NCBI RefSeq assembly: GCF_024347095.1
Contig: NZ_AP024903.1
Location: forward strand, 1,240,001 to 1,304,000
DNA length: 64,000 nt
Source: Vibrio rhizosphaerae
GTDB lineage: Bacteria; Pseudomonadota; Gammaproteobacteria; Enterobacterales; Vibrionaceae
Direction: 5' to 3'
The position numbers were made by a program, and so were the translations under genes. The notes under the pieces were generated by a model. That model had not been told where the DNA came from. It made no database searches and saw only the letters and a list, made by a program, of their open reading frames with translations. Numbering within the stretch: the stretch's first letter is position 1; the number at the start of each line of letters is the position of its first letter. Positions 1 through 64,000 of this stretch are shown here, piece by piece.

Positions 1-1341
1 GATGCACTGGCAAACAGCGGCACACTGGCCGCACTCAGCGATATGACGCTGAAAGTCGCACACCAGCTGAGTAACAGCGGAGCGGTGTCAGCCAGTCATG
101 ATGTCAGCCTGTTGACCGACAATCTGACCAATTCTGGGAAGGTGTTTGCCGGCAATAACCTGCTGATCGCTAAAGATAGTGGGCAGACTCGCACCACCAC
201 GTTCAACAATACCGACGGCAGCCTCACGGCGAAAGCGGGTCATCTTACGATTGCGACGCATGGTGATGTGGTTGTCAGTGCCGGGCAGCATCTGACTGCC
301 GGGCAGAATGTAACTCTGCAAGCCAGCAGCCTGACCAATGACGGAGAAGTATCTGCACAAGGCAAGACCGCGCTGACACTCGACAACGCCCTGACCAACC
401 ACGGTTTAGTCTCCGGTCAGCAGACGACACTTGCAGCGCAGTCGGTCACCAACACTGGTCAGCTTCAGTCGCTGACCGATCTCGGTTTAACCGCAGATGC
501 ACTGGATAACAGCGGCACACTGGCGGCACTCAGCGATATGACGCTGAACGTCGCACACCAACTGAGCAACACCGGAGCGGTTCTCGCTGGCAGCAACATT
601 CATCTGAATGCCACGAAGATGGAGAACCGAGGCCGTGTTTCGGCAGGTGATCAGGCCTTGATGACAGCGGATCAGCAAGCCGCCGGTCGGACGGATGCCA
701 GTCTCAGCGTATCCGCGATCACACTGACCAACAGCGGTGAATTGCTGGCTCAAGGCAGTAATCAATTGACGCTGAATACGCAGCTGACTAACCAAACGGA
801 CGGCTTGATTTCCGGTCAAATCACCACCGTCAATGCTCCTGTGGTGACCAATGCCGGTCAGCTTCAGTCCCTGACCGATCTCGGTTTAACCGCAGATGCA
901 CTGAATAACAGCGGCACACTGGCGGCACTCAGCGATATGACGCTGAATGTCGCGCACCAGCTGAGTAACACTGGAGCAGTGTCAGCTGACCATGATGTCA
1001 GTCTGTTGACCGACAATCTGACCAATACCGGCAAGGTGTTTGCCGGGAATAACCTGCTGATTGCCAAAGATAGCGAGCAGACTCGCACCACCACGTTCAA
1101 CAATACCGACGGCAGCCTCACGGCGAAAGCGGGTCATCTTACCATTGCAACCCATGGTGATGTGGTTGTCAGTACCGGGCAGCATCTGACTGCCGGACAG
1201 AATGTAACTCTGCAAGCCAGCAGCCTGACCAATGACGCGGAAGTATCTGCACAAGGCAAGACCGCGCTGATACTCGACAACACCCTGACCAACCACGGAT
1301 TAGTCTCCGGTCAGGGGACGACGGTGACAGCGCAGTCTGTG
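1..1341 (+). repeat. Near-identical internal repeats in cdiA
   Basis: Bases 1 to about 447 recur at 895 to about 1341 (offset 894) with only scattered differences. A shorter part (CTGACCGATCTCGG through the codons for DALxNSGTLAAL) occurs a third time near 475-545. These are haemagglutinin-repeat blocks kept similar by recombination or recent duplication. They are a place where short-read assemblies can collapse. Confidence 0.8.
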
Positions 1342-4300
1342 AATAATACTGGTCAGATGCAGGCGCTCACTGATTTGGGATTGAACGCTGATGTGTTAGC
1401 AAACTCAGGGACTCTGGGTGCCGGGAATAATGCAGTGTTCAATATCATTCACACGCTGACCAGTAACGGCAATATTTCGGCTGGTAATAATGCCAGTCTG
1501 TTGGCCGATCAGGTGAATAACCAGAATAAAATTTATGCCAGAAACAGTGTGCTGATCGCCAAAGACAGCACGCAAACCCGAAGCAGCTCACTGACCAACA
1601 GCGGTCAGATTGATGCCAAACACGGCAGTATTTCGATTGCGACTCACGGTGATTTCACGGTTGGTGCCGGGCAGCATCTCTCTGCCGGGAAAGACCTGAC
1701 TCTTGTGGCAGACGCACTGACCAATGACGGTGAACTGTCTTCACAAGGCATAACCACTATCGGCGTTGACGGGACACTCACCAATCATACCGCCGGGATT
1801 ATTTCCGGTCAGAATACCGTGCTGCGTGCCGGAGCGACCACCAATCAGGGGCAGTTGCAGGCACTCAATGATTTGAACCTGACCACCGGCTCTCTGACCA
1901 ACAGCGGTTCATTGGTTGCGCTGCATGATATGACGCTCAATGCGACGGGGCATGTTGATAACCACAGTTTGTTCTACGCCGGCCATGACGGCAATCTGTT
2001 CTCTGATAGCTTGACCAACTACAGCGATATTGTGGTGGGTAACGATCTGCTGATTGCCAGAGATAGCAATAAAACCCGCAGCCGTGACCTGACGAATAGT
2101 TCAGGGAGTATCGAGTCACTGGGCGGGAATATTGGTATTTACGCGGATACCGTACTGAATAAGCGGACCGTGTTGAATATTGTTAACCAGACTCAGGATT
2201 TGAGAGGGGCGATTCCTGGCGGTGGTGGACAAACAATTTATATTAGAGAGGGCAGTAAATATGCTCCAATTGTTGAGATTCACTCATCTCATAATGATCG
2301 CACAAATTGGACCTTCTATCGCATAGTAGGTGGTACGAATTGGACATTCGAAGCATATCGAGATCAACAAATATTACAAAATGCAAGTAATGTCTCTCGT
2401 ATTTTGTCTGCATCGGATATTGTAATTGATACAAACAGTTTACAAAATAATACCAGCCAAATATCTGGTAAGAATATATTTATTACTGCTGATACACTAA
2501 CAAATAAAGGCTACGAGTTTCAAAGTTATGTCACTTACTTTGATTATCAAATACGTAACCTTCATATTAGAGATATTTATCCCTATGATTTGCGCCAAGT
2601 TCGTCGAGTTGATTCAGGTATTATAGGTACCTTACAATCTTCTATCACCGCCCGCGATAATCTAACCCTCAACGTCCAAAATCGCACCAATAACTCGGTG
2701 ATTGGGATTAACGCGGCTGGCGCGCAGCCAACCCAGTCAGCCCGTACTGCCCGTGCTACACAAGGGCCGTCAGGGACACAAGCGGGTGTTCACGTAACCC
2801 AAAATATACCGGATGCAGGTCAGGGGAGTGCATCCATACAAAATGCATCTGATTCAGCGCAGTCAGCGACAACACACAGCATCGAGCTGACCTCGCAGGG
2901 CAGTGATTCGGGCGCGGCCGTTCAGGCCGGGCAGACGTCGACCGGTTCAGGTTTGGCCGCGCAGTCGGCACCGAATCTAACCTCGGTCGCCCGGACTACC
3001 CCTCAAGGGAAATCGGCTACGACGGTAACGCTCAGTAACAGCAGCACTGTCACGGCACCGACGGTCAACTTACCCAATCAGAATCGTATTCCGTTCCCCG
3101 ATTATCGGTTGCCGACCAGTCCGCATGGCTTGTTTGTTTTCTCTGACGGGCCGCAAAGTGATTATCTGATTGCCACCAATCCTGCGGTGACCAATCTGAA
3201 TGATTTCCTCGGTTCGGATTATTTCAAAGACCAGTTAAATTACGATCCGGAGCGGAAGGAGAAGTTCCTCGGTGATGCGTATTACGATACCAGAACTATC
3301 TCGCAGGAAATTTTTGAGCAGACCGGTAAACGCTACCTGAATGAGGATATCGGCAGCGATCTTGCGCAGATGAAGCAGCTGATTGATTCGGCAGCACAGG
3401 AAAAAACCGCCTTAAACCTGAAAAATGGTGTGGCGTTAACCGATGAGCAAATTGCCCGTCTGAGTCACGACATCATTTGGTATGAACCGATTGAAGTGAA
3501 TGGTCAGACGGTGATGGCACCGAAACTGTACCTGTCTTCTGCCTCGCAAGACAATATTTCAAACGGTGCATTACTTGCCGGCCGCAACGTCAATGTCACG
3601 ACGGGTGACTTCGCCAATAGCGGTGCGGTGGCCGCCCGGGAAGATTTGAGTATTGCCAGCCGCAATGGGATCAGCAACACCCACGGCACGCTCAGTGCCA
3701 ATGATGATCTGGCGCTGATCGCCACCGGGGATATTGTCAACCGGAGTGGGGTGATTTCAGGGGGGAATGTCCAGCTCAAAACGACTTCCGGTAACGTGGT
3801 CAACGAGACTCTCGTCAATAAAACGGATTATGGTAATGGTTTTGTTCACACAGAGGTGGGCCCGGAGAGTTTAATTCAATCCCGGACAACATTAGGAGTT
3901 TCTGCTGGTAAAGACATCGTCAGTAAAGGGGCAACAATTCGGGCGGGTGAAGGGACCGTTCTGCTTGCCGGTGGTGATGTGACTTTTGGCGCGGTTGAGC
4001 GTGAAACCCAACAGTCATTTCTTGATGGAGGGACTCGTCAGGTCATCAAAGACATTGTTCATTTAGGCTCAACGGTGAGTTCCGGCGGAGATTTAACCAT
4101 TCAGGCTGGTAACAACTTCCATGCCACCGCTTCCGATCTCTCGGCGCAGGGCACTCTGATATTGGCCGCAGGTCATGATATTACGTTGGATACCGCAGTT
4201 GATACGGCTTACCGTTACAGTGACGGCGGCGGGCATACGCGTCAACTGAGCACCACGACCAACCAAGGCAGCAACCTGTCGGGTCGTGATGTCTTGCTGC

Positions 4301-7300
4301 AATCCGGCAACGATACCACACTGGTTAATGGTGGAATTCAGGCATCTGGTAATGTTGCCCTGAATGCCAAAGGTGATGTCAATATTCTGGCCGCTAATGA
4401 CAGCCGCTATGAATACAGTAAATCAACCCACAAAAAATCGTTCGGCCGTTCGAAAACCACCATTCATGAAAGCCTGAAAGAAACCGTCCGTGGTAGCTCG
4501 ATTGCAGCCGGTGGTGACATCACCATCAAGGCGCAAAAGTATAGCAACGCCAAGTTAGCCAACGGGCATAGCGATATTCAGGTGGTCGGCTCGAACCTCA
4601 ATGCCGGTGATGCAATCAACCTCAGCGCTGACGGGGATGTGATTCTGTCAGCGCAGCAGTACCGCGAGTATCAATACAACCAGACCATCAAAAAAGGCTT
4701 CGGCGGCCTGAGTGGCAGTAACCGCGGTAATCTGGACGACGCGACGTTGCTCGAAGGTGCCAATACCATCGCGGCCAGCCATATCAATATCAACTCCGGC
4801 AAAAATATTGGCGTGATTGCCAGTACCGTCAGTGCCGGTGGTGATGTCAATATGCAGGCGCTGGATGAAGTGCTGGTAACCGCAGATAACATCCTGCGCC
4901 AAACTCAGCAGTGGGATGAAAAGAGCAGCTTCCTCAGTGGCGGACATCTGATGGAGATGTCATCAGACCGCGAAGGAATGCAAAGCAGTACCGCGCAGGG
5001 CAGCCAAATTGCCTCACACGGCAATGTCAACATTCAGGGCGGCAGTGTGGCACTGGTCGGCTCCGATGTGGGGGCCGGTGAAAACACGGTGCTCAAAGCC
5101 GATACCGGTCATCTGGATATCCGCTCGGCACAAAACAGCCTCCGTAAAACGTCACAGCACAAGCAAGTGAGCGTGGATTTTCCGACGTTTGAGCTGTTAA
5201 GCCACCCTGAATCAGCACTGCAAATTACCGATGGTCAAGTACGCTTCCGCATTGGTAAAGCGACGTATGATCAGGTGGAGAATCAGACGACTGCCACGAC
5301 GCAGACCGGTTCGACGATTCTCGCCAACAATGATGTTTCACTCAGTGCCACCGGCGATCTGACGGTGACGGGCAGCCGGATCGCGGCAGACCAAGATGGC
5401 AGCGGTGCGGGTGATTTGAGTCTGGCGGCAGAGAATATCCTGATTCAGGAAGCCAAAGAGACCGAGCAGACGCAGAGTCAGGAAGTTCACGGTAAAGCTG
5501 AAGCGAGTCTGGTGGTTCAGCACCAAGCCGTGGAAGTGGCAAAAGCCGTGAAAGGATTGCAACAGGCAACCCAAGCCCTGAAACAGGCCAAGCAGGATTA
5601 TCAACAGTACAAAAAACAACTGGCGTCACTGAAGGGTACGCTGGAGACGTTGCAAGCAGACTATGCAGCGAAAAAGCCGGGCGTCATGTTTGAGGATATC
5701 GAGGAGTTACAAGACCTCGTCTCAGACCTCAAGGGGGATGAAGCGTGGTATGCCGCTGGCATTGCGCTGGCTGCGGAGAATGTCACCTCAAAAACCACGT
5801 TGTTGGCAAAACAAAGTGATGCTGCGGTAAACAGTATCACTTCCGGTGCGTTTGGTTTTGATGCCGGGCTGCATCTGGATATTGATGCCGATAAACAAAA
5901 CAGTCAGTCACAGCGGGTGACGTCGGTCGGCTCCCAATTGTCGGGGCAGAACGTCACCATTGAGGCAGGCCATCAAACCGGCCAGTCAGCGACGGTTCAG
6001 GGCTCAGTCATTCATGCGGATGACACCCTTGCTGTGAGTGGCAATCAGGTAAACCTGCTGGCGTCGGATGAGCAAAGCAGCAACACCAATGGCAGCGAGT
6101 CCGCGCATGTCGGTGCTTCGGTGACGTTATTCGGGGCGAACAGCGGGGTCAATCTCGATGCCAGCTATAGCCGTAATGAAAGCGTCTCCCAAAGCCAGAC
6201 TCATACCAACAGTGTGCTGAGTGCCGATCATATCCGAATCACCTCAGACGGGGATACCGATGTGAACGGTGCCGACGTTGCGGCGAATGAGCAACTGGAT
6301 ATGTCCGTTGGCGGTGACCTGAATGTGGCTTCGGTACAGAACCGTTACAGCAGCACCAACCACGGTGGCTCTGTCAGTGGCGGGGTGGGTCTCTCCGGTG
6401 GGGATGTCGGCAAAGGTGGTGCTGTGAGCGGTTTTGACCATGCCGGGAACTTACAGGGCGTGAATAGCGGAGTGAACCTCTCAAACGGGCGTTCACATAG
6501 CCGGGAAACCATGCTGACCCGTATCACTTCCGGTGGTGATGCCAATATCACCGTGGGTGGCAATACCGATATCAAAGGCGCGACGATTGCGACGGTTAAC
6601 GAAGACGGCAGCGACACCGGTCGGCTTCACCTCGAAACCGGCACGCTGAGTTATACCGACCTGAGTAACACGCGTGATACCAGCAGCCGCAATGCAGGTG
6701 TCAGCTCGAGTGTCAGTATCGGCCCGGATAAGGATGGTGCGACTCAAATAGATGCGTCCCGTAATTCATCGAGATATCAGTACACCAATCAAAGTGGTTA
6801 TCACAAGAGTAAAACGCTGGCGACGGTCGGACAGGGCGTGCTGCGTATCGAGGACACACGCAACAGTGATGATACCGAGCGTCTGAACCGGGATGTCACC
6901 AGCACGACTAAAGACCTGTACTCAGTGGATCGTCAGCAGGGCAACTTTGATGTCACGGTGGACCATCGGTGGTTGAGTGAGACCGGGCGTGGACAAATCA
7001 AGGAAGACTTTAAACGCAATGCAATCACTGGCACTGCGATTGCCGATGCGGTAACGAAAAAGAGCGTAGGCTTATTGAGTGATGACGACAGTGGTGTCAG
7101 CAGCCTGCGGGAGCATGTGGGACAGAAGCAAGGGTTCTTTACCGCAGCAAAAACATTTGTGACAAGCGATGACAATCAGGCGTATGTCGAGACACTCAAT
7201 AACCCGACTGCAACTCCGGCGCAAAAGGAGGCGGCTTATCAGGCACTGTCAGCATCCGTTGCTGAGCAGTTTGGTTTGAACCCTGCACAAGTGATGACAG

Positions 7301-8754
7301 CGCTGGTCAACACAGCGAATGATCAGCCCGCGAAAGGCGCATATGCGGCAGGGAAGGTGCTCATTAATGATGCTGCACATTACCGTCTTGAAGATATTGT
7401 CAACACCATCGGCCATGAAACCCAACATTATCTGGATGATGCTCAAAGTACCGGTACACATAATGATGCCTATAAGGCGAACCGGGAAGAGTATGCCGAC
7501 ACGATGGGTGAAGCAACTGAAGATTATGTTGGTTTCAACTTCGCCAATACAGGGCGTGGCGATTTCGGTGGCTGGAATTTACAGCGAGGCACAAATCACA
7601 GTGATTTAGTTCGAGAAAATACACAAACGGCAGCACCATTATTACGAGACCCGACGATTGATTATCGTCAGCCGAACGCTGATGAGCGAACTGCGATTCT
7701 GGCACTTGCCGGGAATGATAAGCGCCGTCAGCAAGAGCTGAAAGAGGCCGCCTGTGCCTTGACGCATTGCTCTGCGGAATATGCAGTCGGCACAGAAAAA
7801 TATAATGAAATGAAAGCCCTTGAAGAGGCAGGGGCCAGCAATCCGGAAGCACAGGAAGTGTTGTTGAAATATAGCTTCCTGAAAGTTGCCGACAATATGA
7901 ATATGGCAACGGTGGTGGACAAATTATTTGGCTACACCGACAGCGATGTGCGGACGGATCGGTATCAAGCGGGTATGGATCAAGGGACTGAGAATAGTCT
8001 GAAAGCATTCAATGAGGCCTACGGAACCAATATCACTAAAGAGCAGTTTGAGTCAGGGGTTGGTTTCTTGAGTGGTCTTGCCGCTGGATTCGGTGCGGCG
8101 AAAGGAGGCAAATATGTTGGCGCAGCGACTGCGGAGGATGCGGCAGCATATAAGGCACTCAAGGGGATAGGGGAGAAAGCTAATTCGGTTAGTTCAGAGT
8201 CAGTTGAAGGGAAATTGTCTACGACTTATAGCTCTAGTAGTGGTGTCCCTACTTCTGTCATTCGACGAGACAGTGATTTTTATGCAACAACCAATTATAG
8301 AAATCAGAAAAAAGCGTATATAGATGAGAATGGCAATTTGATCCCAGCTAACCCAGATGGAAATGTTACTATTCAACAACATATCCGTGGTTCTGATCCA
8401 GCAAAAAGTAATAGTCAGTATATCTCGGCAACCGCAGTCGATGGTAACACTGCCAAAACTAAGAAAAATTATGGTTCTGAAGAAATAGAAATTTATACCG
8501 CTCGCTTACAGCAGGATATTGATTCAGGTAAAATTGAACATGTTAAAATTATTACCCCTCAGCAGGTACAAGCCGCACTTCAACAAAAGATTGAGAAGGC
8601 ACAAGAGCGCTATGATGCTAATCCTAGTCAAGCAAATTTTGATAGGCTTGATAACGCGAAGAGGGATTTGTCTAACGCTGTGAGGGATAATGAGTGTTTA
8701 ATTTCTGGCTGTGTTCCTCGTGATTACATTAAAAAAGGCGTAGTAGATGAGTAG
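1..8754 (+). CDS. cdiA: CdiA-type contact-dependent inhibition filament/toxin, 5' end outside window
   Basis: This is a two-partner-secretion exoprotein that carries a C-terminal toxin to neighbouring cells. The frame is open from base 1, so the start, signal peptide and TPS domain lie upstream, where cdiB would be expected. Order seen: filamentous-haemagglutinin repeats (LTNSG/AGxNLLIAKD types) to about 2160; a non-repetitive AT-rich block, about 2160-2650, at the usual place of the receptor-binding domain; a Ser/Thr/Gln-rich linker; a YLIATNP...FLGSDYF region (about 3160-3540) typical of CdiA before the second repeat array; repeats to about 6950 with a Lys/Gln-rich probable coiled coil at 5510-5750; a HETQH zincin-like motif at 7414-7428; then the variable toxin. 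No VENN motif was found. The last 160 codons hold an Arg at 8299, SQYISAT at 8413-8433 and a Glu at 8692. This spacing recalls R-S-E ADP-ribosyltransferases, but that is an inference. The gene overlaps its immunity gene by 8 bp. Confidence 0.9.
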   Translation, partial: DALANSGTLAALSDMTLKVAHQLSNSGAVSASHDVSLLTDNLTNSGKVFAGNNLLIAKDSGQTRTTTFNNTDGSLTAKAGHLTIATHGDVVVSAGQHLTAGQNVTLQASSLTNDGEVSAQGKTALTLDNALTNHGLVSGQQTTLAAQSVTNTGQLQSLTDLGLTADALDNSGTLAALSDMTLNVAHQLSNTGAVLAGSNIHLNATKMENRGRVSAGDQALMTADQQAAGRTDASLSVSAITLTNSGELLAQGSNQLTLNTQLTNQTDGLISGQITTVNAPVVTNAGQLQSLTDLGLTADALNNSGTLAALSDMTLNVAHQLSNTGAVSADHDVSLLTDNLTNTGKVFAGNNLLIAKDSEQTRTTTFNNTDGSLTAKAGHLTIATHGDVVVSTGQHLTAGQNVTLQASSLTNDAEVSAQGKTALILDNTLTNHGLVSGQGTTVTAQSVNNTGQMQALTDLGLNADVLANSGTLGAGNNAVFNIIHTLTSNGNISAGNNASLLADQVNNQNKIYARNSVLIAKDSTQTRSSSLTNSGQIDAKHGSISIATHGDFTVGAGQHLSAGKDLTLVADALTNDGELSSQGITTIGVDGTLTNHTAGIISGQNTVLRAGATTNQGQLQALNDLNLTTGSLTNSGSLVALHDMTLNATGHVDNHSLFYAGHDGNLFSDSLTNYSDIVVGNDLLIARDSNKTRSRDLTNSSGSIESLGGNIGIYADTVLNKRTVLNIVNQTQDLRGAIPGGGGQTIYIREGSKYAPIVEIHSSHNDRTNWTFYRIVGGTNWTFEAYRDQQILQNASNVSRILSASDIVIDTNSLQNNTSQISGKNIFITADTLTNKGYEFQSYVTYFDYQIRNLHIRDIYPYDLRQVRRVDSGIIGTLQSSITARDNLTLNVQNRTNNSVIGINAAGAQPTQSARTARATQGPSGTQAGVHVTQNIPDAGQGSASIQNASDSAQSATTHSIELTSQGSDSGAAVQAGQTSTGSGLAAQSAPNLTSVARTTPQGKSATTVTLSNSSTVTAPTVNLPNQNRIPFPDYRLPTSPHGLFVFSDGPQSDYLIATNPAVTNLNDFLGSDYFKDQLNYDPERKEKFLGDAYYDTRTISQEIFEQTGKRYLNEDIGSDLAQMKQLIDSAAQEKTALNLKNGVALTDEQIARLSHDIIWYEPIEVNGQTVMAPKLYLSSASQDNISNGALLAGRNVNVTTGDFANSGAVAAREDLSIASRNGISNTHGTLSANDDLALIATGDIVNRSGVISGGNVQLKTTSGNVVNETLVNKTDYGNGFVHTEVGPESLIQSRTTLGVSAGKDIVSKGATIRAGEGTVLLAGGDVTFGAVERETQQSFLDGGTRQVIKDIVHLGSTVSSGGDLTIQAGNNFHATASDLSAQGTLILAAGHDITLDTAVDTAYRYSDGGGHTRQLSTTTNQGSNLSGRDVLLQSGNDTTLVNGGIQASGNVALNAKGDVNILAANDSRYEYSKSTHKKSFGRSKTTIHESLKETVRGSSIAAGGDITIKAQKYSNAKLANGHSDIQVVGSNLNAGDAINLSADGDVILSAQQYREYQYNQTIKKGFGGLSGSNRGNLDDATLLEGANTIAASHININSGKNIGVIASTVSAGGDVNMQALDEVLVTADNILRQTQQWDEKSSFLSGGHLMEMSSDREGMQSSTAQGSQIASHGNVNIQGGSVALVGSDVGAGENTVLKADTGHLDIRSAQNSLRKTSQHKQVSVDFPTFELLSHPESALQITDGQVRFRIGKATYDQVENQTTATTQTGSTILANNDVSLSATGDLTVTGSRIAADQDGSGAGDLSLAAENILIQEAKETEQTQSQEVHGKAEASLVVQHQAVEVAKAVKGLQQATQALKQAKQDYQQYKKQLASLKGTLETLQADYAAKKPGVMFEDIEELQDLVSDLKGDEAWYAAGIALAAENVTSKTTLLAKQSDAAVNSITSGAFGFDAGLHLDIDADKQNSQSQRVTSVGSQLSGQNVTIEAGHQTGQSATVQGSVIHADDTLAVSGNQVNLLASDEQSSNTNGSESAHVGASVTLFGANSGVNLDASYSRNESVSQSQTHTNSVLSADHIRITSDGDTDVNGADVAANEQLDMSVGGDLNVASVQNRYSSTNHGGSVSGGVGLSGGDVGKGGAVSGFDHAGNLQGVNSGVNLSNGRSHSRETMLTRITSGGDANITVGGNTDIKGATIATVNEDGSDTGRLHLETGTLSYTDLSNTRDTSSRNAGVSSSVSIGPDKDGATQIDASRNSSRYQYTNQSGYHKSKTLATVGQGVLRIEDTRNSDDTERLNRDVTSTTKDLYSVDRQQGNFDVTVDHRWLSETGRGQIKEDFKRNAITGTAIADAVTKKSVGLLSDDDSGVSSLREHVGQKQGFFTAAKTFVTSDDNQAYVETLNNPTATPAQKEAAYQALSASVAEQFGLNPAQVMTALVNTANDQPAKGAYAAGKVLINDAAHYRLEDIVNTIGHETQHYLDDAQSTGTHNDAYKANREEYADTMGEATEDYVGFNFANTGRGDFGGWNLQRGTNHSDLVRENTQTAAPLLRDPTIDYRQPNADERTAILALAGNDKRRQQELKEAACALTHCSAEYAVGTEKYNEMKALEEAGASNPEAQEVLLKYSFLKVADNMNMATVVDKLFGYTDSDVRTDRYQAGMDQGTENSLKAFNEAYGTNITKEQFESGVGFLSGLAAGFGAAKGGKYVGAATAEDAAAYKALKGIGEKANSVSSESVEGKLSTTYSSSSGVPTSVIRRDSDFYATTNYRNQKKAYIDENGNLIPANPDGNVTIQQHIRGSDPAKSNSQYISATAVDGNTAKTKKNYGSEEIEIYTARLQQDIDSGKIEHVKIITPQQVQAALQQKIEKAQERYDANPSQANFDRLDNAKRDLSNAVRDNECLISGCVPRDYIKKGVVDE

Positions 8755-9397
8755 TTTGCAAGAATTAATGGGACAAGAGATTTATGATCTTTTATACACT
8801 CACTATGATAGAGATGGCTGTCTAGTTGATGACATGGATGATATTTTCTATTGTGAGAATGAAGAGATCCCTCAAGAGCGCATTCCGAAGTTAGAGGCTT
8901 TACTAAAGCCGATCCATGACCCGAAAGACTCATTAATCCCTCTTGAAGCATGTAGATTTCTCGCGGCTTGGGGAAGTGAACGAGCTATTGACTATTATGA
9001 ATATTGTGTTGATTATCGTATTGATAAATTAGGTAATTTAGAACCACATCGCCTGCATGCATTTTACGATACGACATATGAGGGTTTTATATCTAGTGTT
9101 CGTCATTATTATGCAAGATGTGCTGATACTTCTTTCAGCCAAGGAGAGTATGCGAGAAAAAGAATATTTCCACTGACGACAAAAATATTGTTACTGCTTT
9201 GTGAAGTAACGTTGGATGTGACATTCTTTATACAGTTGGTTAGTCATGAAGGGTGGAAAGAATATCTACCGACTTTAAAAAAATGTTTTTTGTATCTGGA
9301 TAAACAATCCGATGATGATCTAAATAAACAATGGAATATTGATGCGATAAGAAATTTAATTTTAGAGTGGGAACCTGAATTTTTTTCAAGTGAGTAA
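8747..9397 (+). CDS. cdiI: Probable CDI immunity protein for the first toxin
   Basis: This 216-residue acidic, helix-rich cytoplasmic protein has no signal peptide or recognisable enzymatic motif. The ATG lies inside the last codons of cdiA (ATGAGTAG, 8-bp overlap), so translation is probably coupled. That is the usual arrangement of a toxin and its cognate immunity gene. The role is inferred from position: a small gene directly after a cdiA toxin end should bind and neutralise that toxin in sister cells. The sequence is unrelated to the second immunity protein at 12921-13328, as expected if the two toxins differ. Base composition is more AT-rich than the cdiA repeats, which is common for exchangeable toxin/immunity cassettes. 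Confidence 0.75.
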   Translation: MSSLQELMGQEIYDLLYTHYDRDGCLVDDMDDIFYCENEEIPQERIPKLEALLKPIHDPKDSLIPLEACRFLAAWGSERAIDYYEYCVDYRIDKLGNLEPHRLHAFYDTTYEGFISSVRHYYARCADTSFSQGEYARKRIFPLTTKILLLLCEVTLDVTFFIQLVSHEGWKEYLPTLKKCFLYLDKQSDDDLNKQWNIDAIRNLILEWEPEFFSSE

Positions 9398-9409
9398 TTA
9401 CTGGGTAAT

Positions 9410-9427
9410 CTGGAACTTCGGTTCCAG
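9410..9427. terminator. Stem-loop between convergent cdiI and MNT-HEPN genes
   Basis: CTGGAAC-TTCG-GTTCCAG is a perfect 7-bp stem with a UUCG-type tetraloop, and partly pairing GGGTA/TACCC flanks extend it. It lies just after the cdiI stop and right at the stop of the opposing gene. There is no good T-run on either side, so it may be a weak terminator or only an mRNA 3'-end hairpin. Confidence 0.45.
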
Positions 9428-9428
9428 G

Positions 9429-10295
9429 CTACCCCAAACAAACCCTTTCCACCAATCTTTTCAACCGTTGCACTTCACTTTCCAGAAATTCCAACTCCTC
9501 AACTGTAATCTCATAATGCTCCGAATATCGGGCCTCGATATAGGCGCGTTGTAGGCGGCGGAAGCAGCGGCGGTGGAATTTGTTGTCGAGCGGGAAAATG
9601 GTTGCAAATTCAGCATCGATTTGGGCGCATAGTTTCCCCAGTTTTTCAATATTGTGGGATTTAGGTAAGTAGTTGGTGCAGGTGAGTAGGGTACAGGCAA
9701 AGAGCCTTTCTGTGACTTGATGAAGCATGAATGCAGAAATTTTCTCATCCCCTTTTTCTAAACTGAACTGGAAATGATCAAAGAAACCATTGGCACTTTT
9801 GAACCACTGTTCATAATGCTTACGGGCAATTTCCTGCTTTTCTGCTTCGGTTAGATCTCCCGGCTCTGCCAGCGGTTTTGGGGTGGCGGCAAACAGTTCA
9901 ATCCCTTCTTCGCGGATATCTTTGAAGAAATAATGCCCCTGTTGTAGCCGCTCGTTGACTTCCTGCAAATCATGGACAATCAATCCCAGCGGTGCCGAAG
10001 TAACTTTACGGTCGATCTGCTCTTTGGCACGTTGCCAGACCACATCTTCTTCAACCAGCGCAGCTTTATTTACAATCACCAGAATATCGTAATCGCTGAT
10101 ATAGCCATTGACCGGATCGTTGACCCAAGTGCCTTTGGCATGGCTGCCGAACAGGATGATTTTCACAATCCGAAACTCGCTTTTACTCGCCGTTTTACCC
10201 TGAAGATAGTCTTCCAGCGTATCGCGCAGAATGATCGATATGGTGGCAAGCTCCTGCTGTTTGGATTCGGGCAAATGGTCGAGAGATGTTTTCAT
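9429..10295 (-). CDS. Nucleotidyltransferase (MNT)-HEPN fusion protein, copy 1
   Basis: This 288-residue protein has two domains. Residues about 40-115 carry the minimal nucleotidyltransferase signature: GSHAKGT at 50-56, then SDYDILV with Asp68 and Asp70. Residues about 155-280 are a HEPN-like helical domain ending in AYIEARYSEHYEIT. In two-gene MNT/HEPN toxin-antitoxin systems the MNT modifies a HEPN RNase; here both domains sit in one chain. It is convergent with cdiI and is duplicated, with about 140 bp of upstream DNA, at 13417-14295. The two proteins are nearly identical except for a block at residues about 166-197, where only about a third of positions match. A role as an extra immunity, regulatory or abortive-infection factor is inference. 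Confidence 0.8.
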   Translation of the reverse strand: MKTSLDHLPESKQQELATISIILRDTLEDYLQGKTASKSEFRIVKIILFGSHAKGTWVNDPVNGYISDYDILVIVNKAALVEEDVVWQRAKEQIDRKVTSAPLGLIVHDLQEVNERLQQGHYFFKDIREEGIELFAATPKPLAEPGDLTEAEKQEIARKHYEQWFKSANGFFDHFQFSLEKGDEKISAFMLHQVTERLFACTLLTCTNYLPKSHNIEKLGKLCAQIDAEFATIFPLDNKFHRRCFRRLQRAYIEARYSEHYEITVEELEFLESEVQRLKRLVERVCLG

Positions 10296-10449
10296 AAAGC
10301 GATATTCGGTCGGTGTGGATTGAATGGCTCATAGGATAAAAGAAGCGGGCAGCAAAAAACACTGTTTGTCATGGTTTTAGTGGTGTTGTCTAGGGAAATG
10401 CGACGGGGTTCGGTTTTATTGATTTGTCTTATTGTAGCCTCCGGCACCG
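9435..10449. repeat. Duplicated MNT-HEPN block, copy 1 (partner 13437-14449)
   Basis: About 1 kb, including the MNT-HEPN gene, its upstream region and the first bases of the structured repeat element (GCCTCCGGC), is repeated at an offset of about 4000 bp. Together with the cdiA 3' repeat (6257-6990 versus 10486-11219, offset 4229) it shows that a unit of roughly 4 kb (cdiA end, toxin, immunity gene, MNT-HEPN) was duplicated. The toxins and immunity genes then differed or were exchanged. Confidence 0.9.
10437..10449 (+). repeat. Truncated 5' end of the structured ~474-bp repeat
   Basis: GCCTCCGGC follows the same MNT-HEPN upstream DNA as the full array at 14437, but the homology stops after a few bases. 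The rest of the element is missing here. The break is followed within about 12 bases by the 25-bp repeat at 10461. Confidence 0.55.
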
Positions 10450-10460
10450 AAATATGACGT

Positions 10461-10485
10461 ACTTTAAGGTGTGTGTCCTGATAAG
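10461..10485 (+). repeat. 25-bp repeat at the cdiA module junction, copy 1
   Basis: The sequence begins ACTTTAAGGTGTGTG and ends TCCTGATAAG. It is identical at 17597-17621, with similar copies at 22852-22876 and near 24632-24651, all on the plus strand. Here it directly precedes the cdiA-homologous DNA of the displaced module, which starts at 10486. It may be a footprint of a mobile repeat or a recombination site. Confidence 0.7.
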
Positions 10486-10490
10486 CCGAT

Positions 10491-12911
10491 GTGAACGGTG
10501 CCGACGTTGCGGCGAATGAGCAACTGGATATATCCGTTGGCGGTGACCTGAATGTGGCTTCGGTACAGAACCGTTACAGCAGCACCAATCACGGTGGCTC
10601 TGTCAGTGGCGGGGTGGGCCTCTCCGGTGGGGATGTCGGCAAAGGTGGTGCTGTGAGCGGTTTTGACCATGCCGGGAACTTACAGGGCGTGAATAGCGGA
10701 GTGAACTTCTCAAACGGGCGTTCACATAGCCGGGAAACCATGCTGACCCGTATCACTTCCGGTAGTGATGCCAATATCACCGTGGGTGGCAATACCGATA
10801 TCAAAGGCGCGACGATTGCGACGGTTAACGAAGACGGCAGCGACGCCGGTCGGCTTCACCTCGAAACCGGCACGCTGAGTTATACCGACCTGAGTAACAC
10901 GCGTGATACCAGCAGCCGCAATGCAGGTGTCAGCTCGAGTGTCAGTATCGGCCCGGATAAGGATGGTGCGACTCAAATAGACGCGTCCCGTAATTCATCG
11001 AGATATCAGTACACCAATCAAAGTGGTTATCACAAGAGTAAAACGCTGGCGACGGTCGGACAGGGCGAGCTGCGTATCGAGGACACACACAACAGCGATG
11101 ATACCGAGCGTCTGAACCGGGATATCACCAGCACGACCAAAGACCTGTACTCAGTGGATCGTCAGCAGGGCAACTTTGATGTCACGGTTGACCACCGGTT
11201 GCTGAGTGAGGCCGGGTGGAAGGAGATTGCTGAGGATATACAAAGAAACAAACTGGCAGGAAAATCTCTGGTTGATATCGCACTGGAAGATTCGGTTAGC
11301 CTAAGTAATGCACTTGAGCATGTTGACGTTGTGCAGAAAGAGCTGGATGTTGAGATGCTGGTTGCCAGCCGTAATGGTAAATCTACAGTCAGTCTGAACA
11401 ATCTGAATATGGCAACGGCAGCCCAGAAACAGCAGGCCATTAATGATTACGCGGTGGCGTACGCACAGGTCTTCGGTATCAGTATAGAAAGTGCACTTGT
11501 GATTGCAGTCGATAAATCGATGGGTGGTGCGCATTACATGGGGCAAAACGGCAGCAATATCGTGATTAACGATGCAGCTATGAAAAATGCTCAGGCTTAT
11601 ATGCGAACTCTAGCCCATGAGGTGACACATGGGTTGACTGCACAGGGTGCCGTCTCTGACAAAGGAAGCTCGGCACTGAATGAGGAATATTCCGATCTGA
11701 TTGGTGGCTATGCTGAGGATAACTTTGCTTTTGCGCTGGAGCATGCTGGGTTGGGTGACCTGAATACGGGAGATGTGAACAACCATATTGGCAATGGTAC
11801 GGTTCTGACACAGAACAACTGGAATACCATTAAAGATGTTCCGGTGAGTCAGTTAGATTTTGAGATTGTCAGAGATGGCGGCTACAAAAATTTCTCTCAG
11901 TTAGTGCAGTCCGAGCCTCGCTTGAATGAGATGACATTAGGGCAGATGAATGCATTGCTTGATAATGTCACTTATCTGATGACTTACGGTGATGGTGTTG
12001 CCAACTCACCAGCAGCGGCTTCTGAGAAAATGGCTTATGTCCTTGAGAAGCTGAAACAGCAGGGAACGGATCCGAAAGTGATTCAATTCCTGAAAGATAA
12101 TACATCCAGAATGTCAGATATCATCGGTCCAGATCGTGAACAATATCATGCGTTAGGGAGAGCATTGATCAATGTCACGACAATGGGCGTGGCAGATATG
12201 ATTCGGGATCCGTCAACCAGTGAACGAGTGCGGGCAATTCAGGCAGTCTGGGATAATGCATTTACAGCGGCAGGAGTCCCTTCAGCTGGTATTGGGCTTG
12301 CAAGTTTAGGAGCGGATATCGCCCAGTTGTTGGGTAAGAAAGGCGTCGCACTATTAAGCAAAGATGAGTTTATTGCCACGGCAAAAGCTTGGGATGTGGA
12401 TATCACTCAAGCGTCGAAGCAAGAAATGGATGGGTTGTATCAGGAGTATGCGCAGGCGAGTGGTAAGCTGGATACAGTTATTTCTCCTGAAATGGAGTCT
12501 AAAATCCTTTATGGACAACGAGCTACAAACAGCAAGGGTAATCCAACAAATCGTTTAATTGGTGCTCATAGTGGGAATATTAGTGATGAAACCCCTAACT
12601 TTGCAGTGGAAACTATTTCGATAAATAGTGATGGAACAAGGAATGTGAAACTTATCACTCAATTTGATGATGGAAATGTTTCAAAAATTAAAAACAGTAC
12701 ACTATTTCCTGAAAGCTGGAGTGATGGGGAAATATTGTCGGCTGTGCAGCAAACGGGTCGTAGTCAACCTTTAGCTACAAGAGCTTCAGATGGCGCTACT
12801 TTATATCAGTCTGAAGTTAATGGGGTTAAAATTGAAGTTATTAAAGTTGGTAATAAAGTAACTGCTGGTTATCCATGTGGAAATAACTGTACAGATGTTT
12901 CCACGTTTTAA
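10491..12911 (+). CDS. Displaced (orphan) CdiA C-terminal module with EndoU-type RNase toxin
   Basis: This 806-codon frame starts abruptly inside cdiA sequence. Bases 10486-11219 are nearly identical to 6257-6990 of the upstream cdiA. There is no signal peptide and no Shine-Dalgarno before the GTG at 10491, so it is probably silent unless recombined into cdiA. After the shared DHRxLSExG junction comes a different pretoxin region with a HEVTH zincin-like motif (residues 376-380). The end, from about residue 660, matches the bacterial EndoU pattern: IGAHSGNI with candidate catalytic His693, then a KNSTLFPESWSD segment and a final NGVKIEV...AGYP. EndoU toxins of CDI systems cleave RNA, so tRNA or other RNA is the likely target. 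It is followed 9 bases later by its own immunity gene. Confidence 0.8.
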   Translation: MNGADVAANEQLDISVGGDLNVASVQNRYSSTNHGGSVSGGVGLSGGDVGKGGAVSGFDHAGNLQGVNSGVNFSNGRSHSRETMLTRITSGSDANITVGGNTDIKGATIATVNEDGSDAGRLHLETGTLSYTDLSNTRDTSSRNAGVSSSVSIGPDKDGATQIDASRNSSRYQYTNQSGYHKSKTLATVGQGELRIEDTHNSDDTERLNRDITSTTKDLYSVDRQQGNFDVTVDHRLLSEAGWKEIAEDIQRNKLAGKSLVDIALEDSVSLSNALEHVDVVQKELDVEMLVASRNGKSTVSLNNLNMATAAQKQQAINDYAVAYAQVFGISIESALVIAVDKSMGGAHYMGQNGSNIVINDAAMKNAQAYMRTLAHEVTHGLTAQGAVSDKGSSALNEEYSDLIGGYAEDNFAFALEHAGLGDLNTGDVNNHIGNGTVLTQNNWNTIKDVPVSQLDFEIVRDGGYKNFSQLVQSEPRLNEMTLGQMNALLDNVTYLMTYGDGVANSPAAASEKMAYVLEKLKQQGTDPKVIQFLKDNTSRMSDIIGPDREQYHALGRALINVTTMGVADMIRDPSTSERVRAIQAVWDNAFTAAGVPSAGIGLASLGADIAQLLGKKGVALLSKDEFIATAKAWDVDITQASKQEMDGLYQEYAQASGKLDTVISPEMESKILYGQRATNSKGNPTNRLIGAHSGNISDETPNFAVETISINSDGTRNVKLITQFDDGNVSKIKNSTLFPESWSDGEILSAVQQTGRSQPLATRASDGATLYQSEVNGVKIEVIKVGNKVTAGYPCGNNCTDVSTF

Positions 12912-12920
12912 GGAGATATA

Positions 12921-13328
12921 ATGTTTCAAGAGTTTGATAATTATTTGAATTCCCTTTTCTCATCTGATTATTGGGCAGATGAAGGGATCAGTATCGCAGA
13001 AAATATGTTGTCGAAATTTTCTAATACGGACTGGGATATGCTTAAAGATTCTGTGGGTTTTCGTGACTCAAAATGGTTAGTTAAATGTGCAGAGGTTTTA
13101 GGTGAAAACGAGAGTTCCATAGCATTTAACATCCTTATGAAAATCGCCATTAATGATAATCTAGAAGTGAAGATTGCTGCTCTGGATTCAATAAATTCCC
13201 TATTTGACTATATAAGTGATAGTGATCTTGATGGGCTGAAAGATGTGATTGACGGAGTCGATGTGTTAGATAGCCATGTTACTAGAATGATGCTTAATTC
13301 CTTAGAGAGAAAAATAAACCAGAGATAG
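12921..13328 (+). CDS. cdiI2: Probable immunity protein for the orphan EndoU toxin
   Basis: This 135-residue acidic, all-helical cytoplasmic protein resembles HEAT-like repeats (SIAENMLSKF..., EVKIAALDSINSLF...), but no family is assigned with confidence. It has a strong Shine-Dalgarno (AAGGAGATATAATG) and starts 9 bases after the orphan cdiA-CT stop, as expected for a toxin/immunity pair. Because its ribosome site is good while the toxin frame has none, the cell may still make the immunity protein and so resist siblings that deploy this toxin. That last point is inference. Confidence 0.7.
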   Translation: MFQEFDNYLNSLFSSDYWADEGISIAENMLSKFSNTDWDMLKDSVGFRDSKWLVKCAEVLGENESSIAFNILMKIAINDNLEVKIAALDSINSLFDYISDSDLDGLKDVIDGVDVLDSHVTRMMLNSLERKINQR

Positions 13329-13416
13329 AGATGATGAATTTAACAAACAGCCATTCTGGAGACTGTTCATTATTCTGTACCTCACCCATGTTTATAAATC
13401 CAGATAGGGCCAGCCT

Positions 13417-14295
13417 TCAGCTCTGCGTCCGCTCCAAACAAACCCGTTCCACCAATCTTTTCAACCGCTGCACTTCACTTTCCAGAAATTCCAACTCCTC
13501 AACCGTAATTTCATAATGCTCCGAATATCGGGCCTCGATATATGCCCGTTGCAGACGGCGGAAGCAGCGGCGGTGGAACTTGTTGTCGAGCGGGAAAATC
13601 GTTGCAAATTCAGCATCGATTTGGGCGCATAGTTTCCCCAGTTTTTCGATATTGTGGGATTTAGGTAAATAATTGGTGCAGGTGAGTAGCGTGCAGGCGA
13701 ATAAATGTTCACTTGCTTGATGGAGTAAAAACGCAGCTTTTTTCAACCAATGGTTTTGCATCGTTACTTGGTGTAAAGCAATAAACTGAACTGCACTTTC
13801 AAACCACTGTTCATAATGCTTACGGGCAATTTCCTGCTTTTCTGCTTCGGTTAGATCCCCCGGCTCTGCCAGCGGTTTTGGGGTGGCGGCAAACAGTTCA
13901 ATCCCTTCTTCGCGGATATCTTTGAAGAAATAATGCCCCTGTTGTAGCCGCTCGTTGACTTCCTGCAAATCATGGACAATCAATCCCAGCGGTGCCGAAG
14001 TGACTTTACGGTCGATCTGCTCTTTGGCGCGTTGCCAGACGACATCTTCTTCAACCAGCGCGGCTTTATTCACAATCACCAGAATATCATAATCACTGAT
14101 ATAGCCATTGACCGGATCGTTGACCCATGTGCCTTTGGCATGGCTGCCGAACAGGATGATTTTCACAATCCGAAACTCGCTTTTACTCGCTGTTTTGCCT
14201 TGAAGATAGTCTTCCAGCGTATCGCGCAGAATGGTCGATATGGTGGCAAGCTCCTGCTGTTTGGATTCGGGCAAATGGTCGAGAGATGTTTTCAT
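13417..14295 (-). CDS. Nucleotidyltransferase (MNT)-HEPN fusion protein, copy 2
   Basis: This 292-residue paralogue of the protein at 9429-10295 has the same GSHAKGT and SDYDILV nucleotidyltransferase motifs and the same AYIEARYSEHYEIT segment in the HEPN domain. Outside one block the two copies are nearly identical. Residues about 166-197 are replaced by an unrelated-looking sequence of equal length (AVQFIALHQVTMQNHWL in this copy). The C terminus reads CLERTQS instead of CLG because the homology ends there. It sits convergent to the second immunity gene, exactly as copy 1 sits to the first. The upstream region shared by both copies (14296-14436 and 10296-10436) probably holds the promoter. 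Confidence 0.8.
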   Translation of the reverse strand: MKTSLDHLPESKQQELATISTILRDTLEDYLQGKTASKSEFRIVKIILFGSHAKGTWVNDPVNGYISDYDILVIVNKAALVEEDVVWQRAKEQIDRKVTSAPLGLIVHDLQEVNERLQQGHYFFKDIREEGIELFAATPKPLAEPGDLTEAEKQEIARKHYEQWFESAVQFIALHQVTMQNHWLKKAAFLLHQASEHLFACTLLTCTNYLPKSHNIEKLGKLCAQIDAEFATIFPLDNKFHRRCFRRLQRAYIEARYSEHYEITVEELEFLESEVQRLKRLVERVCLERTQS

Positions 14296-14449
14296 AAAGC
14301 GATATTTGGTCGGTGTGGATTGAATGGTTCATAGGATAAAAGAAGCGAGCGGCAAAAAACACTGTTTGTCATGGTTTTAGTGGTGTTGTCTAGGGAAATG
14401 CGACGGGGTTCGGTTTTATTGATTTGTCTTATTGTAGCCTCCGGCTCCC
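13437..14449. repeat. Duplicated MNT-HEPN block, copy 2 (partner 9435-10449)
   Basis: This is the second copy of the block at 9435-10449, with high identity throughout except about 13705-13800. Here the block runs on into complete copies of the structured repeat, which suggests that the first copy lost its repeat array. Confidence 0.9.
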
Positions 14450-15830
14450 AGATTTGACGCACAATTGCGTTTTTCGGTTTCAGAGGCATCAGTGCTCCGT
14501 GCGCCAGTTCATCTTTCAAAGATGAAAGACGAACCAGAAAATCTTTTTTGTTTGGCGGTGTCGCACGTTGTCCAGAAACGACTTTTACGGGCGTCCTGCC
14601 CGGAAAAGCCTAACCATTCATCCTTGAATGGTTTTCTTTGTTGAGTGGTTGATTCTAGTTGGGTGAAACATTGAATCAACGAAGCCAAATTGATCGATGA
14701 TCTCAGGGTAAAATTCATGGATGAATTTTAAGCTTTTTGTGAGCAGGAGCGAATAAAAGTGACCCTGATTATGTGCACTGAACTCAAACCCTAAGCATTT
14801 TGGGGTACTTTTTCTGCTGTGAAAAAGTACCTGGGGCGCAGGCGGAGGTGGTAATGAGATCGGAGAAGTCATTGCGCACCAAACACCCGCATTACAATTT
14901 TATCTTCTTGGCCTCCGGCTCCCAGATTTGACGCACAATTGCGTTTTTCGGTTTCAGAGGCATCAGTGCTCCGTGCGCCAGTTCATCTTTCAAAGATGAA
15001 AGACGAACCAGAAAATCTTTTTTGTTGGCTTGGGCGTGTGCTTTCCAGAACCGGCTTTTACGGGCGTCCTGCCCGGAAAAGCCTAACCATTCATCCTTGA
15101 ATGGTTTTCTTTGTTGAGTGGTTGATTCTAGTTGGGTGAAACATTGAATCAATGAAGCCAAATTGATCGATGATCTCAGGGTAAAATTCATGGATGAATT
15201 TTAAGCTTTTTGTGAGCAGGAGCGAATAAAAGTGACCCTGATTCAGTGCGCTGAACTTAAACTTTAGGCCTTTTGGGGTACTTTTTCGGCCTTGAAAAAG
15301 TATCTGGGGCGCATTCGGAGATGGCAATGAGCTCGGAGAAGTCATTGCGCACCAAACACCCGCATTACAATTTTATCTTCTTGGCCTCCGGCTCCCAGAT
15401 TTGACGCACAATTGCGTTTTTCGGTTTCAGAGGCATCAGTGCTCCGTGCGCCAGTTCATCTTTCAAAGATGAAAGACGAACCAGAAGATCTTTTTTGTTG
15501 GCGTGGCCGTGTGCTTTCCAGAACCGACTTTTACGGGCATCCTGCCCGGAAAAGCCTAACCATTCATCCTTGAATGGTTTTCTTTGTTGAGTGGTTGATT
15601 CTAGTTGGGTGAAACATTGAATCAATGAAGCCAAATTGATCGATGATCTCAGGGTAAAATTCATGGATGAATTTTAAGCTTTTTGTGAGCAGGAGCGAAT
15701 AAAAGTGACCCTGATTCAGTGCACTGAACTCAAACCCTAAGCATTTTGGGGTACTTTTTCGGCCTTGAAAAAGTATCTGGGGCGCAGGCGGAGGTGGTAA
15801 TGAGATCGGAGAAGTCATTGCGTCCCAAAC
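14437..15830 (+). repeat. Array A of the structured ~474-bp repeat: three tandem copies
   Basis: Units begin with GCCTCCGG at 14437, 14911 and 15384; the third ends near 15830. Each is a string of inverted repeats. In order: ACGCA-CAAT-TGCGT; TCTTTCA-AAGA-TGAAAGA; GGCTTTT-A-CGGGC-GTCCT-GCCCG-G-AAAAGCC; AACCATTCA-TCCT-TGAATGGTT; TAAAATTCA-TGGA-TGAATTTTA; GGTACTTTTTC/GAAAAAGTACC; AATGA...TCATT. Open frames exist on both strands, but they follow from the palindromes, have no ribosome site and are not conserved in start. I see no transposase and no target-site duplication. Candidate roles are a structured RNA, a non-autonomous mobile element or a REP-like element. Confidence 0.9.
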
Positions 15831-15898
15831 AACAGAGCCACCATTTGGCATGATGGCCTGATAGTCTTGATTGTTATGCTTTGGTTTAACAGTAGACA

Positions 15899-17308
15899 TT
15901 ATGGCAGATCCGATGTTTGCCATTTTGCCATGAGGGCTGAGGGTTTTTGTATATAAGGTGCCCACCGTGTATCACCGTCCAAAAAGGTTTTTTCAAACGC
16001 GAGCACGAGCGCTGCCACACCTCGACCTGCCTGAGTAGGATAAGCCCAGTCAAAATGACCACCAAGACCTAATACGGCTAGAATTTTGGGGGTGTTTGAA
16101 ATTGATCGGTAAACGCCATCTGATTGACCGAGGCCGCCGAGAACGGTGGTATCCAGAGCACCGTTAAGTAACAAGGCTGGAATTTTGATTAACCGGCCAC
16201 TGGCATAAGCGGCATCAAGAAGCTCCTTCGGTGAATACCAGGAATAGATGTCAGTGTTATACCAGGCGGTCATGTTGTGGCCAGCAAGACTTAGAACTGT
16301 TGCGAGTTCGTCTCTGTGTTTGCCCGCATTAATCCAAGAGGCTCCTCCGCCCATAGACCATCCCATGATTCCGACTTTGTCTGTATCCAGCTTACCTCTG
16401 AGAGGGCTGCCCAAACGGGTGTTTTCGCTTCTAAGGGCCTTAACGACTCGCCATTGCTGATTGTCTCGGGCTGTCACTTGGTCAAAAATGGTGGTGGTAT
16501 CCATCGTGACAAGAACTATACCGTGAGATGCAAACCAAGGCCCCCAGGCTGCAAAAGCGATCTGTTTGGACATAAACGGTGGGCAGAACACAATGCCTGA
16601 ATATGGTGGTTCTGCATTGGCGGGATAATATACCCTGGCTCTTGCCGGTAAGTTGACATAGGCACCGGGAAGCTCGTATGAGCTGACATCATAGGGGCCT
16701 TTTTCGTCGTATAGGCCGGGGGCTTCTTCATCACGACAGATGGCTCCATCCGGACAACTGCCACTAATGTGGTTCTCGGCGTGACGGCGCAGTGTAAATA
16801 TCTGATTTTCATTGCCAGTGCTGGTCGATTGCATGACGTTGGTATCGTTTTCTTCGGATAAATTATTAACATTCAGGCTCATGTCTGTGCCGCGGGTAAT
16901 AATCTGATAATTGCCGTTTCCAGTTTCAGCAAATCGGAACTGTTGACAGGCGCCACCCTCATAGCGCCATGTCTGGATATTGGCACCAACATTCGGACTG
17001 CATTTGGATACGTCGAACGCTTGGTCTGGCGCGATAACTGGTGTGATCCGGTGCCAGATTCCGTCGACGGGAGTAATGATGAATTTCTGGGATTCACCGC
17101 CCCAATAGTCATTCAGAGTAATGTTCGTACCGTCTATGGTGCCCCACTGCGAGGTGTCCAGCGCCTTGCCACTTTGGGTAACGATCAAAGAATACGTGCC
17201 GTTGATAATAGCATTTTCAGCAAAGGCCCCTTTGACAACGAAAGTCATTAGCATCAGTACTATCATATACATGATGGAGGTGACTTTGATTTTATGATTG
17301 TCTTTCAT
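15899..17308 (-). CDS. Secreted ricin-lectin/alpha-beta hydrolase, polyester-hydrolase (cutinase/PETase)-like
   Basis: This 469-residue exported enzyme has a signal peptide (cleavage near AFA30-E31), a ricin-B-type lectin domain at about 33-175, and a hydrolase domain at about 200-455. The nucleophile elbow GWSMGGG puts the catalytic Ser at 318; Asp386 and His418 complete the triad. The strand VLVTMDTTTIFDQ followed by AR.NQQ matches the fold signature of bacterial cutinases and PETases (family knowledge), and the W-S-M of PETase is kept. The oxyanion/aromatic position reads PPF rather than PGY, and the second aromatic-clamp Trp is replaced near His344. The natural substrate may be cutin, a polyhydroxyalkanoate or another ester; the lectin domain suggests carbohydrate binding. 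AAGGAG precedes the ATG. The gene lies directly beside repeat array A and has no operon partner. Confidence 0.8.
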   Translation of the reverse strand: MKDNHKIKVTSIMYMIVLMLMTFVVKGAFAENAIINGTYSLIVTQSGKALDTSQWGTIDGTNITLNDYWGGESQKFIITPVDGIWHRITPVIAPDQAFDVSKCSPNVGANIQTWRYEGGACQQFRFAETGNGNYQIITRGTDMSLNVNNLSEENDTNVMQSTSTGNENQIFTLRRHAENHISGSCPDGAICRDEEAPGLYDEKGPYDVSSYELPGAYVNLPARARVYYPANAEPPYSGIVFCPPFMSKQIAFAAWGPWFASHGIVLVTMDTTTIFDQVTARDNQQWRVVKALRSENTRLGSPLRGKLDTDKVGIMGWSMGGGASWINAGKHRDELATVLSLAGHNMTAWYNTDIYSWYSPKELLDAAYASGRLIKIPALLLNGALDTTVLGGLGQSDGVYRSISNTPKILAVLGLGGHFDWAYPTQAGRGVAALVLAFEKTFLDGDTRWAPYIQKPSALMAKWQTSDLP

Positions 17309-17562
17309 GGTGTCTCCTTATTGTTTCTTATTCCAAGTAAACAATTTTTTGGTAAACCAACTGAGTTTTGACTTTTTTAAAAGAGTCATTTTTCACGCTA
17401 TTGACACAGGTATGAAAATACCTTTGGTTAAAAAATGTACAACAGCTAAGGCAAACATAGCAAAGATGTTGCATATATGTAGCAAGAAATGCATAAAGTG
17501 TGTGTCACTGTACATATTTGAATGCGATGAAATTCGCGGGGCAGGTCAGTTTTTGAAGGTGA

Positions 17563-17596
17563 GTATCGAGGACACACAACAGCGATGATACCGAGC
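17563..17596 (+). pseudogene. Short cdiA fragment
   Basis: These 34 bases match cdiA codons for RIEDTxNSDDTER, with two bases deleted so the frame is broken. It is a scar of a former cdiA-derived sequence about 6.5 kb downstream of the nearest cdiA copy, next to the 25-bp repeat that also borders the displaced module at 10461. Confidence 0.65.
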
Positions 17597-17621
17597 ACTT
17601 TAAGGTGTGTGTCCTGATAAG
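17597..17621 (+). repeat. 25-bp repeat, copy 2
   Basis: Identical over 25 bases to 10461-10485. In both places the repeat touches cdiA-derived DNA, on the right at 10486 and on the left here. Confidence 0.75.
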
Positions 17622-17664
17622 CGCATTTTTTTACTAGATTACTTCCAAGGTAGTATGTGCCACA

Positions 17665-18210
17665 TCAAACATTTTTCACGGCCATTTGAATGATCCCTCT
17701 GGTTAACTTTTTAATTTCGAGGAGGCTTTTGCAGCTTTTACGAGCATCACGGCTAAAACAGACAATAACCTTTGCAGCATCTTTTGGCGCAATCGCTTTT
17801 TCATTAGATGCAGTTTCTAAAACTTTTTGCACAAGTTTTTCAAATGTCCTCCAGTATGTTTTCATCTCTTCGGGAGCATAAGTCTCTGCATTTAATAGAA
17901 TGTCGTAACTTTCCTCAGACTTAGAGAATTGGTTAAATGGTTCAATGACGAAAATGGAAAGTAGTGCCCATAATTTATCTTCAATGCTATTTTCAATATT
18001 TAATTTCGACTGAGCTTCTAATTGAAACTCTTTAACTACTTCTAATACACATGCGGAAAATACAGTCTGTTTATCTGAAAACACAGAATACAGCGTAGGC
18101 CGAGAAATTTGACTCGATTTGGCAATATCTCCCATAGTGACTTTCTTGAAACCAAATTTAATAAATAAACTTTCAGCTTCTTCAATGATTACTTCTTTAT
18201 TTGTTTTCAA
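17665..18210 (-). CDS. TetR/AcrR-family transcriptional regulator
   Basis: This 181-residue protein has an N-terminal helix-turn-helix: FIKFGFKKVTMGDIA, then ISRPTLYSVFSDKQ at about residues 16-48, the usual TetR DNA-binding pattern. The C-terminal helical part (VVKEFQLEAQSKL...) would bind a ligand and dimerise. It is divergent from the SDR gene at 18298 with an 87-bp gap containing inverted repeats, so it probably represses itself and that gene; this is inferred from layout. Gene and neighbour are clearly more AT-rich than the core genes of the window, which suggests transfer from another genome. The inducer is not predictable. Confidence 0.85.
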   Translation of the reverse strand: MKTNKEVIIEEAESLFIKFGFKKVTMGDIAKSSQISRPTLYSVFSDKQTVFSACVLEVVKEFQLEAQSKLNIENSIEDKLWALLSIFVIEPFNQFSKSEESYDILLNAETYAPEEMKTYWRTFEKLVQKVLETASNEKAIAPKDAAKVIVCFSRDARKSCKSLLEIKKLTRGIIQMAVKNV

Positions 18211-18297
18211 GGGACACCTTTTGCCTTAGTTTAAACTTGTTCTTTACATTTTAACAAAAAATGATAAATTGTAAAGGCAAAAACAAGAGAGGTTAAT
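18211..18297. promoter_or_regulatory. Divergent promoter/operator between tetR-type gene and SDR gene
   Basis: CTTTACA at 18242-18248 and TGTAAAG at 18270-18276 form an inverted repeat. An outer pair TGCCTT / AAGGCA lies at about 18222-18227 and 18274-18279. TTTACA (18243) with TAAATT (18265) at 16 bp spacing could be the promoter for the SDR gene, so a TetR dimer on the repeat would block it. AGAGAGG before the ATG is the SDR ribosome site. Confidence 0.45.
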
Positions 18298-19056
18298 ATG
18301 AAATTTAAAAATAAAGTAGTAGTTATTACTGGTGGTGGAACAGGTTTAGGAAAAGCAACAGCACTCAAATTTGCAAGAGAAGGTGCCCATGTTGCTATTT
18401 TGGGAAGACGTGAAGAAGAATTAAATATTGTCGTCAATGAAATTGAAAAAAATGGGTCGGAAGCGCTCGCCATTCAAGCAGATGTTTCAATTGAGTCAGA
18501 TGTAGAAAAATCAATCCAACAAGTCGTTGATAAATGGGGTCGTTTAGACGTGGCATTTAATAACGCTGGTATGCTTGGGGAGATGAAGCCGATCACTGAA
18601 TTAGAATCTTCAGACTTTGACAAAACTATGGCGGTAAATACAAAAGGAGTTTGGCTTTGTATTAGAGCGGAATTACAGGCAATGCTAAAAACGAAAACAT
18701 CAGGAGTGATTGTGAATACTTCTTCCTTTGTTGCTCGTGCTCCTAACGCTGGCGGTTCCGTCTATGCTGCAAGTAAAGCTGCTTTAGATGCAATGATCCA
18801 AGCAGTAGCACTTGAAGTGGGAGGCTCAAATATCCGCGTTAATAACATTGCCCCTGGAGTTATCAAAACACCAATGTCTTCTGATCTTCCTCAAGAGTTT
18901 CAAACGGCGTTAGCGAATCACTCAGCATTAAAGCGACTTGGAGAACCAGAAGATATTGCTGATGCTGTATTGTGGCTTTGTTCAGACGATGCTCGGTTTA
19001 TTACAGGCCAGTCGATTTTAGTTGATGGTGGGATCGCGATTCCTGGCTTTAGATAA
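18298..19056 (+). CDS. Short-chain dehydrogenase/reductase (classical SDR)
   Basis: This 252-residue NAD(P)-dependent oxidoreductase of classical SDR length has the cofactor motif TGGGTGLG at residues 11-18, NNAG at 88-91, catalytic Ser near 142-143 and YAASK with Tyr156 and Lys160. A C-terminal PGVIKTPM and the end motif ITGQSILVDGG are typical of the glucose-dehydrogenase/3-oxoacyl-reductase branch. The GR pair after the second strand (ILGRREEEL) leaves an NADP preference possible. The substrate is unknown. It is probably controlled by the divergent TetR protein. It is AT-rich compared with the surroundings, consistent with recent acquisition. Confidence 0.88.
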   Translation: MKFKNKVVVITGGGTGLGKATALKFAREGAHVAILGRREEELNIVVNEIEKNGSEALAIQADVSIESDVEKSIQQVVDKWGRLDVAFNNAGMLGEMKPITELESSDFDKTMAVNTKGVWLCIRAELQAMLKTKTSGVIVNTSSFVARAPNAGGSVYAASKAALDAMIQAVALEVGGSNIRVNNIAPGVIKTPMSSDLPQEFQTALANHSALKRLGEPEDIADAVLWLCSDDARFITGQSILVDGGIAIPGFR

Positions 19057-19122
19057 GAGTGGTAGCGGATCAATTCTAATTCTAAAAAGTAAACTTTTGT
19101 ATTTTGTTAAAGAGACTTTTAC

Positions 19123-19142
19123 TTGCCTTGCCTTGCCTTGCC
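19123..19142 (+). repeat. Four tandem TTGCC units
   Basis: TTGCC is repeated four times without a break, in the untranslated region 66 bases after the SDR stop. It is a simple-sequence tract that could vary in length. No gene frame crosses it. Confidence 0.85.
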
Positions 19143-19209
19143 TAATGCTTTATTACACTTAGATATTTAGCCAAAATTAGCTGACACAGAATTCTGAACG
19201 CCTTCTTCA

Positions 19210-19233
19210 AACCACCGCACTTTAGCGGTGGTT
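19210..19233. terminator. Hairpin after the secreted repeat-protein gene
   Basis: AACCACCGC-ACTTTA-GCGGTGGTT is a perfect 9-bp GC-rich stem. It lies 10 bases beyond the stop of the minus-strand gene 19243-19842 and also downstream of the plus-strand SDR gene, so it could end both. T-runs are short on both sides. Confidence 0.5.
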
Positions 19234-19242
19234 ATTAAAAAT

Positions 19243-19842
19243 CTAGTTATCATTTTTTTTAACCAGTTTCGAGCAATAGATTTGTTCTACATAATCATCG
19301 CCATAATCTTTATAGCTCATCCCGGATAGGTAGCTTCCTTTCGGACAATAGGTTTCCCCTGTATATTTTACATGTTTCCAGCCAACACCTTCCACGGTAT
19401 GTTGAGCGACTTCTAGGCAGCGAAAAGCCTCGATACTGTCATCACCTGAATCTTCGTAATATAATTCAGTGATAATACTATTGTTGGGGCAAAAATAGTC
19501 TTTTGAGCCTTTGCCATCCATTTGTTTTGTTGTAGTTTTATACGTTGCCCATCCCCAGCTTGGTGTTTCATAATGAAATTTTTCGATACTCCGGTCAGTG
19601 TCTCCAGCGCCGTATACGGCATTAATACCACCGTTTACCCCATACCAACCGGTTCCTTTGCCATTCATTTGTTTCCAAGATGAAGATGTTTTTTGGCCAG
19701 ATTTACTGTCGATAGAAGGAGAAGAAAAATAGTCCACTGTACTGGGGAAATCTTCATAACCTTCCTGACTCTCGCCTGCAAATGTGTTCATCGACATGCT
19801 AAGAATTGTACCTGCCATCATGAGTTGTAATTGTTTTTTCAT
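19243..19842 (-). CDS. Secreted protein with three related internal repeats, function unknown
   Basis: This 199-residue protein has a signal peptide (MKKQLQLMMAGTIL... cleavage after TFA22). The mature part contains three segments of one pattern: a K/Q-x-x-GKG start, then Gly/Cys-rich text, then Y.D.GDD.IE.F.C. They lie at about 57-92 (GAGDTDRSIEKF), 106-142 (EDSGDDSIEAFRC) and 158-191 (KDYGDDYVEQIYC). The last two carry paired Cys, so disulfides are likely in the periplasm or outside. No named family is recognised. A GGAAAG site precedes the ATG, and a 20-bp palindrome lies just upstream (19869-19888). Confidence 0.75.
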   Translation of the reverse strand: MKKQLQLMMAGTILSMSMNTFAGESQEGYEDFPSTVDYFSSPSIDSKSGQKTSSSWKQMNGKGTGWYGVNGGINAVYGAGDTDRSIEKFHYETPSWGWATYKTTTKQMDGKGSKDYFCPNNSIITELYYEDSGDDSIEAFRCLEVAQHTVEGVGWKHVKYTGETYCPKGSYLSGMSYKDYGDDYVEQIYCSKLVKKNDN

Positions 19843-19868
19843 TCTTTCCGTTTCCTTATTTGATTACG

Positions 19869-19888
19869 AAATGCAACTGGTTGCATTT
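19869..19888. promoter_or_regulatory. 20-bp palindrome upstream of the secreted repeat protein
   Basis: AAATGCAAC-TG-GTTGCATTT is a perfect 9+9 inverted repeat. On the minus strand it lies just after a possible -10 (TACAAT) and 27 bases before the start codon, a position fitting an operator. The binding protein is unknown. Confidence 0.5.
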
Positions 19889-20038
19889 ATCATTGTAGTC
19901 TATAAAAAACATGCAGGATTTTAGTATCAATTTTGTGCTGATTGGCCGCGATAGGACTTTCGCACTTGAACGTGTAGTGGTTGTGAAATTGAGAAATTGA
20001 TTGCTTCCCAAACCTCAACCTCAACATTTCACCGCCCA

Positions 20039-21492
20039 GCCTCCGGCTTCCAGATTTGACGCACAATTGCGTTGTTCAATTTCAGTAACATCGGTGCTCA
20101 GTGCGCCAGTTCATCTTTCAGAGATGAAAGACGAACCAGAAAATCTTTTTTGTTTGGCTTGGGTGCATGTTGTCCAGAACCGGCTTTTACGGGCGTCCTG
20201 CCCGGAAAAGCCTAACCATTCATCCGTGAATGGTTTTCCTCGTTTGGCGGTTGATTTGAATGGAGTGAAACATTTTAAAAGCGAAGCCAAATTGACCGAT
20301 GATCTCAGGGGGAAAATTCAGGACGAATTTTCAGGATTGCTTGAGCAGGATGCGAATCAATCCGACCCTGATTATATGCACTAAACTCAAACCCTAAGCA
20401 TTTTGGGGTACTTTTTCTGCTGTGAAAAAGTACCTGGGGCGCAGGCGGAGATGGCAATGAGATCGGAGAAGTCATTGCGTCCTAAACACCTGCATTACAA
20501 TTTTATCTTTCCAGCCTCAGGCTCCCAGATTTGACGCACAATTGCGTTGTTCTATTTCAGAGGCATCGGTGCTCTGTGCGCCAGTTACTCTTGCAGAGAT
20601 GCAAGCGTAACCAGAAAATCTTTTTTGTTTGGCTTGGGTGCATGTTGTCCAGAACCGGCTTTTACGGGCGTCCTGCCCGGAAAAGCCTAACCATTCATCC
20701 GTGAATGGTTTTCCTCGTTTGGCGGTTGATTTGAATGGAGTGAAACATTTTAAAAGCGAAGCCAAATTGACCGATGATCTCAGGGGGAAAATTCAGGACG
20801 AATTTTCAGGATTGCCTGAGCAGGATGCGAATCAATCCGACCCTGATTATGTGCACTAAACTCAAACCCTAAGCATTTTGGGGTACTTTTTCTGCTGTGA
20901 AAAAGTACCTGGGGCGCAGGCGGAGATGGCAATGAGATCGGAGAAGTCATTGCGCACCAAACCACAGAGCCCCCATTTCTCCCCCTAAACACTTGCATTA
21001 CAAGTTTTCTCTTCTTAGCCTCCGGCTTCCAGATTTGACGCACAATTGCGTTGTTCAATTTCAGTGACATCGGTGCTCAGTGCGCCAGTTCATCTTTCAG
21101 AGATGAAAGACGAACCAGAAAATCTTTTTTGTTTGGCTTGGGCGTGTGTTTTCCAGAACTGGCTTTTACGGGCGTCCTGCCCGGAAAAGCCTAACCATTC
21201 ATCCGTGAATGGTTTTCCTCGTTTGGCGGTTGATTTGAATGGAGTGAAACATTTTAAAAGCGAAGCCAAATTGACCGATGATCTCAGGGGGAAAATTCAG
21301 GACGAATTTTCAGGATTGCTTGAGCAGGATGCGAATCAATCCGACCCTGATTATGTGCACTAAACTCAAACCCTAAGCATTTTGGGGTACTTTTTCTGCT
21401 GTGAAAAAGTACCTGGGGCGCAGGCGGAGATGGTAATGTGATCAGGGAAGTCATTGCGCACCAAACACCCGCATTATAATTTTATCTTCTTA
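20039..21492 (+). repeat. Array B of the structured ~474-bp repeat: three tandem copies
   Basis: Units start at 20039, 20514 and 21018, in the same orientation as array A 4 kb away. The stems are the same as in array A, with sequence changes that keep pairing. In unit 1 the second stem is GTTCATCTTTCA with GAGA loop and TGAAAGACGAAC; in unit 2 both arms change to GTTACTCTTGCA and TGCAAGCGTAAC. The AATTC stem reads AAAATTC-AGGAC-GAATTTT here instead of TAAAATTCA-TGGA-TGAATTTTA. Unit 2 ends in a 30-bp extra tail (ACAGAGCCCCC...) like the tail of the last array A unit, so the array was probably built by joining shorter arrays. Confidence 0.9.
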
Positions 21493-21565
21493 GCCTCCGG
21501 CTCCCAAATATGCCGCACAATCAGCGATTCCCTAACAAAAAACTTGAATAGGATGCGAATCCATT
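21493..21565 (+). repeat. Internally deleted copy of the structured repeat
   Basis: It begins GCCTCCGGCTCCCA like a full unit, then skips most of the element and resumes with CTTGAATAGGATGCGAATCC, which resembles the late segment CTTGAGCAGGATGCGAATC of array B. It ends about 10 bases before the peptidase stop codon. Confidence 0.65.
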
Positions 21566-21575
21566 TCTTATTGTT

Positions 21576-22652
21576 TCATGTCGTCATTGCTTCAATATTG
21601 GCGACTACTTTTAGCATACGGATAAAAGCATCGACGGACGCTACGGAGGCAGACTCATGCATGGTGTGGTAACCAATCGTCGGTATCTGGATCGTGGTGC
21701 CGTCCACCAAGCCATTGGATGCGGCAATAATCCGGCCAAGCTCGGTACTGCCTAATGATGTCGGTGGTAATCCTTGTTCGGCGCGCTTGGCATTTTCTTC
21801 TGCGACATAGCGGTTTTTATACTGGTAGCTAATCTTGTTTTCCACACATAGGCTTTCAAGCAGCTGGGTACTTTCTTGATTAAATGTTGCGTTGGCGTCT
21901 TTTTCTCTTAAAACCAGTAGTTGCTGATTGGCGGCTTCAATGTTCGGGAATGGGCTGGTATCGACCACAAATAAGCGGTTCGTGGAGCCGCCAAAACGCC
22001 GGAACCACTCCAGTAAGTAGCGCCAGCTTTTACCGGATTCCTCTTGGGCGGTGAAGAAGGCGGTGCCTTTAAAGCCATGCTCAAAAAGGTGGACCAGCGC
22101 TGCGGCTGAAATGACATTATCGAGCTGGCCTTCTAAGCGATTATCGACCTGATGTAATTGGTCATTGAATGCAATCGGGGTACCGGCCACGACGCTCTCT
22201 AATCCTTTGGTCTCAAAAATTAAGTTGTTACGGAATTCACACACGTAAGCGCTATTGATGATGCCTTTGCCACAGTACATGCCTGACCAAGGTTCGTAGG
22301 CGTAGACTTCTTCATGGTTGAAGCGCTCTGTCACCTTTGTCATGAGTTCTTCCGACACCGAGTTGTTCAGCAAATCTGTGCGGTTCGCCGATACAAACGC
22401 GGCGTACTGGAACTCATTGGGGCCGGTACAGACCAAACCATGCCGGTCAATATGGGCAGAAAACATGGTGCTGAACGGGTCACTGCCCTGAGCGACCAAT
22501 AGCCCCTCATACCAAGTCACTTTTGCGCCGCGCTCTTCCAGCTCACGTTGTAGAACACGAAAAAAAGAATGCTCTGCACCCACAACGCTTGGGGCACGAA
22601 TCAGCAGTTTAAGCAGGTCGATAAAATGATCACTGGGCATATAGCGCTCCAA
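21576..22652 (-). CDS. M42/M20-type zinc aminopeptidase-like protein
   Basis: This 358-residue cytoplasmic protein has the metal-site pattern of co-catalytic zinc peptidases: SAHIDRHG (first His/Asp), GQLDNVISA (bridging Asp), AQEESGKSW (catalytic Glu pair), VDTSPF (metal Asp) and a late TIGYHTMHESASV (final metal His). The order and length fit family M42/M20 aminopeptidases, which trim peptides; acylase or deacetylase activity on a small molecule is possible. The start at 22652 is acceptable, although an internal Met five residues later is another choice. The gene is alone, with repeat DNA on its 3' side and a divergent-free 5' region. Confidence 0.75.
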   Translation of the reverse strand: MERYMPSDHFIDLLKLLIRAPSVVGAEHSFFRVLQRELEERGAKVTWYEGLLVAQGSDPFSTMFSAHIDRHGLVCTGPNEFQYAAFVSANRTDLLNNSVSEELMTKVTERFNHEEVYAYEPWSGMYCGKGIINSAYVCEFRNNLIFETKGLESVVAGTPIAFNDQLHQVDNRLEGQLDNVISAAALVHLFEHGFKGTAFFTAQEESGKSWRYLLEWFRRFGGSTNRLFVVDTSPFPNIEAANQQLLVLREKDANATFNQESTQLLESLCVENKISYQYKNRYVAEENAKRAEQGLPPTSLGSTELGRIIAASNGLVDGTTIQIPTIGYHTMHESASVASVDAFIRMLKVVANIEAMTT

Positions 22653-22795
22653 TCAAGAGAGAGTCTTTTGTTTTATAAACTGAATTCACTAAATAACATA
22701 CTCTTTTTATAATTTTGTAACTATTTTTTAACCATATCTTTCAATAGCGACTGACTATTGGGGGCTCTGCGCGTTTGTGACGCATCAATAGAAGA

Positions 22796-22819
22796 GACGC
22801 TTGCAGAGATGCAAGCGTC
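22796..22819 (+). repeat. Isolated perfect stem-loop related to the structured repeat
   Basis: GACGCTTGCA-GAGA-TGCAAGCGTC is a 10-bp perfect stem with a GNRA-type loop. It is followed by ATCAGAG, resembling the second stem of array B unit 2 (CTTGCA-GAGA-TGCAAG then ACCAGAA). It sits alone between the peptidase and chemoreceptor genes, 33 bases before a member of the 25-bp repeat family. Confidence 0.6.
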
Positions 22820-22851
22820 ATCAGAGTGTGATTCAAAGTGGTGTCGCGATG

Positions 22852-22876
22852 GATTTAGGGTGTGTGTCCCGATAAG
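22852..22876 (+). repeat. 25-bp repeat family, diverged copy 3
   Basis: GATTTAGGGTGTGTGTCC then CGATAAG matches the 25-bp repeat at 21 of 25 positions. It lies 18 bases beyond the stop codon of the minus-strand chemoreceptor gene. Confidence 0.55.
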
Positions 22877-22893
22877 CTCGGCATTGAACGCCT

Positions 22894-24525
22894 TTATGCA
22901 AGCTGAAAGCGTGCAGACACCTCGCTTAGGCTTCGGCTCGTGGATTTGAGTTCCTCACTGAGTTTTTCTGTGTCGTGTACACTGCGGTGAATATCCTGAG
23001 ACATTTGGTGAATTTCATGGATACTGTGCGCCAGCTCTTTCGCCACATCCAGTTGTTGCTCGGTTGCTGCGGCAATCATGTGACTCATGCCATCAATGGT
23101 TGTCGCCGAGGTCATGACATGCCCGATACTTTCTTGGCTGCTGCGGGCTTTTTCGAGGCCTGATTGCATCTGCGTCTGGCTGTTAGCCATGGTGTTTACG
23201 GCTTGTGCTGCATGATTTTGAATGACATTGATGGTCTGATTGATTTCATCAATAGAGTCTTGCGTTTTTTGTGCTAAGGAGCGAATTTCGTTGGCAACCA
23301 CTGCGAAACCTCGGCCTGCTTCTCCGGCTCTGGCAGCCTCAATAGCAGCATTGAGCGCCAGTAAATTAGTCTGCTCTGTGATGTTGCGAATAACCTGCGA
23401 AATCATTTCAATGCCCGCACTGTCATTTTTCAGCGCTTGAGTCACGGTTGAGGCTTCAGCAATCGCCCCGGAAAGTGATTCAGTCTGGTTGAGCGATGCT
23501 TGGATAACGTTTTGGCTGTTGGTTGCATGGCCTTTGACATCCGCTGCGCTTTGGGCGGCTGTTACCGTATGCTGAGCGACATCGGCAAAGCTCGCTTGCA
23601 ATTGCGACATCGCTGATGCCACTGTGCTGATTTCGCTTTTCTGCTGATCGAGGCGCTGTGTGGTATTGGCCATTCTTTCCAACATGGTCTGACTGGCATT
23701 CTCGACAATCTGAGTGTTTCGCTGCACGCCTTCGGCCAAGCGATAGATCCCTTGTTGCATCTGATCAAATGAATGTGCGGCGCGTCCTAATTCATCGTCA
23801 GCAAACTGGGTTAATGCTAAACGAGTGCGCAAGTCTCCTTTTTCTACCGCATTCATTTGCTCAATCAGTACACTCAAGGGCTTGTTGACTTTGCGGGTCA
23901 GTAAGACACCGAAAATGATCAAAAACAGCAGTAAGACTACGCCAACAATCGCTTCAATTACCATGGCACGCTCCATTGCGCTCGATTCTTGATTTTTCAT
24001 GGTGATACCTTGCTTTAATAATGTTTCTTGCAAGTCACTCAGAGAATCAACGATGGTATTAAAAGGTGCGAGCATCGGCCCTAACATCTCCACGCGTGCT
24101 TTATCGATTTCACCTTGGTCAATCAAGGTGAGGTAGTGGTTTTGCATATCACGATAGGCATTAATCCGAGTTTGCACGGTTTCCATAAAGCTTTTCATCT
24201 CTGCGGTATCGGCTACGCCACGGAAACGTTGCAGTGATGCTGCGACTTTTTTGTCGTTTTCATCGATAGTTTTCTGAATGTCTTGATGGGCACTGACGCT
24301 GGTGGTCAGGCCGTAATCCAAGGCAAAACGACGGTAGGTCACCGTATAGAAACGCAAATCCGAAAGGACGGATTGCACTTGTAAATTGTGGGTCACAAGG
24401 GTATTGAAGTGCTCGCGTACATTACTGATGACGACAATCAGGTAGATCCCCAAAGCAAAGACCATCGTGATGGCGATGCCAAAGCCCCATTGCATCGCTC
24501 TGGCGATTGATATTCTTGATAACAT
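22894..24525 (-). CDS. Methyl-accepting chemotaxis protein
   Basis: This 543-residue inner-membrane chemoreceptor has a first membrane helix at about 14-34, a periplasmic helical ligand region at about 35-190 (four-helix-bundle type), a second helix at about 190-212 ([19 protein letters not shown]), a HAMP domain at about 213-265, and a signalling domain with the conserved hairpin tip [21 protein letters not shown] and [15 protein letters not shown]. It would pass ligand signals to CheA/CheW. No CheB/CheR-binding pentapeptide is seen at the C terminus. The ligand is unknown. The gene is monocistronic. Confidence 0.95.
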
Positions 24526-24631
24526 GTCTATTTCTCCCCCATAGACTGATGATGAGAGCGATTATCAAGAATTTATTTTAATAAATAAATTACATTGTAT
24601 GAATTAAATCAATAGGATTTGCCTATCAATG

Positions 24632-24651
24632 GTGGTGTGTGTCCTCGTAAG
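24632..24651 (+). repeat. 25-bp repeat family, diverged copy 4
   Basis: GGTGGTGTGTGTCCTCGTAAG shares the core GTGTGTGTCCT and final TAAG with the identical copies at 10461 and 17597. It lies in the gap between the chemoreceptor promoter region and the pectate lyase end. Confidence 0.5.
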
Positions 24652-24671
24652 AATATGGTGGCAGGAACCCA

Positions 24672-24699
24672 AACAATGCAGCCCTCAGGCTGCATGTTT
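24672..24699 (-). terminator. Terminator-like hairpin after the pectate lyase
   Basis: ATGCAGCC-CTCA-GGCTGCAT, extended by AAAC/GTTT with one bulge, lies 17-45 bases beyond the pectate lyase stop. On the minus strand it is followed by TTGTTTG, a weak T-run. Confidence 0.5.
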
Positions 24700-24716
24700 C
24701 GTGGTCAGCAAAATCA

Positions 24717-26030
24717 TTAATAATCTGATTCAAAGGCGCCTAAATCGGGGGCGACGCCGTGGTAGTCATCGCCGACATAGGTGCCTGCATCAATCAAATC
24801 ACTGCCTTTTTTCAGGCGCGCGTATTTGATTTTTGGCAGTGAACCATCGGCTTGGCGAGGGTACATCAACTCACGTTCATCAAGACGGAGAAAGTCTTTT
24901 GAGGTGATGGTGACAGGCAAGTTGAAATAGTTATAGCTGATGTCATTCTCGGTGCTGTTTCCCAGATTGATCACTTCGTTGTGACCGTCGAAGCCTAAGT
25001 TATTACGCATATAATGACCGTAGCCTTTGACATCGGTGCGGTTGTCATCAAGTGTCGATAACATGTTGTAGTTCGCACTTTGGTTACGGATGGCGGTGTT
25101 ATTGATCCAGTTCTGACCGCCGATATGGTGATTCGCGTAGAAACCGGCAGAGCGGTTACGGACTGCCAAATTGTAGCGCACCGTATGGCGCGGAATGACA
25201 CTTGGCGTTGCACTGCCGTTGCGACCATAGCCACCGGCTTTAAAACCATTGCCATCGCCCAGTTTCGTGAAGTCCTGACCGTAGCCATTGTAAAAAGCCC
25301 AGCTATATTCGATGGTGACGGCAGCGTCTGCGTTGATTAAGTCAAATCCGTCGTCACTGTTAAACCAAGCGCGTGAATGGCTGATGACATTCCCGGTGTA
25401 AGACGCTGAAGTCGGATGAGCCCCAAAGCCATCGACATTACCGTCTGAATAGTGGTTTAAACCACGGTTGTTGTAAGCATCGACATTGAGAACATGGTTG
25501 TTACTGCCGGCGACTAAGTACCAGCCGATGCCCATACCATCATGAATGGCTAAGTTTTCGAACAGGTTGCCGTTGCCTTTGTTGATCATAAACGCTTCAG
25601 ATTGTGTGCGGTGATCAGCGATGGTGACCTGTACGCCGACCACGTCAAAGCCTTTAAACACGCAGTTATCCGCCCGTACCATGAATGCGGTGTTGCGATA
25701 GTTGGCTGGTTTGACATTCGAAAAATCAAACACGGGACGCTCGGTGCCATAGTTAATATAGCTGATGTTGTCTTTGGTGATATTGTTGACGATGGCGCGA
25801 ATATCCTGATACTGCGTGATATTCGAATCATTGAGATAGTAAGTTCCCCCGCGGATATAGACGGTATCACCGGCCGAAGCCGCTGACTGAGCCGCCATCA
25901 TGGTTTTTAATGGTGATGAGAGGGTCCCTGCGTTGTTATCTGAACCATTCGGGGCAATATATAGGTTTTTCGCGAACCCCATATGGCTGACAGTGATCAG
26001 CATCGATAAAGCAATGATTTTGAATTTCAT
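24717..26030 (-). CDS. Secreted pectate lyase, polysaccharide lyase family 9-like
   Basis: This is a 437-residue right-handed beta-helix enzyme that cleaves polygalacturonate by calcium-dependent beta-elimination. The signal peptide is MKFKIIALSML... with cleavage after GFA. NLYIAPNGSDNNAGT...GDTVYIRGGTYY is the usual start of the helix. VDGFGAHPTS followed by NSDDGFDLINA provides the calcium-binding aspartates of the PL9 site. GNGFKAGG fits the catalytic Lys of the PL9 enzyme Pel9A (family knowledge). I chose the ATG at 26030 because GGAT precedes it and the signal peptide starts there; an upstream in-frame ATG at 26057 would add 9 residues. A KdgR-like operator lies upstream. Confidence 0.88.
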   Translation of the reverse strand: MKFKIIALSMLITVSHMGFAKNLYIAPNGSDNNAGTLSSPLKTMMAAQSAASAGDTVYIRGGTYYLNDSNITQYQDIRAIVNNITKDNISYINYGTERPVFDFSNVKPANYRNTAFMVRADNCVFKGFDVVGVQVTIADHRTQSEAFMINKGNGNLFENLAIHDGMGIGWYLVAGSNNHVLNVDAYNNRGLNHYSDGNVDGFGAHPTSASYTGNVISHSRAWFNSDDGFDLINADAAVTIEYSWAFYNGYGQDFTKLGDGNGFKAGGYGRNGSATPSVIPRHTVRYNLAVRNRSAGFYANHHIGGQNWINNTAIRNQSANYNMLSTLDDNRTDVKGYGHYMRNNLGFDGHNEVINLGNSTENDISYNYFNLPVTITSKDFLRLDERELMYPRQADGSLPKIKYARLKKGSDLIDAGTYVGDDYHGVAPDLGAFESDY

Positions 26031-26095
26031 AATTGATCCATGTGTTATTGGTTTCATAGATAAAATATCTGGATTGATTAATAAGATCGATCAAT

Positions 26096-26114
26096 TAAGA
26101 AACGGTGTTTCATT
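26096..26114 (-). promoter_or_regulatory. Candidate KdgR operator for the pectate lyase
   Basis: Read on the minus strand, AATGAAAC-ACC-GTTTCTTA is a palindrome of the GAAAC...GTTTC type bound by KdgR, the repressor of pectin-degradation genes in gammaproteobacteria. It lies about 65 bases upstream of the chosen start codon. The site is seen; KdgR binding is inference. Confidence 0.5.
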
Positions 26115-26446
26115 TTTCTGAATCATGGTCACTGTTGTGTATGGCTGACTCCCAACAGTGACATGAAGATAAACAGATGTGAACTTTCACACCTCGGGTC
26201 GGGTTGATACGATCTAAATGTTGTCTATCAGTCTGGTGATCGATTGTCTGGCCTGGGCTATTGATTGCTGATGGCGATGATCTGATAACAGCATTACTGG
26301 ATACTATCAATGATCTTATGTCATCACCGAATAGAACCTTGTTTTTATCGGTGGGCCACGGAATATGAAATTCAGTGAGTTTCTTTGATTGCAATAGAAT
26401 CGTCGTTATACGCATAACAATCTCATCTTTGTTTAAATCATAAAAG

Positions 26447-26478
26447 ATAAAAACCTCTGAAGTTATATTCAGAGGTTT
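26447..26478 (-). terminator. Rho-independent terminator of the AT-rich exported-protein gene
   Basis: AAACCTCTGA (26451-26460) pairs perfectly with TCAGAGGTTT (26469-26478). On the minus strand the stem is followed by TTTTTATC, a proper T-run. It lies 80 bases after the stop of the gene at 26558. Confidence 0.75.
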
Positions 26479-26557
26479 CTTGATTTGAGCATTTAATTTG
26501 CAACTGTTACTAAAGTAAATTAAATGTCATGATTTACTCTATGATATATTGAAATTT

Positions 26558-27142
26558 TTATTCATAAACTCGGGTTGCAATAAATTCTTTGCCTTTATAT
26601 TTTCCAGTGAATTCACGATATGTTCTGCTATCATAGTTAATATCGAAGTCGTCAGATATGTAACCAGTTGTTCCATCATTTAATCTATATTCTTGATAGA
26701 TTATCTTTACTCTCATTTGAGAGTTGTCACTATTAAATGTCAAATCCCATAAGCCTGAATTTGTCTCTGAGGGTCTATTATCGTTTCTTTGAATATATTT
26801 AACTTGCCCATCTTCAGTGATATATTCAATATATTTAACTTCATCAATATTGACGGTTTTAGCACTGCGAATTGATTCACCAGAAACAAGGGTGACAGGT
26901 GTCTTATAGGTTTCACCATCTTTTTCTAGTAGCTTTAATTCGCCATCGTTGGTAACGAAAATAATATCATTTCCATTTACACTTCCATAATCGCTATAGA
27001 TACCAGAATAAGAATAACTTTTTACATTTTCATTTTGGAATAGTGTGTTTACTTTTGGTGTTGTAAATGAAACATCATCCGTAGCAAAAGCCTGAAAAGA
27101 GAAAAGAGATAATAACAGAGTCGCGGAGAGTAACTTTTTCAT
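26558..27142 (-). CDS. Exported protein of unknown function
   Basis: This 194-residue protein has a clear signal peptide (MKKLLSATLLLSLFSFQAFA, cleavage at residue 20). The mature part is polar and beta-rich with alternating aromatic residues (SYSYSGIYSDYGS..., KYIEYITEDGQVKYI), suggesting a small beta-sandwich or barrel-like periplasmic or secreted protein. No Cys occurs in the mature part and no catalytic motif is visible. AAGGAT precedes the ATG at good spacing, and a terminator follows, so it is a single-gene unit. Low GC against its neighbours suggests an accessory gene. Confidence 0.7.
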   Translation of the reverse strand: MKKLLSATLLLSLFSFQAFATDDVSFTTPKVNTLFQNENVKSYSYSGIYSDYGSVNGNDIIFVTNDGELKLLEKDGETYKTPVTLVSGESIRSAKTVNIDEVKYIEYITEDGQVKYIQRNDNRPSETNSGLWDLTFNSDNSQMRVKIIYQEYRLNDGTTGYISDDFDINYDSRTYREFTGKYKGKEFIATRVYE

Positions 27143-27240
27143 ATATATCCTTATAATTTATAATGATTAATGGAAGTGTCAAGAATAATAATATAGTCAA
27201 TTAATGTCAATGTGTTTGATATCTTATGTTGTTTATATTT

Positions 27241-27489
27241 ATGAAAAATTTAGTGAATGAAGGGATCGTCTGGTGTAGAGCGGCTTCAATACTATATATC
27301 AAAGATCTGAATAAAGAAGAAAAACTCGTTAGACTCCAACAGGCATTAGAGCTGTGCGACATTGATAACCCCGATTTTTATGAAGATGAAGTCGATATCC
27401 ACCTCTGCCAAAGGCCAGCAGAAGAAAGTGGTGACACCGTGCAAAAATACCAAACATTAGCAGGCTCAAAGTTCCATCACGTTCAGTAA
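27241..27489 (+). CDS. Small hypothetical protein, uncertain
   Basis: This 82-residue frame starts at ATG 27241 (MKNLVNEGIVW...). It has a charged, helical composition with the segment EEKLVRLQQALELC. It has no good ribosome site and no neighbour in the same direction. It could be a real orphan gene or the remainder of a longer one. Coding-like composition is the only support. Confidence 0.35.
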   Translation: MKNLVNEGIVWCRAASILYIKDLNKEEKLVRLQQALELCDIDNPDFYEDEVDIHLCQRPAEESGDTVQKYQTLAGSKFHHVQ

Positions 27490-27514
27490 AAAATCATACA
27501 ACAGTACGTAGGCC

Positions 27515-27536
27515 ACAGGTAGCCGTAGCTACCTGT
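27515..27536. terminator. Perfect stem-loop after panF
   Basis: ACAGGTAGC-CGTA-GCTACCTGT is a 9-bp perfect stem, 8 bases beyond the panF stop and 25 bases after the small plus-strand frame. It has no T-run on either side, so it is either a weak bidirectional terminator or an RNA 3'-end protector. Confidence 0.45.
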
Positions 27537-27544
27537 AAATAACA

Positions 27545-28999
27545 TCATTCAGCTGCTATAGCTGTCGGTGCTGCGGGTCTGAGATAGCTGCCGATGATAA
27601 AGGCGACCAACCCGAGTGCCAGTGTCGGTACAATCGGATGAATCCCACCGAGATCAGGCTTGCAGGCTACCAGCGAAATATAGCTGCTCAAACCAACCAC
27701 CATACTGCTCAATGCTCCGGTTGCCGAGGCTTTGGACCAGTACAAACCCAACACCAGCGGCCAGAGGAAGACTGCCTGTAAACCACCTAAAGCCATCAGA
27801 TTGAGCCAGATAATCATATCCGGCGGATGAGTGGCTGCTAAAAAGACCAGCAGGGCAAAAATACCTGTGACCCAAACAGAAAGACGGCTCAGCTTACGTT
27901 CACCCTGATCTTCTTGCAGCATCCGGGGATTGATATAGTTGAGATAGAGGTCTTTGAGCAGGGTTGCCGAAGCCTGAATCAGTTGCGAATCGATAGTGGA
28001 CATGATCGCCGCCATTGGGCCGGCGAGAAAGATACCCGCTACCATCGGAGGTAACACTGTCATCATCAATGTCGGCATAATCAGATCCGGGCTGGCAACT
28101 TCCGGAATAATTCCCCGGCCAAGCGCACCGGCCAGATGGGTACCGAACATCAGTAAAGCCATCATCACTGTGCTGATAACAATCCCTTTATGTAACGAAG
28201 CACTGTCTTTATAGGACATACAGCGAACCGCTGCATGAGGCAGGCCGATCACTCCGAAACAGACTAACACCCAGAAACTCAGAATAAACGGCTGGCTGAG
28301 AAAATGATCCGGCCCGTATGGGGTGACTAACGCGGGATCGATCTGATGCAGCCGGGTGACCAGTTCACCAACACCGTGACCGGCATGGATGACGCCCCAA
28401 AGTAACACAAAGGTTCCGATCAGCATCATAATTCCCTGAACGGTATCGGTCAGGACCACCGCCCGGAAGCCGCCGATCGTGGTATAGAGGCCGACCGTGC
28501 AGGCGAACAACAATAGCCCCTGATGATAAGACAGCCCGGTGACGGTTTGCAGTAATCTTGCCCCTCCGACAAACTGCACCACCATTGTACCGAAGAAGGC
28601 GAGCAGCAGTGTCAGTGAAGCAATAATGACGACGGTACGGTTCTGAAAACGGGCAAATAAAATATCATTGAGGGTTACCGCATTGTGGCGTCTGGCTTCC
28701 ATCGCAAATTTTTTCCCCAGTACGCCTAAGGTCAGCCACGTTGCAGGCAATTGAATCATCGCCAGTAACACCCAGCCAAGTCCCATTTTATAGGCGGCGC
28801 CCGGTCCGCCGATAAAACTGCTGGCGCTGGCATAGGTTGCTGCCAGTGTCATGGCGAGAACAAACCCGCCAAGGCTGCGACTACCGATAAAATATTCACT
28901 GAGAAATTGACCCGGCCGATGATGACGGCGGGTCAGCAGGGCCAGCCCAAAGACGGCGGCAAGATAGATCAATAACGGAATAATTAACTGACTATTCAT
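27545..28999 (-). CDS. panF: Sodium/pantothenate symporter
   Basis: This 484-residue inner-membrane protein of the solute:sodium symporter family has 12 to 13 hydrophobic helices, and the length matches PanF. Family marks include the N-terminal FLSEYFIGSRSLGGFVLAMT and ATYASASSFIGGPGAAY, which form the sodium-site helix, and later GPMAAIMSTIDSQLIQAS. It takes up pantothenate, the coenzyme A precursor, with sodium. It overlaps the yhdT-like gene by 8 bases in the same direction, the arrangement known from yhdT-panF in enterobacteria, which supports the substrate assignment over other symporters. Confidence 0.9.
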   Translation of the reverse strand: MNSQLIIPLLIYLAAVFGLALLTRRHHRPGQFLSEYFIGSRSLGGFVLAMTLAATYASASSFIGGPGAAYKMGLGWVLLAMIQLPATWLTLGVLGKKFAMEARRHNAVTLNDILFARFQNRTVVIIASLTLLLAFFGTMVVQFVGGARLLQTVTGLSYHQGLLLFACTVGLYTTIGGFRAVVLTDTVQGIMMLIGTFVLLWGVIHAGHGVGELVTRLHQIDPALVTPYGPDHFLSQPFILSFWVLVCFGVIGLPHAAVRCMSYKDSASLHKGIVISTVMMALLMFGTHLAGALGRGIIPEVASPDLIMPTLMMTVLPPMVAGIFLAGPMAAIMSTIDSQLIQASATLLKDLYLNYINPRMLQEDQGERKLSRLSVWVTGIFALLVFLAATHPPDMIIWLNLMALGGLQAVFLWPLVLGLYWSKASATGALSSMVVGLSSYISLVACKPDLGGIHPIVPTLALGLVAFIIGSYLRPAAPTAIAAE

Positions 29000-29333
29000 G
29001 GTCGGGATTCGGTTGTGAAGTGTGGGTCTGAGATGAATTCAGTGTGCTTGAGTCTGATTCCAAACCGTCTTCTTCTGTGGTTAGAGAGAAATTACGGTAG
29101 ACGTATTTCACCATCAGCGCGCACAGGAGGGTAAAAAGCACCGGGCCAATAACACAAGACAGCAGAAACCATAATGGCATTCCCCAATAAAGCTCAGGTA
29201 ACGCCTGCGATTCAGGTGAAGGGGAAAAACCGTAAGCCGTCGCATACCACCAGATAAAATATCCGAATGCCAGTGCGATTGCCCATAAGGCTTCCCGGTG
29301 TGCCTGACGATAAGACTCAGTCTGTTGATTCAT
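28992..29333 (-). CDS. yhdT: YhdT-family (DUF997) membrane protein
   Basis: This 113-residue protein has two membrane helices (about 13-33, WAIALAFGYFIWWYATAYGF; about 53-76, LWFLLSCVIGPVLFTLLCALMV) and a polar C-terminal tail. The FGYFIWWYATAYGF segment and the pairing with panF are typical of YhdT. It may be an auxiliary subunit of the pantothenate symporter; its role is not known. Translation is coupled to panF through the 8-bp overlap. Confidence 0.85.
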   Translation of the reverse strand: MNQQTESYRQAHREALWAIALAFGYFIWWYATAYGFSPSPESQALPELYWGMPLWFLLSCVIGPVLFTLLCALMVKYVYRNFSLTTEEDGLESDSSTLNSSQTHTSQPNPDHE

Positions 29334-29809
29334 CGGCTTGATTCTCCCTGTTCCCCGCAGCTAAAAAGACCATCATCTTTGAAATCATTCAGTTGAAGAT
29401 CTTTTCTGTCTCTGAATTTGGTGGGCGATGATACCAGATTGTTGACGATGAAGGTAAGTTGAGAATGCTGTTCATTACCGTGAATCTGAATTGGTTCTCA
29501 GGATAAACGGCACCCGAAGTCATCAGATGATTTGTCAATGATGGGTGTAAGAGATTTGATCGTTGCATCCATAATATGAGTATTATTTCACGTAATTTAT
29601 GATTGGTTTTTGTGTTTGATCGACCTTCTGCCCATATTTTCTCTATGTTCAGGAGAAAATTTCCTGCCCGGTGCTCGGTTTCAGCCTGATGATAAAGCAT
29701 GGTTCAGATATGGATTCCGTGTCTTATTTGGCGGGCTCCATATGGATAGCCGAGGTTGAGAACGTTCCTTCTTAGACATCCGAGAACCTTGAATCAGGAG
29801 ATGAATTGC
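29334..29809. other. Intergenic region between divergent yhdT and the binding-protein operon
   Basis: No gene or strong hairpin was found in these 476 bases. It must contain the promoters of both divergent units. A 103-codon minus-strand frame (29389-29700) has no ribosome site and a composition unlike protein. Confidence 0.6.
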
Positions 29810-30895
29810 ATGGTGTTCACTCAATTATTTCGCAGCCACCTCGGGAGAATTCGGCCCCGGTGTTGGTTGTCTGTCCTTTCGATACTTTGCCCGCTGTTGT
29901 TCACTGTTTATGTGCCTTTTATTCAGGCGAATGGCGTCGTCAGCGGTGATACGAGCGATAAAAAAATCGTCTTTAGTAATTCCTATGCAGGCAGTGATTT
30001 TCGCAAAGTGATGGTTCAAAACTGGAAAGATGTCGCATCACAGGCACAGCACAATGCATTGATCAGCGAGGCTCCGGTGTTCAGTGCCAATAACTCGGTA
30101 CCGGAGCAGGCGCAGCAAATCCAGAATATGATCATGGAAGACTATGATGGCATTGTGATCCTGGCTGCATCCGATACCGCGCTGAGGGGGGTTGTTCGTG
30201 ATGCCTGTCAGGCTGGTATTGTGGTGGTGGTGCTGGCCAGTAAGGTCAGTGAACCTTGTGTTTATGAGGTGAACTACGATTGGGATGAAATGGGGCAGGC
30301 TGAGATTGACTATGTTGCCAAACGCTTGCAAGGCAAAGGCAATTTGCTGGAAATTCGGGGGATTGCCGGTGATGCAACCGATGCGGATATCAGTTCGGGG
30401 ATTCACAAAGCCGTACAACAATATCCGGGTCTGCATATCGTCCATACGGTATACGGTCAGTGGACTAATTCGGTTGCCAAGAAAGAAGTTGCATTAGCGC
30501 TGCCGGCATTACCGAAAATTGATGCGGTGGTGGTGCAGGGCGGCGATGGTTATGGTGCCGCAATGGCTTTTCAGGAAGCCGGACGGCCTGTGCCGATTAT
30601 TGTGATGGGCAACCGACAGAATGAGTTAGCTTTCTGGCAGCAAGCGCGGGATGCTCACGGTTATGAAACATTCTCCATTTCGGCCAGCCCGAGTATTTCA
30701 CAGGTCGGGTTTTGGGTCGCACAGCAAATTCTGGCCGGAAAAGAAGTACCGAAGGTGGTACACGTACCACTGGTGACGATATACAGTGACGAGCTGGATA
30801 CATGGCTTGAGAAAATCCCCGTCGGCGGTGCAGCAAACCCGTCATATTCTCAGCAAGATGTGGTGAAAATGATTGATGCCGCCATGCAGCAGTAA
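29810..30895 (+). CDS. Periplasmic sugar-type substrate-binding protein (type I fold)
   Basis: This 361-residue exported protein has a signal segment (hydrophobic WLSVLSILCPLLFTVYVPFIQA) and the ribose-binding-like fold: IVFSNSYAGSDFRKVMVQNWKD at the N-lobe start, QAQQIQNMIMEDYDGIVILAAS and a later VVVQGGDGYGAAMAFQEAG. I chose ATG 29810 because CAGGAG lies 9 bases upstream. It stands alone without ABC permease genes and is followed 18 bases later by a sensor kinase. It therefore probably serves as the ligand sensor for that kinase, as LuxP does for LuxQ. The ligand is unknown. Confidence 0.85.
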   Translation: MVFTQLFRSHLGRIRPRCWLSVLSILCPLLFTVYVPFIQANGVVSGDTSDKKIVFSNSYAGSDFRKVMVQNWKDVASQAQHNALISEAPVFSANNSVPEQAQQIQNMIMEDYDGIVILAASDTALRGVVRDACQAGIVVVVLASKVSEPCVYEVNYDWDEMGQAEIDYVAKRLQGKGNLLEIRGIAGDATDADISSGIHKAVQQYPGLHIVHTVYGQWTNSVAKKEVALALPALPKIDAVVVQGGDGYGAAMAFQEAGRPVPIIVMGNRQNELAFWQQARDAHGYETFSISASPSISQVGFWVAQQILAGKEVPKVVHVPLVTIYSDELDTWLEKIPVGGAANPSYSQQDVVKMIDAAMQQ

Positions 30896-30913
30896 GGGTG
30901 TGGATACAAGGTT

Positions 30914-33900
30914 ATGCTGAAAATCAGATCATTTGAGCACTGGTCGATTACTACCAAAATTACGGTATCCGTGATTTTGCTGGTGTTACTGAATCTGGGG
31001 GTCTCAGCCGTTCACTTTTACAGCCTGAAGCAGTTGAAAAAGTCAGTAGAAATGATTAGTTACGGCTCCGCAGTCATGGCTTCTGTCAATGATGCCGCCG
31101 AGCGGGTCGAGAACTTTATCTCTTCCCGCGAGATGTCCCGGCTCAATGAAGTGAAGGCCATCATGGAAGAGAATGTTGAGACGCTTGCCCATTTAGATCT
31201 CAGTGATCTTGAAAGTGTGCATGCTGAAGAGGTTTCTGCACTGAAGAGAAGAATGCGTTACTTCTCGAATACCGTCGATATCTTAGGGCTGGCAACCGAA
31301 ATGATGGAAACCGAAACCGCCAATATGACCCGCCAGCAGACTCAGTTGCAAAACGTTGCAAACGCGATAGAAGCACATCTGACGCAACAGCGGGAGCAGC
31401 TTGAGCATCAAATGGATTTACAGAATACCGGGGTGAACAAAGTGTATCAGTCTCATCAGGTGATTCAGAGTCTGCGTGCGGGGGAGCACAAAATGTCTTC
31501 TTTGTTGCTACCTGATGTAACCGGGGACGTTGCACAACCGCTGTTGGAAACCCGGCAGGCATTGCAGGCGATGTTTCCGGTGCTCCAGATGCTGCAAGCG
31601 TTGAATGAGCAACCGGAGTGGCTGACGGCGACAGAGCAATTGCAACAGGCAATGATAGCGGCCCGTAGCGATCTGGACACATTACGTTCTTCGACCTCAG
31701 ACCGTGGCATCGCTTATCGGCGCATGGTGGCGCATTTTAAAACCATTGAGCGGCTGCTTGAAACACTCGAACACTTTGTCGCAACCCGGGAAGGCCAAAT
31801 CGGGCAGACCCTCGATCAGCTCCGTACCGAGATTGGGCTCTTGCAAAACTCAATTAATATTTCCAGACGATTTACCGAGCGCGTGGCTTATCTGGAAGCC
31901 AAGACCCTGAATTTTTTGCTGCATTCAACAGACGATGAGGCCGCTCTGGTTCATGAAACACTAGATCAACTGGGGCATTACTCACGGATTTTGCCAGCGG
32001 TGAATACGCTCACATCTTCACAAGACGCGACCGTGACGGTCAACTCTTTAATTGATGGTTACCGTGATGCGTTTATTCGTTTTCGTCAGGCCAACTATGC
32101 GTTGTCCCGGGTTCACAAAAAGGTACGGGAAGAGGCGGACCGGGCATCCTCGCTGGTGTCTCAATTTGCCAAGGAGCAGCAAAACGAAGCGGATAAACAT
32201 AATGAATGGAGTGAGCTGTCCGGCACAATTGTCGGTGCGATTACCGCATTAACCGCCCTGTTTATTGCTTGGTTCTCTTCACGGCTGATCGCCAGACCGA
32301 TTATCTCGCTGGCTGCGGTGATGCGCCAATTGGCGGCCGGGGATCTGGACGTCAACATTACCGGGGTGGCTCGTCAGGATGAAGTCGGCAGTATGTCTCG
32401 TGCGGTGAAAATCTTTCAGGAAAATGCGGTCAAAGTGCGGGCAATGGAAGCGGAAGCGGAGTCAGAGCGCCAACAGATAATGGCTCAGCTGGAACGGCGT
32501 GTGGTAGAACGGACAGAAGACTTACAGCACAAAACCGAACAACTGGAAGCTCAGGCCAATGAACTGAATCGGGCGCGTATTCAGGCAGAGGCCGCGACGC
32601 ATGCAAAATCGGTTTTTCTGGCCAATATGAGCCATGAGCTGAGAACCCCGTTAAATGCGATTCTTGGCTATGCACAACTGATGCATCGGGCTCCTGAATT
32701 GAATGAACAGCAAAAAGAAGGACTGAATACCATCATCCAGAGTGGTCATCATTTACTGACCCTGATTAATGATTTGCTCGACTTGTCGAAAATTGAAGCC
32801 GGGCGGATGGATATGACGCCGGAGGCCGTTGATTTAACCCGGTGTTTTCAGAATGTACTGGAAATTATTCGGATTAAAGCCGCTCAGAAGGGGTTGGCAC
32901 TGAAGCTTCAGGTCAAGCCCCAGAAGTTGCCTTGGGTGTTTGTTGATGAAAAGCGTCTGCGTCAGGTGTTACTGAATTTGTTAGGGAATGCCGTCAAATA
33001 TACCGATACAGGTTATGTCTGCCTCAAAGCTGTCGCAGACTGCGTCGACACGGCTGACTCGGTTCTCGTCACTTTTTCGGTAGAAGACAGCGGTATCGGG
33101 ATTGCCCCCGAAATGCAAAGCATTATTTTTCGTCCCTTTGAGCGGGTTGGTGATAAAAAACGTCAGATTATTGGTACGGGTCTTGGCCTTGCGATTAGTC
33201 AGCAATTGGTCAAACAAATGGGCGGCGAGATTCAGGTGACCAGTCAGGCCGGTGTGGGGAGTCAGTTTTTCTTTGCGCTGGATTTGCCGGTTGTGGCGGA
33301 GAAACGTTTGCCTGATGCTGGCCTTCGTCAAGAGAATATCATTGGCTACGAGGGAAGCCGCAAGCAGATCCTGATTGTCGATGATGTGCTCGAGAACCGG
33401 AGGTTATTGGTTGATCTGTTGGGTGAAATTGGCTTTGAAACCAGTGAAGCCGTCGATGGTCAGGGTGGCATTGAACAAGCGTATGCCAAGCGGCCGGATT
33501 TGATTTTGATGGATATTGTGATGCCGGTGATGGATGGGCTGGAGGCGACACGGCGGATTCGGTTGATTCCGGAACTGGAAGAGATACCGATTCTGATGGT
33601 GTCGGCCAGTGCATCCAAAACCGAATTCATTCAGGGCGAAGAAGCCGGAGCAAGTGGCTTTGTCAGTAAGCCGGTTGATCGAAATCGCTTACTGATTCAG
33701 ATTGGTGAACAGTTGAACCTCACATGGATTGTTGATGAACAGTCATCAGAATTGGATGCATCTCCGTTGGTGTCCGATACTTCAACATGGGTGACGCCCC
33801 CAAGAGAGCAATTAGAAGCACTGCATCATTTGGCATTGATCGGCAATATGCGTCATATCCGCAGTTGGGCGGAGGATCTGAGAGCCGGAGATGCCTGCTA

Positions 33901-34003
33901 TGAGGCGTTTGCTGCGCATTTAATTGAGATGACGAAGTCGTTTCAATCCCGGGCGATATCCTTATTGGTCAATGAGTTATTGGAAAGGAAATCCGCAATA
34001 TGA
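30914..34003 (+). CDS. Hybrid sensor histidine kinase (TorS/LuxQ-like layout)
   Basis: This is a 1029-residue inner-membrane kinase: first membrane helix at about 13-34, long helical periplasmic sensor at about 35-435, second helix at about 438-460, HAMP at about 460-512, coiled coil, HisKA with the phospho-His in MSHELRTPLNAIL (His574), an ATPase domain (LLNLLGNAVKYT, ASGIG-type box DSGIGI and GTGLGLAIS), and a receiver domain with phospho-Asp867 (LILMDIVMP). No canonical HPt domain follows; the last 100 residues are helical. It probably senses the adjacent binding protein and passes the signal to the response regulator whose start overlaps its stop by 4 bases (ATGA). Confidence 0.92.
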   Translation: MLKIRSFEHWSITTKITVSVILLVLLNLGVSAVHFYSLKQLKKSVEMISYGSAVMASVNDAAERVENFISSREMSRLNEVKAIMEENVETLAHLDLSDLESVHAEEVSALKRRMRYFSNTVDILGLATEMMETETANMTRQQTQLQNVANAIEAHLTQQREQLEHQMDLQNTGVNKVYQSHQVIQSLRAGEHKMSSLLLPDVTGDVAQPLLETRQALQAMFPVLQMLQALNEQPEWLTATEQLQQAMIAARSDLDTLRSSTSDRGIAYRRMVAHFKTIERLLETLEHFVATREGQIGQTLDQLRTEIGLLQNSINISRRFTERVAYLEAKTLNFLLHSTDDEAALVHETLDQLGHYSRILPAVNTLTSSQDATVTVNSLIDGYRDAFIRFRQANYALSRVHKKVREEADRASSLVSQFAKEQQNEADKHNEWSELSGTIVGAITALTALFIAWFSSRLIARPIISLAAVMRQLAAGDLDVNITGVARQDEVGSMSRAVKIFQENAVKVRAMEAEAESERQQIMAQLERRVVERTEDLQHKTEQLEAQANELNRARIQAEAATHAKSVFLANMSHELRTPLNAILGYAQLMHRAPELNEQQKEGLNTIIQSGHHLLTLINDLLDLSKIEAGRMDMTPEAVDLTRCFQNVLEIIRIKAAQKGLALKLQVKPQKLPWVFVDEKRLRQVLLNLLGNAVKYTDTGYVCLKAVADCVDTADSVLVTFSVEDSGIGIAPEMQSIIFRPFERVGDKKRQIIGTGLGLAISQQLVKQMGGEIQVTSQAGVGSQFFFALDLPVVAEKRLPDAGLRQENIIGYEGSRKQILIVDDVLENRRLLVDLLGEIGFETSEAVDGQGGIEQAYAKRPDLILMDIVMPVMDGLEATRRIRLIPELEEIPILMVSASASKTEFIQGEEAGASGFVSKPVDRNRLLIQIGEQLNLTWIVDEQSSELDASPLVSDTSTWVTPPREQLEALHHLALIGNMRHIRSWAEDLRAGDACYEAFAAHLIEMTKSFQSRAISLLVNELLERKSAI

Positions 34004-36678
34004 ATCGTGTAGAAACTCAAGCATTGCAGCAACAAGAGCAGGTCATTCTGATCATCGACGATACACCGGCCAACTTGGGTGTACTGGTGGATGAACTGGA
34101 TGGCCGGCATTTTCAGGTTTTGATTGCGGAAGACGGGGAAGAAGGTTTACAGCGGGCTGACTATGTTGTGCCGGATTTGATTTTACTGGATGTGATGATG
34201 CCGGGCATGAATGGTTTTGAAGTGTGTTCGCACTTAAAGCAGAACCGTAAAACATGCCATATTCCGGTGATTTTCATGACGGCATTGAATGATGTGACGG
34301 ACAAGGTCACTGGCTTTGATGTCGGTGGGGTGGATTATATTACCAAGCCGTTTCAGATCGAAGAGGTGGTCTCACGAATTAAGCTTCACCTGTCTGTGTG
34401 TGATATGCAGCAACGGCTCAGTGAAAAAAATCAACAGTTGGTTGAAGAGAGCCAGATTCGTCAACAAGCGCAGGTGGAACTCAATCAGCTCTTTCAAGAG
34501 CAACAGCGTTTACTGGAGCATTCCGGGGTGGGGATTGCGTTTCTGCGCCAACGACGGATTGTCAGATGCAACCAGAAACTGGCAACACTGTTTGATGAGA
34601 CGATTGAAGCCTTGCACGATATGTCGATTGAATCGCTTTATGCTGCTGAATATCAGGATGATTACATTCAGCAGGCCGCCCGCCAGTCATTGGTTCAGCA
34701 AGGCGAGTATGTGTTGGACATTCGTTATCAACGCCGCGATGGCCAGCATTTCTGGGGAGAAACCATTTTAACTGCGGTTGACCGGGAAGATCTATCCAAG
34801 GGTGAAATTCTGGTCATTCACGATATTGATCAGCGCAAACGCACCGAGGCTCTGCGCATCGGCCAAGGGCAGTTGTTTGAAATGATGGTGACCGGCTCTC
34901 CACTGGACGATATTCTCAATCGTTTAATTCAATTAATTGAAGCCAATCAGCCACAGACCCTTGGGGCAATATTTTTAAAAAGTGATGAACATTTAACGCT
35001 ACGCACCGCACCGGCACTCCCGACGGGATTCGCTGAGCAGTATGCCGCGTTATTTCCTGATGGTGAGTCCGTGGCTGTCTCGTTGAGTCCGAACAGTGAA
35101 GCCGTGCGCTGTGAACAGGCGGTGTGGCTTGAGGATACGCGCACGTCAAACCCTGAATGGGAGGCTTACCGTGTTTTACTGGGCCGATTCGGGATTCAGG
35201 CCAGCTATATCATCCCGATGGTCACGTCACAGGGACATATTTTAGGCACACTGACCCTGTATTTTCTCGAACAATATCACCCGCATCAGGTCGATATGAC
35301 GTTTATTGATATGGCAACGCGGATTGCGGGGATTGCCATTGAACGGCAGCATCATGAAGAGCGAATTCAATATCTGGCACACCACGACACCTTAACGCAA
35401 CTCCCCAACCGGACTCTGTTAGATGACCGTTTGAATCAAGGGTTGTTATGGGCGCAGCGCTATGATCGGAAAGTCACCGTCGTGCTGATTGATTTAGACC
35501 ATTTCAAAATGATCAATGACAGTTTGGGCCATAGTGCCGGGGATGAATTGCTGCAAATCATCGCGAAGCGAATGGAAAGTTGCATCCGAAAAACCGATAC
35601 GCTGGCGCGTTTAGGCGGAGATGAATTTGTGGTGGTTTTGTATAATGCCAATCCGATTGAGCTGGTTCTCAACCGGATCAAAGAAGCGATTGCTGAGCCC
35701 ATTCAGGTTGCTGAACATGAAATCAGAATGACGAGTAGTATCGGATTCGCCAACTATCCTGAGGATGGTCAGAACGCCGATGTTTTGTTAAGAAATGCTG
35801 ATGTTGCCATGTATCACGCCAAAGAGTCAGGCCGGAATAGTTTTCAGCACTATAGTCTGGATATGGGCAACGAAATTCAAGAACGGATGGTGCTGCAGGA
35901 GAACCTGCGCCATGCATTGGATAATCAAGAGTTTGTCCTGCACTATCAGCCTCAGTATTGTTTTCATACCCGGCGAATTATTGGCGTTGAAGCACTATTG
36001 CGTTGGCAACATCCTGAATTCGGTATGGTGCCTCCGATGCGTTTTATCCAGTTGGCTGAAACCACCGGCCTGATTGTACCGATCGGAGATTGGGTGTTGC
36101 AGGCCGCATGTAAACAGAATAAGGCATGGCAGGATGCCGGCATTCAGGACCTCTGCGTGGCGGTGAATGTTTCAGCCCGCCAGTTTCATGAGAAAGATTT
36201 ACCGGAGCGCGTGGCAGCGGCTTTAGAAATGAGCGGACTAGAGCCCCGCTATCTGGAATTGGAAATTACCGAGAGCGTGGTGATGCAAAACCCGCAAGAA
36301 GCGGTCGAGATCATGCAAAAAATTAATCGGATGGGCGTTCAGCTTTCGATTGATGATTTCGGGACCGGTTACTCCAGTCTCAGTGCGTTGAAAAACTTTC
36401 CGGTTCACCGCCTGAAAATTGATCGCGCTTTTGTCACCGATCTGCCGGACAACCCTGAAGGGTGCAGTATTGCGCAAGCGGTCATTGCATTAGGCCATAG
36501 TCTGGGGCTGAATGTGATTGCCGAAGGGGTGGAAGATGAGCGGCAACTGGCTTTCTTACATCAGCACCAATGTGATGAGATACAGGGGTATTATCTGTGT
36601 CGTCCTGAGCCGGTTGATGGGTGTGAAGCCTTTTTGCTGTCACGTCCTGACCCACTAAATTTGTTGGATGGATCATGA
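34000..36678 (+). CDS. Response regulator with PAS, GAF, GGDEF and EAL domains
   Basis: This 892-residue cytoplasmic protein turns c-di-GMP over. Domains: receiver with phospho-Asp64 (DLILLDVMMP), coiled linker, PAS at about 165-285, GAF at about 300-450, GGDEF with the intact motif GGDEF at 539-543, EAL with EALLRW at 664-669 and later NVSARQF, LEITES, DDFGTGYSSL. Both catalytic motifs look intact, so it may make or break c-di-GMP; often one domain dominates. It is translationally coupled to the upstream hybrid kinase, so phosphorylation by that kinase is likely. Confidence 0.93.
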   Translation: MNRVETQALQQQEQVILIIDDTPANLGVLVDELDGRHFQVLIAEDGEEGLQRADYVVPDLILLDVMMPGMNGFEVCSHLKQNRKTCHIPVIFMTALNDVTDKVTGFDVGGVDYITKPFQIEEVVSRIKLHLSVCDMQQRLSEKNQQLVEESQIRQQAQVELNQLFQEQQRLLEHSGVGIAFLRQRRIVRCNQKLATLFDETIEALHDMSIESLYAAEYQDDYIQQAARQSLVQQGEYVLDIRYQRRDGQHFWGETILTAVDREDLSKGEILVIHDIDQRKRTEALRIGQGQLFEMMVTGSPLDDILNRLIQLIEANQPQTLGAIFLKSDEHLTLRTAPALPTGFAEQYAALFPDGESVAVSLSPNSEAVRCEQAVWLEDTRTSNPEWEAYRVLLGRFGIQASYIIPMVTSQGHILGTLTLYFLEQYHPHQVDMTFIDMATRIAGIAIERQHHEERIQYLAHHDTLTQLPNRTLLDDRLNQGLLWAQRYDRKVTVVLIDLDHFKMINDSLGHSAGDELLQIIAKRMESCIRKTDTLARLGGDEFVVVLYNANPIELVLNRIKEAIAEPIQVAEHEIRMTSSIGFANYPEDGQNADVLLRNADVAMYHAKESGRNSFQHYSLDMGNEIQERMVLQENLRHALDNQEFVLHYQPQYCFHTRRIIGVEALLRWQHPEFGMVPPMRFIQLAETTGLIVPIGDWVLQAACKQNKAWQDAGIQDLCVAVNVSARQFHEKDLPERVAAALEMSGLEPRYLELEITESVVMQNPQEAVEIMQKINRMGVQLSIDDFGTGYSSLSALKNFPVHRLKIDRAFVTDLPDNPEGCSIAQAVIALGHSLGLNVIAEGVEDERQLAFLHQHQCDEIQGYYLCRPEPVDGCEAFLLSRPDPLNLLDGS

Positions 36679-37051
36679 GATAAGCATGTCTGCCGACAGG
36701 CGTTGGTTGTGGCTATATTTTTCCACCTTTGAGCCTGAAGCTTACCAGTGTATGCCTCATTGAAATTGAACCACGAATGAGGTGGCACACTGTATTTTTA
36801 TGTTTATCGTTACGCGATCAAATTTTCGAGAGGTTCTGCTTTATTTTTTGTTGCATTTTCTGGACACTTATCAATCTTTTTCTATGATTTTGTTAAGTAA
36901 TTGTACGAGGCCTGACCCAAGTCGTCTTGAGGGACTGGTTTCAGAATGTCGGTCATCCTCATGTCTGTCGATCGTTTCTGGCATCGTTTCATCCTGTCAC
37001 TTAGGAAAATCAAACCAATAATAATCAAATATTGTCCCCTTGAGAGTTTTT
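36679..37051. other. Intergenic region upstream of the hemerythrin chemoreceptor
   Basis: No gene is seen in these 373 bases. A TTG-started extension of the next gene by 4 codons (37040) is possible. The stretch must hold the promoter of the next gene; no clear operator was found. Confidence 0.55.
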
Positions 37052-38644
37052 ATGAATTATAACAATATCAAAAAGTTAAGTCAGTTGAGCGCGCAACAAT
37101 GGAATCTCATCCTGTTTCTTTTGCAACTTCCTTTTTTGGCCTATTTTATTTCACAGCAACTTTGGTGGTGGACAGGGGGACAAATCCTGTTCAGTGCAGT
37201 TGTTTTTCTGACGTTACAGTCATTCCACCGTTTACTGGTAGTGACTCAGAATGCTGCAATTGAGTTGTCCGAAGGTGACTTGCGGGCCAGAATCAAGATT
37301 GAACGGGAAGGCGCACATCCGCTTTATCGTTCTTTCAATCGAATTGGTGAAGATGTTTCAAGAACTGTCGGGGCGTTGGGCGCGACATCCGCGGCGTTGC
37401 TCAATGTCGCTGAATCGGTAAAAAAAGATTCACAGGTGTCTAAAACCGGCGCTTTACGGCAAAGGCATGATATTGAACAGGCGAGTGAAATCGTCGGAAA
37501 TCTGGTTGAAACGACCCGGCAGGTTGCACATTTTACCGAAATTTCATCCGGCTACGCGAATGAAGCGAAAACGCAGGCTGATGAAGGTTGTCACGGGATG
37601 ACCCAGCTGGAGCATGCGCTGCACACCGCCAGTGAACAGATTGAAACATCGCATCAGCACATTACGTCACTGGAAGCGGAGAGCGTCAGTATCGGTCAGG
37701 TGATCGGTACGATTAGTGACATCGCGGAGCAGACCAATTTGCTGGCATTGAATGCCGCGATAGAAGCAGCCCGCGCCGGAGAACAAGGTCGTGGCTTTGC
37801 TGTCGTTGCCGACGAAGTCCGGACGCTCGCAACACGCACGCAAACGGCAACCAATGACATTCACGTACGGATCGAGGCGCTGCGTTCGAGTATTAATACA
37901 GTGGTTGAAGCCATGCAGCGAAACAGTGAATGTATGCATGAATCGATGGGAATTGTCACGCAAACCAGCCAGTCTTTCACCCAGTTGTTAGATAAGATTG
38001 CAGAAATTAAGGGGCAAAGTAGCCAAATCACCACCGCTCTGGATGAGCAGGTGAGCGCGACGGTTGATTTGGAACATTGCTTGTCGGAAATCACGGTGGT
38101 GGCCAAAGAGAACGTCCGGGCGACTCAGGAGACCTTGATGGCAAGTGTTACCGTGCAAAATATATCCGGTGAAATTAACTCACTCTTGCACCGTTTTGCC
38201 ATCGATAGTCGTCAGCTCGAAGCAGAAGATAAGCACAGAAATAAGTTAATCGAGTGGGGGCCATCGCTTGATTTGAATATTAAGGAAATTAACCGTCAGC
38301 ATCAGACGCTGGTCCACTTGATCAACGAACTGAATCATTTACTGAATAACGGTTATGGGCTGGCATCCATTAAACGGGTCGTACAAGGGTTGATCGATTA
38401 TACAGCCAACCACTTTCAGTATGAGGAAACGCTGTTTGAACAGTTCGGCTATGTGAATGAACATGAGCACGTCGGGGCTCACCATCGGTTGGTCGAGCAG
38501 GTGCTTGATTTCCAGAAACGGGTCGAAAATGGTGAGAACATTGGGAAGGAGCTGATGTCGTTCCTCCAAGACTGGCTGACATTACATATTCAGAAAGAAG
38601 ATAAACAGTACGTTGAATGTTTTCATGAACATGGCGTGAACTGA
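37052..38644 (+). CDS. Chemoreceptor with C-terminal hemerythrin domain
   Basis: This 530-residue protein has two close N-terminal membrane helices (about 20-63) with almost no periplasmic loop, a HAMP-like stretch, a signalling domain with [40 protein letters not shown], and a bacteriohemerythrin domain from about residue 398. The di-iron ligands are all seen: [23 protein letters not shown] and a final [10 protein letters not shown] (HxxxxD). It probably senses oxygen or redox state inside the cell, as DcrH-type proteins do. The ATG at 37052 is preferred over the TTG 12 bases upstream. Confidence 0.92.
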
Positions 38645-38693
38645 AAACCAAGGAGATGGCTCAGAAATTCCTGACAGAGGGCAGATAAAAATA

Positions 38694-38722
38694 TCCCTTC
38701 AGAGACGAATCATCTGAAGGGA
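38694..38722 (-). terminator. Terminator for the small minus-strand gene
   Basis: TCCCTTCAGA and TCTGAAGGGA pair over 10 bases around a 9-base loop. On the minus strand the stem is followed by TATTTTTATC. It lies 51 bases after the stop at 38774, and 50 bases after the plus-strand chemoreceptor stop. Confidence 0.65.
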
Positions 38723-38773
38723 CGGGAAAAATGAAAGGAGTTGAAGTTGCGGCTGATAGACAGTGATTTGAGA

Positions 38774-39139
38774 TCAAACTATCGCTAACAGGATACTGCC
38801 AACTGTTGCCGCTGCGGAAAGATATTGCCCCGCAGAGTATGAGCTGTCTTCTTCTTCCTCTAATTTTTTAGGATGTTCCATTCCCAGAGCACCATAAGTA
38901 AATGATTCGACTTTATCACCAACACTTTTATCTTCATTCACTTTGCTTTCTTTGTCGATTTCTTTCAGTGCGGCAAGTAAAGCTTTCCCTTCGTCAGACA
39001 AAGTGACTTTGTTCTGCTCAACTTTCGTGAACTCATTGGTTTTATCTGGCGCACTCTGAGCCGCCGGTGCAATCTGTTTTGCTTTGACCGACTGAGGTGA
39101 ATACAAAGTTGTAGATCCTGTTGCTTTTACTGGGTCCAT
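38774..39139 (-). CDS. Small hypothetical protein with C-terminal membrane segment
   Basis: This 121-residue protein is polar and Lys/Glu/Ser-rich for most of its length, with a final hydrophobic stretch (AAATVGSILLAIV). The segment KVTLSDEGKALLAALKEID is a recurring pattern in small Vibrio proteins of unknown role, from memory. I chose ATG 39139 (MDPVKATGS...) because GGAGA lies 6 bases upstream; an ATG at 39199 has no such site. No function can be stated. Confidence 0.65.
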   Translation of the reverse strand: MDPVKATGSTTLYSPQSVKAKQIAPAAQSAPDKTNEFTKVEQNKVTLSDEGKALLAALKEIDKESKVNEDKSVGDKVESFTYGALGMEHPKKLEEEEDSSYSAGQYLSAAATVGSILLAIV

Positions 39140-39262
39140 AACATTCTCCTGCCCATCTCCTTTTATGTTAACGGAGGTTGAAGGAAAAACTTGAGTCATT
39201 TTTTCTCAAAATTTTCCCCGCAAATAAGACAGCAAAAAATATGCCTGAATTTGGTGTGATGG

Positions 39263-40081
39263 TTATATTTTTCGATAAACCCGCAGTGTAAAGTCCGCTT
39301 CGCAATGAAATGTTTCTTGCTGTTGTAATCCAGTTTTGACCGCGTCACTGGCCCGCCAGGCAAAAGGTGTCATCTGGAGTAAGTTGAATGCGTCAGTGCC
39401 GCTCATCTGCATGGGATAATGGAGCTGCGTTTCATGCACCGGGACAAATCCTTCAATGGATTCTGCCTGAGGGGTATGGAGGCGAACTTCTTGATAAATC
39501 AGTGCTTTTAACTGATATAGATGACGTGCCGCTGGTGTCACTGTAACGACAATACCATCGGTTTTCAGACAGCGTTGCAACTCTTCTGATTTACAGGGGG
39601 CGTAGATACGTAAGATAGCATCGATACTCTGCGCGGCAAAAGGTAGCCGATGACTGGATGCAATACAAAAATGGCAATTGGGATATCGTTTAGCCGCGTA
39701 GCGAATCGCAGGTTTAGAAATATCCAGCCCGTAAACTTGCAGGTCCGGGATATCCGGGCGCAGTGTTTCTGCAACATGTGTGGTGTAATACCCTTCACCA
39801 CAACCGATATCTAATAACAAGGTCGCGGATGGTGAAATAAATTGTGCACAGAGCCGGGCAGCTTGATCACGCATCGCGGAATAGTACCCCTGTTCCAGAA
39901 AATAACGTCTGGCTTGCATCATAGCTTTGTTATCGCCGGGATCTTTGGAGCGTTTATGCTGGACGGGCATCAGATTGACATATCCCTCTTTCGCTATATC
40001 AAACTGATGACGGTTGATACAACGAAATGTACCGGATTCTTGCTGAAGCGGAGCGTCACACAATGGACATTGATAAGACAT
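39263..40081 (-). CDS. rlmA: 23S rRNA (guanine-N1-)-methyltransferase RlmA
   Basis: This 272-residue enzyme methylates G745 of 23S rRNA with SAM. The N-terminal zinc finger is CPLCDAPL...FRCINRHQFDIA (three Cys and one His). The tail EGYVNLMPVQ is diagnostic of RlmA. The SAM motif is LLLDIGCGEGYYT. The length matches the family (about 270). I chose the ATG at 40081 (MSYQCPLC), because a longer frame to 40183 adds 34 residues outside the family. Confidence 0.92.
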   Translation of the reverse strand: MSYQCPLCDAPLQQESGTFRCINRHQFDIAKEGYVNLMPVQHKRSKDPGDNKAMMQARRYFLEQGYYSAMRDQAARLCAQFISPSATLLLDIGCGEGYYTTHVAETLRPDIPDLQVYGLDISKPAIRYAAKRYPNCHFCIASSHRLPFAAQSIDAILRIYAPCKSEELQRCLKTDGIVVTVTPAARHLYQLKALIYQEVRLHTPQAESIEGFVPVHETQLHYPMQMSGTDAFNLLQMTPFAWRASDAVKTGLQQQETFHCEADFTLRVYRKI

Positions 40082-40195
40082 AATCAGCCTTGTATTTCGT
40101 ATCGATTGGAGGCGGGCAGTGTATCGGGTTCCAGTGAAAATAAAAAGCGCTTGTGACGGTTCGTCATGAAAGGACAAGCGCATTCGATAGTGAGG

Positions 40196-41083
40196 TTAAT
40201 GTGCTGTTGAGAGCGTCGTTTTCAATTGATACTGTTCGCCCGGTTGTAAAGTGATTCCGGCAGAAATACAGGGGGCATGAACGGTGGATTCAATACATAA
40301 CATGGTTTGATAACCTTCATCGGTCATATCTGCCATCGATTGGGCACCTTGTAACCAGGGATTCCATAGAACCGCTGAATTGTGGCCTTTATTTTCAACC
40401 TGAATTGTCCGTTTCAGAACCGGGTCATGCAGATGAATCAGGGGAGCTGGCTTGGTGTAAACGCGATCAATGGTGTCCGTCAATTGTAACTCGTCTCCAC
40501 CCTGACACATCAGGTTATTTTGCAGGCTATCTATATACTCGTTGCCCATGCCTGTTGTTGTGGCTTGGCGGATATCACCGACATGCAAGTAGGTATGGAG
40601 TGCCCCGGAGAAATGCCAGGCTCTTTCATCTTCGTTGGTCATTTCCAACGTAACTTCAAGTGTGTCACTCATGGCAACATGGAGTCGTAAACTGAATTGA
40701 TAGGGCCAGATTGCCAGTGTTTCCGGATTGGCGGTCAGGCCGAGAGTCACCACGACTCCCGCTTCACTTTCCCGATGTTCAACCAGAGTCCATTCTTGGG
40801 TGCGGGCAAAGCCGTGAGACGGTGAACCAATCCGGGCAAACCAAGGCCAGCAAACGGGGATCCCCCCACGTAAAGCGGTTGTACCATCAAATTTTGCTGC
40901 GTCACTCATCCAGATGAGATCAGTCTGGTCGCTAGGCTGAAAGGAAATTACATGTCCACCGTATAAAGAAATACCAGCGGTTGCCTTATCGTGGATGACA
41001 CGCACTATTTTTGTGTTCTCTCGCTCTACGATTGAAACACAGTGAGAAAGGTTGGTCAGGGTGGGTAAAGCATGTAAATCCAT
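40196..41083 (-). CDS. yeaD: D-hexose-6-phosphate mutarotase / aldose-1-epimerase-like
   Basis: This 295-residue cytoplasmic beta-sandwich protein of the YeaD branch interconverts anomers of glucose 6-phosphate. ALRGGIPVCWPWFAR and SHGFARTQEWTL with the catalytic His, and GALHTYLHVGDI, are family marks. It lies downstream of gapA in the same direction, as in E. coli (gapA-yeaD), with a terminator between them. GAGGA lies 8 bases before the ATG at 41083; an upstream ATG at 41110 is less likely. Confidence 0.9.
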   Translation of the reverse strand: MDLHALPTLTNLSHCVSIVERENTKIVRVIHDKATAGISLYGGHVISFQPSDQTDLIWMSDAAKFDGTTALRGGIPVCWPWFARIGSPSHGFARTQEWTLVEHRESEAGVVVTLGLTANPETLAIWPYQFSLRLHVAMSDTLEVTLEMTNEDERAWHFSGALHTYLHVGDIRQATTTGMGNEYIDSLQNNLMCQGGDELQLTDTIDRVYTKPAPLIHLHDPVLKRTIQVENKGHNSAVLWNPWLQGAQSMADMTDEGYQTMLCIESTVHAPCISAGITLQPGEQYQLKTTLSTAH

Positions 41084-41149
41084 TGTTTCATCCTCGCATT
41101 GTGGGGTCACCGGAGATTGGGGGCCAGTCAGTGTCGGCCTGAAAAATAT

Positions 41150-41174
41150 AAAAGGCGGCTGAAAGCCGCCTTTT
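41150..41174 (-). terminator. Terminator/attenuator between gapA and yeaD
   Basis: AAAAGGCGGCT-GAA-AGCCGCCTTTT is a strong GC stem with T-runs on both ends. It stops gapA transcription, perhaps partly, so that yeaD is made at lower level. Confidence 0.85.
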
Positions 41175-41198
41175 GAACAAGTTCAGATTGAATCCGGA

Positions 41199-42533
<1,335 letters not shown>

Positions 42534-42935
42534 ATGAAACAGGTTAAGAAGTCAGAATCTCAGTGGCGTCAAGTGCTTACCGATGAGCAATTTCGGGTTT
42601 GTCGTCAGCAGGGCACCGAGATGCCATTTTCAGGAACACTACTACATAATAAAGACACGGGGATCTATACATGCACTTGTTGTCAGGCGCCGTTATTTTC
42701 TTCCGCAAGTAAGTATGATTCGGGATGTGGCTGGCCAAGTTTTGATGCACCGATCGACGCCGGTGCTATTCGATATTTACAAGATGACAGCCATGGTATG
42801 AGTCGGATTGAAATCCGCTGTGCGGCTTGTGATAGTCATCTTGGGCATGTTTTTCCGGATGGCCCGCAAACGACCGGTGAACGTTACTGTGTTAACTCGG
42901 TGTCGTTAATTTTCAACAAAAATGATCAAGAGTGA
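42534..42935 (+). CDS. msrB: Peptide-methionine (R)-S-oxide reductase MsrB
   Basis: This 133-residue cytoplasmic repair enzyme reduces methionine-R-sulfoxide in proteins. It shows CTCCQAPLF and [12 protein letters not shown] (the four zinc Cys), CGWPSF, and the catalytic Cys in RYCVNSVSL. It is full length for the family. Its place opposite gapA is the same as in E. coli. Confidence 0.96.
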
Positions 42936-42960
42936 GGATTTCGTCATCACTCTTGTATGA
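42927..42960 (+). terminator. Stem-loop at the msrB stop
   Basis: CAAGAGTGA (including the TGA stop) pairs with TCACTCTTG after an 11-base loop. TATGATTTATAC follows. It is a plausible terminator of msrB, between convergent genes. Confidence 0.55.
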
Positions 42961-42974
42961 TTTATACAAAATGG

Positions 42975-43799
42975 TTATTTCTTAAATTCAGGGATCATCG
43001 ATGAATGATAGGTTTGACTTTCTACCGCATCAATAATCGTATCTGCAACATCATCTAACTGGCTGAATTTTTCATCACTGAAGCCATACATCAACTGAAT
43101 ATTCTGGGCGGAGGCGACAGGCACACCGAAGTGTTTGCCAACCATCGCCCAAATGTAAGACGCTTCTTGATGGTGAAGCAGTTGGTTCAAACTGGCTAAC
43201 GATTCAAAGATGCTGGTATTTAATGCGTTCGGGTCAGAGAGTTCCAGTGCATGGTTGAGGAGTTTGATGGTTTTTTCTCTGTCTCGGTCAATATAGAACG
43301 TTGCCAAAGCATACTGAAGCGCTGCGGTTTCCATCTCTGGTTTACCTTCCAGCTGTAGAAATTGCCGGCGGGCTTGTGTATCTCCTGTTTGACTCCATAA
43401 AAAATAGAGTGAGGAGGGGGTGTTAAATTGCATGAGCTCTTTTTCCAGGCGTTCCATATTTTTCCCGGAATTGATCAGTGCATTGAAACGTCTTTTCTTG
43501 AGTTCAGCCTGATCAATCGGCTGAATCTGGGCGGCAACTTCCAGACATTTCTTATATTGCTGAGTGAACTGGTACTCAGCAATTTTGTTGATATCTGTCG
43601 GGGCTTTGTACACTTCAAGACGATGCCAGATGAGATTGGTTCTGGCAACACGGCATTGCCCGTCATTGATGTTCAGCTCTTCACAACGGAGCTCGGGGTG
43701 GTCGAGACAAAGTTTGTCTGTATTTCTGGTATTTTCAAAGCAACCGCTCAACAAGAGAACAGTGATAGCAAGACTAGTATACTTCATTGGTTGTTGCAT
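42975..43799 (-). CDS. Lipoprotein, DUF2989-like
   Basis: This 274-residue protein has a lipoprotein signal (MQQPMKYTSLAITVLLLSGC, lipobox LSGC), so it is anchored in a membrane facing the periplasm. The mature part is helical, with tetratricopeptide-like stretches (AALQYALATFYIDRDREKTIKLLNHALEL) and several Cys near the N terminus (C..HPELRCEEL...QCRV). It looks like the Vibrio DUF2989 family, whose role is unknown. I chose ATG 43799; MKYTS at 43787 is another possible start. Confidence 0.75.
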   Translation of the reverse strand: MQQPMKYTSLAITVLLLSGCFENTRNTDKLCLDHPELRCEELNINDGQCRVARTNLIWHRLEVYKAPTDINKIAEYQFTQQYKKCLEVAAQIQPIDQAELKKRRFNALINSGKNMERLEKELMQFNTPSSLYFLWSQTGDTQARRQFLQLEGKPEMETAALQYALATFYIDRDREKTIKLLNHALELSDPNALNTSIFESLASLNQLLHHQEASYIWAMVGKHFGVPVASAQNIQLMYGFSDEKFSQLDDVADTIIDAVESQTYHSSMIPEFKK

Positions 43800-43910
43800 A
43801 TAACGATAGCCTGTGATCATATACAATTATTTATGCGACATATCTTGACGTTAGCGGCTGAAACTTCATTATGTTGAATTGTTCGTACAACCAACCATCC
43901 GGGATATGCA

Positions 43911-44207
43911 ATGGATACTCAACAACTCATCGATGCGATTACACCTGAGGCTTACCAGCGTTTACTCTATGCTGTTGAAACGGGTAAGTGGCCTGAAGGT
44001 ACGATACTTTCGGCACAACAGCGAGACTCATGTATTCAAGCTGTGATGTTGTACCAATCTAAGCATAACGCACAGCCGGAACATATGACAGTTGCCGCCG
44101 GCGGAGAGATTTGTTTCAAATCGAAGGCTGAACTGAAAAAACAGTTTCAGGCAGGGCAGACAGAACAAGATATTTTGCGAGTCAATCCCAATCAAGTGAA
44201 TGATTGA
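43911..44207 (+). CDS. yeaC: YeaC-family (DUF1315) protein
   Basis: This small cytoplasmic protein of 98 residues has the family start IDAITPEAYQRLLYAVETGKW and the later motif ICFKSKAELKKQF. In E. coli yeaC follows msrB; here it lies on the same strand as msrB with the lipoprotein gene between. Function is unknown. A strong terminator follows. Confidence 0.9.
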   Translation: MDTQQLIDAITPEAYQRLLYAVETGKWPEGTILSAQQRDSCIQAVMLYQSKHNAQPEHMTVAAGGEICFKSKAELKKQFQAGQTEQDILRVNPNQVND

Positions 44208-44223
44208 AGTGCGCATTGACGTC

Positions 44224-44255
44224 GCACTCCCGGGATTAACCGGGAGTGCATCTTT
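44224..44255 (+). terminator. Terminator after yeaC
   Basis: GCACTCCCGG-GATTAA-CCGGGAGTGC is a perfect 10-bp stem, followed by ATCTTTGAT. It is between the convergent yeaC and ansA genes. Confidence 0.75.
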
Positions 44256-44333
44256 GATGATATGGAAGTCTTGAAGCGTCGGCCTGAAAAACCAGTTTAT
44301 CCGGACTGGTTTATCCGGGTAACTCTGACGGTT

Positions 44334-45347
44334 TTACAGACTCATTTCTCCCCGAAGGACTTTTTGCATCTCTGATTTGACCGTCTCGTAGTCAAGCCCC
44401 TTACTTAAAAGATAATGCAATTTTGCCAGTGCCGCTTCTGGTGTCATGTCGAACCCGCTGATCACGCCTGCTTCTGCCAATGCACTCCCGGTTGCATAGC
44501 CACCCATATTAACTTTTCCTGCCAGACACTGGGTGAGATTCACCACGATCACCCCGCGTTCTGACGCTGCTTTGAGCTGGGCGAGCAGCTCAGGATTCTG
44601 CGGTGCATTGCCGACTCCGAAGGTCAGCAGAATCATCGCATTGACCGGCTGGAGCAATGTGTTACGGATCACCTCGTGAGAGATGCCCGGATACATGGTA
44701 ATCACCCCAATGGGTTGTGGCGTGATATCACTGACCTGAAAGGGGCCATCCGGTTGCTTACCGACGGTTACATGGCTACTGACCGAAATATTGATGCCTG
44801 CTTCCAGTAGTGGTGGCAGGTTGGGGGATGTAAACGCATTAAAGCCATCTGCATGAGATTTGGTGCTGCGGTTGCCTCTCATCAACTGGTTGTTGAAAAA
44901 CAGCGTCACTTCATTGATGGGGTAGTTTGCGGCAATATGCAGCGCATTGAGTAAGTTGGCCTGTCCGTCGGAACGCAATTCCGCCAGTGGGATCTGTGAG
45001 CCCGTGACAATGACAGGTTTGCCCAGATTTTCGAGCATGAATGACAGTGCTGAGGCAGTATAAGCCATCGTATCGGTGCCATGCAGAATCACGAAACCAT
45101 CATATTGCTCGTAGTTGTTGCGAATATCATCAGCGATAAGTTGCCAGTCTTCCGGGGTCATATCGGATGAATCAATCAAAGGATCGTATTCGTGGATGGT
45201 GTATTCAGGCATTTCCGGACGATGAAATTCTGGCATACCTGCAAGTTGCTTTTCCATAAAACCAGCAACCGGTACATAACCGTGTGATGATTTTTGCATA
45301 CCAATCGTGCCGCCCGTATAGGCAATATAGATATGTTTTCTTGCCAT
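44334..45347 (-). CDS. ansA: L-asparaginase I (cytoplasmic)
   Basis: This 337-residue enzyme hydrolyses asparagine to aspartate and ammonia. It has AYTGGTIGMQ with the nucleophile Thr near residue 12, and HGTDTMAYTASALSFML with the second catalytic Thr/Asp pair. No signal peptide is present, so it is the cytoplasmic type I enzyme. I chose the ATG at 45347 (MARKHIYIAYTGG) with AGAAGAG upstream; the open frame continues 50 codons upstream, but across the sppA terminator. It lies downstream of sppA as in E. coli. Confidence 0.95.
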   Translation of the reverse strand: MARKHIYIAYTGGTIGMQKSSHGYVPVAGFMEKQLAGMPEFHRPEMPEYTIHEYDPLIDSSDMTPEDWQLIADDIRNNYEQYDGFVILHGTDTMAYTASALSFMLENLGKPVIVTGSQIPLAELRSDGQANLLNALHIAANYPINEVTLFFNNQLMRGNRSTKSHADGFNAFTSPNLPPLLEAGINISVSSHVTVGKQPDGPFQVSDITPQPIGVITMYPGISHEVIRNTLLQPVNAMILLTFGVGNAPQNPELLAQLKAASERGVIVVNLTQCLAGKVNMGGYATGSALAEAGVISGFDMTPEAALAKLHYLLSKGLDYETVKSEMQKVLRGEMSL

Positions 45348-45405
45348 GACTGAAATTACTCTTCTATCAAGTTCAGGGAGTGCGATTATAGCGGAATCAT
45401 GGCTA

Positions 45406-45431
45406 ATAAAAAGGGCGACAGTGTCGCCCTT
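45406..45431 (-). terminator. Terminator after sppA
   Basis: AAGGGCGAC-AGT-GTCGCCCTT with, on the minus strand, TTTTTATTAG directly after the stem. It separates sppA from ansA. Confidence 0.88.
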
Positions 45432-45447
45432 GATCACGTTTAATCGT

Positions 45448-47316
45448 TTATTCGACCTCGCAATTGAGACAGAATGCATACTGTCCTTTGGGATCATTCA
45501 ACTGATTGAGCAATGTTGCATCACTGAGCATTTTCTGCGTGGTTGAACGCAGGCTCTCAGGAAGGAGCGCTGTCACATCGAGTCCCAGTGATACCCGGGC
45601 TTCCGAGAACAGACCAATCAGTAATTTCTGCATGGTTGAAATCGGTTCTTCCAGCCAGTTGAGCTGATAGTCATCCACTTTGGCAAGTTTGGCAGCCAGA
45701 GTCACGGCATCATCAAAATCACCCATTTTATCGACTAAACCGAATTTGAGCGCATCCTGTCCCGTCCAGACATGTCCTTGAGCGACTTTATCCACGTCTT
45801 GCAGTGACAAGTGACGATGTTCTGCAACCAACGAAATAAAGCGCTGGTATCCGTGTTCGATGGCTAACTGCAAGGCTTGTTGAGTCCCGTCAGACAAACC
45901 GGTCGCGATACCTTGGCCGGAAAATGGGGTTGTTCCGACACCATCGGTAGACACACCAATTCGATCCAGACTGTGCTCAAAGGTGGTCAGCACACTGAAG
46001 ATACCGATTGATCCGGTGAGGGTCGTGGGTTGCGCCACGATTTGGTCCGCACTGGTTGATAACCAATATCCTCCTGAGGCTGCAAGGCTGGACATGGAAA
46101 CAACAACCGGTTTGCCCGAGGCTTTCAGCGCATCAATTTCGCTACGGATGACTTCAGACGCTGAGGCACTGCCTCCCGGGCTGTCTACCCGTAAGACCAC
46201 GGCTTTAATATGTGGGTCGTTGCGGGCTTCTCTCAGGAGTTCACTGATATTGTCTGAGCCAATCGCTTCACCGCGGGGTTGATTGCCATCCATGATGGTT
46301 CCTGACGCGACAATCACCGCGATTTCGTTGTTCGATATCAGGCTGGGTTTCGACCGTGAGTCAAGCGAACTGAGGTAGTCGTAGTAACTGATGGCCTGAT
46401 AACCGTCTTGACCATCGCTGCCAAAGGTCTCGCTCAGCTCGGCACGCATTTGTGGACGAGATACCAGTTCATCAACCAGCCCAAGGTTGAGAGAGAGTTG
46501 GGCAATATCACCGTGGACACGTTTCAGTTGCGTCAGGAATTCATCCATCGAGAAGCGTAATTTTTCCGGCGCAATGTTTCGGTTCGCTGCGACATCAGTT
46601 AAATAGGCATCCCAGAGTTGTTGCAGCCAACGCTTGTTCGATGCTTTTGCCGCGTCTGACATGTCATCTCGCATAAAGGGTTCAACCGCAGATTTGTAAG
46701 TACCGACACGGAAAATATGGGTCGTGACATCGAGTTTATCCAACAGGTTTTTGTAATATAAACCGTAAGCACTATAGCCTTTCAGCATCACCAGCCCATC
46801 GGGAGACATTAAAATTTTGTCAGCGTAACTGGCCAGATAATACTGGCTTTGAGAGTACATACCGCCGATCGCAAACACGGGTTTGCCACTGGTTTTAAAC
46901 TCGTTAATCGCTTTGGCGATATAGCGTAACTTCGTCAGGTTGGTTTCTGACATTTCTCCGAGTGAGAGCACCAGCCCCGAAATCTGCGGGTCATCTTTTG
47001 CGTGGCGAATGGTATCGACAATATCAAACAGAATGTTTTCTTTCGGCAGCGAGTCGCCGAGTAATGAATTAGCAATTGAATCAACGGATTGCACGTAAGT
47101 TGCTTGTTCACGAATCGGGCCGGATAGGTTCAGCACCAGTGCCGAAGGCTGATGAATCTGAATGTTGGTCTCTTCAGGGGTTGATTGCGTATACAGGATG
47201 TAAATAACAGCAAGCGTGAACAGAAATAATAAGTTCGTGACGAGAAGGCGGAACAGGGTGATCGTTTTCCAGATAAACCGAAAGATCATACCGATAGCTT
47301 TTAGTATTGTTTTCAT
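45448..47316 (-). CDS. sppA: Signal peptide peptidase SppA, 67 kDa type (protease IV)
   Basis: This 622-residue inner-membrane Ser/Lys protease degrades cleaved signal peptides. One N-terminal membrane helix at about 18-45; a tandem of two S49 domains as in E. coli SppA. The catalytic Lys lies in RVGTYKSAVEPF of the first domain and the catalytic Ser in SMSSLAASGGYWLS of the second. The length matches the large form (618 in E. coli). Confidence 0.96.
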   Translation of the reverse strand: MKTILKAIGMIFRFIWKTITLFRLLVTNLLFLFTLAVIYILYTQSTPEETNIQIHQPSALVLNLSGPIREQATYVQSVDSIANSLLGDSLPKENILFDIVDTIRHAKDDPQISGLVLSLGEMSETNLTKLRYIAKAINEFKTSGKPVFAIGGMYSQSQYYLASYADKILMSPDGLVMLKGYSAYGLYYKNLLDKLDVTTHIFRVGTYKSAVEPFMRDDMSDAAKASNKRWLQQLWDAYLTDVAANRNIAPEKLRFSMDEFLTQLKRVHGDIAQLSLNLGLVDELVSRPQMRAELSETFGSDGQDGYQAISYYDYLSSLDSRSKPSLISNNEIAVIVASGTIMDGNQPRGEAIGSDNISELLREARNDPHIKAVVLRVDSPGGSASASEVIRSEIDALKASGKPVVVSMSSLAASGGYWLSTSADQIVAQPTTLTGSIGIFSVLTTFEHSLDRIGVSTDGVGTTPFSGQGIATGLSDGTQQALQLAIEHGYQRFISLVAEHRHLSLQDVDKVAQGHVWTGQDALKFGLVDKMGDFDDAVTLAAKLAKVDDYQLNWLEEPISTMQKLLIGLFSEARVSLGLDVTALLPESLRSTTQKMLSDATLLNQLNDPKGQYAFCLNCEVE

Positions 47317-47529
47317 AATCGCTTTAACATCGTGGCTGATTAGGCACCATGGCTCAATAAAACCGATGGTACACGGTGTATGGTGATCTGATCCTACGTG
47401 ATAACCCAGAGCGGAACAACTATTCCGTTATGGGACGGTTCAGACTGAGTTGCCAGAGGAATCCATGCCATCGATTTGGCGGTGTTCAGAACGGTATTTG
47501 CAGAGGAGACATGTTGCGCTGAAATCAGC

Positions 47530-47553
47530 CCCAGCAAACCATAGTTTGCTGGG
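47530..47553 (-). terminator. Stem-loop after purU
   Basis: CCCAGCAAAC-CATA-GTTTGCTGGG is a perfect 10-bp stem 19 bases beyond the purU stop, without a T-run. It may end purU transcripts with Rho or other help. No gene is seen from 47317 to 47571; a 70-codon frame there runs through this hairpin. Confidence 0.5.
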
Positions 47554-47571
47554 AAGTGAGTCGTCTGGACG

Positions 47572-48405
47572 CTACAGAATGACGGTTTTATTGCCGTAGA
47601 CAAACACCTTGTCGTTCAATACATTTGCCAGCGCTTTACTCAAGACATTTTTTTCAACATCCCGTCCTGCTTGGGCCATATCCTGAGCACTGAACGTATG
47701 GTCGACCGGAATAACATCTTGTTTGATGATTGGCCCCTCATCGAGGTCATCGGTGACGAAGTGTGCGGTTGCACCGATGATTTTGACACCCCGCTCATAG
47801 GCTTGCTGATACGGTTTGGCACCAATAAATGCCGGCAAAAAGCTATGGTGAATATTGATGATACGGTGATGGTATTTCTCAACAAAGGTCGGGGTCAGAA
47901 CCCGCATATATTTAGCCAGAACAATGTAATCCGGCTGATATTGATCGATGACTTCAAGCATCTTTTGTTCGTGTTCCTGACGATTGAGGCCGTCATGAGA
48001 AACACAGTGATAAGGGATATCAAACCGTTCAGTCAGTGTTTGTAATTTATCATAGTTGCCGATAACTGCTGCAATGTCGACGTCTAGGCTGCCGTCATAG
48101 CTTTTGATCAGAATATCACCCAGACAGTGTGCTTCTTTGGTCACCAGAATGACGATTTTCTTGCGTGACGATCCGATCAATTTATATTTGGCCCCTTCAG
48201 GGAGTGCCTGATCTAAATCAGCCGTCAGGGTTGCATCGTTAAAATAGCCTTCCAGCTCGGTGCGCATAAAAAAATGGCCGCTGGTATTATCAACATATTC
48301 ATTGTTGTGAATGATATTGAGCTGATGTTTGTAACAAATGTTAGTAATTTTAGCGATCAGGCCGGGCTTATCTGTGCAATGTGTGAGGAGCGTTTTCTTT
48401 TCCAT
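47572..48405 (-). CDS. purU: Formyltetrahydrofolate deformylase
   Basis: This 277-residue enzyme splits 10-formyl-tetrahydrofolate into formate and tetrahydrofolate, feeding PurT and balancing one-carbon pools. An N-terminal ACT regulatory domain (LLTHCTDKPGLIAKITNICYKH) is followed by a formyltransferase fold with NIHHSFLPAFIGAKPY and TDDLDEGPIIKQD, which carry the catalytic His and Asp. The ATG at 48405 (MEKKTLL) is preferred to the TTG just upstream. Confidence 0.95.
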   Translation of the reverse strand: MEKKTLLTHCTDKPGLIAKITNICYKHQLNIIHNNEYVDNTSGHFFMRTELEGYFNDATLTADLDQALPEGAKYKLIGSSRKKIVILVTKEAHCLGDILIKSYDGSLDVDIAAVIGNYDKLQTLTERFDIPYHCVSHDGLNRQEHEQKMLEVIDQYQPDYIVLAKYMRVLTPTFVEKYHHRIINIHHSFLPAFIGAKPYQQAYERGVKIIGATAHFVTDDLDEGPIIKQDVIPVDHTFSAQDMAQAGRDVEKNVLSKALANVLNDKVFVYGNKTVIL

Positions 48406-48612
48406 CAATGATGACTTCCGATGATTTTTTTTGAATTAAAAACAATTTCAGCGGACCCAAAACGGTGATGAGTCCCACAATACTGGGGCTATAATTAATC
48501 TATTCTCATTAGAGTTTCAACCTAATAACAAAAGTAATTTCCCTCGGCTTATCTCATTGGTCTTTATTTCAGGCAATTGTACGGCTCACATTTTTTCATG
48601 AAGGTGGTGGTT

Positions 48613-48816
48613 ATGGATAAGGAATTGCTGGCGCGTAAACTATATGTGGAACGTGTTCACGAGTTAATGGGAACACATGAAATTGATGAAATCGTCTTGA
48701 ACGCCATGTGGGAAAGCAAAGCTTCTCCTGCTGATGCTGCCAGAGTCATGCTGGAGCAGCCGACCAATGTACTGGAAGCCGCCTCTTGGTTACAACGGTA
48801 TCTGAACCGCAAGTAG
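48613..48816 (+). CDS. Small conserved-looking protein of unknown function
   Basis: This 67-residue cytoplasmic protein (MDKELLARKLYVERVHELM...) has charged helices and an end NVLEAASWLQRYLNRK. GGTGGTGG precedes the ATG; in-frame starts at 48577 and 48598 are also possible. It lies upstream of yoaA in the same direction, 105 bases away. I do not recognise a named family. Confidence 0.65.
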   Translation: MDKELLARKLYVERVHELMGTHEIDEIVLNAMWESKASPADAARVMLEQPTNVLEAASWLQRYLNRK

Positions 48817-48921
48817 CAGCGTCTTCATCAAACCTGTTGCAGCGTGAATCGCAGAGAAAGGTTCGCGCTGTTTCATCAAACCTGACATAATCGCACATTA
48901 TATTTTTAAATCCTCTATGCG

Positions 48922-50877
48922 ATGATCGAACAGACTTTTTCAGCTCACGGTGCTTTGGGAAAAGCTATCCCGGGATTTCAACCGCGTCAGGCTCAGCTTG
49001 ATATGGCCAGCGCGATTGAATCCGCTATCCGCAATCAGTCACAACTGGTGGTTGAGGCCGGAACCGGGACGGGGAAAACTTTTGCTTATCTGGTCCCGGC
49101 GTTGATGAGCGGTAAGAAAGTGGTGATCAGCACGGGCTCGAAAAACCTGCAAGAGCAGTTATTTCATCGCGATTTACCGTTGATTGTTAAAGCACTCGAG
49201 TTTTTCGGCCAGATTGCCTTACTCAAAGGGCGTGCGAATTATTTATGTCTGGAGCGTCTGAATCGCCAGATGCTTGAGAGTCACGGCAATGAAACCGATT
49301 CGCAGCACTTTGCCCAGCTGTTCCAGATTCGACGCTGGGCTTCTGAGACAAAAACCGGTGATCTTGGTGAATGTGAGACGTTACCGGAAGATAGCCTGAT
49401 TATTCCGACCATTACGTCGACCAATGATAATTGTCTGGGCAAAGAGTGCCCGGATTTTCAGGATTGTTTTGTGTCGAAAGCGCGTCGAAGAGCGATGGAT
49501 GCGGATGTCGTGGTGGTCAATCATCACCTGTTTCTGGCGGACCTTGCGATTAAAGAGACGGGTTTTGGCGAGCTGATTCCTGAAGCGGAAGTGTTCATTT
49601 TTGATGAAGCCCATCAGTTACCGGATATCGCGAGTCAGTATTTCGGACAATCGCTGACCAGCCGTCAGATTCAGGAACTGGCGAAAGATATCGAGATTGG
49701 TTATCGCACCGAAGCGAAAGACATGCGTCAGTTGCAAAAAATCAGCGACAAGCTGGTTCAGACCGCAATGGATGTCAGAATCGCACTGGGGGAACCCGGC
49801 TATCGGGGCAACTGGCGTGAAGCGGTGCGCCAGCCCAAAGTGAGTCAGGCGATTGAACGATTGACGGACAGCCTTGAGTTTGCTTTAGAAGTTTTAAAAC
49901 TTGCGTTAGGACGCAGTCAGCTACTGGATACCGCCTTCGAACGGACCAGTACCATTCACGCGCGCCTGAAACGAGTCTGTGATGTTTCCATTACCGGCTA
50001 TTCCTACTGGTTTGATACCACGCCACGTCATTTCGGATTACATATCACACCGCTGTCTGTCGCAGATAAATTTCAGGAACAGATCAAGCTCAAACCGGGG
50101 ACGTGGGTTTTTACCTCGGCAACGCTGGCGGTTAATCATGATTTTAGCCATTTCAGCCATCGTTTAGGGCTGATTCCCGAACAACAATTCTCGTTACCCA
50201 GCCCGTTTGATTATGAGACTCAGGCACGATTGTGTGTCCCGCGTTATTTACCTGAACCCAACTCACCGGGTATGGCTGACAAATTAGTAACCATGCTGAC
50301 CCCCGTCATTGAGCAGAATCAGGGGCGCTGTTTTTTCCTGTGTACATCCCATCAAATGATGCGGGATTTAGGGGAACGATTCCGCCAGTCTCTGACATTA
50401 CCTGTTTTATTACAGGGTGAAACCAGTAAGCAGAAAACCCTTTCCGAGTTTATGTCGCTCGGCAATGCTTTATTGGTTGCAACCGGTGCTTTCTGGGAAG
50501 GGATTGATGTTAGAGGCGATGCCCTGAGCTGTGTTATTATTGACAAATTACCGTTCACCGCACCGGATGATCCACTGCTGAAAGCCAGAATTGAGGACTG
50601 TCGTCTGCAAGGCGGCGAGCCTTTTCAACAGGTGCAACTGCCGGAAGCGGTGATTACCCTAAAGCAAGGGGTTGGCCGGTTGATTCGCGATGCCAGTGAT
50701 AAAGGCGCACTGATTATTTGCGATAATCGTTTGGTGACCCGCGATTATGGCGGCGTGTTTCTTGCAAGTTTACCGCCGATCCCGCGGACCCGTGATTTAG
50801 AACAGATACAAGCATTTCTCCGCGAAATATCGGAGCCGTCGCACTCGGAAAGTGATGAAGTGAGTACAGAGAGTTAA
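48922..50877 (+). CDS. yoaA: DinG-family ATP-dependent DNA helicase YoaA
   Basis: This 651-residue iron-sulfur superfamily 2 helicase of the XPD/DinG type shows Walker A EAGTGTGKT, DEAH in FIFDEAHQLPD, VVVNHHLFL, and final motifs GAFWEGIDVRGD and QGVGRLIRD. Iron-sulfur cysteines lie in NYLCLERL and NCLGKECPDFQDC. In E. coli YoaA partners with HolC at blocked replication forks (family knowledge). It ends one base before the tsaB start, so the two genes form an operon. Confidence 0.94.
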   Translation: MIEQTFSAHGALGKAIPGFQPRQAQLDMASAIESAIRNQSQLVVEAGTGTGKTFAYLVPALMSGKKVVISTGSKNLQEQLFHRDLPLIVKALEFFGQIALLKGRANYLCLERLNRQMLESHGNETDSQHFAQLFQIRRWASETKTGDLGECETLPEDSLIIPTITSTNDNCLGKECPDFQDCFVSKARRRAMDADVVVVNHHLFLADLAIKETGFGELIPEAEVFIFDEAHQLPDIASQYFGQSLTSRQIQELAKDIEIGYRTEAKDMRQLQKISDKLVQTAMDVRIALGEPGYRGNWREAVRQPKVSQAIERLTDSLEFALEVLKLALGRSQLLDTAFERTSTIHARLKRVCDVSITGYSYWFDTTPRHFGLHITPLSVADKFQEQIKLKPGTWVFTSATLAVNHDFSHFSHRLGLIPEQQFSLPSPFDYETQARLCVPRYLPEPNSPGMADKLVTMLTPVIEQNQGRCFFLCTSHQMMRDLGERFRQSLTLPVLLQGETSKQKTLSEFMSLGNALLVATGAFWEGIDVRGDALSCVIIDKLPFTAPDDPLLKARIEDCRLQGGEPFQQVQLPEAVITLKQGVGRLIRDASDKGALIICDNRLVTRDYGGVFLASLPPIPRTRDLEQIQAFLREISEPSHSESDEVSTES

Positions 50878-51579
50878 ATGAGTCGAAAAATTCTTGCAAT
50901 TGATACATCAACAGAAAACTGTTCTGTTGCCTTGATGGTCGGTCACCAATGCTTTGTCCGGCGTGACATTGCACCCCGGGATCATGCGAAAAAAATCCTG
51001 CCGATGGTGGATGAGGTGTTACACGAAGCGAACATTCAACTGACCGATTTAGATGCGCTGGCATTTGGTCGTGGTCCCGGCAGTTTTACGGGAGTCCGCA
51101 TTTGTATCGGGATTGCGCAGGGATTGGCGTTTGGCGCCGGATTACCGACCGTCCCCGTTTCGACGTTGGCAGCGATGGCGCAAGGCAGTTATCGTTTATA
51201 TGGTGCGCATGACGTGGCAACCGCGATTGATGCGCGGATGAGCGAAGTGTACTGGGGACGTTTTACCCGTCAGGATAATGGCGCTTGGCAGATTGTCGAT
51301 GAGGAATGTGTGATTCCGCCTCAGACACTGGCACAGCAGATTGAGTCGGACGCGAAAACGTGGCGCTGTGCCGGCACCGGGTGGGCAGCTTATGGCGAAG
51401 AACTTGCTCAATTACCGTTGACCGTTGAGTCGGGAGAGGTGCTTTATCCTGATGCTGAAGATATTGTGTTCTTGGCGAACATTGCCTTTGAGAATGGAGA
51501 CACTGTTCCGGCAGAAGAGGCCAGCCCGATTTATTTACGTGATCAGGTGGCCTGGAAGAAAATACCGGGTCGTGAATAG
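50878..51579 (+). CDS. tsaB: tRNA threonylcarbamoyladenosine biosynthesis protein TsaB
   Basis: This 233-residue ASKHA-fold scaffold of the TsaBDE complex makes t6A37 in ANN-reading tRNAs. [15 protein letters not shown] at the N terminus and [20 protein letters not shown] text ([15 protein letters not shown]) are diagnostic. The length is normal. It follows yoaA without a gap, as in E. coli (yoaA-yeaZ). Confidence 0.96.
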
Positions 51580-51665
51580 CGATATCTCGCGAGCCAGATG
51601 ATCCAGCATAAGCAAGCGGGCGGTGATGTGTCACCACCGATACACGAAGACAGGTGAGGAACAGT

Positions 51666-51974
51666 ATGGTTTCGATTCAGGGATTACCGCCGTCGCGAAT
51701 ACCGGGAACCGGCAAGTCATCGAAAGCGACGAAAGCAAAGCGGCAGAATGATACTTCAGATGCTGCCTCGGGTACCTATGAACCCACCCCCGTTGCCAAT
51801 GCGGTCACGCATTCGATGCGTTCGATGCAAGAGACCGAGCGTTTTCAGGACAATCTGCAATATGACTTACCTGAGGGGCGGGCCCGTAAAGCACTCGAAG
51901 CGTACTTTGGTGTAATGACTCAGGCCCGGCGCGAGGAACTTGCACAGATGCTCGGGGTCGATATTTATATTTAA
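51666..51974 (+). CDS. Small hypothetical protein between tsaB and yeaY
   Basis: This 102-residue polar protein has an unstructured, Ser/Thr/Lys-rich N-terminal half and a helical C-terminal half (GRARKALEAYFGVMTQARREELAQMLGVDIYI). GTGAGGA lies before the ATG at 51666; the GTG inside it could be read as a start but is probably the ribosome site. It is in line with tsaB and yeaY, so probably part of the operon. Function is unknown. Confidence 0.7.
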   Translation: MVSIQGLPPSRIPGTGKSSKATKAKRQNDTSDAASGTYEPTPVANAVTHSMRSMQETERFQDNLQYDLPEGRARKALEAYFGVMTQARREELAQMLGVDIYI

Positions 51975-51991
51975 AGATGAGGGAAAACAGC

Positions 51992-52561
51992 ATGATTTGG
52001 TCTCATTTCAATTGTCATATGAAAGGCATGGTGATTGCCTTTGGTTGTCTGGTGCTGAGTGCTTGTGCGTCACTACCGGAAGAGTTGTCCGTTCCTGACG
52101 GTGCAGCGGTGATTCAGGATTATCAAACCTTTTCTGCACTGAAAGGGACTCAGGCGCCTTATGTTCGGTTAGGGGGAGTCATTGCTGAAATTAAGAATCT
52201 GCCCAAACGAACCCGGCTGGAAATTGTTAACTTGCCGATCGGTACAAATGGTAAACCCGACATTCAGCAAGAGCCGCACGGACGTTTTATTGTTTATATC
52301 AATCGGTTTCTTGATCCGGTGACTTATGCCAAAGGGCGTTTACTGACCGTACTTGGCAGCGCTATTGCGCCAGAAAAAAGTCAGGTTGGTGAATACCGGG
52401 CGGAGTTTCCGGCCATGTCAGCGTCCGCTTACCATCTATGGCGGGTGACGGAGCGGGTGGTGATTCATGAACCGGGCCCATTTTTGCGAGATTGTGATCA
52501 CTGGCGCTGTCGGGAGAGTTTCGGCTCGCAAACCGGTCGGGTGATCCCCGAGGTCAAATAA
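51992..52561 (+). CDS. yeaY: Slp-family outer-membrane lipoprotein
   Basis: This 189-residue lipoprotein has a signal MIWSHFNCHMKGMVIAFGCLVLSAC with lipobox LSAC. The mature part has Slp features: VRLGGVIAEIKNLPKRTRLEIV and FLDPVTYAKGRLLTVLGS. E. coli YeaY, the Slp paralogue, lies in the same order between tsaB and fadD, which supports the name. The ATG at 51992 (MIWSH) is preferred to 51977. Confidence 0.9.
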   Translation: MIWSHFNCHMKGMVIAFGCLVLSACASLPEELSVPDGAAVIQDYQTFSALKGTQAPYVRLGGVIAEIKNLPKRTRLEIVNLPIGTNGKPDIQQEPHGRFIVYINRFLDPVTYAKGRLLTVLGSAIAPEKSQVGEYRAEFPAMSASAYHLWRVTERVVIHEPGPFLRDCDHWRCRESFGSQTGRVIPEVK

Positions 52562-52567
52562 TTTTCT

Positions 52568-53449
52568 ATGCTGGTGCAACACAGTTATCCGATTTCTGAG
52601 CGGAACATTGCGGCGATTGAAACTGACAATCGTCAAACCGCGAGCTGTTCCGTCATTTTCCTGCATGGCTGGCTGGATAATGCTGCCAGCTTTCAGTCTG
52701 TCCTGCATGTGATTACCTCTCAACTGCCCTCGCATATTCATTTATGTGCTATTGACTTACCGGGACATGGCCTGTCTGGTCATAAGTCTGCTGACAATTT
52801 TTATGCATTTCATGACTATATCGATGACATTCATCAATTTTTAGTGACGTTGCCAACGAAAAAGAAGATTTTAGTCGGCCATTCACTTGGTGGATTGATT
52901 GCAAGTTGCTATAGTGCCGCCTTTCCTGAATATGTCGATGGACTGTTTTTGATAGAGAGCCTCGGTCCCTTGTCTGAACCTGCCGCGAACAGCGTGCAAC
53001 GGTTACGTGACGGGGTGAATAGCCGCTCGCGAATTCGACGCAAATCTCGTCGCAAAGGGTATGATGATTACGCAGCCGCGCTGCAAGTTCGGGCGGCACA
53101 TTCGGCCCTGCCGGAAGCACTGATTGAGCCCATTGTTGCGCGAGGGATTGAATTGCGAGACGGGCAGTGGCTGTGGCGGGCAGATCCGAAATTGTCTGCA
53201 CAGTCGTTATATCGAATATCTGACGCCCATGCTGAAGCTGTGCTGGCCGCGATTCAATCTCCCTTTTTCGTTGTATTAGGGGATCAGGGTTACCCATCTT
53301 TAAAATCATATTCCCGGGCTTTACGACCAGAGCAAGTTGAGATTGAGCATGTGCAGGGCGGTCATCATTGCCACTTAGAGCATCCTGAGCGCGTCGGTCA
53401 GTTGATATTACAGTTTATTAAGAAAATCGATGAAGCACCATGTTCTTAA
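52568..53449 (+). CDS. Alpha/beta hydrolase
   Basis: This 293-residue soluble hydrolase of unknown substrate has oxyanion motif HGWLDN, the nucleophile elbow GHSLGG (Ser near 106), a helical cap, and a late GGHHCHLE with the catalytic His. The strand IDLPGHGLS is common in this superfamily. It begins 6 bases after yeaY and so probably shares its operon. The stop is followed by the fadD promoter region. Confidence 0.88.
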   Translation: MLVQHSYPISERNIAAIETDNRQTASCSVIFLHGWLDNAASFQSVLHVITSQLPSHIHLCAIDLPGHGLSGHKSADNFYAFHDYIDDIHQFLVTLPTKKKILVGHSLGGLIASCYSAAFPEYVDGLFLIESLGPLSEPAANSVQRLRDGVNSRSRIRRKSRRKGYDDYAAALQVRAAHSALPEALIEPIVARGIELRDGQWLWRADPKLSAQSLYRISDAHAEAVLAAIQSPFFVVLGDQGYPSLKSYSRALRPEQVEIEHVQGGHHCHLEHPERVGQLILQFIKKIDEAPCS

Positions 53450-53500
53450 ATTAGAGTCTATACTTTAGAAAATTTAAAAAATTAACAAATCATTAACATA

Positions 53501-53529
53501 TATAATAAGGCAGGGCACTGACCTGTCAG
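53501..53529 (+). promoter_or_regulatory. fadD promoter -10 and adjacent palindrome
   Basis: TATAAT at 53501-53506 is a perfect -10; no convincing -35 is spaced from it. CTGAC-CT-GTCAG at 53518-53529 lies between this and the ribosome site and could bind a regulator. A FadR site would be expected for fadD, but the match to its consensus is not good. Confidence 0.4.
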
Positions 53530-53545
53530 CGCGAGGAGTATTTCT

Positions 53546-55237
53546 GTGGAGCACCCATGGCTTGCACGTTATCCAAATGATGTGCCTGAAACGATTAATC
53601 CAGATGTCTATACATCGCTGGTTGAAATGTTTGAACAGTCGGTCACGAAATACGCTGATCAGCCTGCTTTTGTCAATATGGGAACGGTGATGACCTTCCG
53701 TAAGCTGGAAGAGCGCAGTCGCGCTTTCGCTGCGTATTTACAAAACGAGCTACAACTCAAAAAAGGGGATCGTGTTGCCCTGATGATGCCGAATTTACTG
53801 CAATATCCGGTGGCATTGTTTGGGGTGTTGCGGGCGGGCTTGATCGCTGTGAATGTGAATCCGTTGTATACCCCCCGGGAGCTAGAACATCAGCTCAATG
53901 ACGCGGGAGTAACCACGATTGTCATCGTCTCCAACTTTGCCGGCACCTTGCAGAAAATTGTGCAACGGACATCGGTCAAACATGTCATTCTGACCAGTCT
54001 GGGGCAGATGCTGCCCCGGCCGAAAGGGACAATTGTCGACTTTGTCGTTAAATATGTGAAAAAACTGGTCCCGCACTATCATCTGCCCGATGCTGTTTCG
54101 ATGCGAACTGCACTGAAACGGGGTCGTCATATGCAGTATGTAAAGCCGGTGATTGAAGGGGATGATACCGCTTTTTTACAGTATACCGGCGGGACGACAG
54201 GGATAGCCAAAGGGGCAATCCTTTCCCATCGTAATATGGTCGCCAATGTATTACAGGCGAAAGCGGCTTATGGGCCAGTCTTGGCTGAGGGGCGTGAATT
54301 AGTCGTCACCGCTTTGCCGCTCTATCACGTATTTGCGCTGAGTGTGAACTGTTTGCTGTTTATCGAAATGGGCGGCCAAAACCTGTTGATTACCAATCCG
54401 AGGGATATCCCGGGATTCGTCAAAGAATTACAACGCTACCCTGTCACGGCAATTACGGGCGTCAATACACTGTTTAATGCTTTGGTGCACAATGACGCGT
54501 TTCGTCATATGGATTTTTCGCAGCTACACTTATCCGTCGGTGGCGGGACTGCGGTCCAGCGGGCGGTTGCCAATGAATGGAAGAAAGTCACCGGGCTTCA
54601 TCTGCTTGAAGGCTATGGTTTAACCGAATGTTCTCCTTTGGTGGCCGGTAACCCTTATGACCTCAGTGATTACAGCGGTGCCATTGGTATCCCGGTTCCC
54701 TCGACAGAGGTTCGGCTTGTCGATGAACATGGTCAAGTGATTGCGTTTGATCAGGTCGGTGAATTACAGGTGCGCGGGCCGCAGGTGATGACCGGATACT
54801 GGCAGCGTGAAGATGCCACCAAAGACGTCTTAACGGATGATGGTTGGCTCTCTACCGGTGATATTGTTCGGATGGATGAGCAAGGTATGCTATATATTGT
54901 GGATCGGAAAAAAGATATGATTCTGGTCTCCGGTTTTAACGTTTATCCGAATGAAATTGAAGATGTCGTTTCGATGCATGATAAAGTGTTGGAAGCCGCA
55001 GCGATCGGGCAGCCACACGAGGTGAGTGGCGAAGTGGTGAAATTGTTCGTCGTCAAAAAAGATACGTCGCTGACGAAAGAAGAAATCATCGCTCACTGTC
55101 GCCAATACCTGACCGGATATAAGATTCCAAAACTGATAGAATTCCGGGATGATCTGCCGAAAACCAATGTCGGTAAAATATTGCGCCGGGCATTAAAAGA
55201 TGAAGATCAGGCAATATTGAGTATGGAACAAGCCTAA
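53546..55237 (+). CDS. fadD: Long-chain fatty acid-CoA ligase
   Basis: This 563-residue enzyme activates fatty acids to acyl-CoA for beta-oxidation. It has the AMP-binding P-loop [21 protein letters not shown] and the hinge region [19 protein letters not shown] is the start: GAGGAG stands 9 bases upstream, no in-frame ATG is near, and the protein then begins like E. coli FadD (W-L-x-R-Y-P-x-D-V-P). A strong terminator follows. Confidence 0.96.
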
Positions 55238-55262
55238 TCGTCCGTGATCGAGACGTTCAGAG

Positions 55263-55290
55263 AAATGCCGACATGATGTCGGCATTTTTC
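55263..55290 (+). terminator. Terminator after fadD
   Basis: AAATGCCGAC-ATGAT-GTCGGCATTT followed by TTCTTG. It lies 26 bases beyond the stop. Confidence 0.85.
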
Positions 55291-55409
55291 TTGTTCATAT
55301 ACATATAACCTTATTTACATACGATTTTGTTTACATCGAACGGGTTGACAGACCACGGCCAGCGCTAGGGTGGTGGTCGCCTGACAATGAATGATAAAAG
55401 TGAGTAATT

Positions 55410-56537
55410 TTGAACTATCAAATGATTACCAGCTCAGATGAGCTTGAAGCGGTCTGCCGCAAAGCCTTACAGTGTCCGGTCGTGATGCTGGATACGGAAT
55501 TTGTCCGCACCCGGACATTTCATGCCCAACTGGGGCTGATCCAGCTCTATGACGGTGAATCCGTCGCGTTGATTGATCCGACAACCATTGCAGATATGAC
55601 CTCATTTGTCAGTTTGTTGCAAGCGCCGCAGGTGCTCAAAGTGCTTCACGCTGCCGGTGAAGATTTAGAAGTGTTCTACCACCAATTTGCATGTGCGCCG
55701 ACGCCATTCGTCGATACCCAGATTCTGGCGGCATTCAACGGATATGGTTTATCGACCGGATTTGCGGCGTTGGTTGCCGATTTTACCGGGACAGAGCTCG
55801 ATAAAAGTGAATCGCGGACTGACTGGATGGCCCGGCCTTTGAGCGACAAACAGCTGGACTATGCAGCTGCGGATGTGTTTTATCTGATGCCGGTGTATCA
55901 GCAACTCCGTGACAAAGTTCAGCAGCAAGGCTGGTGGGATGCAGCGTTGGAAGAGTCGCAGTTGCAGGTCGAAAAGCGGACCCGAAGCTATCAGCCGGAA
56001 GCCGCTTATCTTGATATCAAAGGTGCGTGGCAACTGGCTCCCAAACAATTGGCAATCTTGAAACAGCTTGCAACCTGGCGTTATGAAGAAGCGCTCAAAC
56101 GGGATCTGGCGCTGAATTTTGTGATCAAAGAACAAGATCTATTGACCATTGCCCGGCTGGAATTAGTCAACTTTAAACGGATGGAAACCGAAGGCGTTGA
56201 TCCACGGTCGGTCAAGCGCCACGGCGCGAAAATCAGCCAGCTGGTTAAAGAAGGGCAAGCGGTCAGCGAGTCTGATTATCCGCCACGAATTATCCCCATT
56301 TCAGATTATCCCGGATACAAGCAACTGTTTAAACGGCTCAAAGATCAGGTTAATGTTCAGTCTGAGAAGCTGGGACTCTCGCCCGAATTTTTGGCGTCTC
56401 GTAAACAGTTGAATCAATTACTGGGTTGGGTCTGGAAAACGCAAACCGATCCGCAGTCTATACCGGATCTGATGCAGGGATGGCGTAAAGACGTGCTGGG
56501 CGATACCTTGTATGAAATGGTTGCGCCGCGTTCATGA
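55410..56537 (+). CDS. rnd: Ribonuclease D
   Basis: This 375-residue 3'-to-5' exoribonuclease trims tRNA precursors. DEDDy motifs: LDTEFVRTRT, HAAGEDLEVF and YAAADVFYL; HRDC domain from about 210. The TTG at 55410 gives MNYQMIT, the same residues that start E. coli Rnd, which also uses a non-ATG start (from memory). The first ATG (55422) would remove four conserved residues. It follows fadD as in E. coli. Confidence 0.95.
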   Translation: MNYQMITSSDELEAVCRKALQCPVVMLDTEFVRTRTFHAQLGLIQLYDGESVALIDPTTIADMTSFVSLLQAPQVLKVLHAAGEDLEVFYHQFACAPTPFVDTQILAAFNGYGLSTGFAALVADFTGTELDKSESRTDWMARPLSDKQLDYAAADVFYLMPVYQQLRDKVQQQGWWDAALEESQLQVEKRTRSYQPEAAYLDIKGAWQLAPKQLAILKQLATWRYEEALKRDLALNFVIKEQDLLTIARLELVNFKRMETEGVDPRSVKRHGAKISQLVKEGQAVSESDYPPRIIPISDYPGYKQLFKRLKDQVNVQSEKLGLSPEFLASRKQLNQLLGWVWKTQTDPQSIPDLMQGWRKDVLGDTLYEMVAPRS

Positions 56538-56593
56538 ATGGATTGAGTTGCGTCAGGCCATTCGTCTAAGCCGGGAGTGCTATGCATGTAAAA

Positions 56594-56633
56594 CGCCTCA
56601 TATAACCGAATCTGATAGCGGTTATATGAGGCG
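56594..56633. terminator. 15-bp inverted repeat between convergent rnd and minE
   Basis: CGCCTCATATAACCG and CGGTTATATGAGGCG pair perfectly around a 10-base loop. It stands 57 bases after rnd and 54 after minE (minus strand). There are no T-runs, but the position fits a bidirectional terminator. Confidence 0.6.
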
Positions 56634-56686
56634 CTGAATTCATCACCGATGAGCGGTTATTTTTCTTTGTTGCGACCTCTTTATCG

Positions 56687-56950
56687 CTACTTCTCTTCGT
56701 CGGGTAATTTTACATTCAGTTCCAGTACGGACAGATCATCGCCTTTGTGCTCGAAAGAGAGCTCAACCATATCCGGGTCAATCGCCACATATTTGGCGAT
56801 CACTTTCAGAATATCTTCTTTTAACTGCGGCAGATAGTTCGGTGCCGGATCATTCTGGCTACGGCGTTCGGCAACGATAATCTGCAAACGTTCTTTCGCA
56901 AGACTCGCGGAGGTTTGTTTCTTCGGGCGGAAAAACTCCAGTAATGACAT
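56687..56950 (-). CDS. minE: Cell-division topological factor MinE
   Basis: This 87-residue protein drives MinD off the membrane and sets the pole-to-pole oscillation. The N-terminal membrane and MinD-binding part is [29 protein letters not shown]; the dimerisation half follows. It is third in the operon minC-minD-minE, 6 bases after minD. Confidence 0.97.
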
Positions 56951-56956
56951 AGGTTC

Positions 56957-57769
56957 TTAACCTCCAAATAATCGTTGAAAAATGCCTTTTTTCTGCTCAG
57001 ACAGAAAACGAAATTCCAGCGCATTGCCTGTCAGACGCTCAACTGCGTCATGATACGCCTGACCGGCATCTGATTGATCGTCAAAAATCACCGGTACCCC
57101 TTTATTCGATGCATTGAGTACTGCCTGACTTTCAGGGATCACCCCCAGCAACTGAATATGCAGAATTTCTTCGACATCTTCGACGCTCAGCATCTCTCCC
57201 TGATTCACGCGAGCCGGGTTATAGCGGGTGAGTAACAGGTGTTGTTTGATCGGTTCAAGGCCTTGTTCCGCACGGCGAGATTTTGAATCAAGAATGCCAA
57301 GAATGCGGTCGGAGTCGCGCACGGAAGAGACTTCCGGGTTGGTCGTGATAATCGCTTCATCGGCGAAGTAAAGTGCCATCAGTGCACCTTGTTCAATCCC
57401 TGCCGGAGAGTCACAGATAATAAAGTCAAAGCCCATGCTGTCTAATTCATCCAGCACACGTTTGACGCCGTCATGGGTCAGGGCTTCTTTGTCCCGGGTT
57501 TGCGATGCCGGTAAAATAAATAGATTATCGGAGCGCTTATCTTTGATCAGCGCCTGATTGAGCGTTGCTTCGCCCTGAATGACATTCACGAAGTCATACA
57601 CCACCCGGCGCTCACATCCCATAATCAGGTCGAGGTTACGTAAGCCGATGTCGAAATCGATGACTGCGGTTTTCAAACCTTTGATTGCCAAACCAGAGGC
57701 AATTGCTGCACTCGATGTCGTCTTTCCAACACCGCCTTTACCTGATGTAACAACAATAATGCGTGCCAT
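56957..57769 (-). CDS. minD: Septum site-determining ATPase MinD
   Basis: This 270-residue deviant-Walker ATPase has SGKGGVGKTT at residues 9-18, DFDIGLRNLD, CDSPAGIEQGAL, and the C-terminal membrane-targeting helix (QKKGIFQRLFGG). It recruits MinC to block FtsZ away from midcell. It sits in the minCDE operon. Confidence 0.98.
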   Translation of the reverse strand: MARIIVVTSGKGGVGKTTSSAAIASGLAIKGLKTAVIDFDIGLRNLDLIMGCERRVVYDFVNVIQGEATLNQALIKDKRSDNLFILPASQTRDKEALTHDGVKRVLDELDSMGFDFIICDSPAGIEQGALMALYFADEAIITTNPEVSSVRDSDRILGILDSKSRRAEQGLEPIKQHLLLTRYNPARVNQGEMLSVEDVEEILHIQLLGVIPESQAVLNASNKGVPVIFDDQSDAGQAYHDAVERLTGNALEFRFLSEQKKGIFQRLFGG

Positions 57770-57811
57770 TTGTTTCCCTTAAATTTAACGTCGGTTTCCT
57801 TGGAAAAGGAT

Positions 57812-58474
57812 TTAAATCGTGATTGGCTCAATGTGGAGCGTGCCGTCATGATAACTGAGCATCGCTTTTTTCTGCCAGTGTTCACTCGAAATTTGATCAC
57901 TGAGCCAATAATTACCTGCAATAGAAATTAATTCAGCCTGTAGATCATGACAGAATATTTTTGCCTGCTGTTGTCCGCTGGCACCGGCAATGGCTCGGCC
58001 GCGCAGACTCCCGTAAATATGAATTGAACCATCGGCAATCACTTCAGCGCCCGCGCTGACGTGATTGAGAATGACTAAGTCACAATCTTTCGCATAGACC
58101 TGCTGCCCGGAACGAATCGGTGTGGTGATGGTCTTAGTCGGGGTGATTGATGCGGGGGCCTGACTGGGAGATTTGCTGGCCGTCAGTACAGCAAACCCGG
58201 CTTCATAGGCCAGATTCTGTGTCCGCTTATCCCGGGCTCCGGTAATGCCAACCGGCACCATGCCTGTTTGATGAATCCCATGCTTTAACTGGTGAAAGTC
58301 AAGCTCACCTTCAACTTGGGCAATGTTGAGCACAATCGGGGCCGCAGAGAAAAAAGCAGGGGCCTGAGCCACTTTAGTTTGTAAAAACTCGACGGACTTT
58401 GAAATTTCACTGTCGGCAAGATGTAACACGGAGAGTGTAAAACTACTACCTTTAAGATCAGGTGTGATTGACAT
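57812..58474 (-). CDS. minC: Septum site-determining protein MinC
   Basis: This 220-residue FtsZ-ring inhibitor has an N-terminal domain ([14 protein letters not shown]...) and a C-terminal beta-helix with [37 protein letters not shown] and [15 protein letters not shown], the MinD- and dimer-binding part. I chose the ATG at 58474 (MSITPDLKG); the longer frame to 58519 adds 15 residues absent from the family. Confidence 0.96.
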
Positions 58475-58676
58475 TGGTAATTTGGGCCTCAACTCGTAAA
58501 AACACTGTAGAAAGGGCATTGCCTGAAAGTAGGGCTGTCATGTTATAGTCACAGCTCAAACTCAGCAAGATATCTTACTTTGAATTGACGTTTTTAACCT
58601 CAAAACGAGGTTAACTTTATGTGTTGAGATCGTCAGTCTTGGCAATCTGATCAGGAAATATACAAAAGGCGCAGTA

Positions 58677-58961
58677 ATGCTTTGTTCTATTTATAAAAGT
58701 CCTAAAAAAGAAGGCACCTATTTATATGTTGAGAAAAAAGATGATTTCTCGAAAGTTCCTGAAGCGTTGCTGCAGATGTTCGGGCGGCCGGTTTTGGTGA
58801 TGACAATGAATCTGGCGGGAAAGACGCTGGCAAACGTTGATATTGAAAAAGTGAAAACCTCACTCATCGACGACGGTTTTTTCTTACAATTACCACCGCC
58901 CCCGGAAAATTTATTAGAAAGCTACAAAGCAAGGAAAGCCGCTCGGCAAGGACAACAATAG
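58677..58961 (+). CDS. ycgL: YcgL-domain protein
   Basis: This 94-residue protein of the YcgL family shows [24 protein letters not shown] and [16 protein letters not shown]. It is divergent from minC, which is the usual place. The biochemical role is not established; the fold is a small alpha/beta domain. It is followed by a transglycosylase gene 30 bases later. Confidence 0.93.
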
Positions 58962-58991
58962 CCGATGCTTATCAGGATGAGAGGAGAAAAA

Positions 58992-59969
58992 ATGAAAAGA
59001 TTATGGTCAGTCGGATTGGGATTGATTCTGAGTTGTCCCCTCTATGCCGCCAATACAGAGAGCTTCGAACAGTATGTGGATGGCCTGAAGCAACAAGCGC
59101 AGAAAGCGGGCATCAGTCAAGCAACTATCACCGCCGCCTTTGATTCAGTGACTTACCGCCCCAGAGCGATTGTTGCTGATAAGAATCAGCCGGAAAAAAA
59201 GCTGACGCTGGATGAATATATTCCGCGGGCGGTCCCGGATTGGAAAGTCACCAAAGCGAAAAAACTCTATCAGGAACACTATGATGAGCTGGCGCGAATT
59301 GGTAAAGAATATGGCGTACAGCCCCGTTATATTGTGGCTTTGTGGGGTGTCGAGAGTAATTTTGGTTCACTGACCGGTGGATACAATGTGATCGATGCTT
59401 TGGCGACCTTAGCCTATGACGGACGCCGTGAGCAGTTTTTCCGCAAAGAAATGATGGCAGCACTGCAAATCCTCGATGAACGACATATTTCACCACAAGC
59501 GATGAAAGGCTCCTGGGCCGGTGCCATGGGGCAGTGTCAGTTTATGCCGAGCTCGTTTCTGGCTTTTGCGGCCGATGGTGACGGCGACGGGAAAAAAGAT
59601 ATCTGGGGAAGCCGGGCGGATGTGTTTGCATCAACCGCGAATTATCTGAGTCAGTCCGGCTGGAATGAACACATGATTTGGGGGCGTCAGGTCCATTTAC
59701 CCCGAGGGTTCGACATGAGTCTGAGCGGACGAGGCAAAGCACAGGGTAAAATGCTCCACCAATGGAGTGAACTGGGGGTGACACGTTATGATGGTAGCCC
59801 GTTACCGAAGTTGAAAGACGATATTCAGGCGTGGCTGATTGCCCCCGATGATGAGCAGGGCCGCGTTTATTTGATCTATAACAACTATAACGTGTTGATG
59901 AAGTGGAACCGCTCTTATTACTTCGCATTGGCGGTCAGTCATCTCGCGGATCGTATTATTATGAACTAA
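58992..59969 (+). CDS. Lytic murein transglycosylase, MltB family
   Basis: This 325-residue exported enzyme cuts peptidoglycan between MurNAc and GlcNAc, leaving an anhydro end. The signal peptide is MKRLWSVGLGLILSCPLYA. The SLT_2-type domain has VALWGVESNFGS with the catalytic Glu, and GAMGQCQFMPSSF. No lipobox Cys is at the cleavage site, so it is likely soluble in the periplasm rather than lipid-anchored like E. coli MltB. AGGAG precedes the ATG at 58992; an upstream ATG at 58965 is less likely. Confidence 0.92.
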   Translation: MKRLWSVGLGLILSCPLYAANTESFEQYVDGLKQQAQKAGISQATITAAFDSVTYRPRAIVADKNQPEKKLTLDEYIPRAVPDWKVTKAKKLYQEHYDELARIGKEYGVQPRYIVALWGVESNFGSLTGGYNVIDALATLAYDGRREQFFRKEMMAALQILDERHISPQAMKGSWAGAMGQCQFMPSSFLAFAADGDGDGKKDIWGSRADVFASTANYLSQSGWNEHMIWGRQVHLPRGFDMSLSGRGKAQGKMLHQWSELGVTRYDGSPLPKLKDDIQAWLIAPDDEQGRVYLIYNNYNVLMKWNRSYYFALAVSHLADRIIMN

Positions 59970-59990
59970 CCGGTAATCGGACTGGCAAAG

Positions 59991-60017
59991 AAAAGGCTCC
60001 TGAACGGAGCCTTTTTT
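59991..60017 (+). terminator. Terminator after the transglycosylase
   Basis: AAAAGGCTCC-TGAAC-GGAGCCTTTTTT is a strong stem with T-run, 21 bases after the stop. Confidence 0.88.
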
Positions 60018-60121
60018 ACATGGTTTTCTTTACATCGGTTTTTACACGGATATCGGTGTCGGTAAATCGGGTATGTTATCTCTGTGCTGACAGCCCTCAT
60101 CAGTGAGATGAAACCGCGATC

Positions 60122-60979
60122 TTAATCGGTGTGAAATTGTTCACATGCAAGCATGGTGTTTTCAATCAGTGTTGCGACCGTCATCGGCCCGACACCGCCG
60201 GGTACCGGCGTGATATAGCTGGCTTGATTCTTCGCCACATCATATTCCACATCACCGACGAGCTTGCCATCGTCCATACGGTTAATACCGACATCAATCA
60301 CAACTGCACCCGGTTTAATCCATTCTCCGGGAATGAAATGTGGTTTGCCGACCGCGACGACTAAGATATCGGCCTGACGTACAAATTGCTCGAGGTCTTG
60401 CGTAAAGCGATGACAAGTTGTGGTTGTACAACCGGCTAAGAGAAGCTCGAGTGTCATCGGGCGACCGACAATGTTGGATGCACCGACCACAACAGCATGC
60501 TTGCCGCGCGGGTTAATATTGTAGCGCTCCAACAGCGTCATGATGCCTTTCGGCGTACAGGAACGAAGCGTCGGAATGCGTTGTGCAAGCCGTCCGACAT
60601 TGTAAGGATGGAAACCATCCACATCTTTGTGCGGCAAGATTCTTTCCAGAATGGGGGTTGCATCCAGACCGGCAGGCAGAGGCAACTGGACCAGAATGCC
60701 ATCAATACTGGCATCGGCATTCAGTTCGTCAATCAGTTCAAGTAATGCATGTTGCGTGGTATTGGCGGGTAAATCGAATGACTTGGAAATAAAGCCGACT
60801 TCTTCACAGGCCCGGCGTTTACTGCCGACATAAACATGGGAAGCCGGATCTTCACCGACTAGAACCACGGCCAGTCCCGGCGCCCGAAGTCCTGCATCGG
60901 TTCTTGCTTTCACCCGTGCAGAGACTTCGGCACGAACAGTTTTGGAAATTAGAGTTCCATCAATATTTTGAGCAGTCAT
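60122..60979 (-). CDS. folD: Bifunctional methylenetetrahydrofolate dehydrogenase/cyclohydrolase
   Basis: This 285-residue enzyme makes 10-formyl-THF from methylene-THF with [17 protein letters not shown] carries the catalytic Lys; [10 protein letters not shown] and [10 protein letters not shown] are family signatures; GASNIVGRP is the NADP-binding loop. It lies beside tRNA-Arg(UCU), as in E. coli (folD-argU region). Confidence 0.97.
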
Positions 60980-61154
60980 GGCTTACCTTTATACAAGCGT
61001 CGCGAAACAAAAGAATAGCAAAATTTTTGCGCGCATTGTCGCAGATCTTTTCAAGAACATCTATAAGCAAACGTTTGCTTCTGGTTTATTTTCTGAGCTC
61101 TCCCTCAGGATGGTAATTTTTTAGGCAGTTAAAACATTCAATTAGAGAAACTCG

Positions 61155-61182
61155 TTGATTTACGCCGATGAACTCGTATAAT
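61155..61182 (+). promoter_or_regulatory. Promoter of tRNA-Arg
   Basis: TTGATT (61155-61160), 16-base spacer, TATAAT (61177-61182), then CCCACCCC, a GC-rich discriminator of the type used for stringent control of stable RNA. The tRNA begins 14 bases after the -10. Confidence 0.8.
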
Positions 61183-61195
61183 CCCACCCCGTAAC

Positions 61196-61272
61196 GCGCC
61201 CTTAGCTCAGTTGGATAGAGCACGTGCCTTCTAAGCATGTGGTCACAGGTTCGAATCCTGTAGGGCGCGCCA
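61196..61272 (+). tRNA. argU: tRNA-Arg, anticodon UCU
   Basis: The cloverleaf is seen directly: acceptor arms GCGCCCT and AGGGCGC, D-arm GCTC...GAGC, anticodon loop CTTCTAA with TCT at 61230-61232, T-arm ACAGGTTCGAATCCTGT, discriminator G, and encoded CCA. It reads AGA/AGG. A promoter lies just upstream and a terminator just downstream, so it is a single-gene unit. Confidence 0.97.
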
Positions 61273-61283
61273 CTTATTTCGAT

Positions 61284-61319
61284 AAGCCCCGATGATACTT
61301 GTATCGTCGGGGCTTTTTC
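61284..61319 (+). terminator. Terminator of tRNA-Arg
   Basis: AAGCCCCGATGATAC-TTG-TATCGTCGGGGCTT with one G-T pair, followed by TTTCTTTT. It starts 12 bases after the tRNA. Confidence 0.9.
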
Positions 61320-61450
61320 TTTTGTCTGAATCGTTGAAAACCAGTCTGTACACAGGGTAATGTAGTTCAAAGTGAGTCAAGTATCAGTGTTCACAGGTGA
61401 TGCAGATGCTCAGACCCGAATTTACCGGACGGTTGAGATCAAAGGACATG

Positions 61451-61921
61451 ATGAAAATTAGACACGCAGAAGTCACAGATATCGACGCGTTATTGGTTTT
61501 AAGTGAGCAAATAGGAATGCTACACTTTGAAAACGCACCGTTCGCATTCAACAAACCTTCAGCCGCTGATAAATTGTTCTGGCTGAATATGCTCAATCAT
61601 GATGAATCTTCATTGTTTTTGCTGGTCGAGTCAGACCGTCAGGTTGTCGGCTTTCTGACCGCGATGATGACTCAAAATGATACCATTCCATTTATTGTTG
61701 ATTGTCCGATATGTCGTGTTGGAACGATCGTCATTGATGAGAAACATCGTGCGTCTGGTATTGGAACCAAACTGATGGCTGCCTGTGAGCATTGGGCAAA
61801 ATCACGAGGCGCCGCGCAAATCAGACTTGAAGTGATGACCTTTAATCAATCGGCGCAAAAGTTTTATCAGCAACTCGGTTTTCAAGACCAGTCGCACATC
61901 ATGTATCGGCATCTCGACTAA
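61451..61921 (+). CDS. GNAT-family N-acetyltransferase
   Basis: This 157-residue acetyl-CoA-dependent transferase has the CoA-binding motif of GNATs: IVIDEKHRASGIGTKLMAACEHWAKSRG, then IRLEVMTFNQSAQKFYQQLGF. The substrate (protein N terminus, amine or antibiotic) cannot be told. AAAGGA precedes adjacent ATGs at 61448 and 61451; a longer frame to 61397 is less likely. It is followed by a VOC gene on the same strand. Confidence 0.9.
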   Translation: MKIRHAEVTDIDALLVLSEQIGMLHFENAPFAFNKPSAADKLFWLNMLNHDESSLFLLVESDRQVVGFLTAMMTQNDTIPFIVDCPICRVGTIVIDEKHRASGIGTKLMAACEHWAKSRGAAQIRLEVMTFNQSAQKFYQQLGFQDQSHIMYRHLD

Positions 61922-62014
61922 GCCAAGGCGATCGTTCTGTCGTCTCTTAGTTACCGAACGTGATTGACCTATACAGTGTGTTCATCGCACACAGGGAACA
62001 CAGGAGATATTATT

Positions 62015-62383
62015 TTGATTAGTCATATTGATCATATCGTTTTGACAGTTTCGGATATTGAACGGTCGGTCGCCTTCTACAAACGAGTTCTGCTCATGCA
62101 AGAGGTCTCGTTTGCCAATGGGCGTAAAGCAGTTAAATTTGGCTGCCAAAAGATCAACTTTCAAATCTTAGGCCAGGAACCCCGAAACTTAGCGCAGGTT
62201 GGTTCCGGTGATGTGTGTTTAATCTCTGACTGGCCTTTAGGCGACGTCGTCAACCATTTAGCCGGTGAAGGGGTTGAAATTGTCGAAGGTCCGGTCGAAA
62301 AGTCAGGCGCAAGCGGGCCGATTCAGTCGGTCTATTTCCTCGACCCGGATTTAAATCTGATTGAGGTGAGTGTGTATATGTAA
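62015..62383 (+). CDS. VOC-superfamily (glyoxalase/dioxygenase-like) protein
   Basis: This 122-residue protein of one VOC domain shows ISHIDHIVLTVSDIERSVAFYKRVL with the first metal His, and a late FLDPDLNLIEVSVYM with the final metal Glu. TTG at 62015 is taken as start because CAGGAG lies 8 bases upstream and the family text begins there; the frame upstream to 61964 is not family-like. It may be a metal enzyme or a drug-binding protein. Confidence 0.88.
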   Translation: MISHIDHIVLTVSDIERSVAFYKRVLLMQEVSFANGRKAVKFGCQKINFQILGQEPRNLAQVGSGDVCLISDWPLGDVVNHLAGEGVEIVEGPVEKSGASGPIQSVYFLDPDLNLIEVSVYM

Positions 62384-62426
62384 CAAGCGTGAGCCGAATC
62401 GACAGCATCACGGTTTACACCTTTCC

Positions 62427-62492
62427 AGCCTCCGCTTTTCCGGGCGTCCTGCCCGGAAAAGCTTTATCATGCTTCGGTGAATGATTTTCTGT
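62427..62492 (+). repeat. Internally deleted copy of the structured repeat, 41 kb from the arrays
   Basis: The first bases of the element (CAGCCTCCG) are joined to its third stem. The stem here is perfect over 12 bp (GCTTTTCCGGGC-GTCCT-GCCCGGAAAAGC), whereas array copies have one A-G mismatch in it. The next stem also changes on both arms (TCAT/ATGA instead of CCAT/ATGG). It stands between two core genes. Confidence 0.75.
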
Positions 62493-62643
62493 CTAACATT
62501 TGAAACACGTCTATTGTGATCTTTATTCAAGGATTGAATTTAATCGATGAAATTATGAAATCAGATGCGCTTGAATGGTAATTGATAAACATGGAGCGCT
62601 CTTATACTATCGCAACTTCACCAGCGTAAAAGGAATGTTTAAC

Positions 62644-64000
62644 GTGTTGTCTTTTTTATCAAGATTTAATTTCATTTGGATAAGTCTATTCTTATTGCTT
62701 TCCAGTACCCTTCAGGCGGCTGATTTTTATGTCTCTGATATCAGTGAAACTACACAAGATGACGCACCAGCCTTAGTCATTCGTTTTACCAGTCCGGTCG
62801 ATCCTAATATTGACTTAAGCAAATTAGTTTCTGTGACGCCAAATCCGACATCAGGCAACATATGGATCCCACAAAATAATGGCCGCCAATGGGTACTTCC
62901 CTTTGTTGAGCCAAGCACAGAGTACGTCATCAACGTTGATAAAAAGCTTCAATCAATTGGTGGGATAACTATCTCTGAGACAGATAGTGAAGGCCATGTT
63001 CATCAATTTGAGCGCACGGTGAAAACTCGTAAAATTGTCCCCGGTGCAAATTTTGCGGACCAAGGGACTTTTTTGGTGGGTAATATTCAAAATGGTATTC
63101 CCGTGACTGTGATTAATCAGAAAGCCGTCGATTTAGATGTATTTCGGGTTCGGGACGATGCTTTAGATCGCTTCATTCACGAAACGTCGCTACAGGGGAT
63201 GAATAATTACTACAGGCTTGAGAAATTAGAAAAATACGCTGATTTAGTTCATACGGCACGCTACGAAAATGATGCAAAAGCCAATCAACGGAAGACCTAC
63301 AATTTCAACTTAGACCCGGTCTTAGAAAAAAATGAACCGGGGATTTATGTTGCGGTGATTCGCAAAGCGGGTAGTTATGATTATGCCTATGACACGGCAG
63401 TCTTTACCATTACTGATATCGGTCTGCATGTCAGGAAGTACAAAGATTCTTTGGTGGTTTACAGTCACTCGATTGCGACAGCAAAGCCGCTTGCCGGTGT
63501 CGATTTACATTTTGTATGGCCCAAGACCGCGAAACAAGCCGCGCACGAACAAATCGGTAAGACCGATCTGGACGGTAGCTATCAGCTAGCGACCAATGAT
63601 CTGCCTAAAATGGTGGTTGCGCGTCAGGGCAAAGGCATTTCCTTTCTGAAATTAAATGAAGGGGCGTTGGATCTTTCCGCCTACCCGAATGTGCCCAGTT
63701 TGCATCGCCATTATCAGATGTTTATGTACGGACCTCGTGATCTGTATCGCCCCGGTGAAGCCGTTTTAATTAATTTACTCCTCCGTGACTTTGATGGAAA
63801 ACAAGTTACCGGCTTACCACTGACAGCCAAGCTTTATGATGCACGGGGTGAACGCATGAAGCAGTTCACTTGGCAACCGGACAGCAGCAATTTATACCAA
63901 GTTAATCTTCAGTTAAGTGACAATGTTCCCACAGGAAAGTGGCGTCTTGAAGTCAGTATGAATGACGACTATGTCAATACATATTGGTTTCAGGTGGAAG
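62644..64000 (+). CDS. Alpha-2-macroglobulin family protein, 3' end outside window
   Basis: This is a large periplasmic protease-trap protein of the YfhM type; only about 452 codons are in the window. Signal peptide: hydrophobic WISLFLLLSSTLQAA. The N-terminal macroglobulin domains follow: PALVIRFTSPVDPN, then FTITDIGLHVRKYKDSLVVYSHSI, and YGPRDLYRPGEAVLINLLLRD, typical of bacterial A2M. The thioester (CxEQ) would lie beyond 64000. The start is GTG 62644 with AAAGGA 9 bases upstream, or ATG 62635, which is too close to that site. In many genomes pbpC follows. Confidence 0.88.
   Translation, partial: MLSFLSRFNFIWISLFLLLSSTLQAADFYVSDISETTQDDAPALVIRFTSPVDPNIDLSKLVSVTPNPTSGNIWIPQNNGRQWVLPFVEPSTEYVINVDKKLQSIGGITISETDSEGHVHQFERTVKTRKIVPGANFADQGTFLVGNIQNGIPVTVINQKAVDLDVFRVRDDALDRFIHETSLQGMNNYYRLEKLEKYADLVHTARYENDAKANQRKTYNFNLDPVLEKNEPGIYVAVIRKAGSYDYAYDTAVFTITDIGLHVRKYKDSLVVYSHSIATAKPLAGVDLHFVWPKTAKQAAHEQIGKTDLDGSYQLATNDLPKMVVARQGKGISFLKLNEGALDLSAYPNVPSLHRHYQMFMYGPRDLYRPGEAVLINLLLRDFDGKQVTGLPLTAKLYDARGERMKQFTWQPDSSNLYQVNLQLSDNVPTGKWRLEVSMNDDYVNTYWFQVE

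Follow-up and report, generated by a model that had tools for sequence, protein, structure and literature searches.

A mosaic repeat with a TwoAYGGAY-like half often adjoins species-variable weapon and defence genes in a group of marine Vibrio

Integron cassettes with attC sites consist of one or more diverse genes followed by a structured repeat, mostly in the same direction, and Gamma-Mobile-Trio and Tn7-like cargo islands carry mixed offensive and defensive genes. REP elements are palindromes of 20-40 bp that come with a RAYT transposase. TwoAYGGAY (Rfam RF01731) is predicted to bind CsrA (PMC4333381), and the literature on it, available in part, yielded no tested function.

The locus described here lies in a window of 64,000 nucleotides from Vibrio rhizosphaerae (contig NZ_AP024903.1, positions 1,240,001 to 1,304,000), in which a repeat of about 474 bp forms two arrays. 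A relative of TwoAYGGAY appears here in a double unit, with divergent halves and extensive recombination, that borders exchanged offence and defence genes. Many copies often adjoin weapon and phage-defence gene blocks that vary between species in a group of marine Vibrio. We found no published description of these repeats in the literature within our reach, which took in few subscription journals.

Fold, strand and family of the repeat unit

The original prediction of six units, all on the plus strand, was reproduced by BLAST, and a repeat finder agrees on their spacing. Array 1 comprises units at 14437..14910 (the BLAST query itself), 14911..15383 and 15384..15831, while array 2 comprises units at 20039..20509, 20514..20962 and 21018..21491, the last with a profile match that extends to 21521. 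Each unit consists of two half-units that form an imperfect palindrome, and all six match their own reverse complement at 57-79 bits. The hairpins of unit 1 were placed by hand from alignment columns. Its left half-unit (14507..14633), read as minus-strand RNA, holds H1 (14507-14534), H2 (14581-14609) and H3 (14612-14633), with GGA loops in H2 and H3. The right half-unit (14710..14832), read as plus-strand RNA, holds H4 (14710-14729), H5 (14732-14760) and H6 (14803-14832), with one GGA loop in H4 and another inside H5.

Across 71 full copies, the stems contain 272 double-change cells as compared with 1-46 in slid controls, and the covariation score was reached by none of 500 shuffles, with neither the number of covarying pairs (14 versus 12.3 in shuffles) nor that of pair types (22 versus 22.3) clearly higher. 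Twelve pairs vary on both sides, and their mean r2 is 0.99 in the 44 copies of the host genome (0.18 for distance-matched columns) and 0.95 in all 71 copies (0.10); for one of the twelve, pair 285-296, the coupling is not unusual for its distance. The paired changes fall into few haplotypes, 4-13 per helix, and independent covariation events are therefore far fewer than cells. One unit was more stable than 100 of 100 shuffles, with z scores of -3.7 as plus-strand RNA, -4.9 as minus-strand RNA and -5.5 as DNA. The exchange of CTTTCA/TGAAAG for CTTGCA/TGCAAG is a true paired change, with U-A in 43 and G-C in 28 of the 71 copies. A protein-coding repeat was considered and rejected, since the 71 copies have a median of 4-7 stops per frame and a median longest open stretch of 76 aa. 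With strong covariation and no conserved open frame, the suggestion that a fold rather than a protein is conserved held up. The stray copy cited for the same purpose fared less well: its perfect 12-bp third stem and the replacement of C-G by T-A in both arms of the fourth stem can be read from the sequence, but it is a mere fragment of two hairpins (H2-H3 only, 62422..62490, plus strand, 46.8 bits) in which the fourth stem has one broken pair and a loop that lacks GGA.

Covariation alone is no proof of selection for a fold, as template switching in quasi-palindromes can also yield paired changes. The two halves of the unit differ in the mismatches that they tolerate. On the plus strand, G.U occurs in 0 cells of the left half and in 102 of the right half (90 of them from two pairs), while A.C, which is G.U on the minus strand, occurs in 61 cells of the left half (42 of them from one pair) and in 2 of the right half. 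Counted by base pairs, this bias is 0/8 versus 8/2 (Fisher p 0.001, or 0.002 when the invariant end pair is left out). The GGA loops point to the same strand in each half as the G.U tolerance does: they are present on the sense strand in 70/71 copies for H2, 70/71 for H3, and 71/71 each for H4 and the inner H5 loop, while the H6 loop has nine forms among the 71 copies. Loops resembling AYGGAY are found as ANGGAN in H3 (65/71) and AGGA in H2 (70/71) on the minus strand, and as GGA in H4 (71/71) and AGGA in the inner loop of H5 (71/71) on the plus strand. Together, the strand-split G.U tolerance and the loops that face the same way suggest that each half-unit seems to be selected as RNA, with the two halves divergent.

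The left half resembles a known family. The TwoAYGGAY covariance model, with a gathering cut-off of 43 bits, matches the left half in all six window units, at or over the cut-off in three: over it in unit 2 of array 1 (minus strand, 15037-15112) and at it in units 1 and 2 of array 2 (minus strand, 20176-20240 and 20651-20715). Under the cut-off are unit 1 (36.9 bits) and unit 3 (40.3 bits, minus strand, 15510-15585) of array 1 and unit 3 of array 2 (39.2 bits). The host genome has 19 matches at E<1, seven over the cut-off and 12 under, and all 19 lie in the left half, at unit positions 104-255 and antisense to the unit; most span only model positions 43-123, about half the model. The right half gave no TwoAYGGAY match in the window even at E 10 and no match to any other Rfam family, and searches of the window and 16 repeat loci gave no match to CsrB/RsmZ-type sRNA families at the gathering score. 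TwoAYGGAY was found in 24 of 369 sampled genomes of the class, in several copies in some, and the genomes G407, G517 and G611 contain four pairs of minus and plus matches within about 300 bp of each other. We infer a diverged TwoAYGGAY in the right half. The proposal of a structured non-coding RNA thus gains computational support, with a strand assigned to each half and the left half placed in a known family.

The host genome has one csrA, and the half-units may be transcribed and bind its product. A conserved promoter at the unit centre is not supported, with 16 promoter-like matches against 12.4 by chance; within the window, a central match occurs in array 1 only. The region contains 23 terminator-like sites against 7.7 expected, 21 of them inside units and on both strands, a count inflated because the same sites are repeated across six units.

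Mosaic copies and the genes around them

The whole genome contains 76 BLAST matches to the unit, 44 of them near full length, and the repeats are co-directional within each cluster. Their orientation is apparently linked to replication. In the genus set, where two candidates were scored per genome and copy numbers are lower bounds, the repeat was matched in 16 of 227 genomes; in a sample of 61 genomes it was found in the host genome only, and distant DNA searches of phage and plasmid collections returned no match. The closely related Vibrio gazogenes also has the repeat.

The copies are mosaics. Copies within an array are 88% identical (52 pairs) as compared with 81% between arrays of the host genome (914 pairs), and in the unit alignment r2 drops to 0.04 beyond 60 bp, where 91-93% of column pairs fail the four-gamete test. 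At one and the same site, arrays border different gene blocks in different species; these include type I-F or type I-E CRISPR-Cas, VgrG and S-pyocin; the site in the window holds lectin/hydrolase genes or flavohaemoglobin, depending on the species. The mosaic copies and the species-variable genes between them lend indirect support to the suggestion of a recombination element, with homologous recombination as the presumed mechanism of exchange. The repeat may also benefit the cargo genes. Cargo and repeat are co-directional at 37:9 when counted by genes; by transcription blocks the ratio is 9:4, and the window has 1:3.

The idea of a transposon substrate is less well supported. One site has no unit in the host genome and two units in the relative G111, with direct repeats some 17 bp long; these recur elsewhere, which argues against a simple target duplication. 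A single-copy motif lies at 24634..24651 on the plus strand, and in G111 two repeat units stand between two such motifs. The motif GTGTGTGTCCT was tried as an element end and rejected: it flanks one empty/filled site and the ends of several arrays in relatives, with only four extended matches in the host genome. We found no clear case of terminal inverted repeats or target duplication, given the recurrence of the 17-bp motif in relatives and its four extended host-genome matches. As had been noted for the arrays, no transposase domain was present among the six proteins scanned between 13.4 and 22.7 kb, one of which had no match of any kind, and the only Y1 transposase encountered is IS200-like, its gene lying between repeat units in G172.

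Between the arrays (15899..19842) are genes for a PETase-like hydrolase with a ricin lectin (minus strand), a TetR protein (minus), an SDR protein (plus) and a 199-aa protein lacking a domain match (minus). Upstream are a 2903-aa protein with haemagglutinin repeats (43..8754, plus), probably of the polymorphic-toxin type, and a protein with a C-terminal EndoU nuclease domain (10491..12911, plus). The next ORF (12921-13328), which has no Pfam match, is a candidate immunity gene on the strength of its position alone. A nucleotidyltransferase-HEPN fusion gene (13417..14295, minus) is divergent from array 1 and 127 bp from its profile match, and a paralogue of 92% identity (9429..10295, minus) is more than 400 bp from any unit. 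Such a gene has a unit or part of one at a distance of up to 400 bp for 11 of 18 copies in the host genome (the other seven have none nearby) and for 18 of 30 relatives' loci fetched. Units upstream of the gene are divergent from it in 12 of 13 cases, with 7/13 at 138-139 bp, and units downstream are co-directional in 14 of 16, with 14/16 at 1-32 bp. Residues near 165-190 differ strongly between the paralogues. A general link between this gene and TwoAYGGAY was rejected: they occur in 6 (searched at E<=1e-40) and 24 of the 369 class genomes, respectively, and share two.

Weighing the explanations

By computation, the fold is conserved, the G.U pattern is strand-specific, the GGA loops are near-invariant, the copies are mosaic and the genes differ at the same sites. 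Our tentative explanation, which we rate as quite possible but somewhat short of probable, is that the unit is a pair of CsrA-binding RNAs with a second role as a recombination border. Each 474-bp unit would be a divergent pair of TwoAYGGAY-like modules, with the half-units transcribed outward from the unit centre or by read-through. With its pair of GGA-loop hairpins and a long capping stem, each half-unit RNA would bind CsrA, and would thereby either titrate it or place the adjoining genes under Csr control. Their length, their number and their uniform direction within a cluster could let the units double as shared homology, such that recombination between copies duplicates units, homogenises arrays and swaps the cassettes between them, including toxin, T6SS, CRISPR-Cas, Gabija, nucleotidyltransferase-HEPN family and other genes. 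The right half, which lacks a TwoAYGGAY match, lowers the weight that we give to a CsrA-binding pair, as does a result from V. parahaemolyticus, where defence was not impaired by the loss of gacA; for pseudomonads, the same source reports that antibacterial and antiphage defence are coordinated by Gac/Rsm (PMC11888443). Csr control of defence is therefore no rule in Vibrio. We consider it improbable, though worth stating, that this is a recombinase-free cassette system with a divergent pair of CsrA-responsive RNAs as its border, in which inserted weapon and defence genes join the Csr circuit and added borders titrate CsrA.

Decay of linkage, four-gamete failure, different genes at the same sites, co-directional repeats in each host-genome cluster and the site that is empty here and holds two units in G111 would equally be expected if the units were DNA-level cassette borders only, that is, long homology blocks in an integron-like layout exchanged by a recA-type mechanism, with the hairpins as cruciforms or irrelevant. 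In a cruciform, however, mismatches should be tolerated as well on one strand as on the other, and the bias by pairs has p 0.001-0.002; GGA loops are also kept while the H6 loop is free to vary, and we regard this possibility as unlikely. The same two features favour RNA over template switching, which predicts neither. They make it rather improbable that the unit is a selfish MITE- or REP-like repeat whose paired changes come from template switching that corrects quasi-palindromes, despite the 76 dispersed matches, the few stem haplotypes and the multiple TwoAYGGAY copies in some of the 24 matched class genomes; also against it are the lack of a transposase domain in those proteins of the window that were scanned and the absence of clear terminal repeats or target duplication. 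Alternatively, the repeats could simply travel with islands whose movement has other causes. The excess of terminator-like sites on both strands would suit a bidirectional terminator or insulator between cassettes, but we think this very unlikely given the inflation of that count by six-fold repetition, a length of 474 bp in several tandem copies that is more than a terminator needs, and GGA loops left unexplained. Least likely of all is a partnership between the unit RNA and the neighbouring nucleotidyltransferase-HEPN protein, with the RNA as an antitoxin-like molecule or a substrate. The frequent proximity within 400 bp, the set orientation and spacing and the divergent stretch near residues 165-190 are in its favour; against it, 7/18 host copies have no nearby unit, 22 of the 24 class genomes matched by TwoAYGGAY have no such gene, and HEPN domains fused to nucleotidyltransferases typically lack the RNase residues, as reported in PMC3710099.

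If the borders do bind CsrA, as the preferred pairing of CsrA-binding RNA and recombination border would have it, they would provide a route for acquired immune cassettes into Csr control in another Vibrio group, and RNA borders could be used to find such cassettes.

Comparison with known systems

The repeat shares with integron cassettes a layout of diverse genes followed by a structured repeat, mostly co-directional, but its units are about 474 bp long and tandemly duplicated, and a Pfam scan of selected proteins turned up no integrase domain. The mixture of offensive and defensive genes near the repeats recalls Gamma-Mobile-Trio and Tn7-like islands; here the borders are repeat arrays, and a general domain scan recognised no mobility genes of these islands among the proteins scanned. 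Unlike REP/RAYT systems, the unit is 474 bp long and the sole Y1 transposase seen is the IS200-like gene in G172. Like the CsrA-sequestering RNAs CsrB, CsrC, RsmY and RsmZ, the repeat has repeated GGA hairpin loops, but in dozens of dispersed copies on both strands. The closest likeness in the hairpins is to TwoAYGGAY, with two tandem GGA-loop hairpins on the strand to which the G.U tolerance assigns the left half. Rfam models a single motif, whereas the unit described here fuses it with a divergent, unrecognised second half and a capping stem, and forms tandem arrays.

Distribution and orientation of the repeat

The six ~474-bp units, in two plus-strand arrays of three (14437-15831 and 20039-21491), were recovered by a repeat finder and BLAST at the coordinates of the original prediction. 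The source genome (4.56 Mb, two contigs) holds 76 BLAST matches to unit 1, 44 of them near full length. Units occur in groups of one to five that alternate with genes, and within each cluster they share a single orientation. A genus-wide search matched the unit in 16 of 227 genomes, with long copies outside the source genome in five relatives: G111, G112, G172, G187 and G230. Repeats on the large contig lie on the plus strand at 0.93-1.51 Mb and on the minus strand at 1.92-3.41 Mb, except for one small plus-strand fragment at 3.32 Mb, and replication direction could underlie this pattern; on the small contig orientation is mixed.

Paired changes and the probable RNA strand

No reading frame stays open across the unit copies, and the fold of one unit beats shuffles as plus-strand RNA, as minus-strand RNA and as DNA. 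We aligned 71 full units, 44 from the source genome and 27 from the five relatives, in which RNAalifold found compensated changes in 16 of 70 pairs. Across six hairpins chosen by hand from this result (H1-H3 in the left half, H4-H6 in the right), pairing is kept in 97.4% of 3972 cells. Both sides change in 272 cells, compared with 1-46 when the partners are slid, a value reached by none of 500 shuffles. The paired changes are carried by few stem haplotypes (4-13 per helix), and neither the number of covarying pairs (14 versus 12.3 in shuffles, with 30 of 500 reaching 14) nor that of pair types (22 versus 22.3) is clearly higher than in shuffles.

Since the repeat family recombines, linkage could be used as a second control for covariation. 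In the 44 source-genome copies, 104 columns have two alleles; r2 between them is 0.35 at distances up to 20 bp and drops to 0.04 beyond 60 bp, and 91-93% of column pairs at the longer distance fail the four-gamete test. Twelve stem pairs, whose partners lie 7-41 columns from each other, are variable on both sides; their r2 is 0.91-1.0 in these copies (mean 0.99, versus 0.18 for distance-matched columns) and 0.79-1.0 in all 71 (mean 0.95 versus 0.10). For one pair, 285-296, the source-genome r2 is reached by 12% of controls, and the small p values of this comparison are indicative only, because columns within one helix are not independent.

The mismatches that remain differ between the halves. 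Read on the plus strand, left-half helices hold no G.U and 61 A.C cells, versus 102 G.U and 2 A.C cells on the right, although these are concentrated, with 42 of the 61 from one pair and 90 of the 102 from two. Counted by base pairs, the contrast is 0 G.U and 8 A.C versus 8 and 2 (Fisher p 0.001, or 0.002 after dropping an end pair that is G.U in every copy). As A.C on the plus strand is G.U on the minus strand, the left half behaves like an RNA read from the minus strand and the right half like one read from the plus strand. Sense-strand loops carry GGA in 70 of 71 copies for both H2 and H3, and in all 71 for H4 and the small inner hairpin of H5; the H6 loop is variable, with nine forms.

Genes bordered by the units

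The window arrays enclose a gene (15899-17308) whose product joins a PETase-like hydrolase (PF12740) to ricin-type lectin repeats, and genes for a TetR regulator, an SDR enzyme and a protein lacking domain matches. Upstream lie genes for a 2903-aa haemagglutinin-repeat protein, an EndoU-domain protein and two nucleotidyltransferase-HEPN proteins. From scans of selected proteins, other source-genome clusters include Gabija GajA/GajB, type I-F CRISPR-Cas, three S-type pyocin genes (Pfam), a paralogue sharing 88% identity with one of these, HipA-like and Phd/YefM-like genes and a HamB-like helicase, as well as ordinary enzymes, for example GST, GNAT and GrpB. Two C4 antisense RNA matches (RF01695; minus strand, 4268-4352 and 15822-15908 of locus L038) flank the I-F genes inside the repeat-bounded block. 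Over eight clusters, 37 of 46 genes and 9 of 13 transcription blocks are co-directional with the repeats; in the window this holds for 1 of 4.

Gene content differs between genomes at shared sites. Both flanks of the window's site are present in G187, where the units enclose a flavohaemoglobin gene plus two small ORFs (the one scanned had no Pfam match). G172 has in common the flank on the peptidase side and carries the lectin and 199-aa genes; its otherwise similar cassette (L144) lacks TetR and SDR (window 17665-19056). G230 has the nucleotidyltransferase-HEPN side in common; next to it come a DNA methylase gene, a GmrSD-type gene and then a single unit. The anchor gene of a second site is found in all five relatives, with units directly behind it in the source genome, where the cargo is type I-F CRISPR-Cas, and in G172, where it is type I-E plus an IS200-like gene. 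The same backbone gene series precedes in the other four, its last gene followed by a unit; behind this come two unscanned genes, three more units and a Cas3e gene (G111), a VgrG gene (G112), an S-type pyocin gene (G187) or a nucleotidyltransferase-HEPN gene (G230), the stretches from G111, G187 and G230 ending within or soon after these genes. A third site is without units in the source genome and holds two in G111 and a 77-bp remnant in G187, flanked by the motifs GTGTGTGTCCT(T/C)GTAAG; split matches also occur there in G112, G172 and G230. The original prediction of a recombination element is partly right. Two further sequences, one MITE-like and 45 bp long (AGGACACAC...GTGTGTCCT) and the other the motif GTGTGTCCT, turn up repeatedly in loci of the relatives (L125-L131; window 17569-17615). 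A scan of 562 kb gave 90 occurrences, of which 21 lie in loci that largely overlap others (L145-L156).

Full copies of the nucleotidyltransferase-HEPN gene number 18 in the source genome, and relatives carry many. Of these 18 copies 11 have a unit or part of one no more than 400 bp away, as do 18 of 30 loci retrieved from relatives. Upstream units (13 cases) are divergent in 12 and sit at 138-139 bp in seven, and of the 16 downstream cases 14 are co-directional with the gene and 14 lie 1-32 bp from it; L079, L100 and L117 are the orientation exceptions, and L122 has an additional, weak second match. Paralogues compared (window 13417-14295, L031-L036) are 78-92% identical, with a strongly divergent stretch in the HEPN part around residues 165-190, as would be expected had specificity diversified. 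In a 70-kb locus of G112, toxin-tip-like ORFs, small ORFs, nucleotidyltransferase-HEPN genes and units alternate, and truncated 3′ fragments of the nucleotidyltransferase-HEPN gene also occur there. Displaced 3′ pieces in G112 (L125-L129) have recurrent starting points, at residue 117-118 or about 213-231, and several lie flush with the beginning of a toxin-tip-like ORF; these recurrent points are shared recombination joints.

Relation to TwoAYGGAY and possible CsrA binding

A profile built from the 44 source-genome copies also matched the reverse complement of each window unit over nearly its whole length (57-79 bits), and the unit is therefore an imperfect palindrome of two half-units. Rfam places the TwoAYGGAY motif (RF01731, cut-off 43 bits) on the minus strand in the left half of every window unit, with the cut-off reached in three, and finds no match in their right halves up to E 10. 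Genome-wide, all 19 matches at E<1 (seven over the cut-off) fall between unit positions 104 and 255, antisense to the unit. Because Rfam matches are confined to the left half, the right half is tied to TwoAYGGAY by the palindrome and loops only. TwoAYGGAY-type elements also occur in loci of other genera of the class, including four minus/plus pairs within about 300 bp (G407, G517 and G611). The structured non-coding RNA first suggested is likewise partly right.

TwoAYGGAY has been proposed to sequester CsrA, its loops matching the CsrA motif (PMC4333381). The source genome has one csrA gene, and each unit would present four predicted CsrA sites, two on each strand; a search for a conserved promoter within the unit found none. 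In pseudomonads, according to PMC11888443, antibacterial and antiphage defence are coordinated by Gac/Rsm, but that study saw no such role for gacA in V. parahaemolyticus. Putative Csr control of repeat-bordered cassettes would fit the pseudomonad finding. With its TwoAYGGAY-like left half-unit the family is only partly new. Within the scope of these searches, what is new is the divergent double unit, the strand-resolved evidence of RNA selection and the siting at borders of exchanged offence/defence cassettes.
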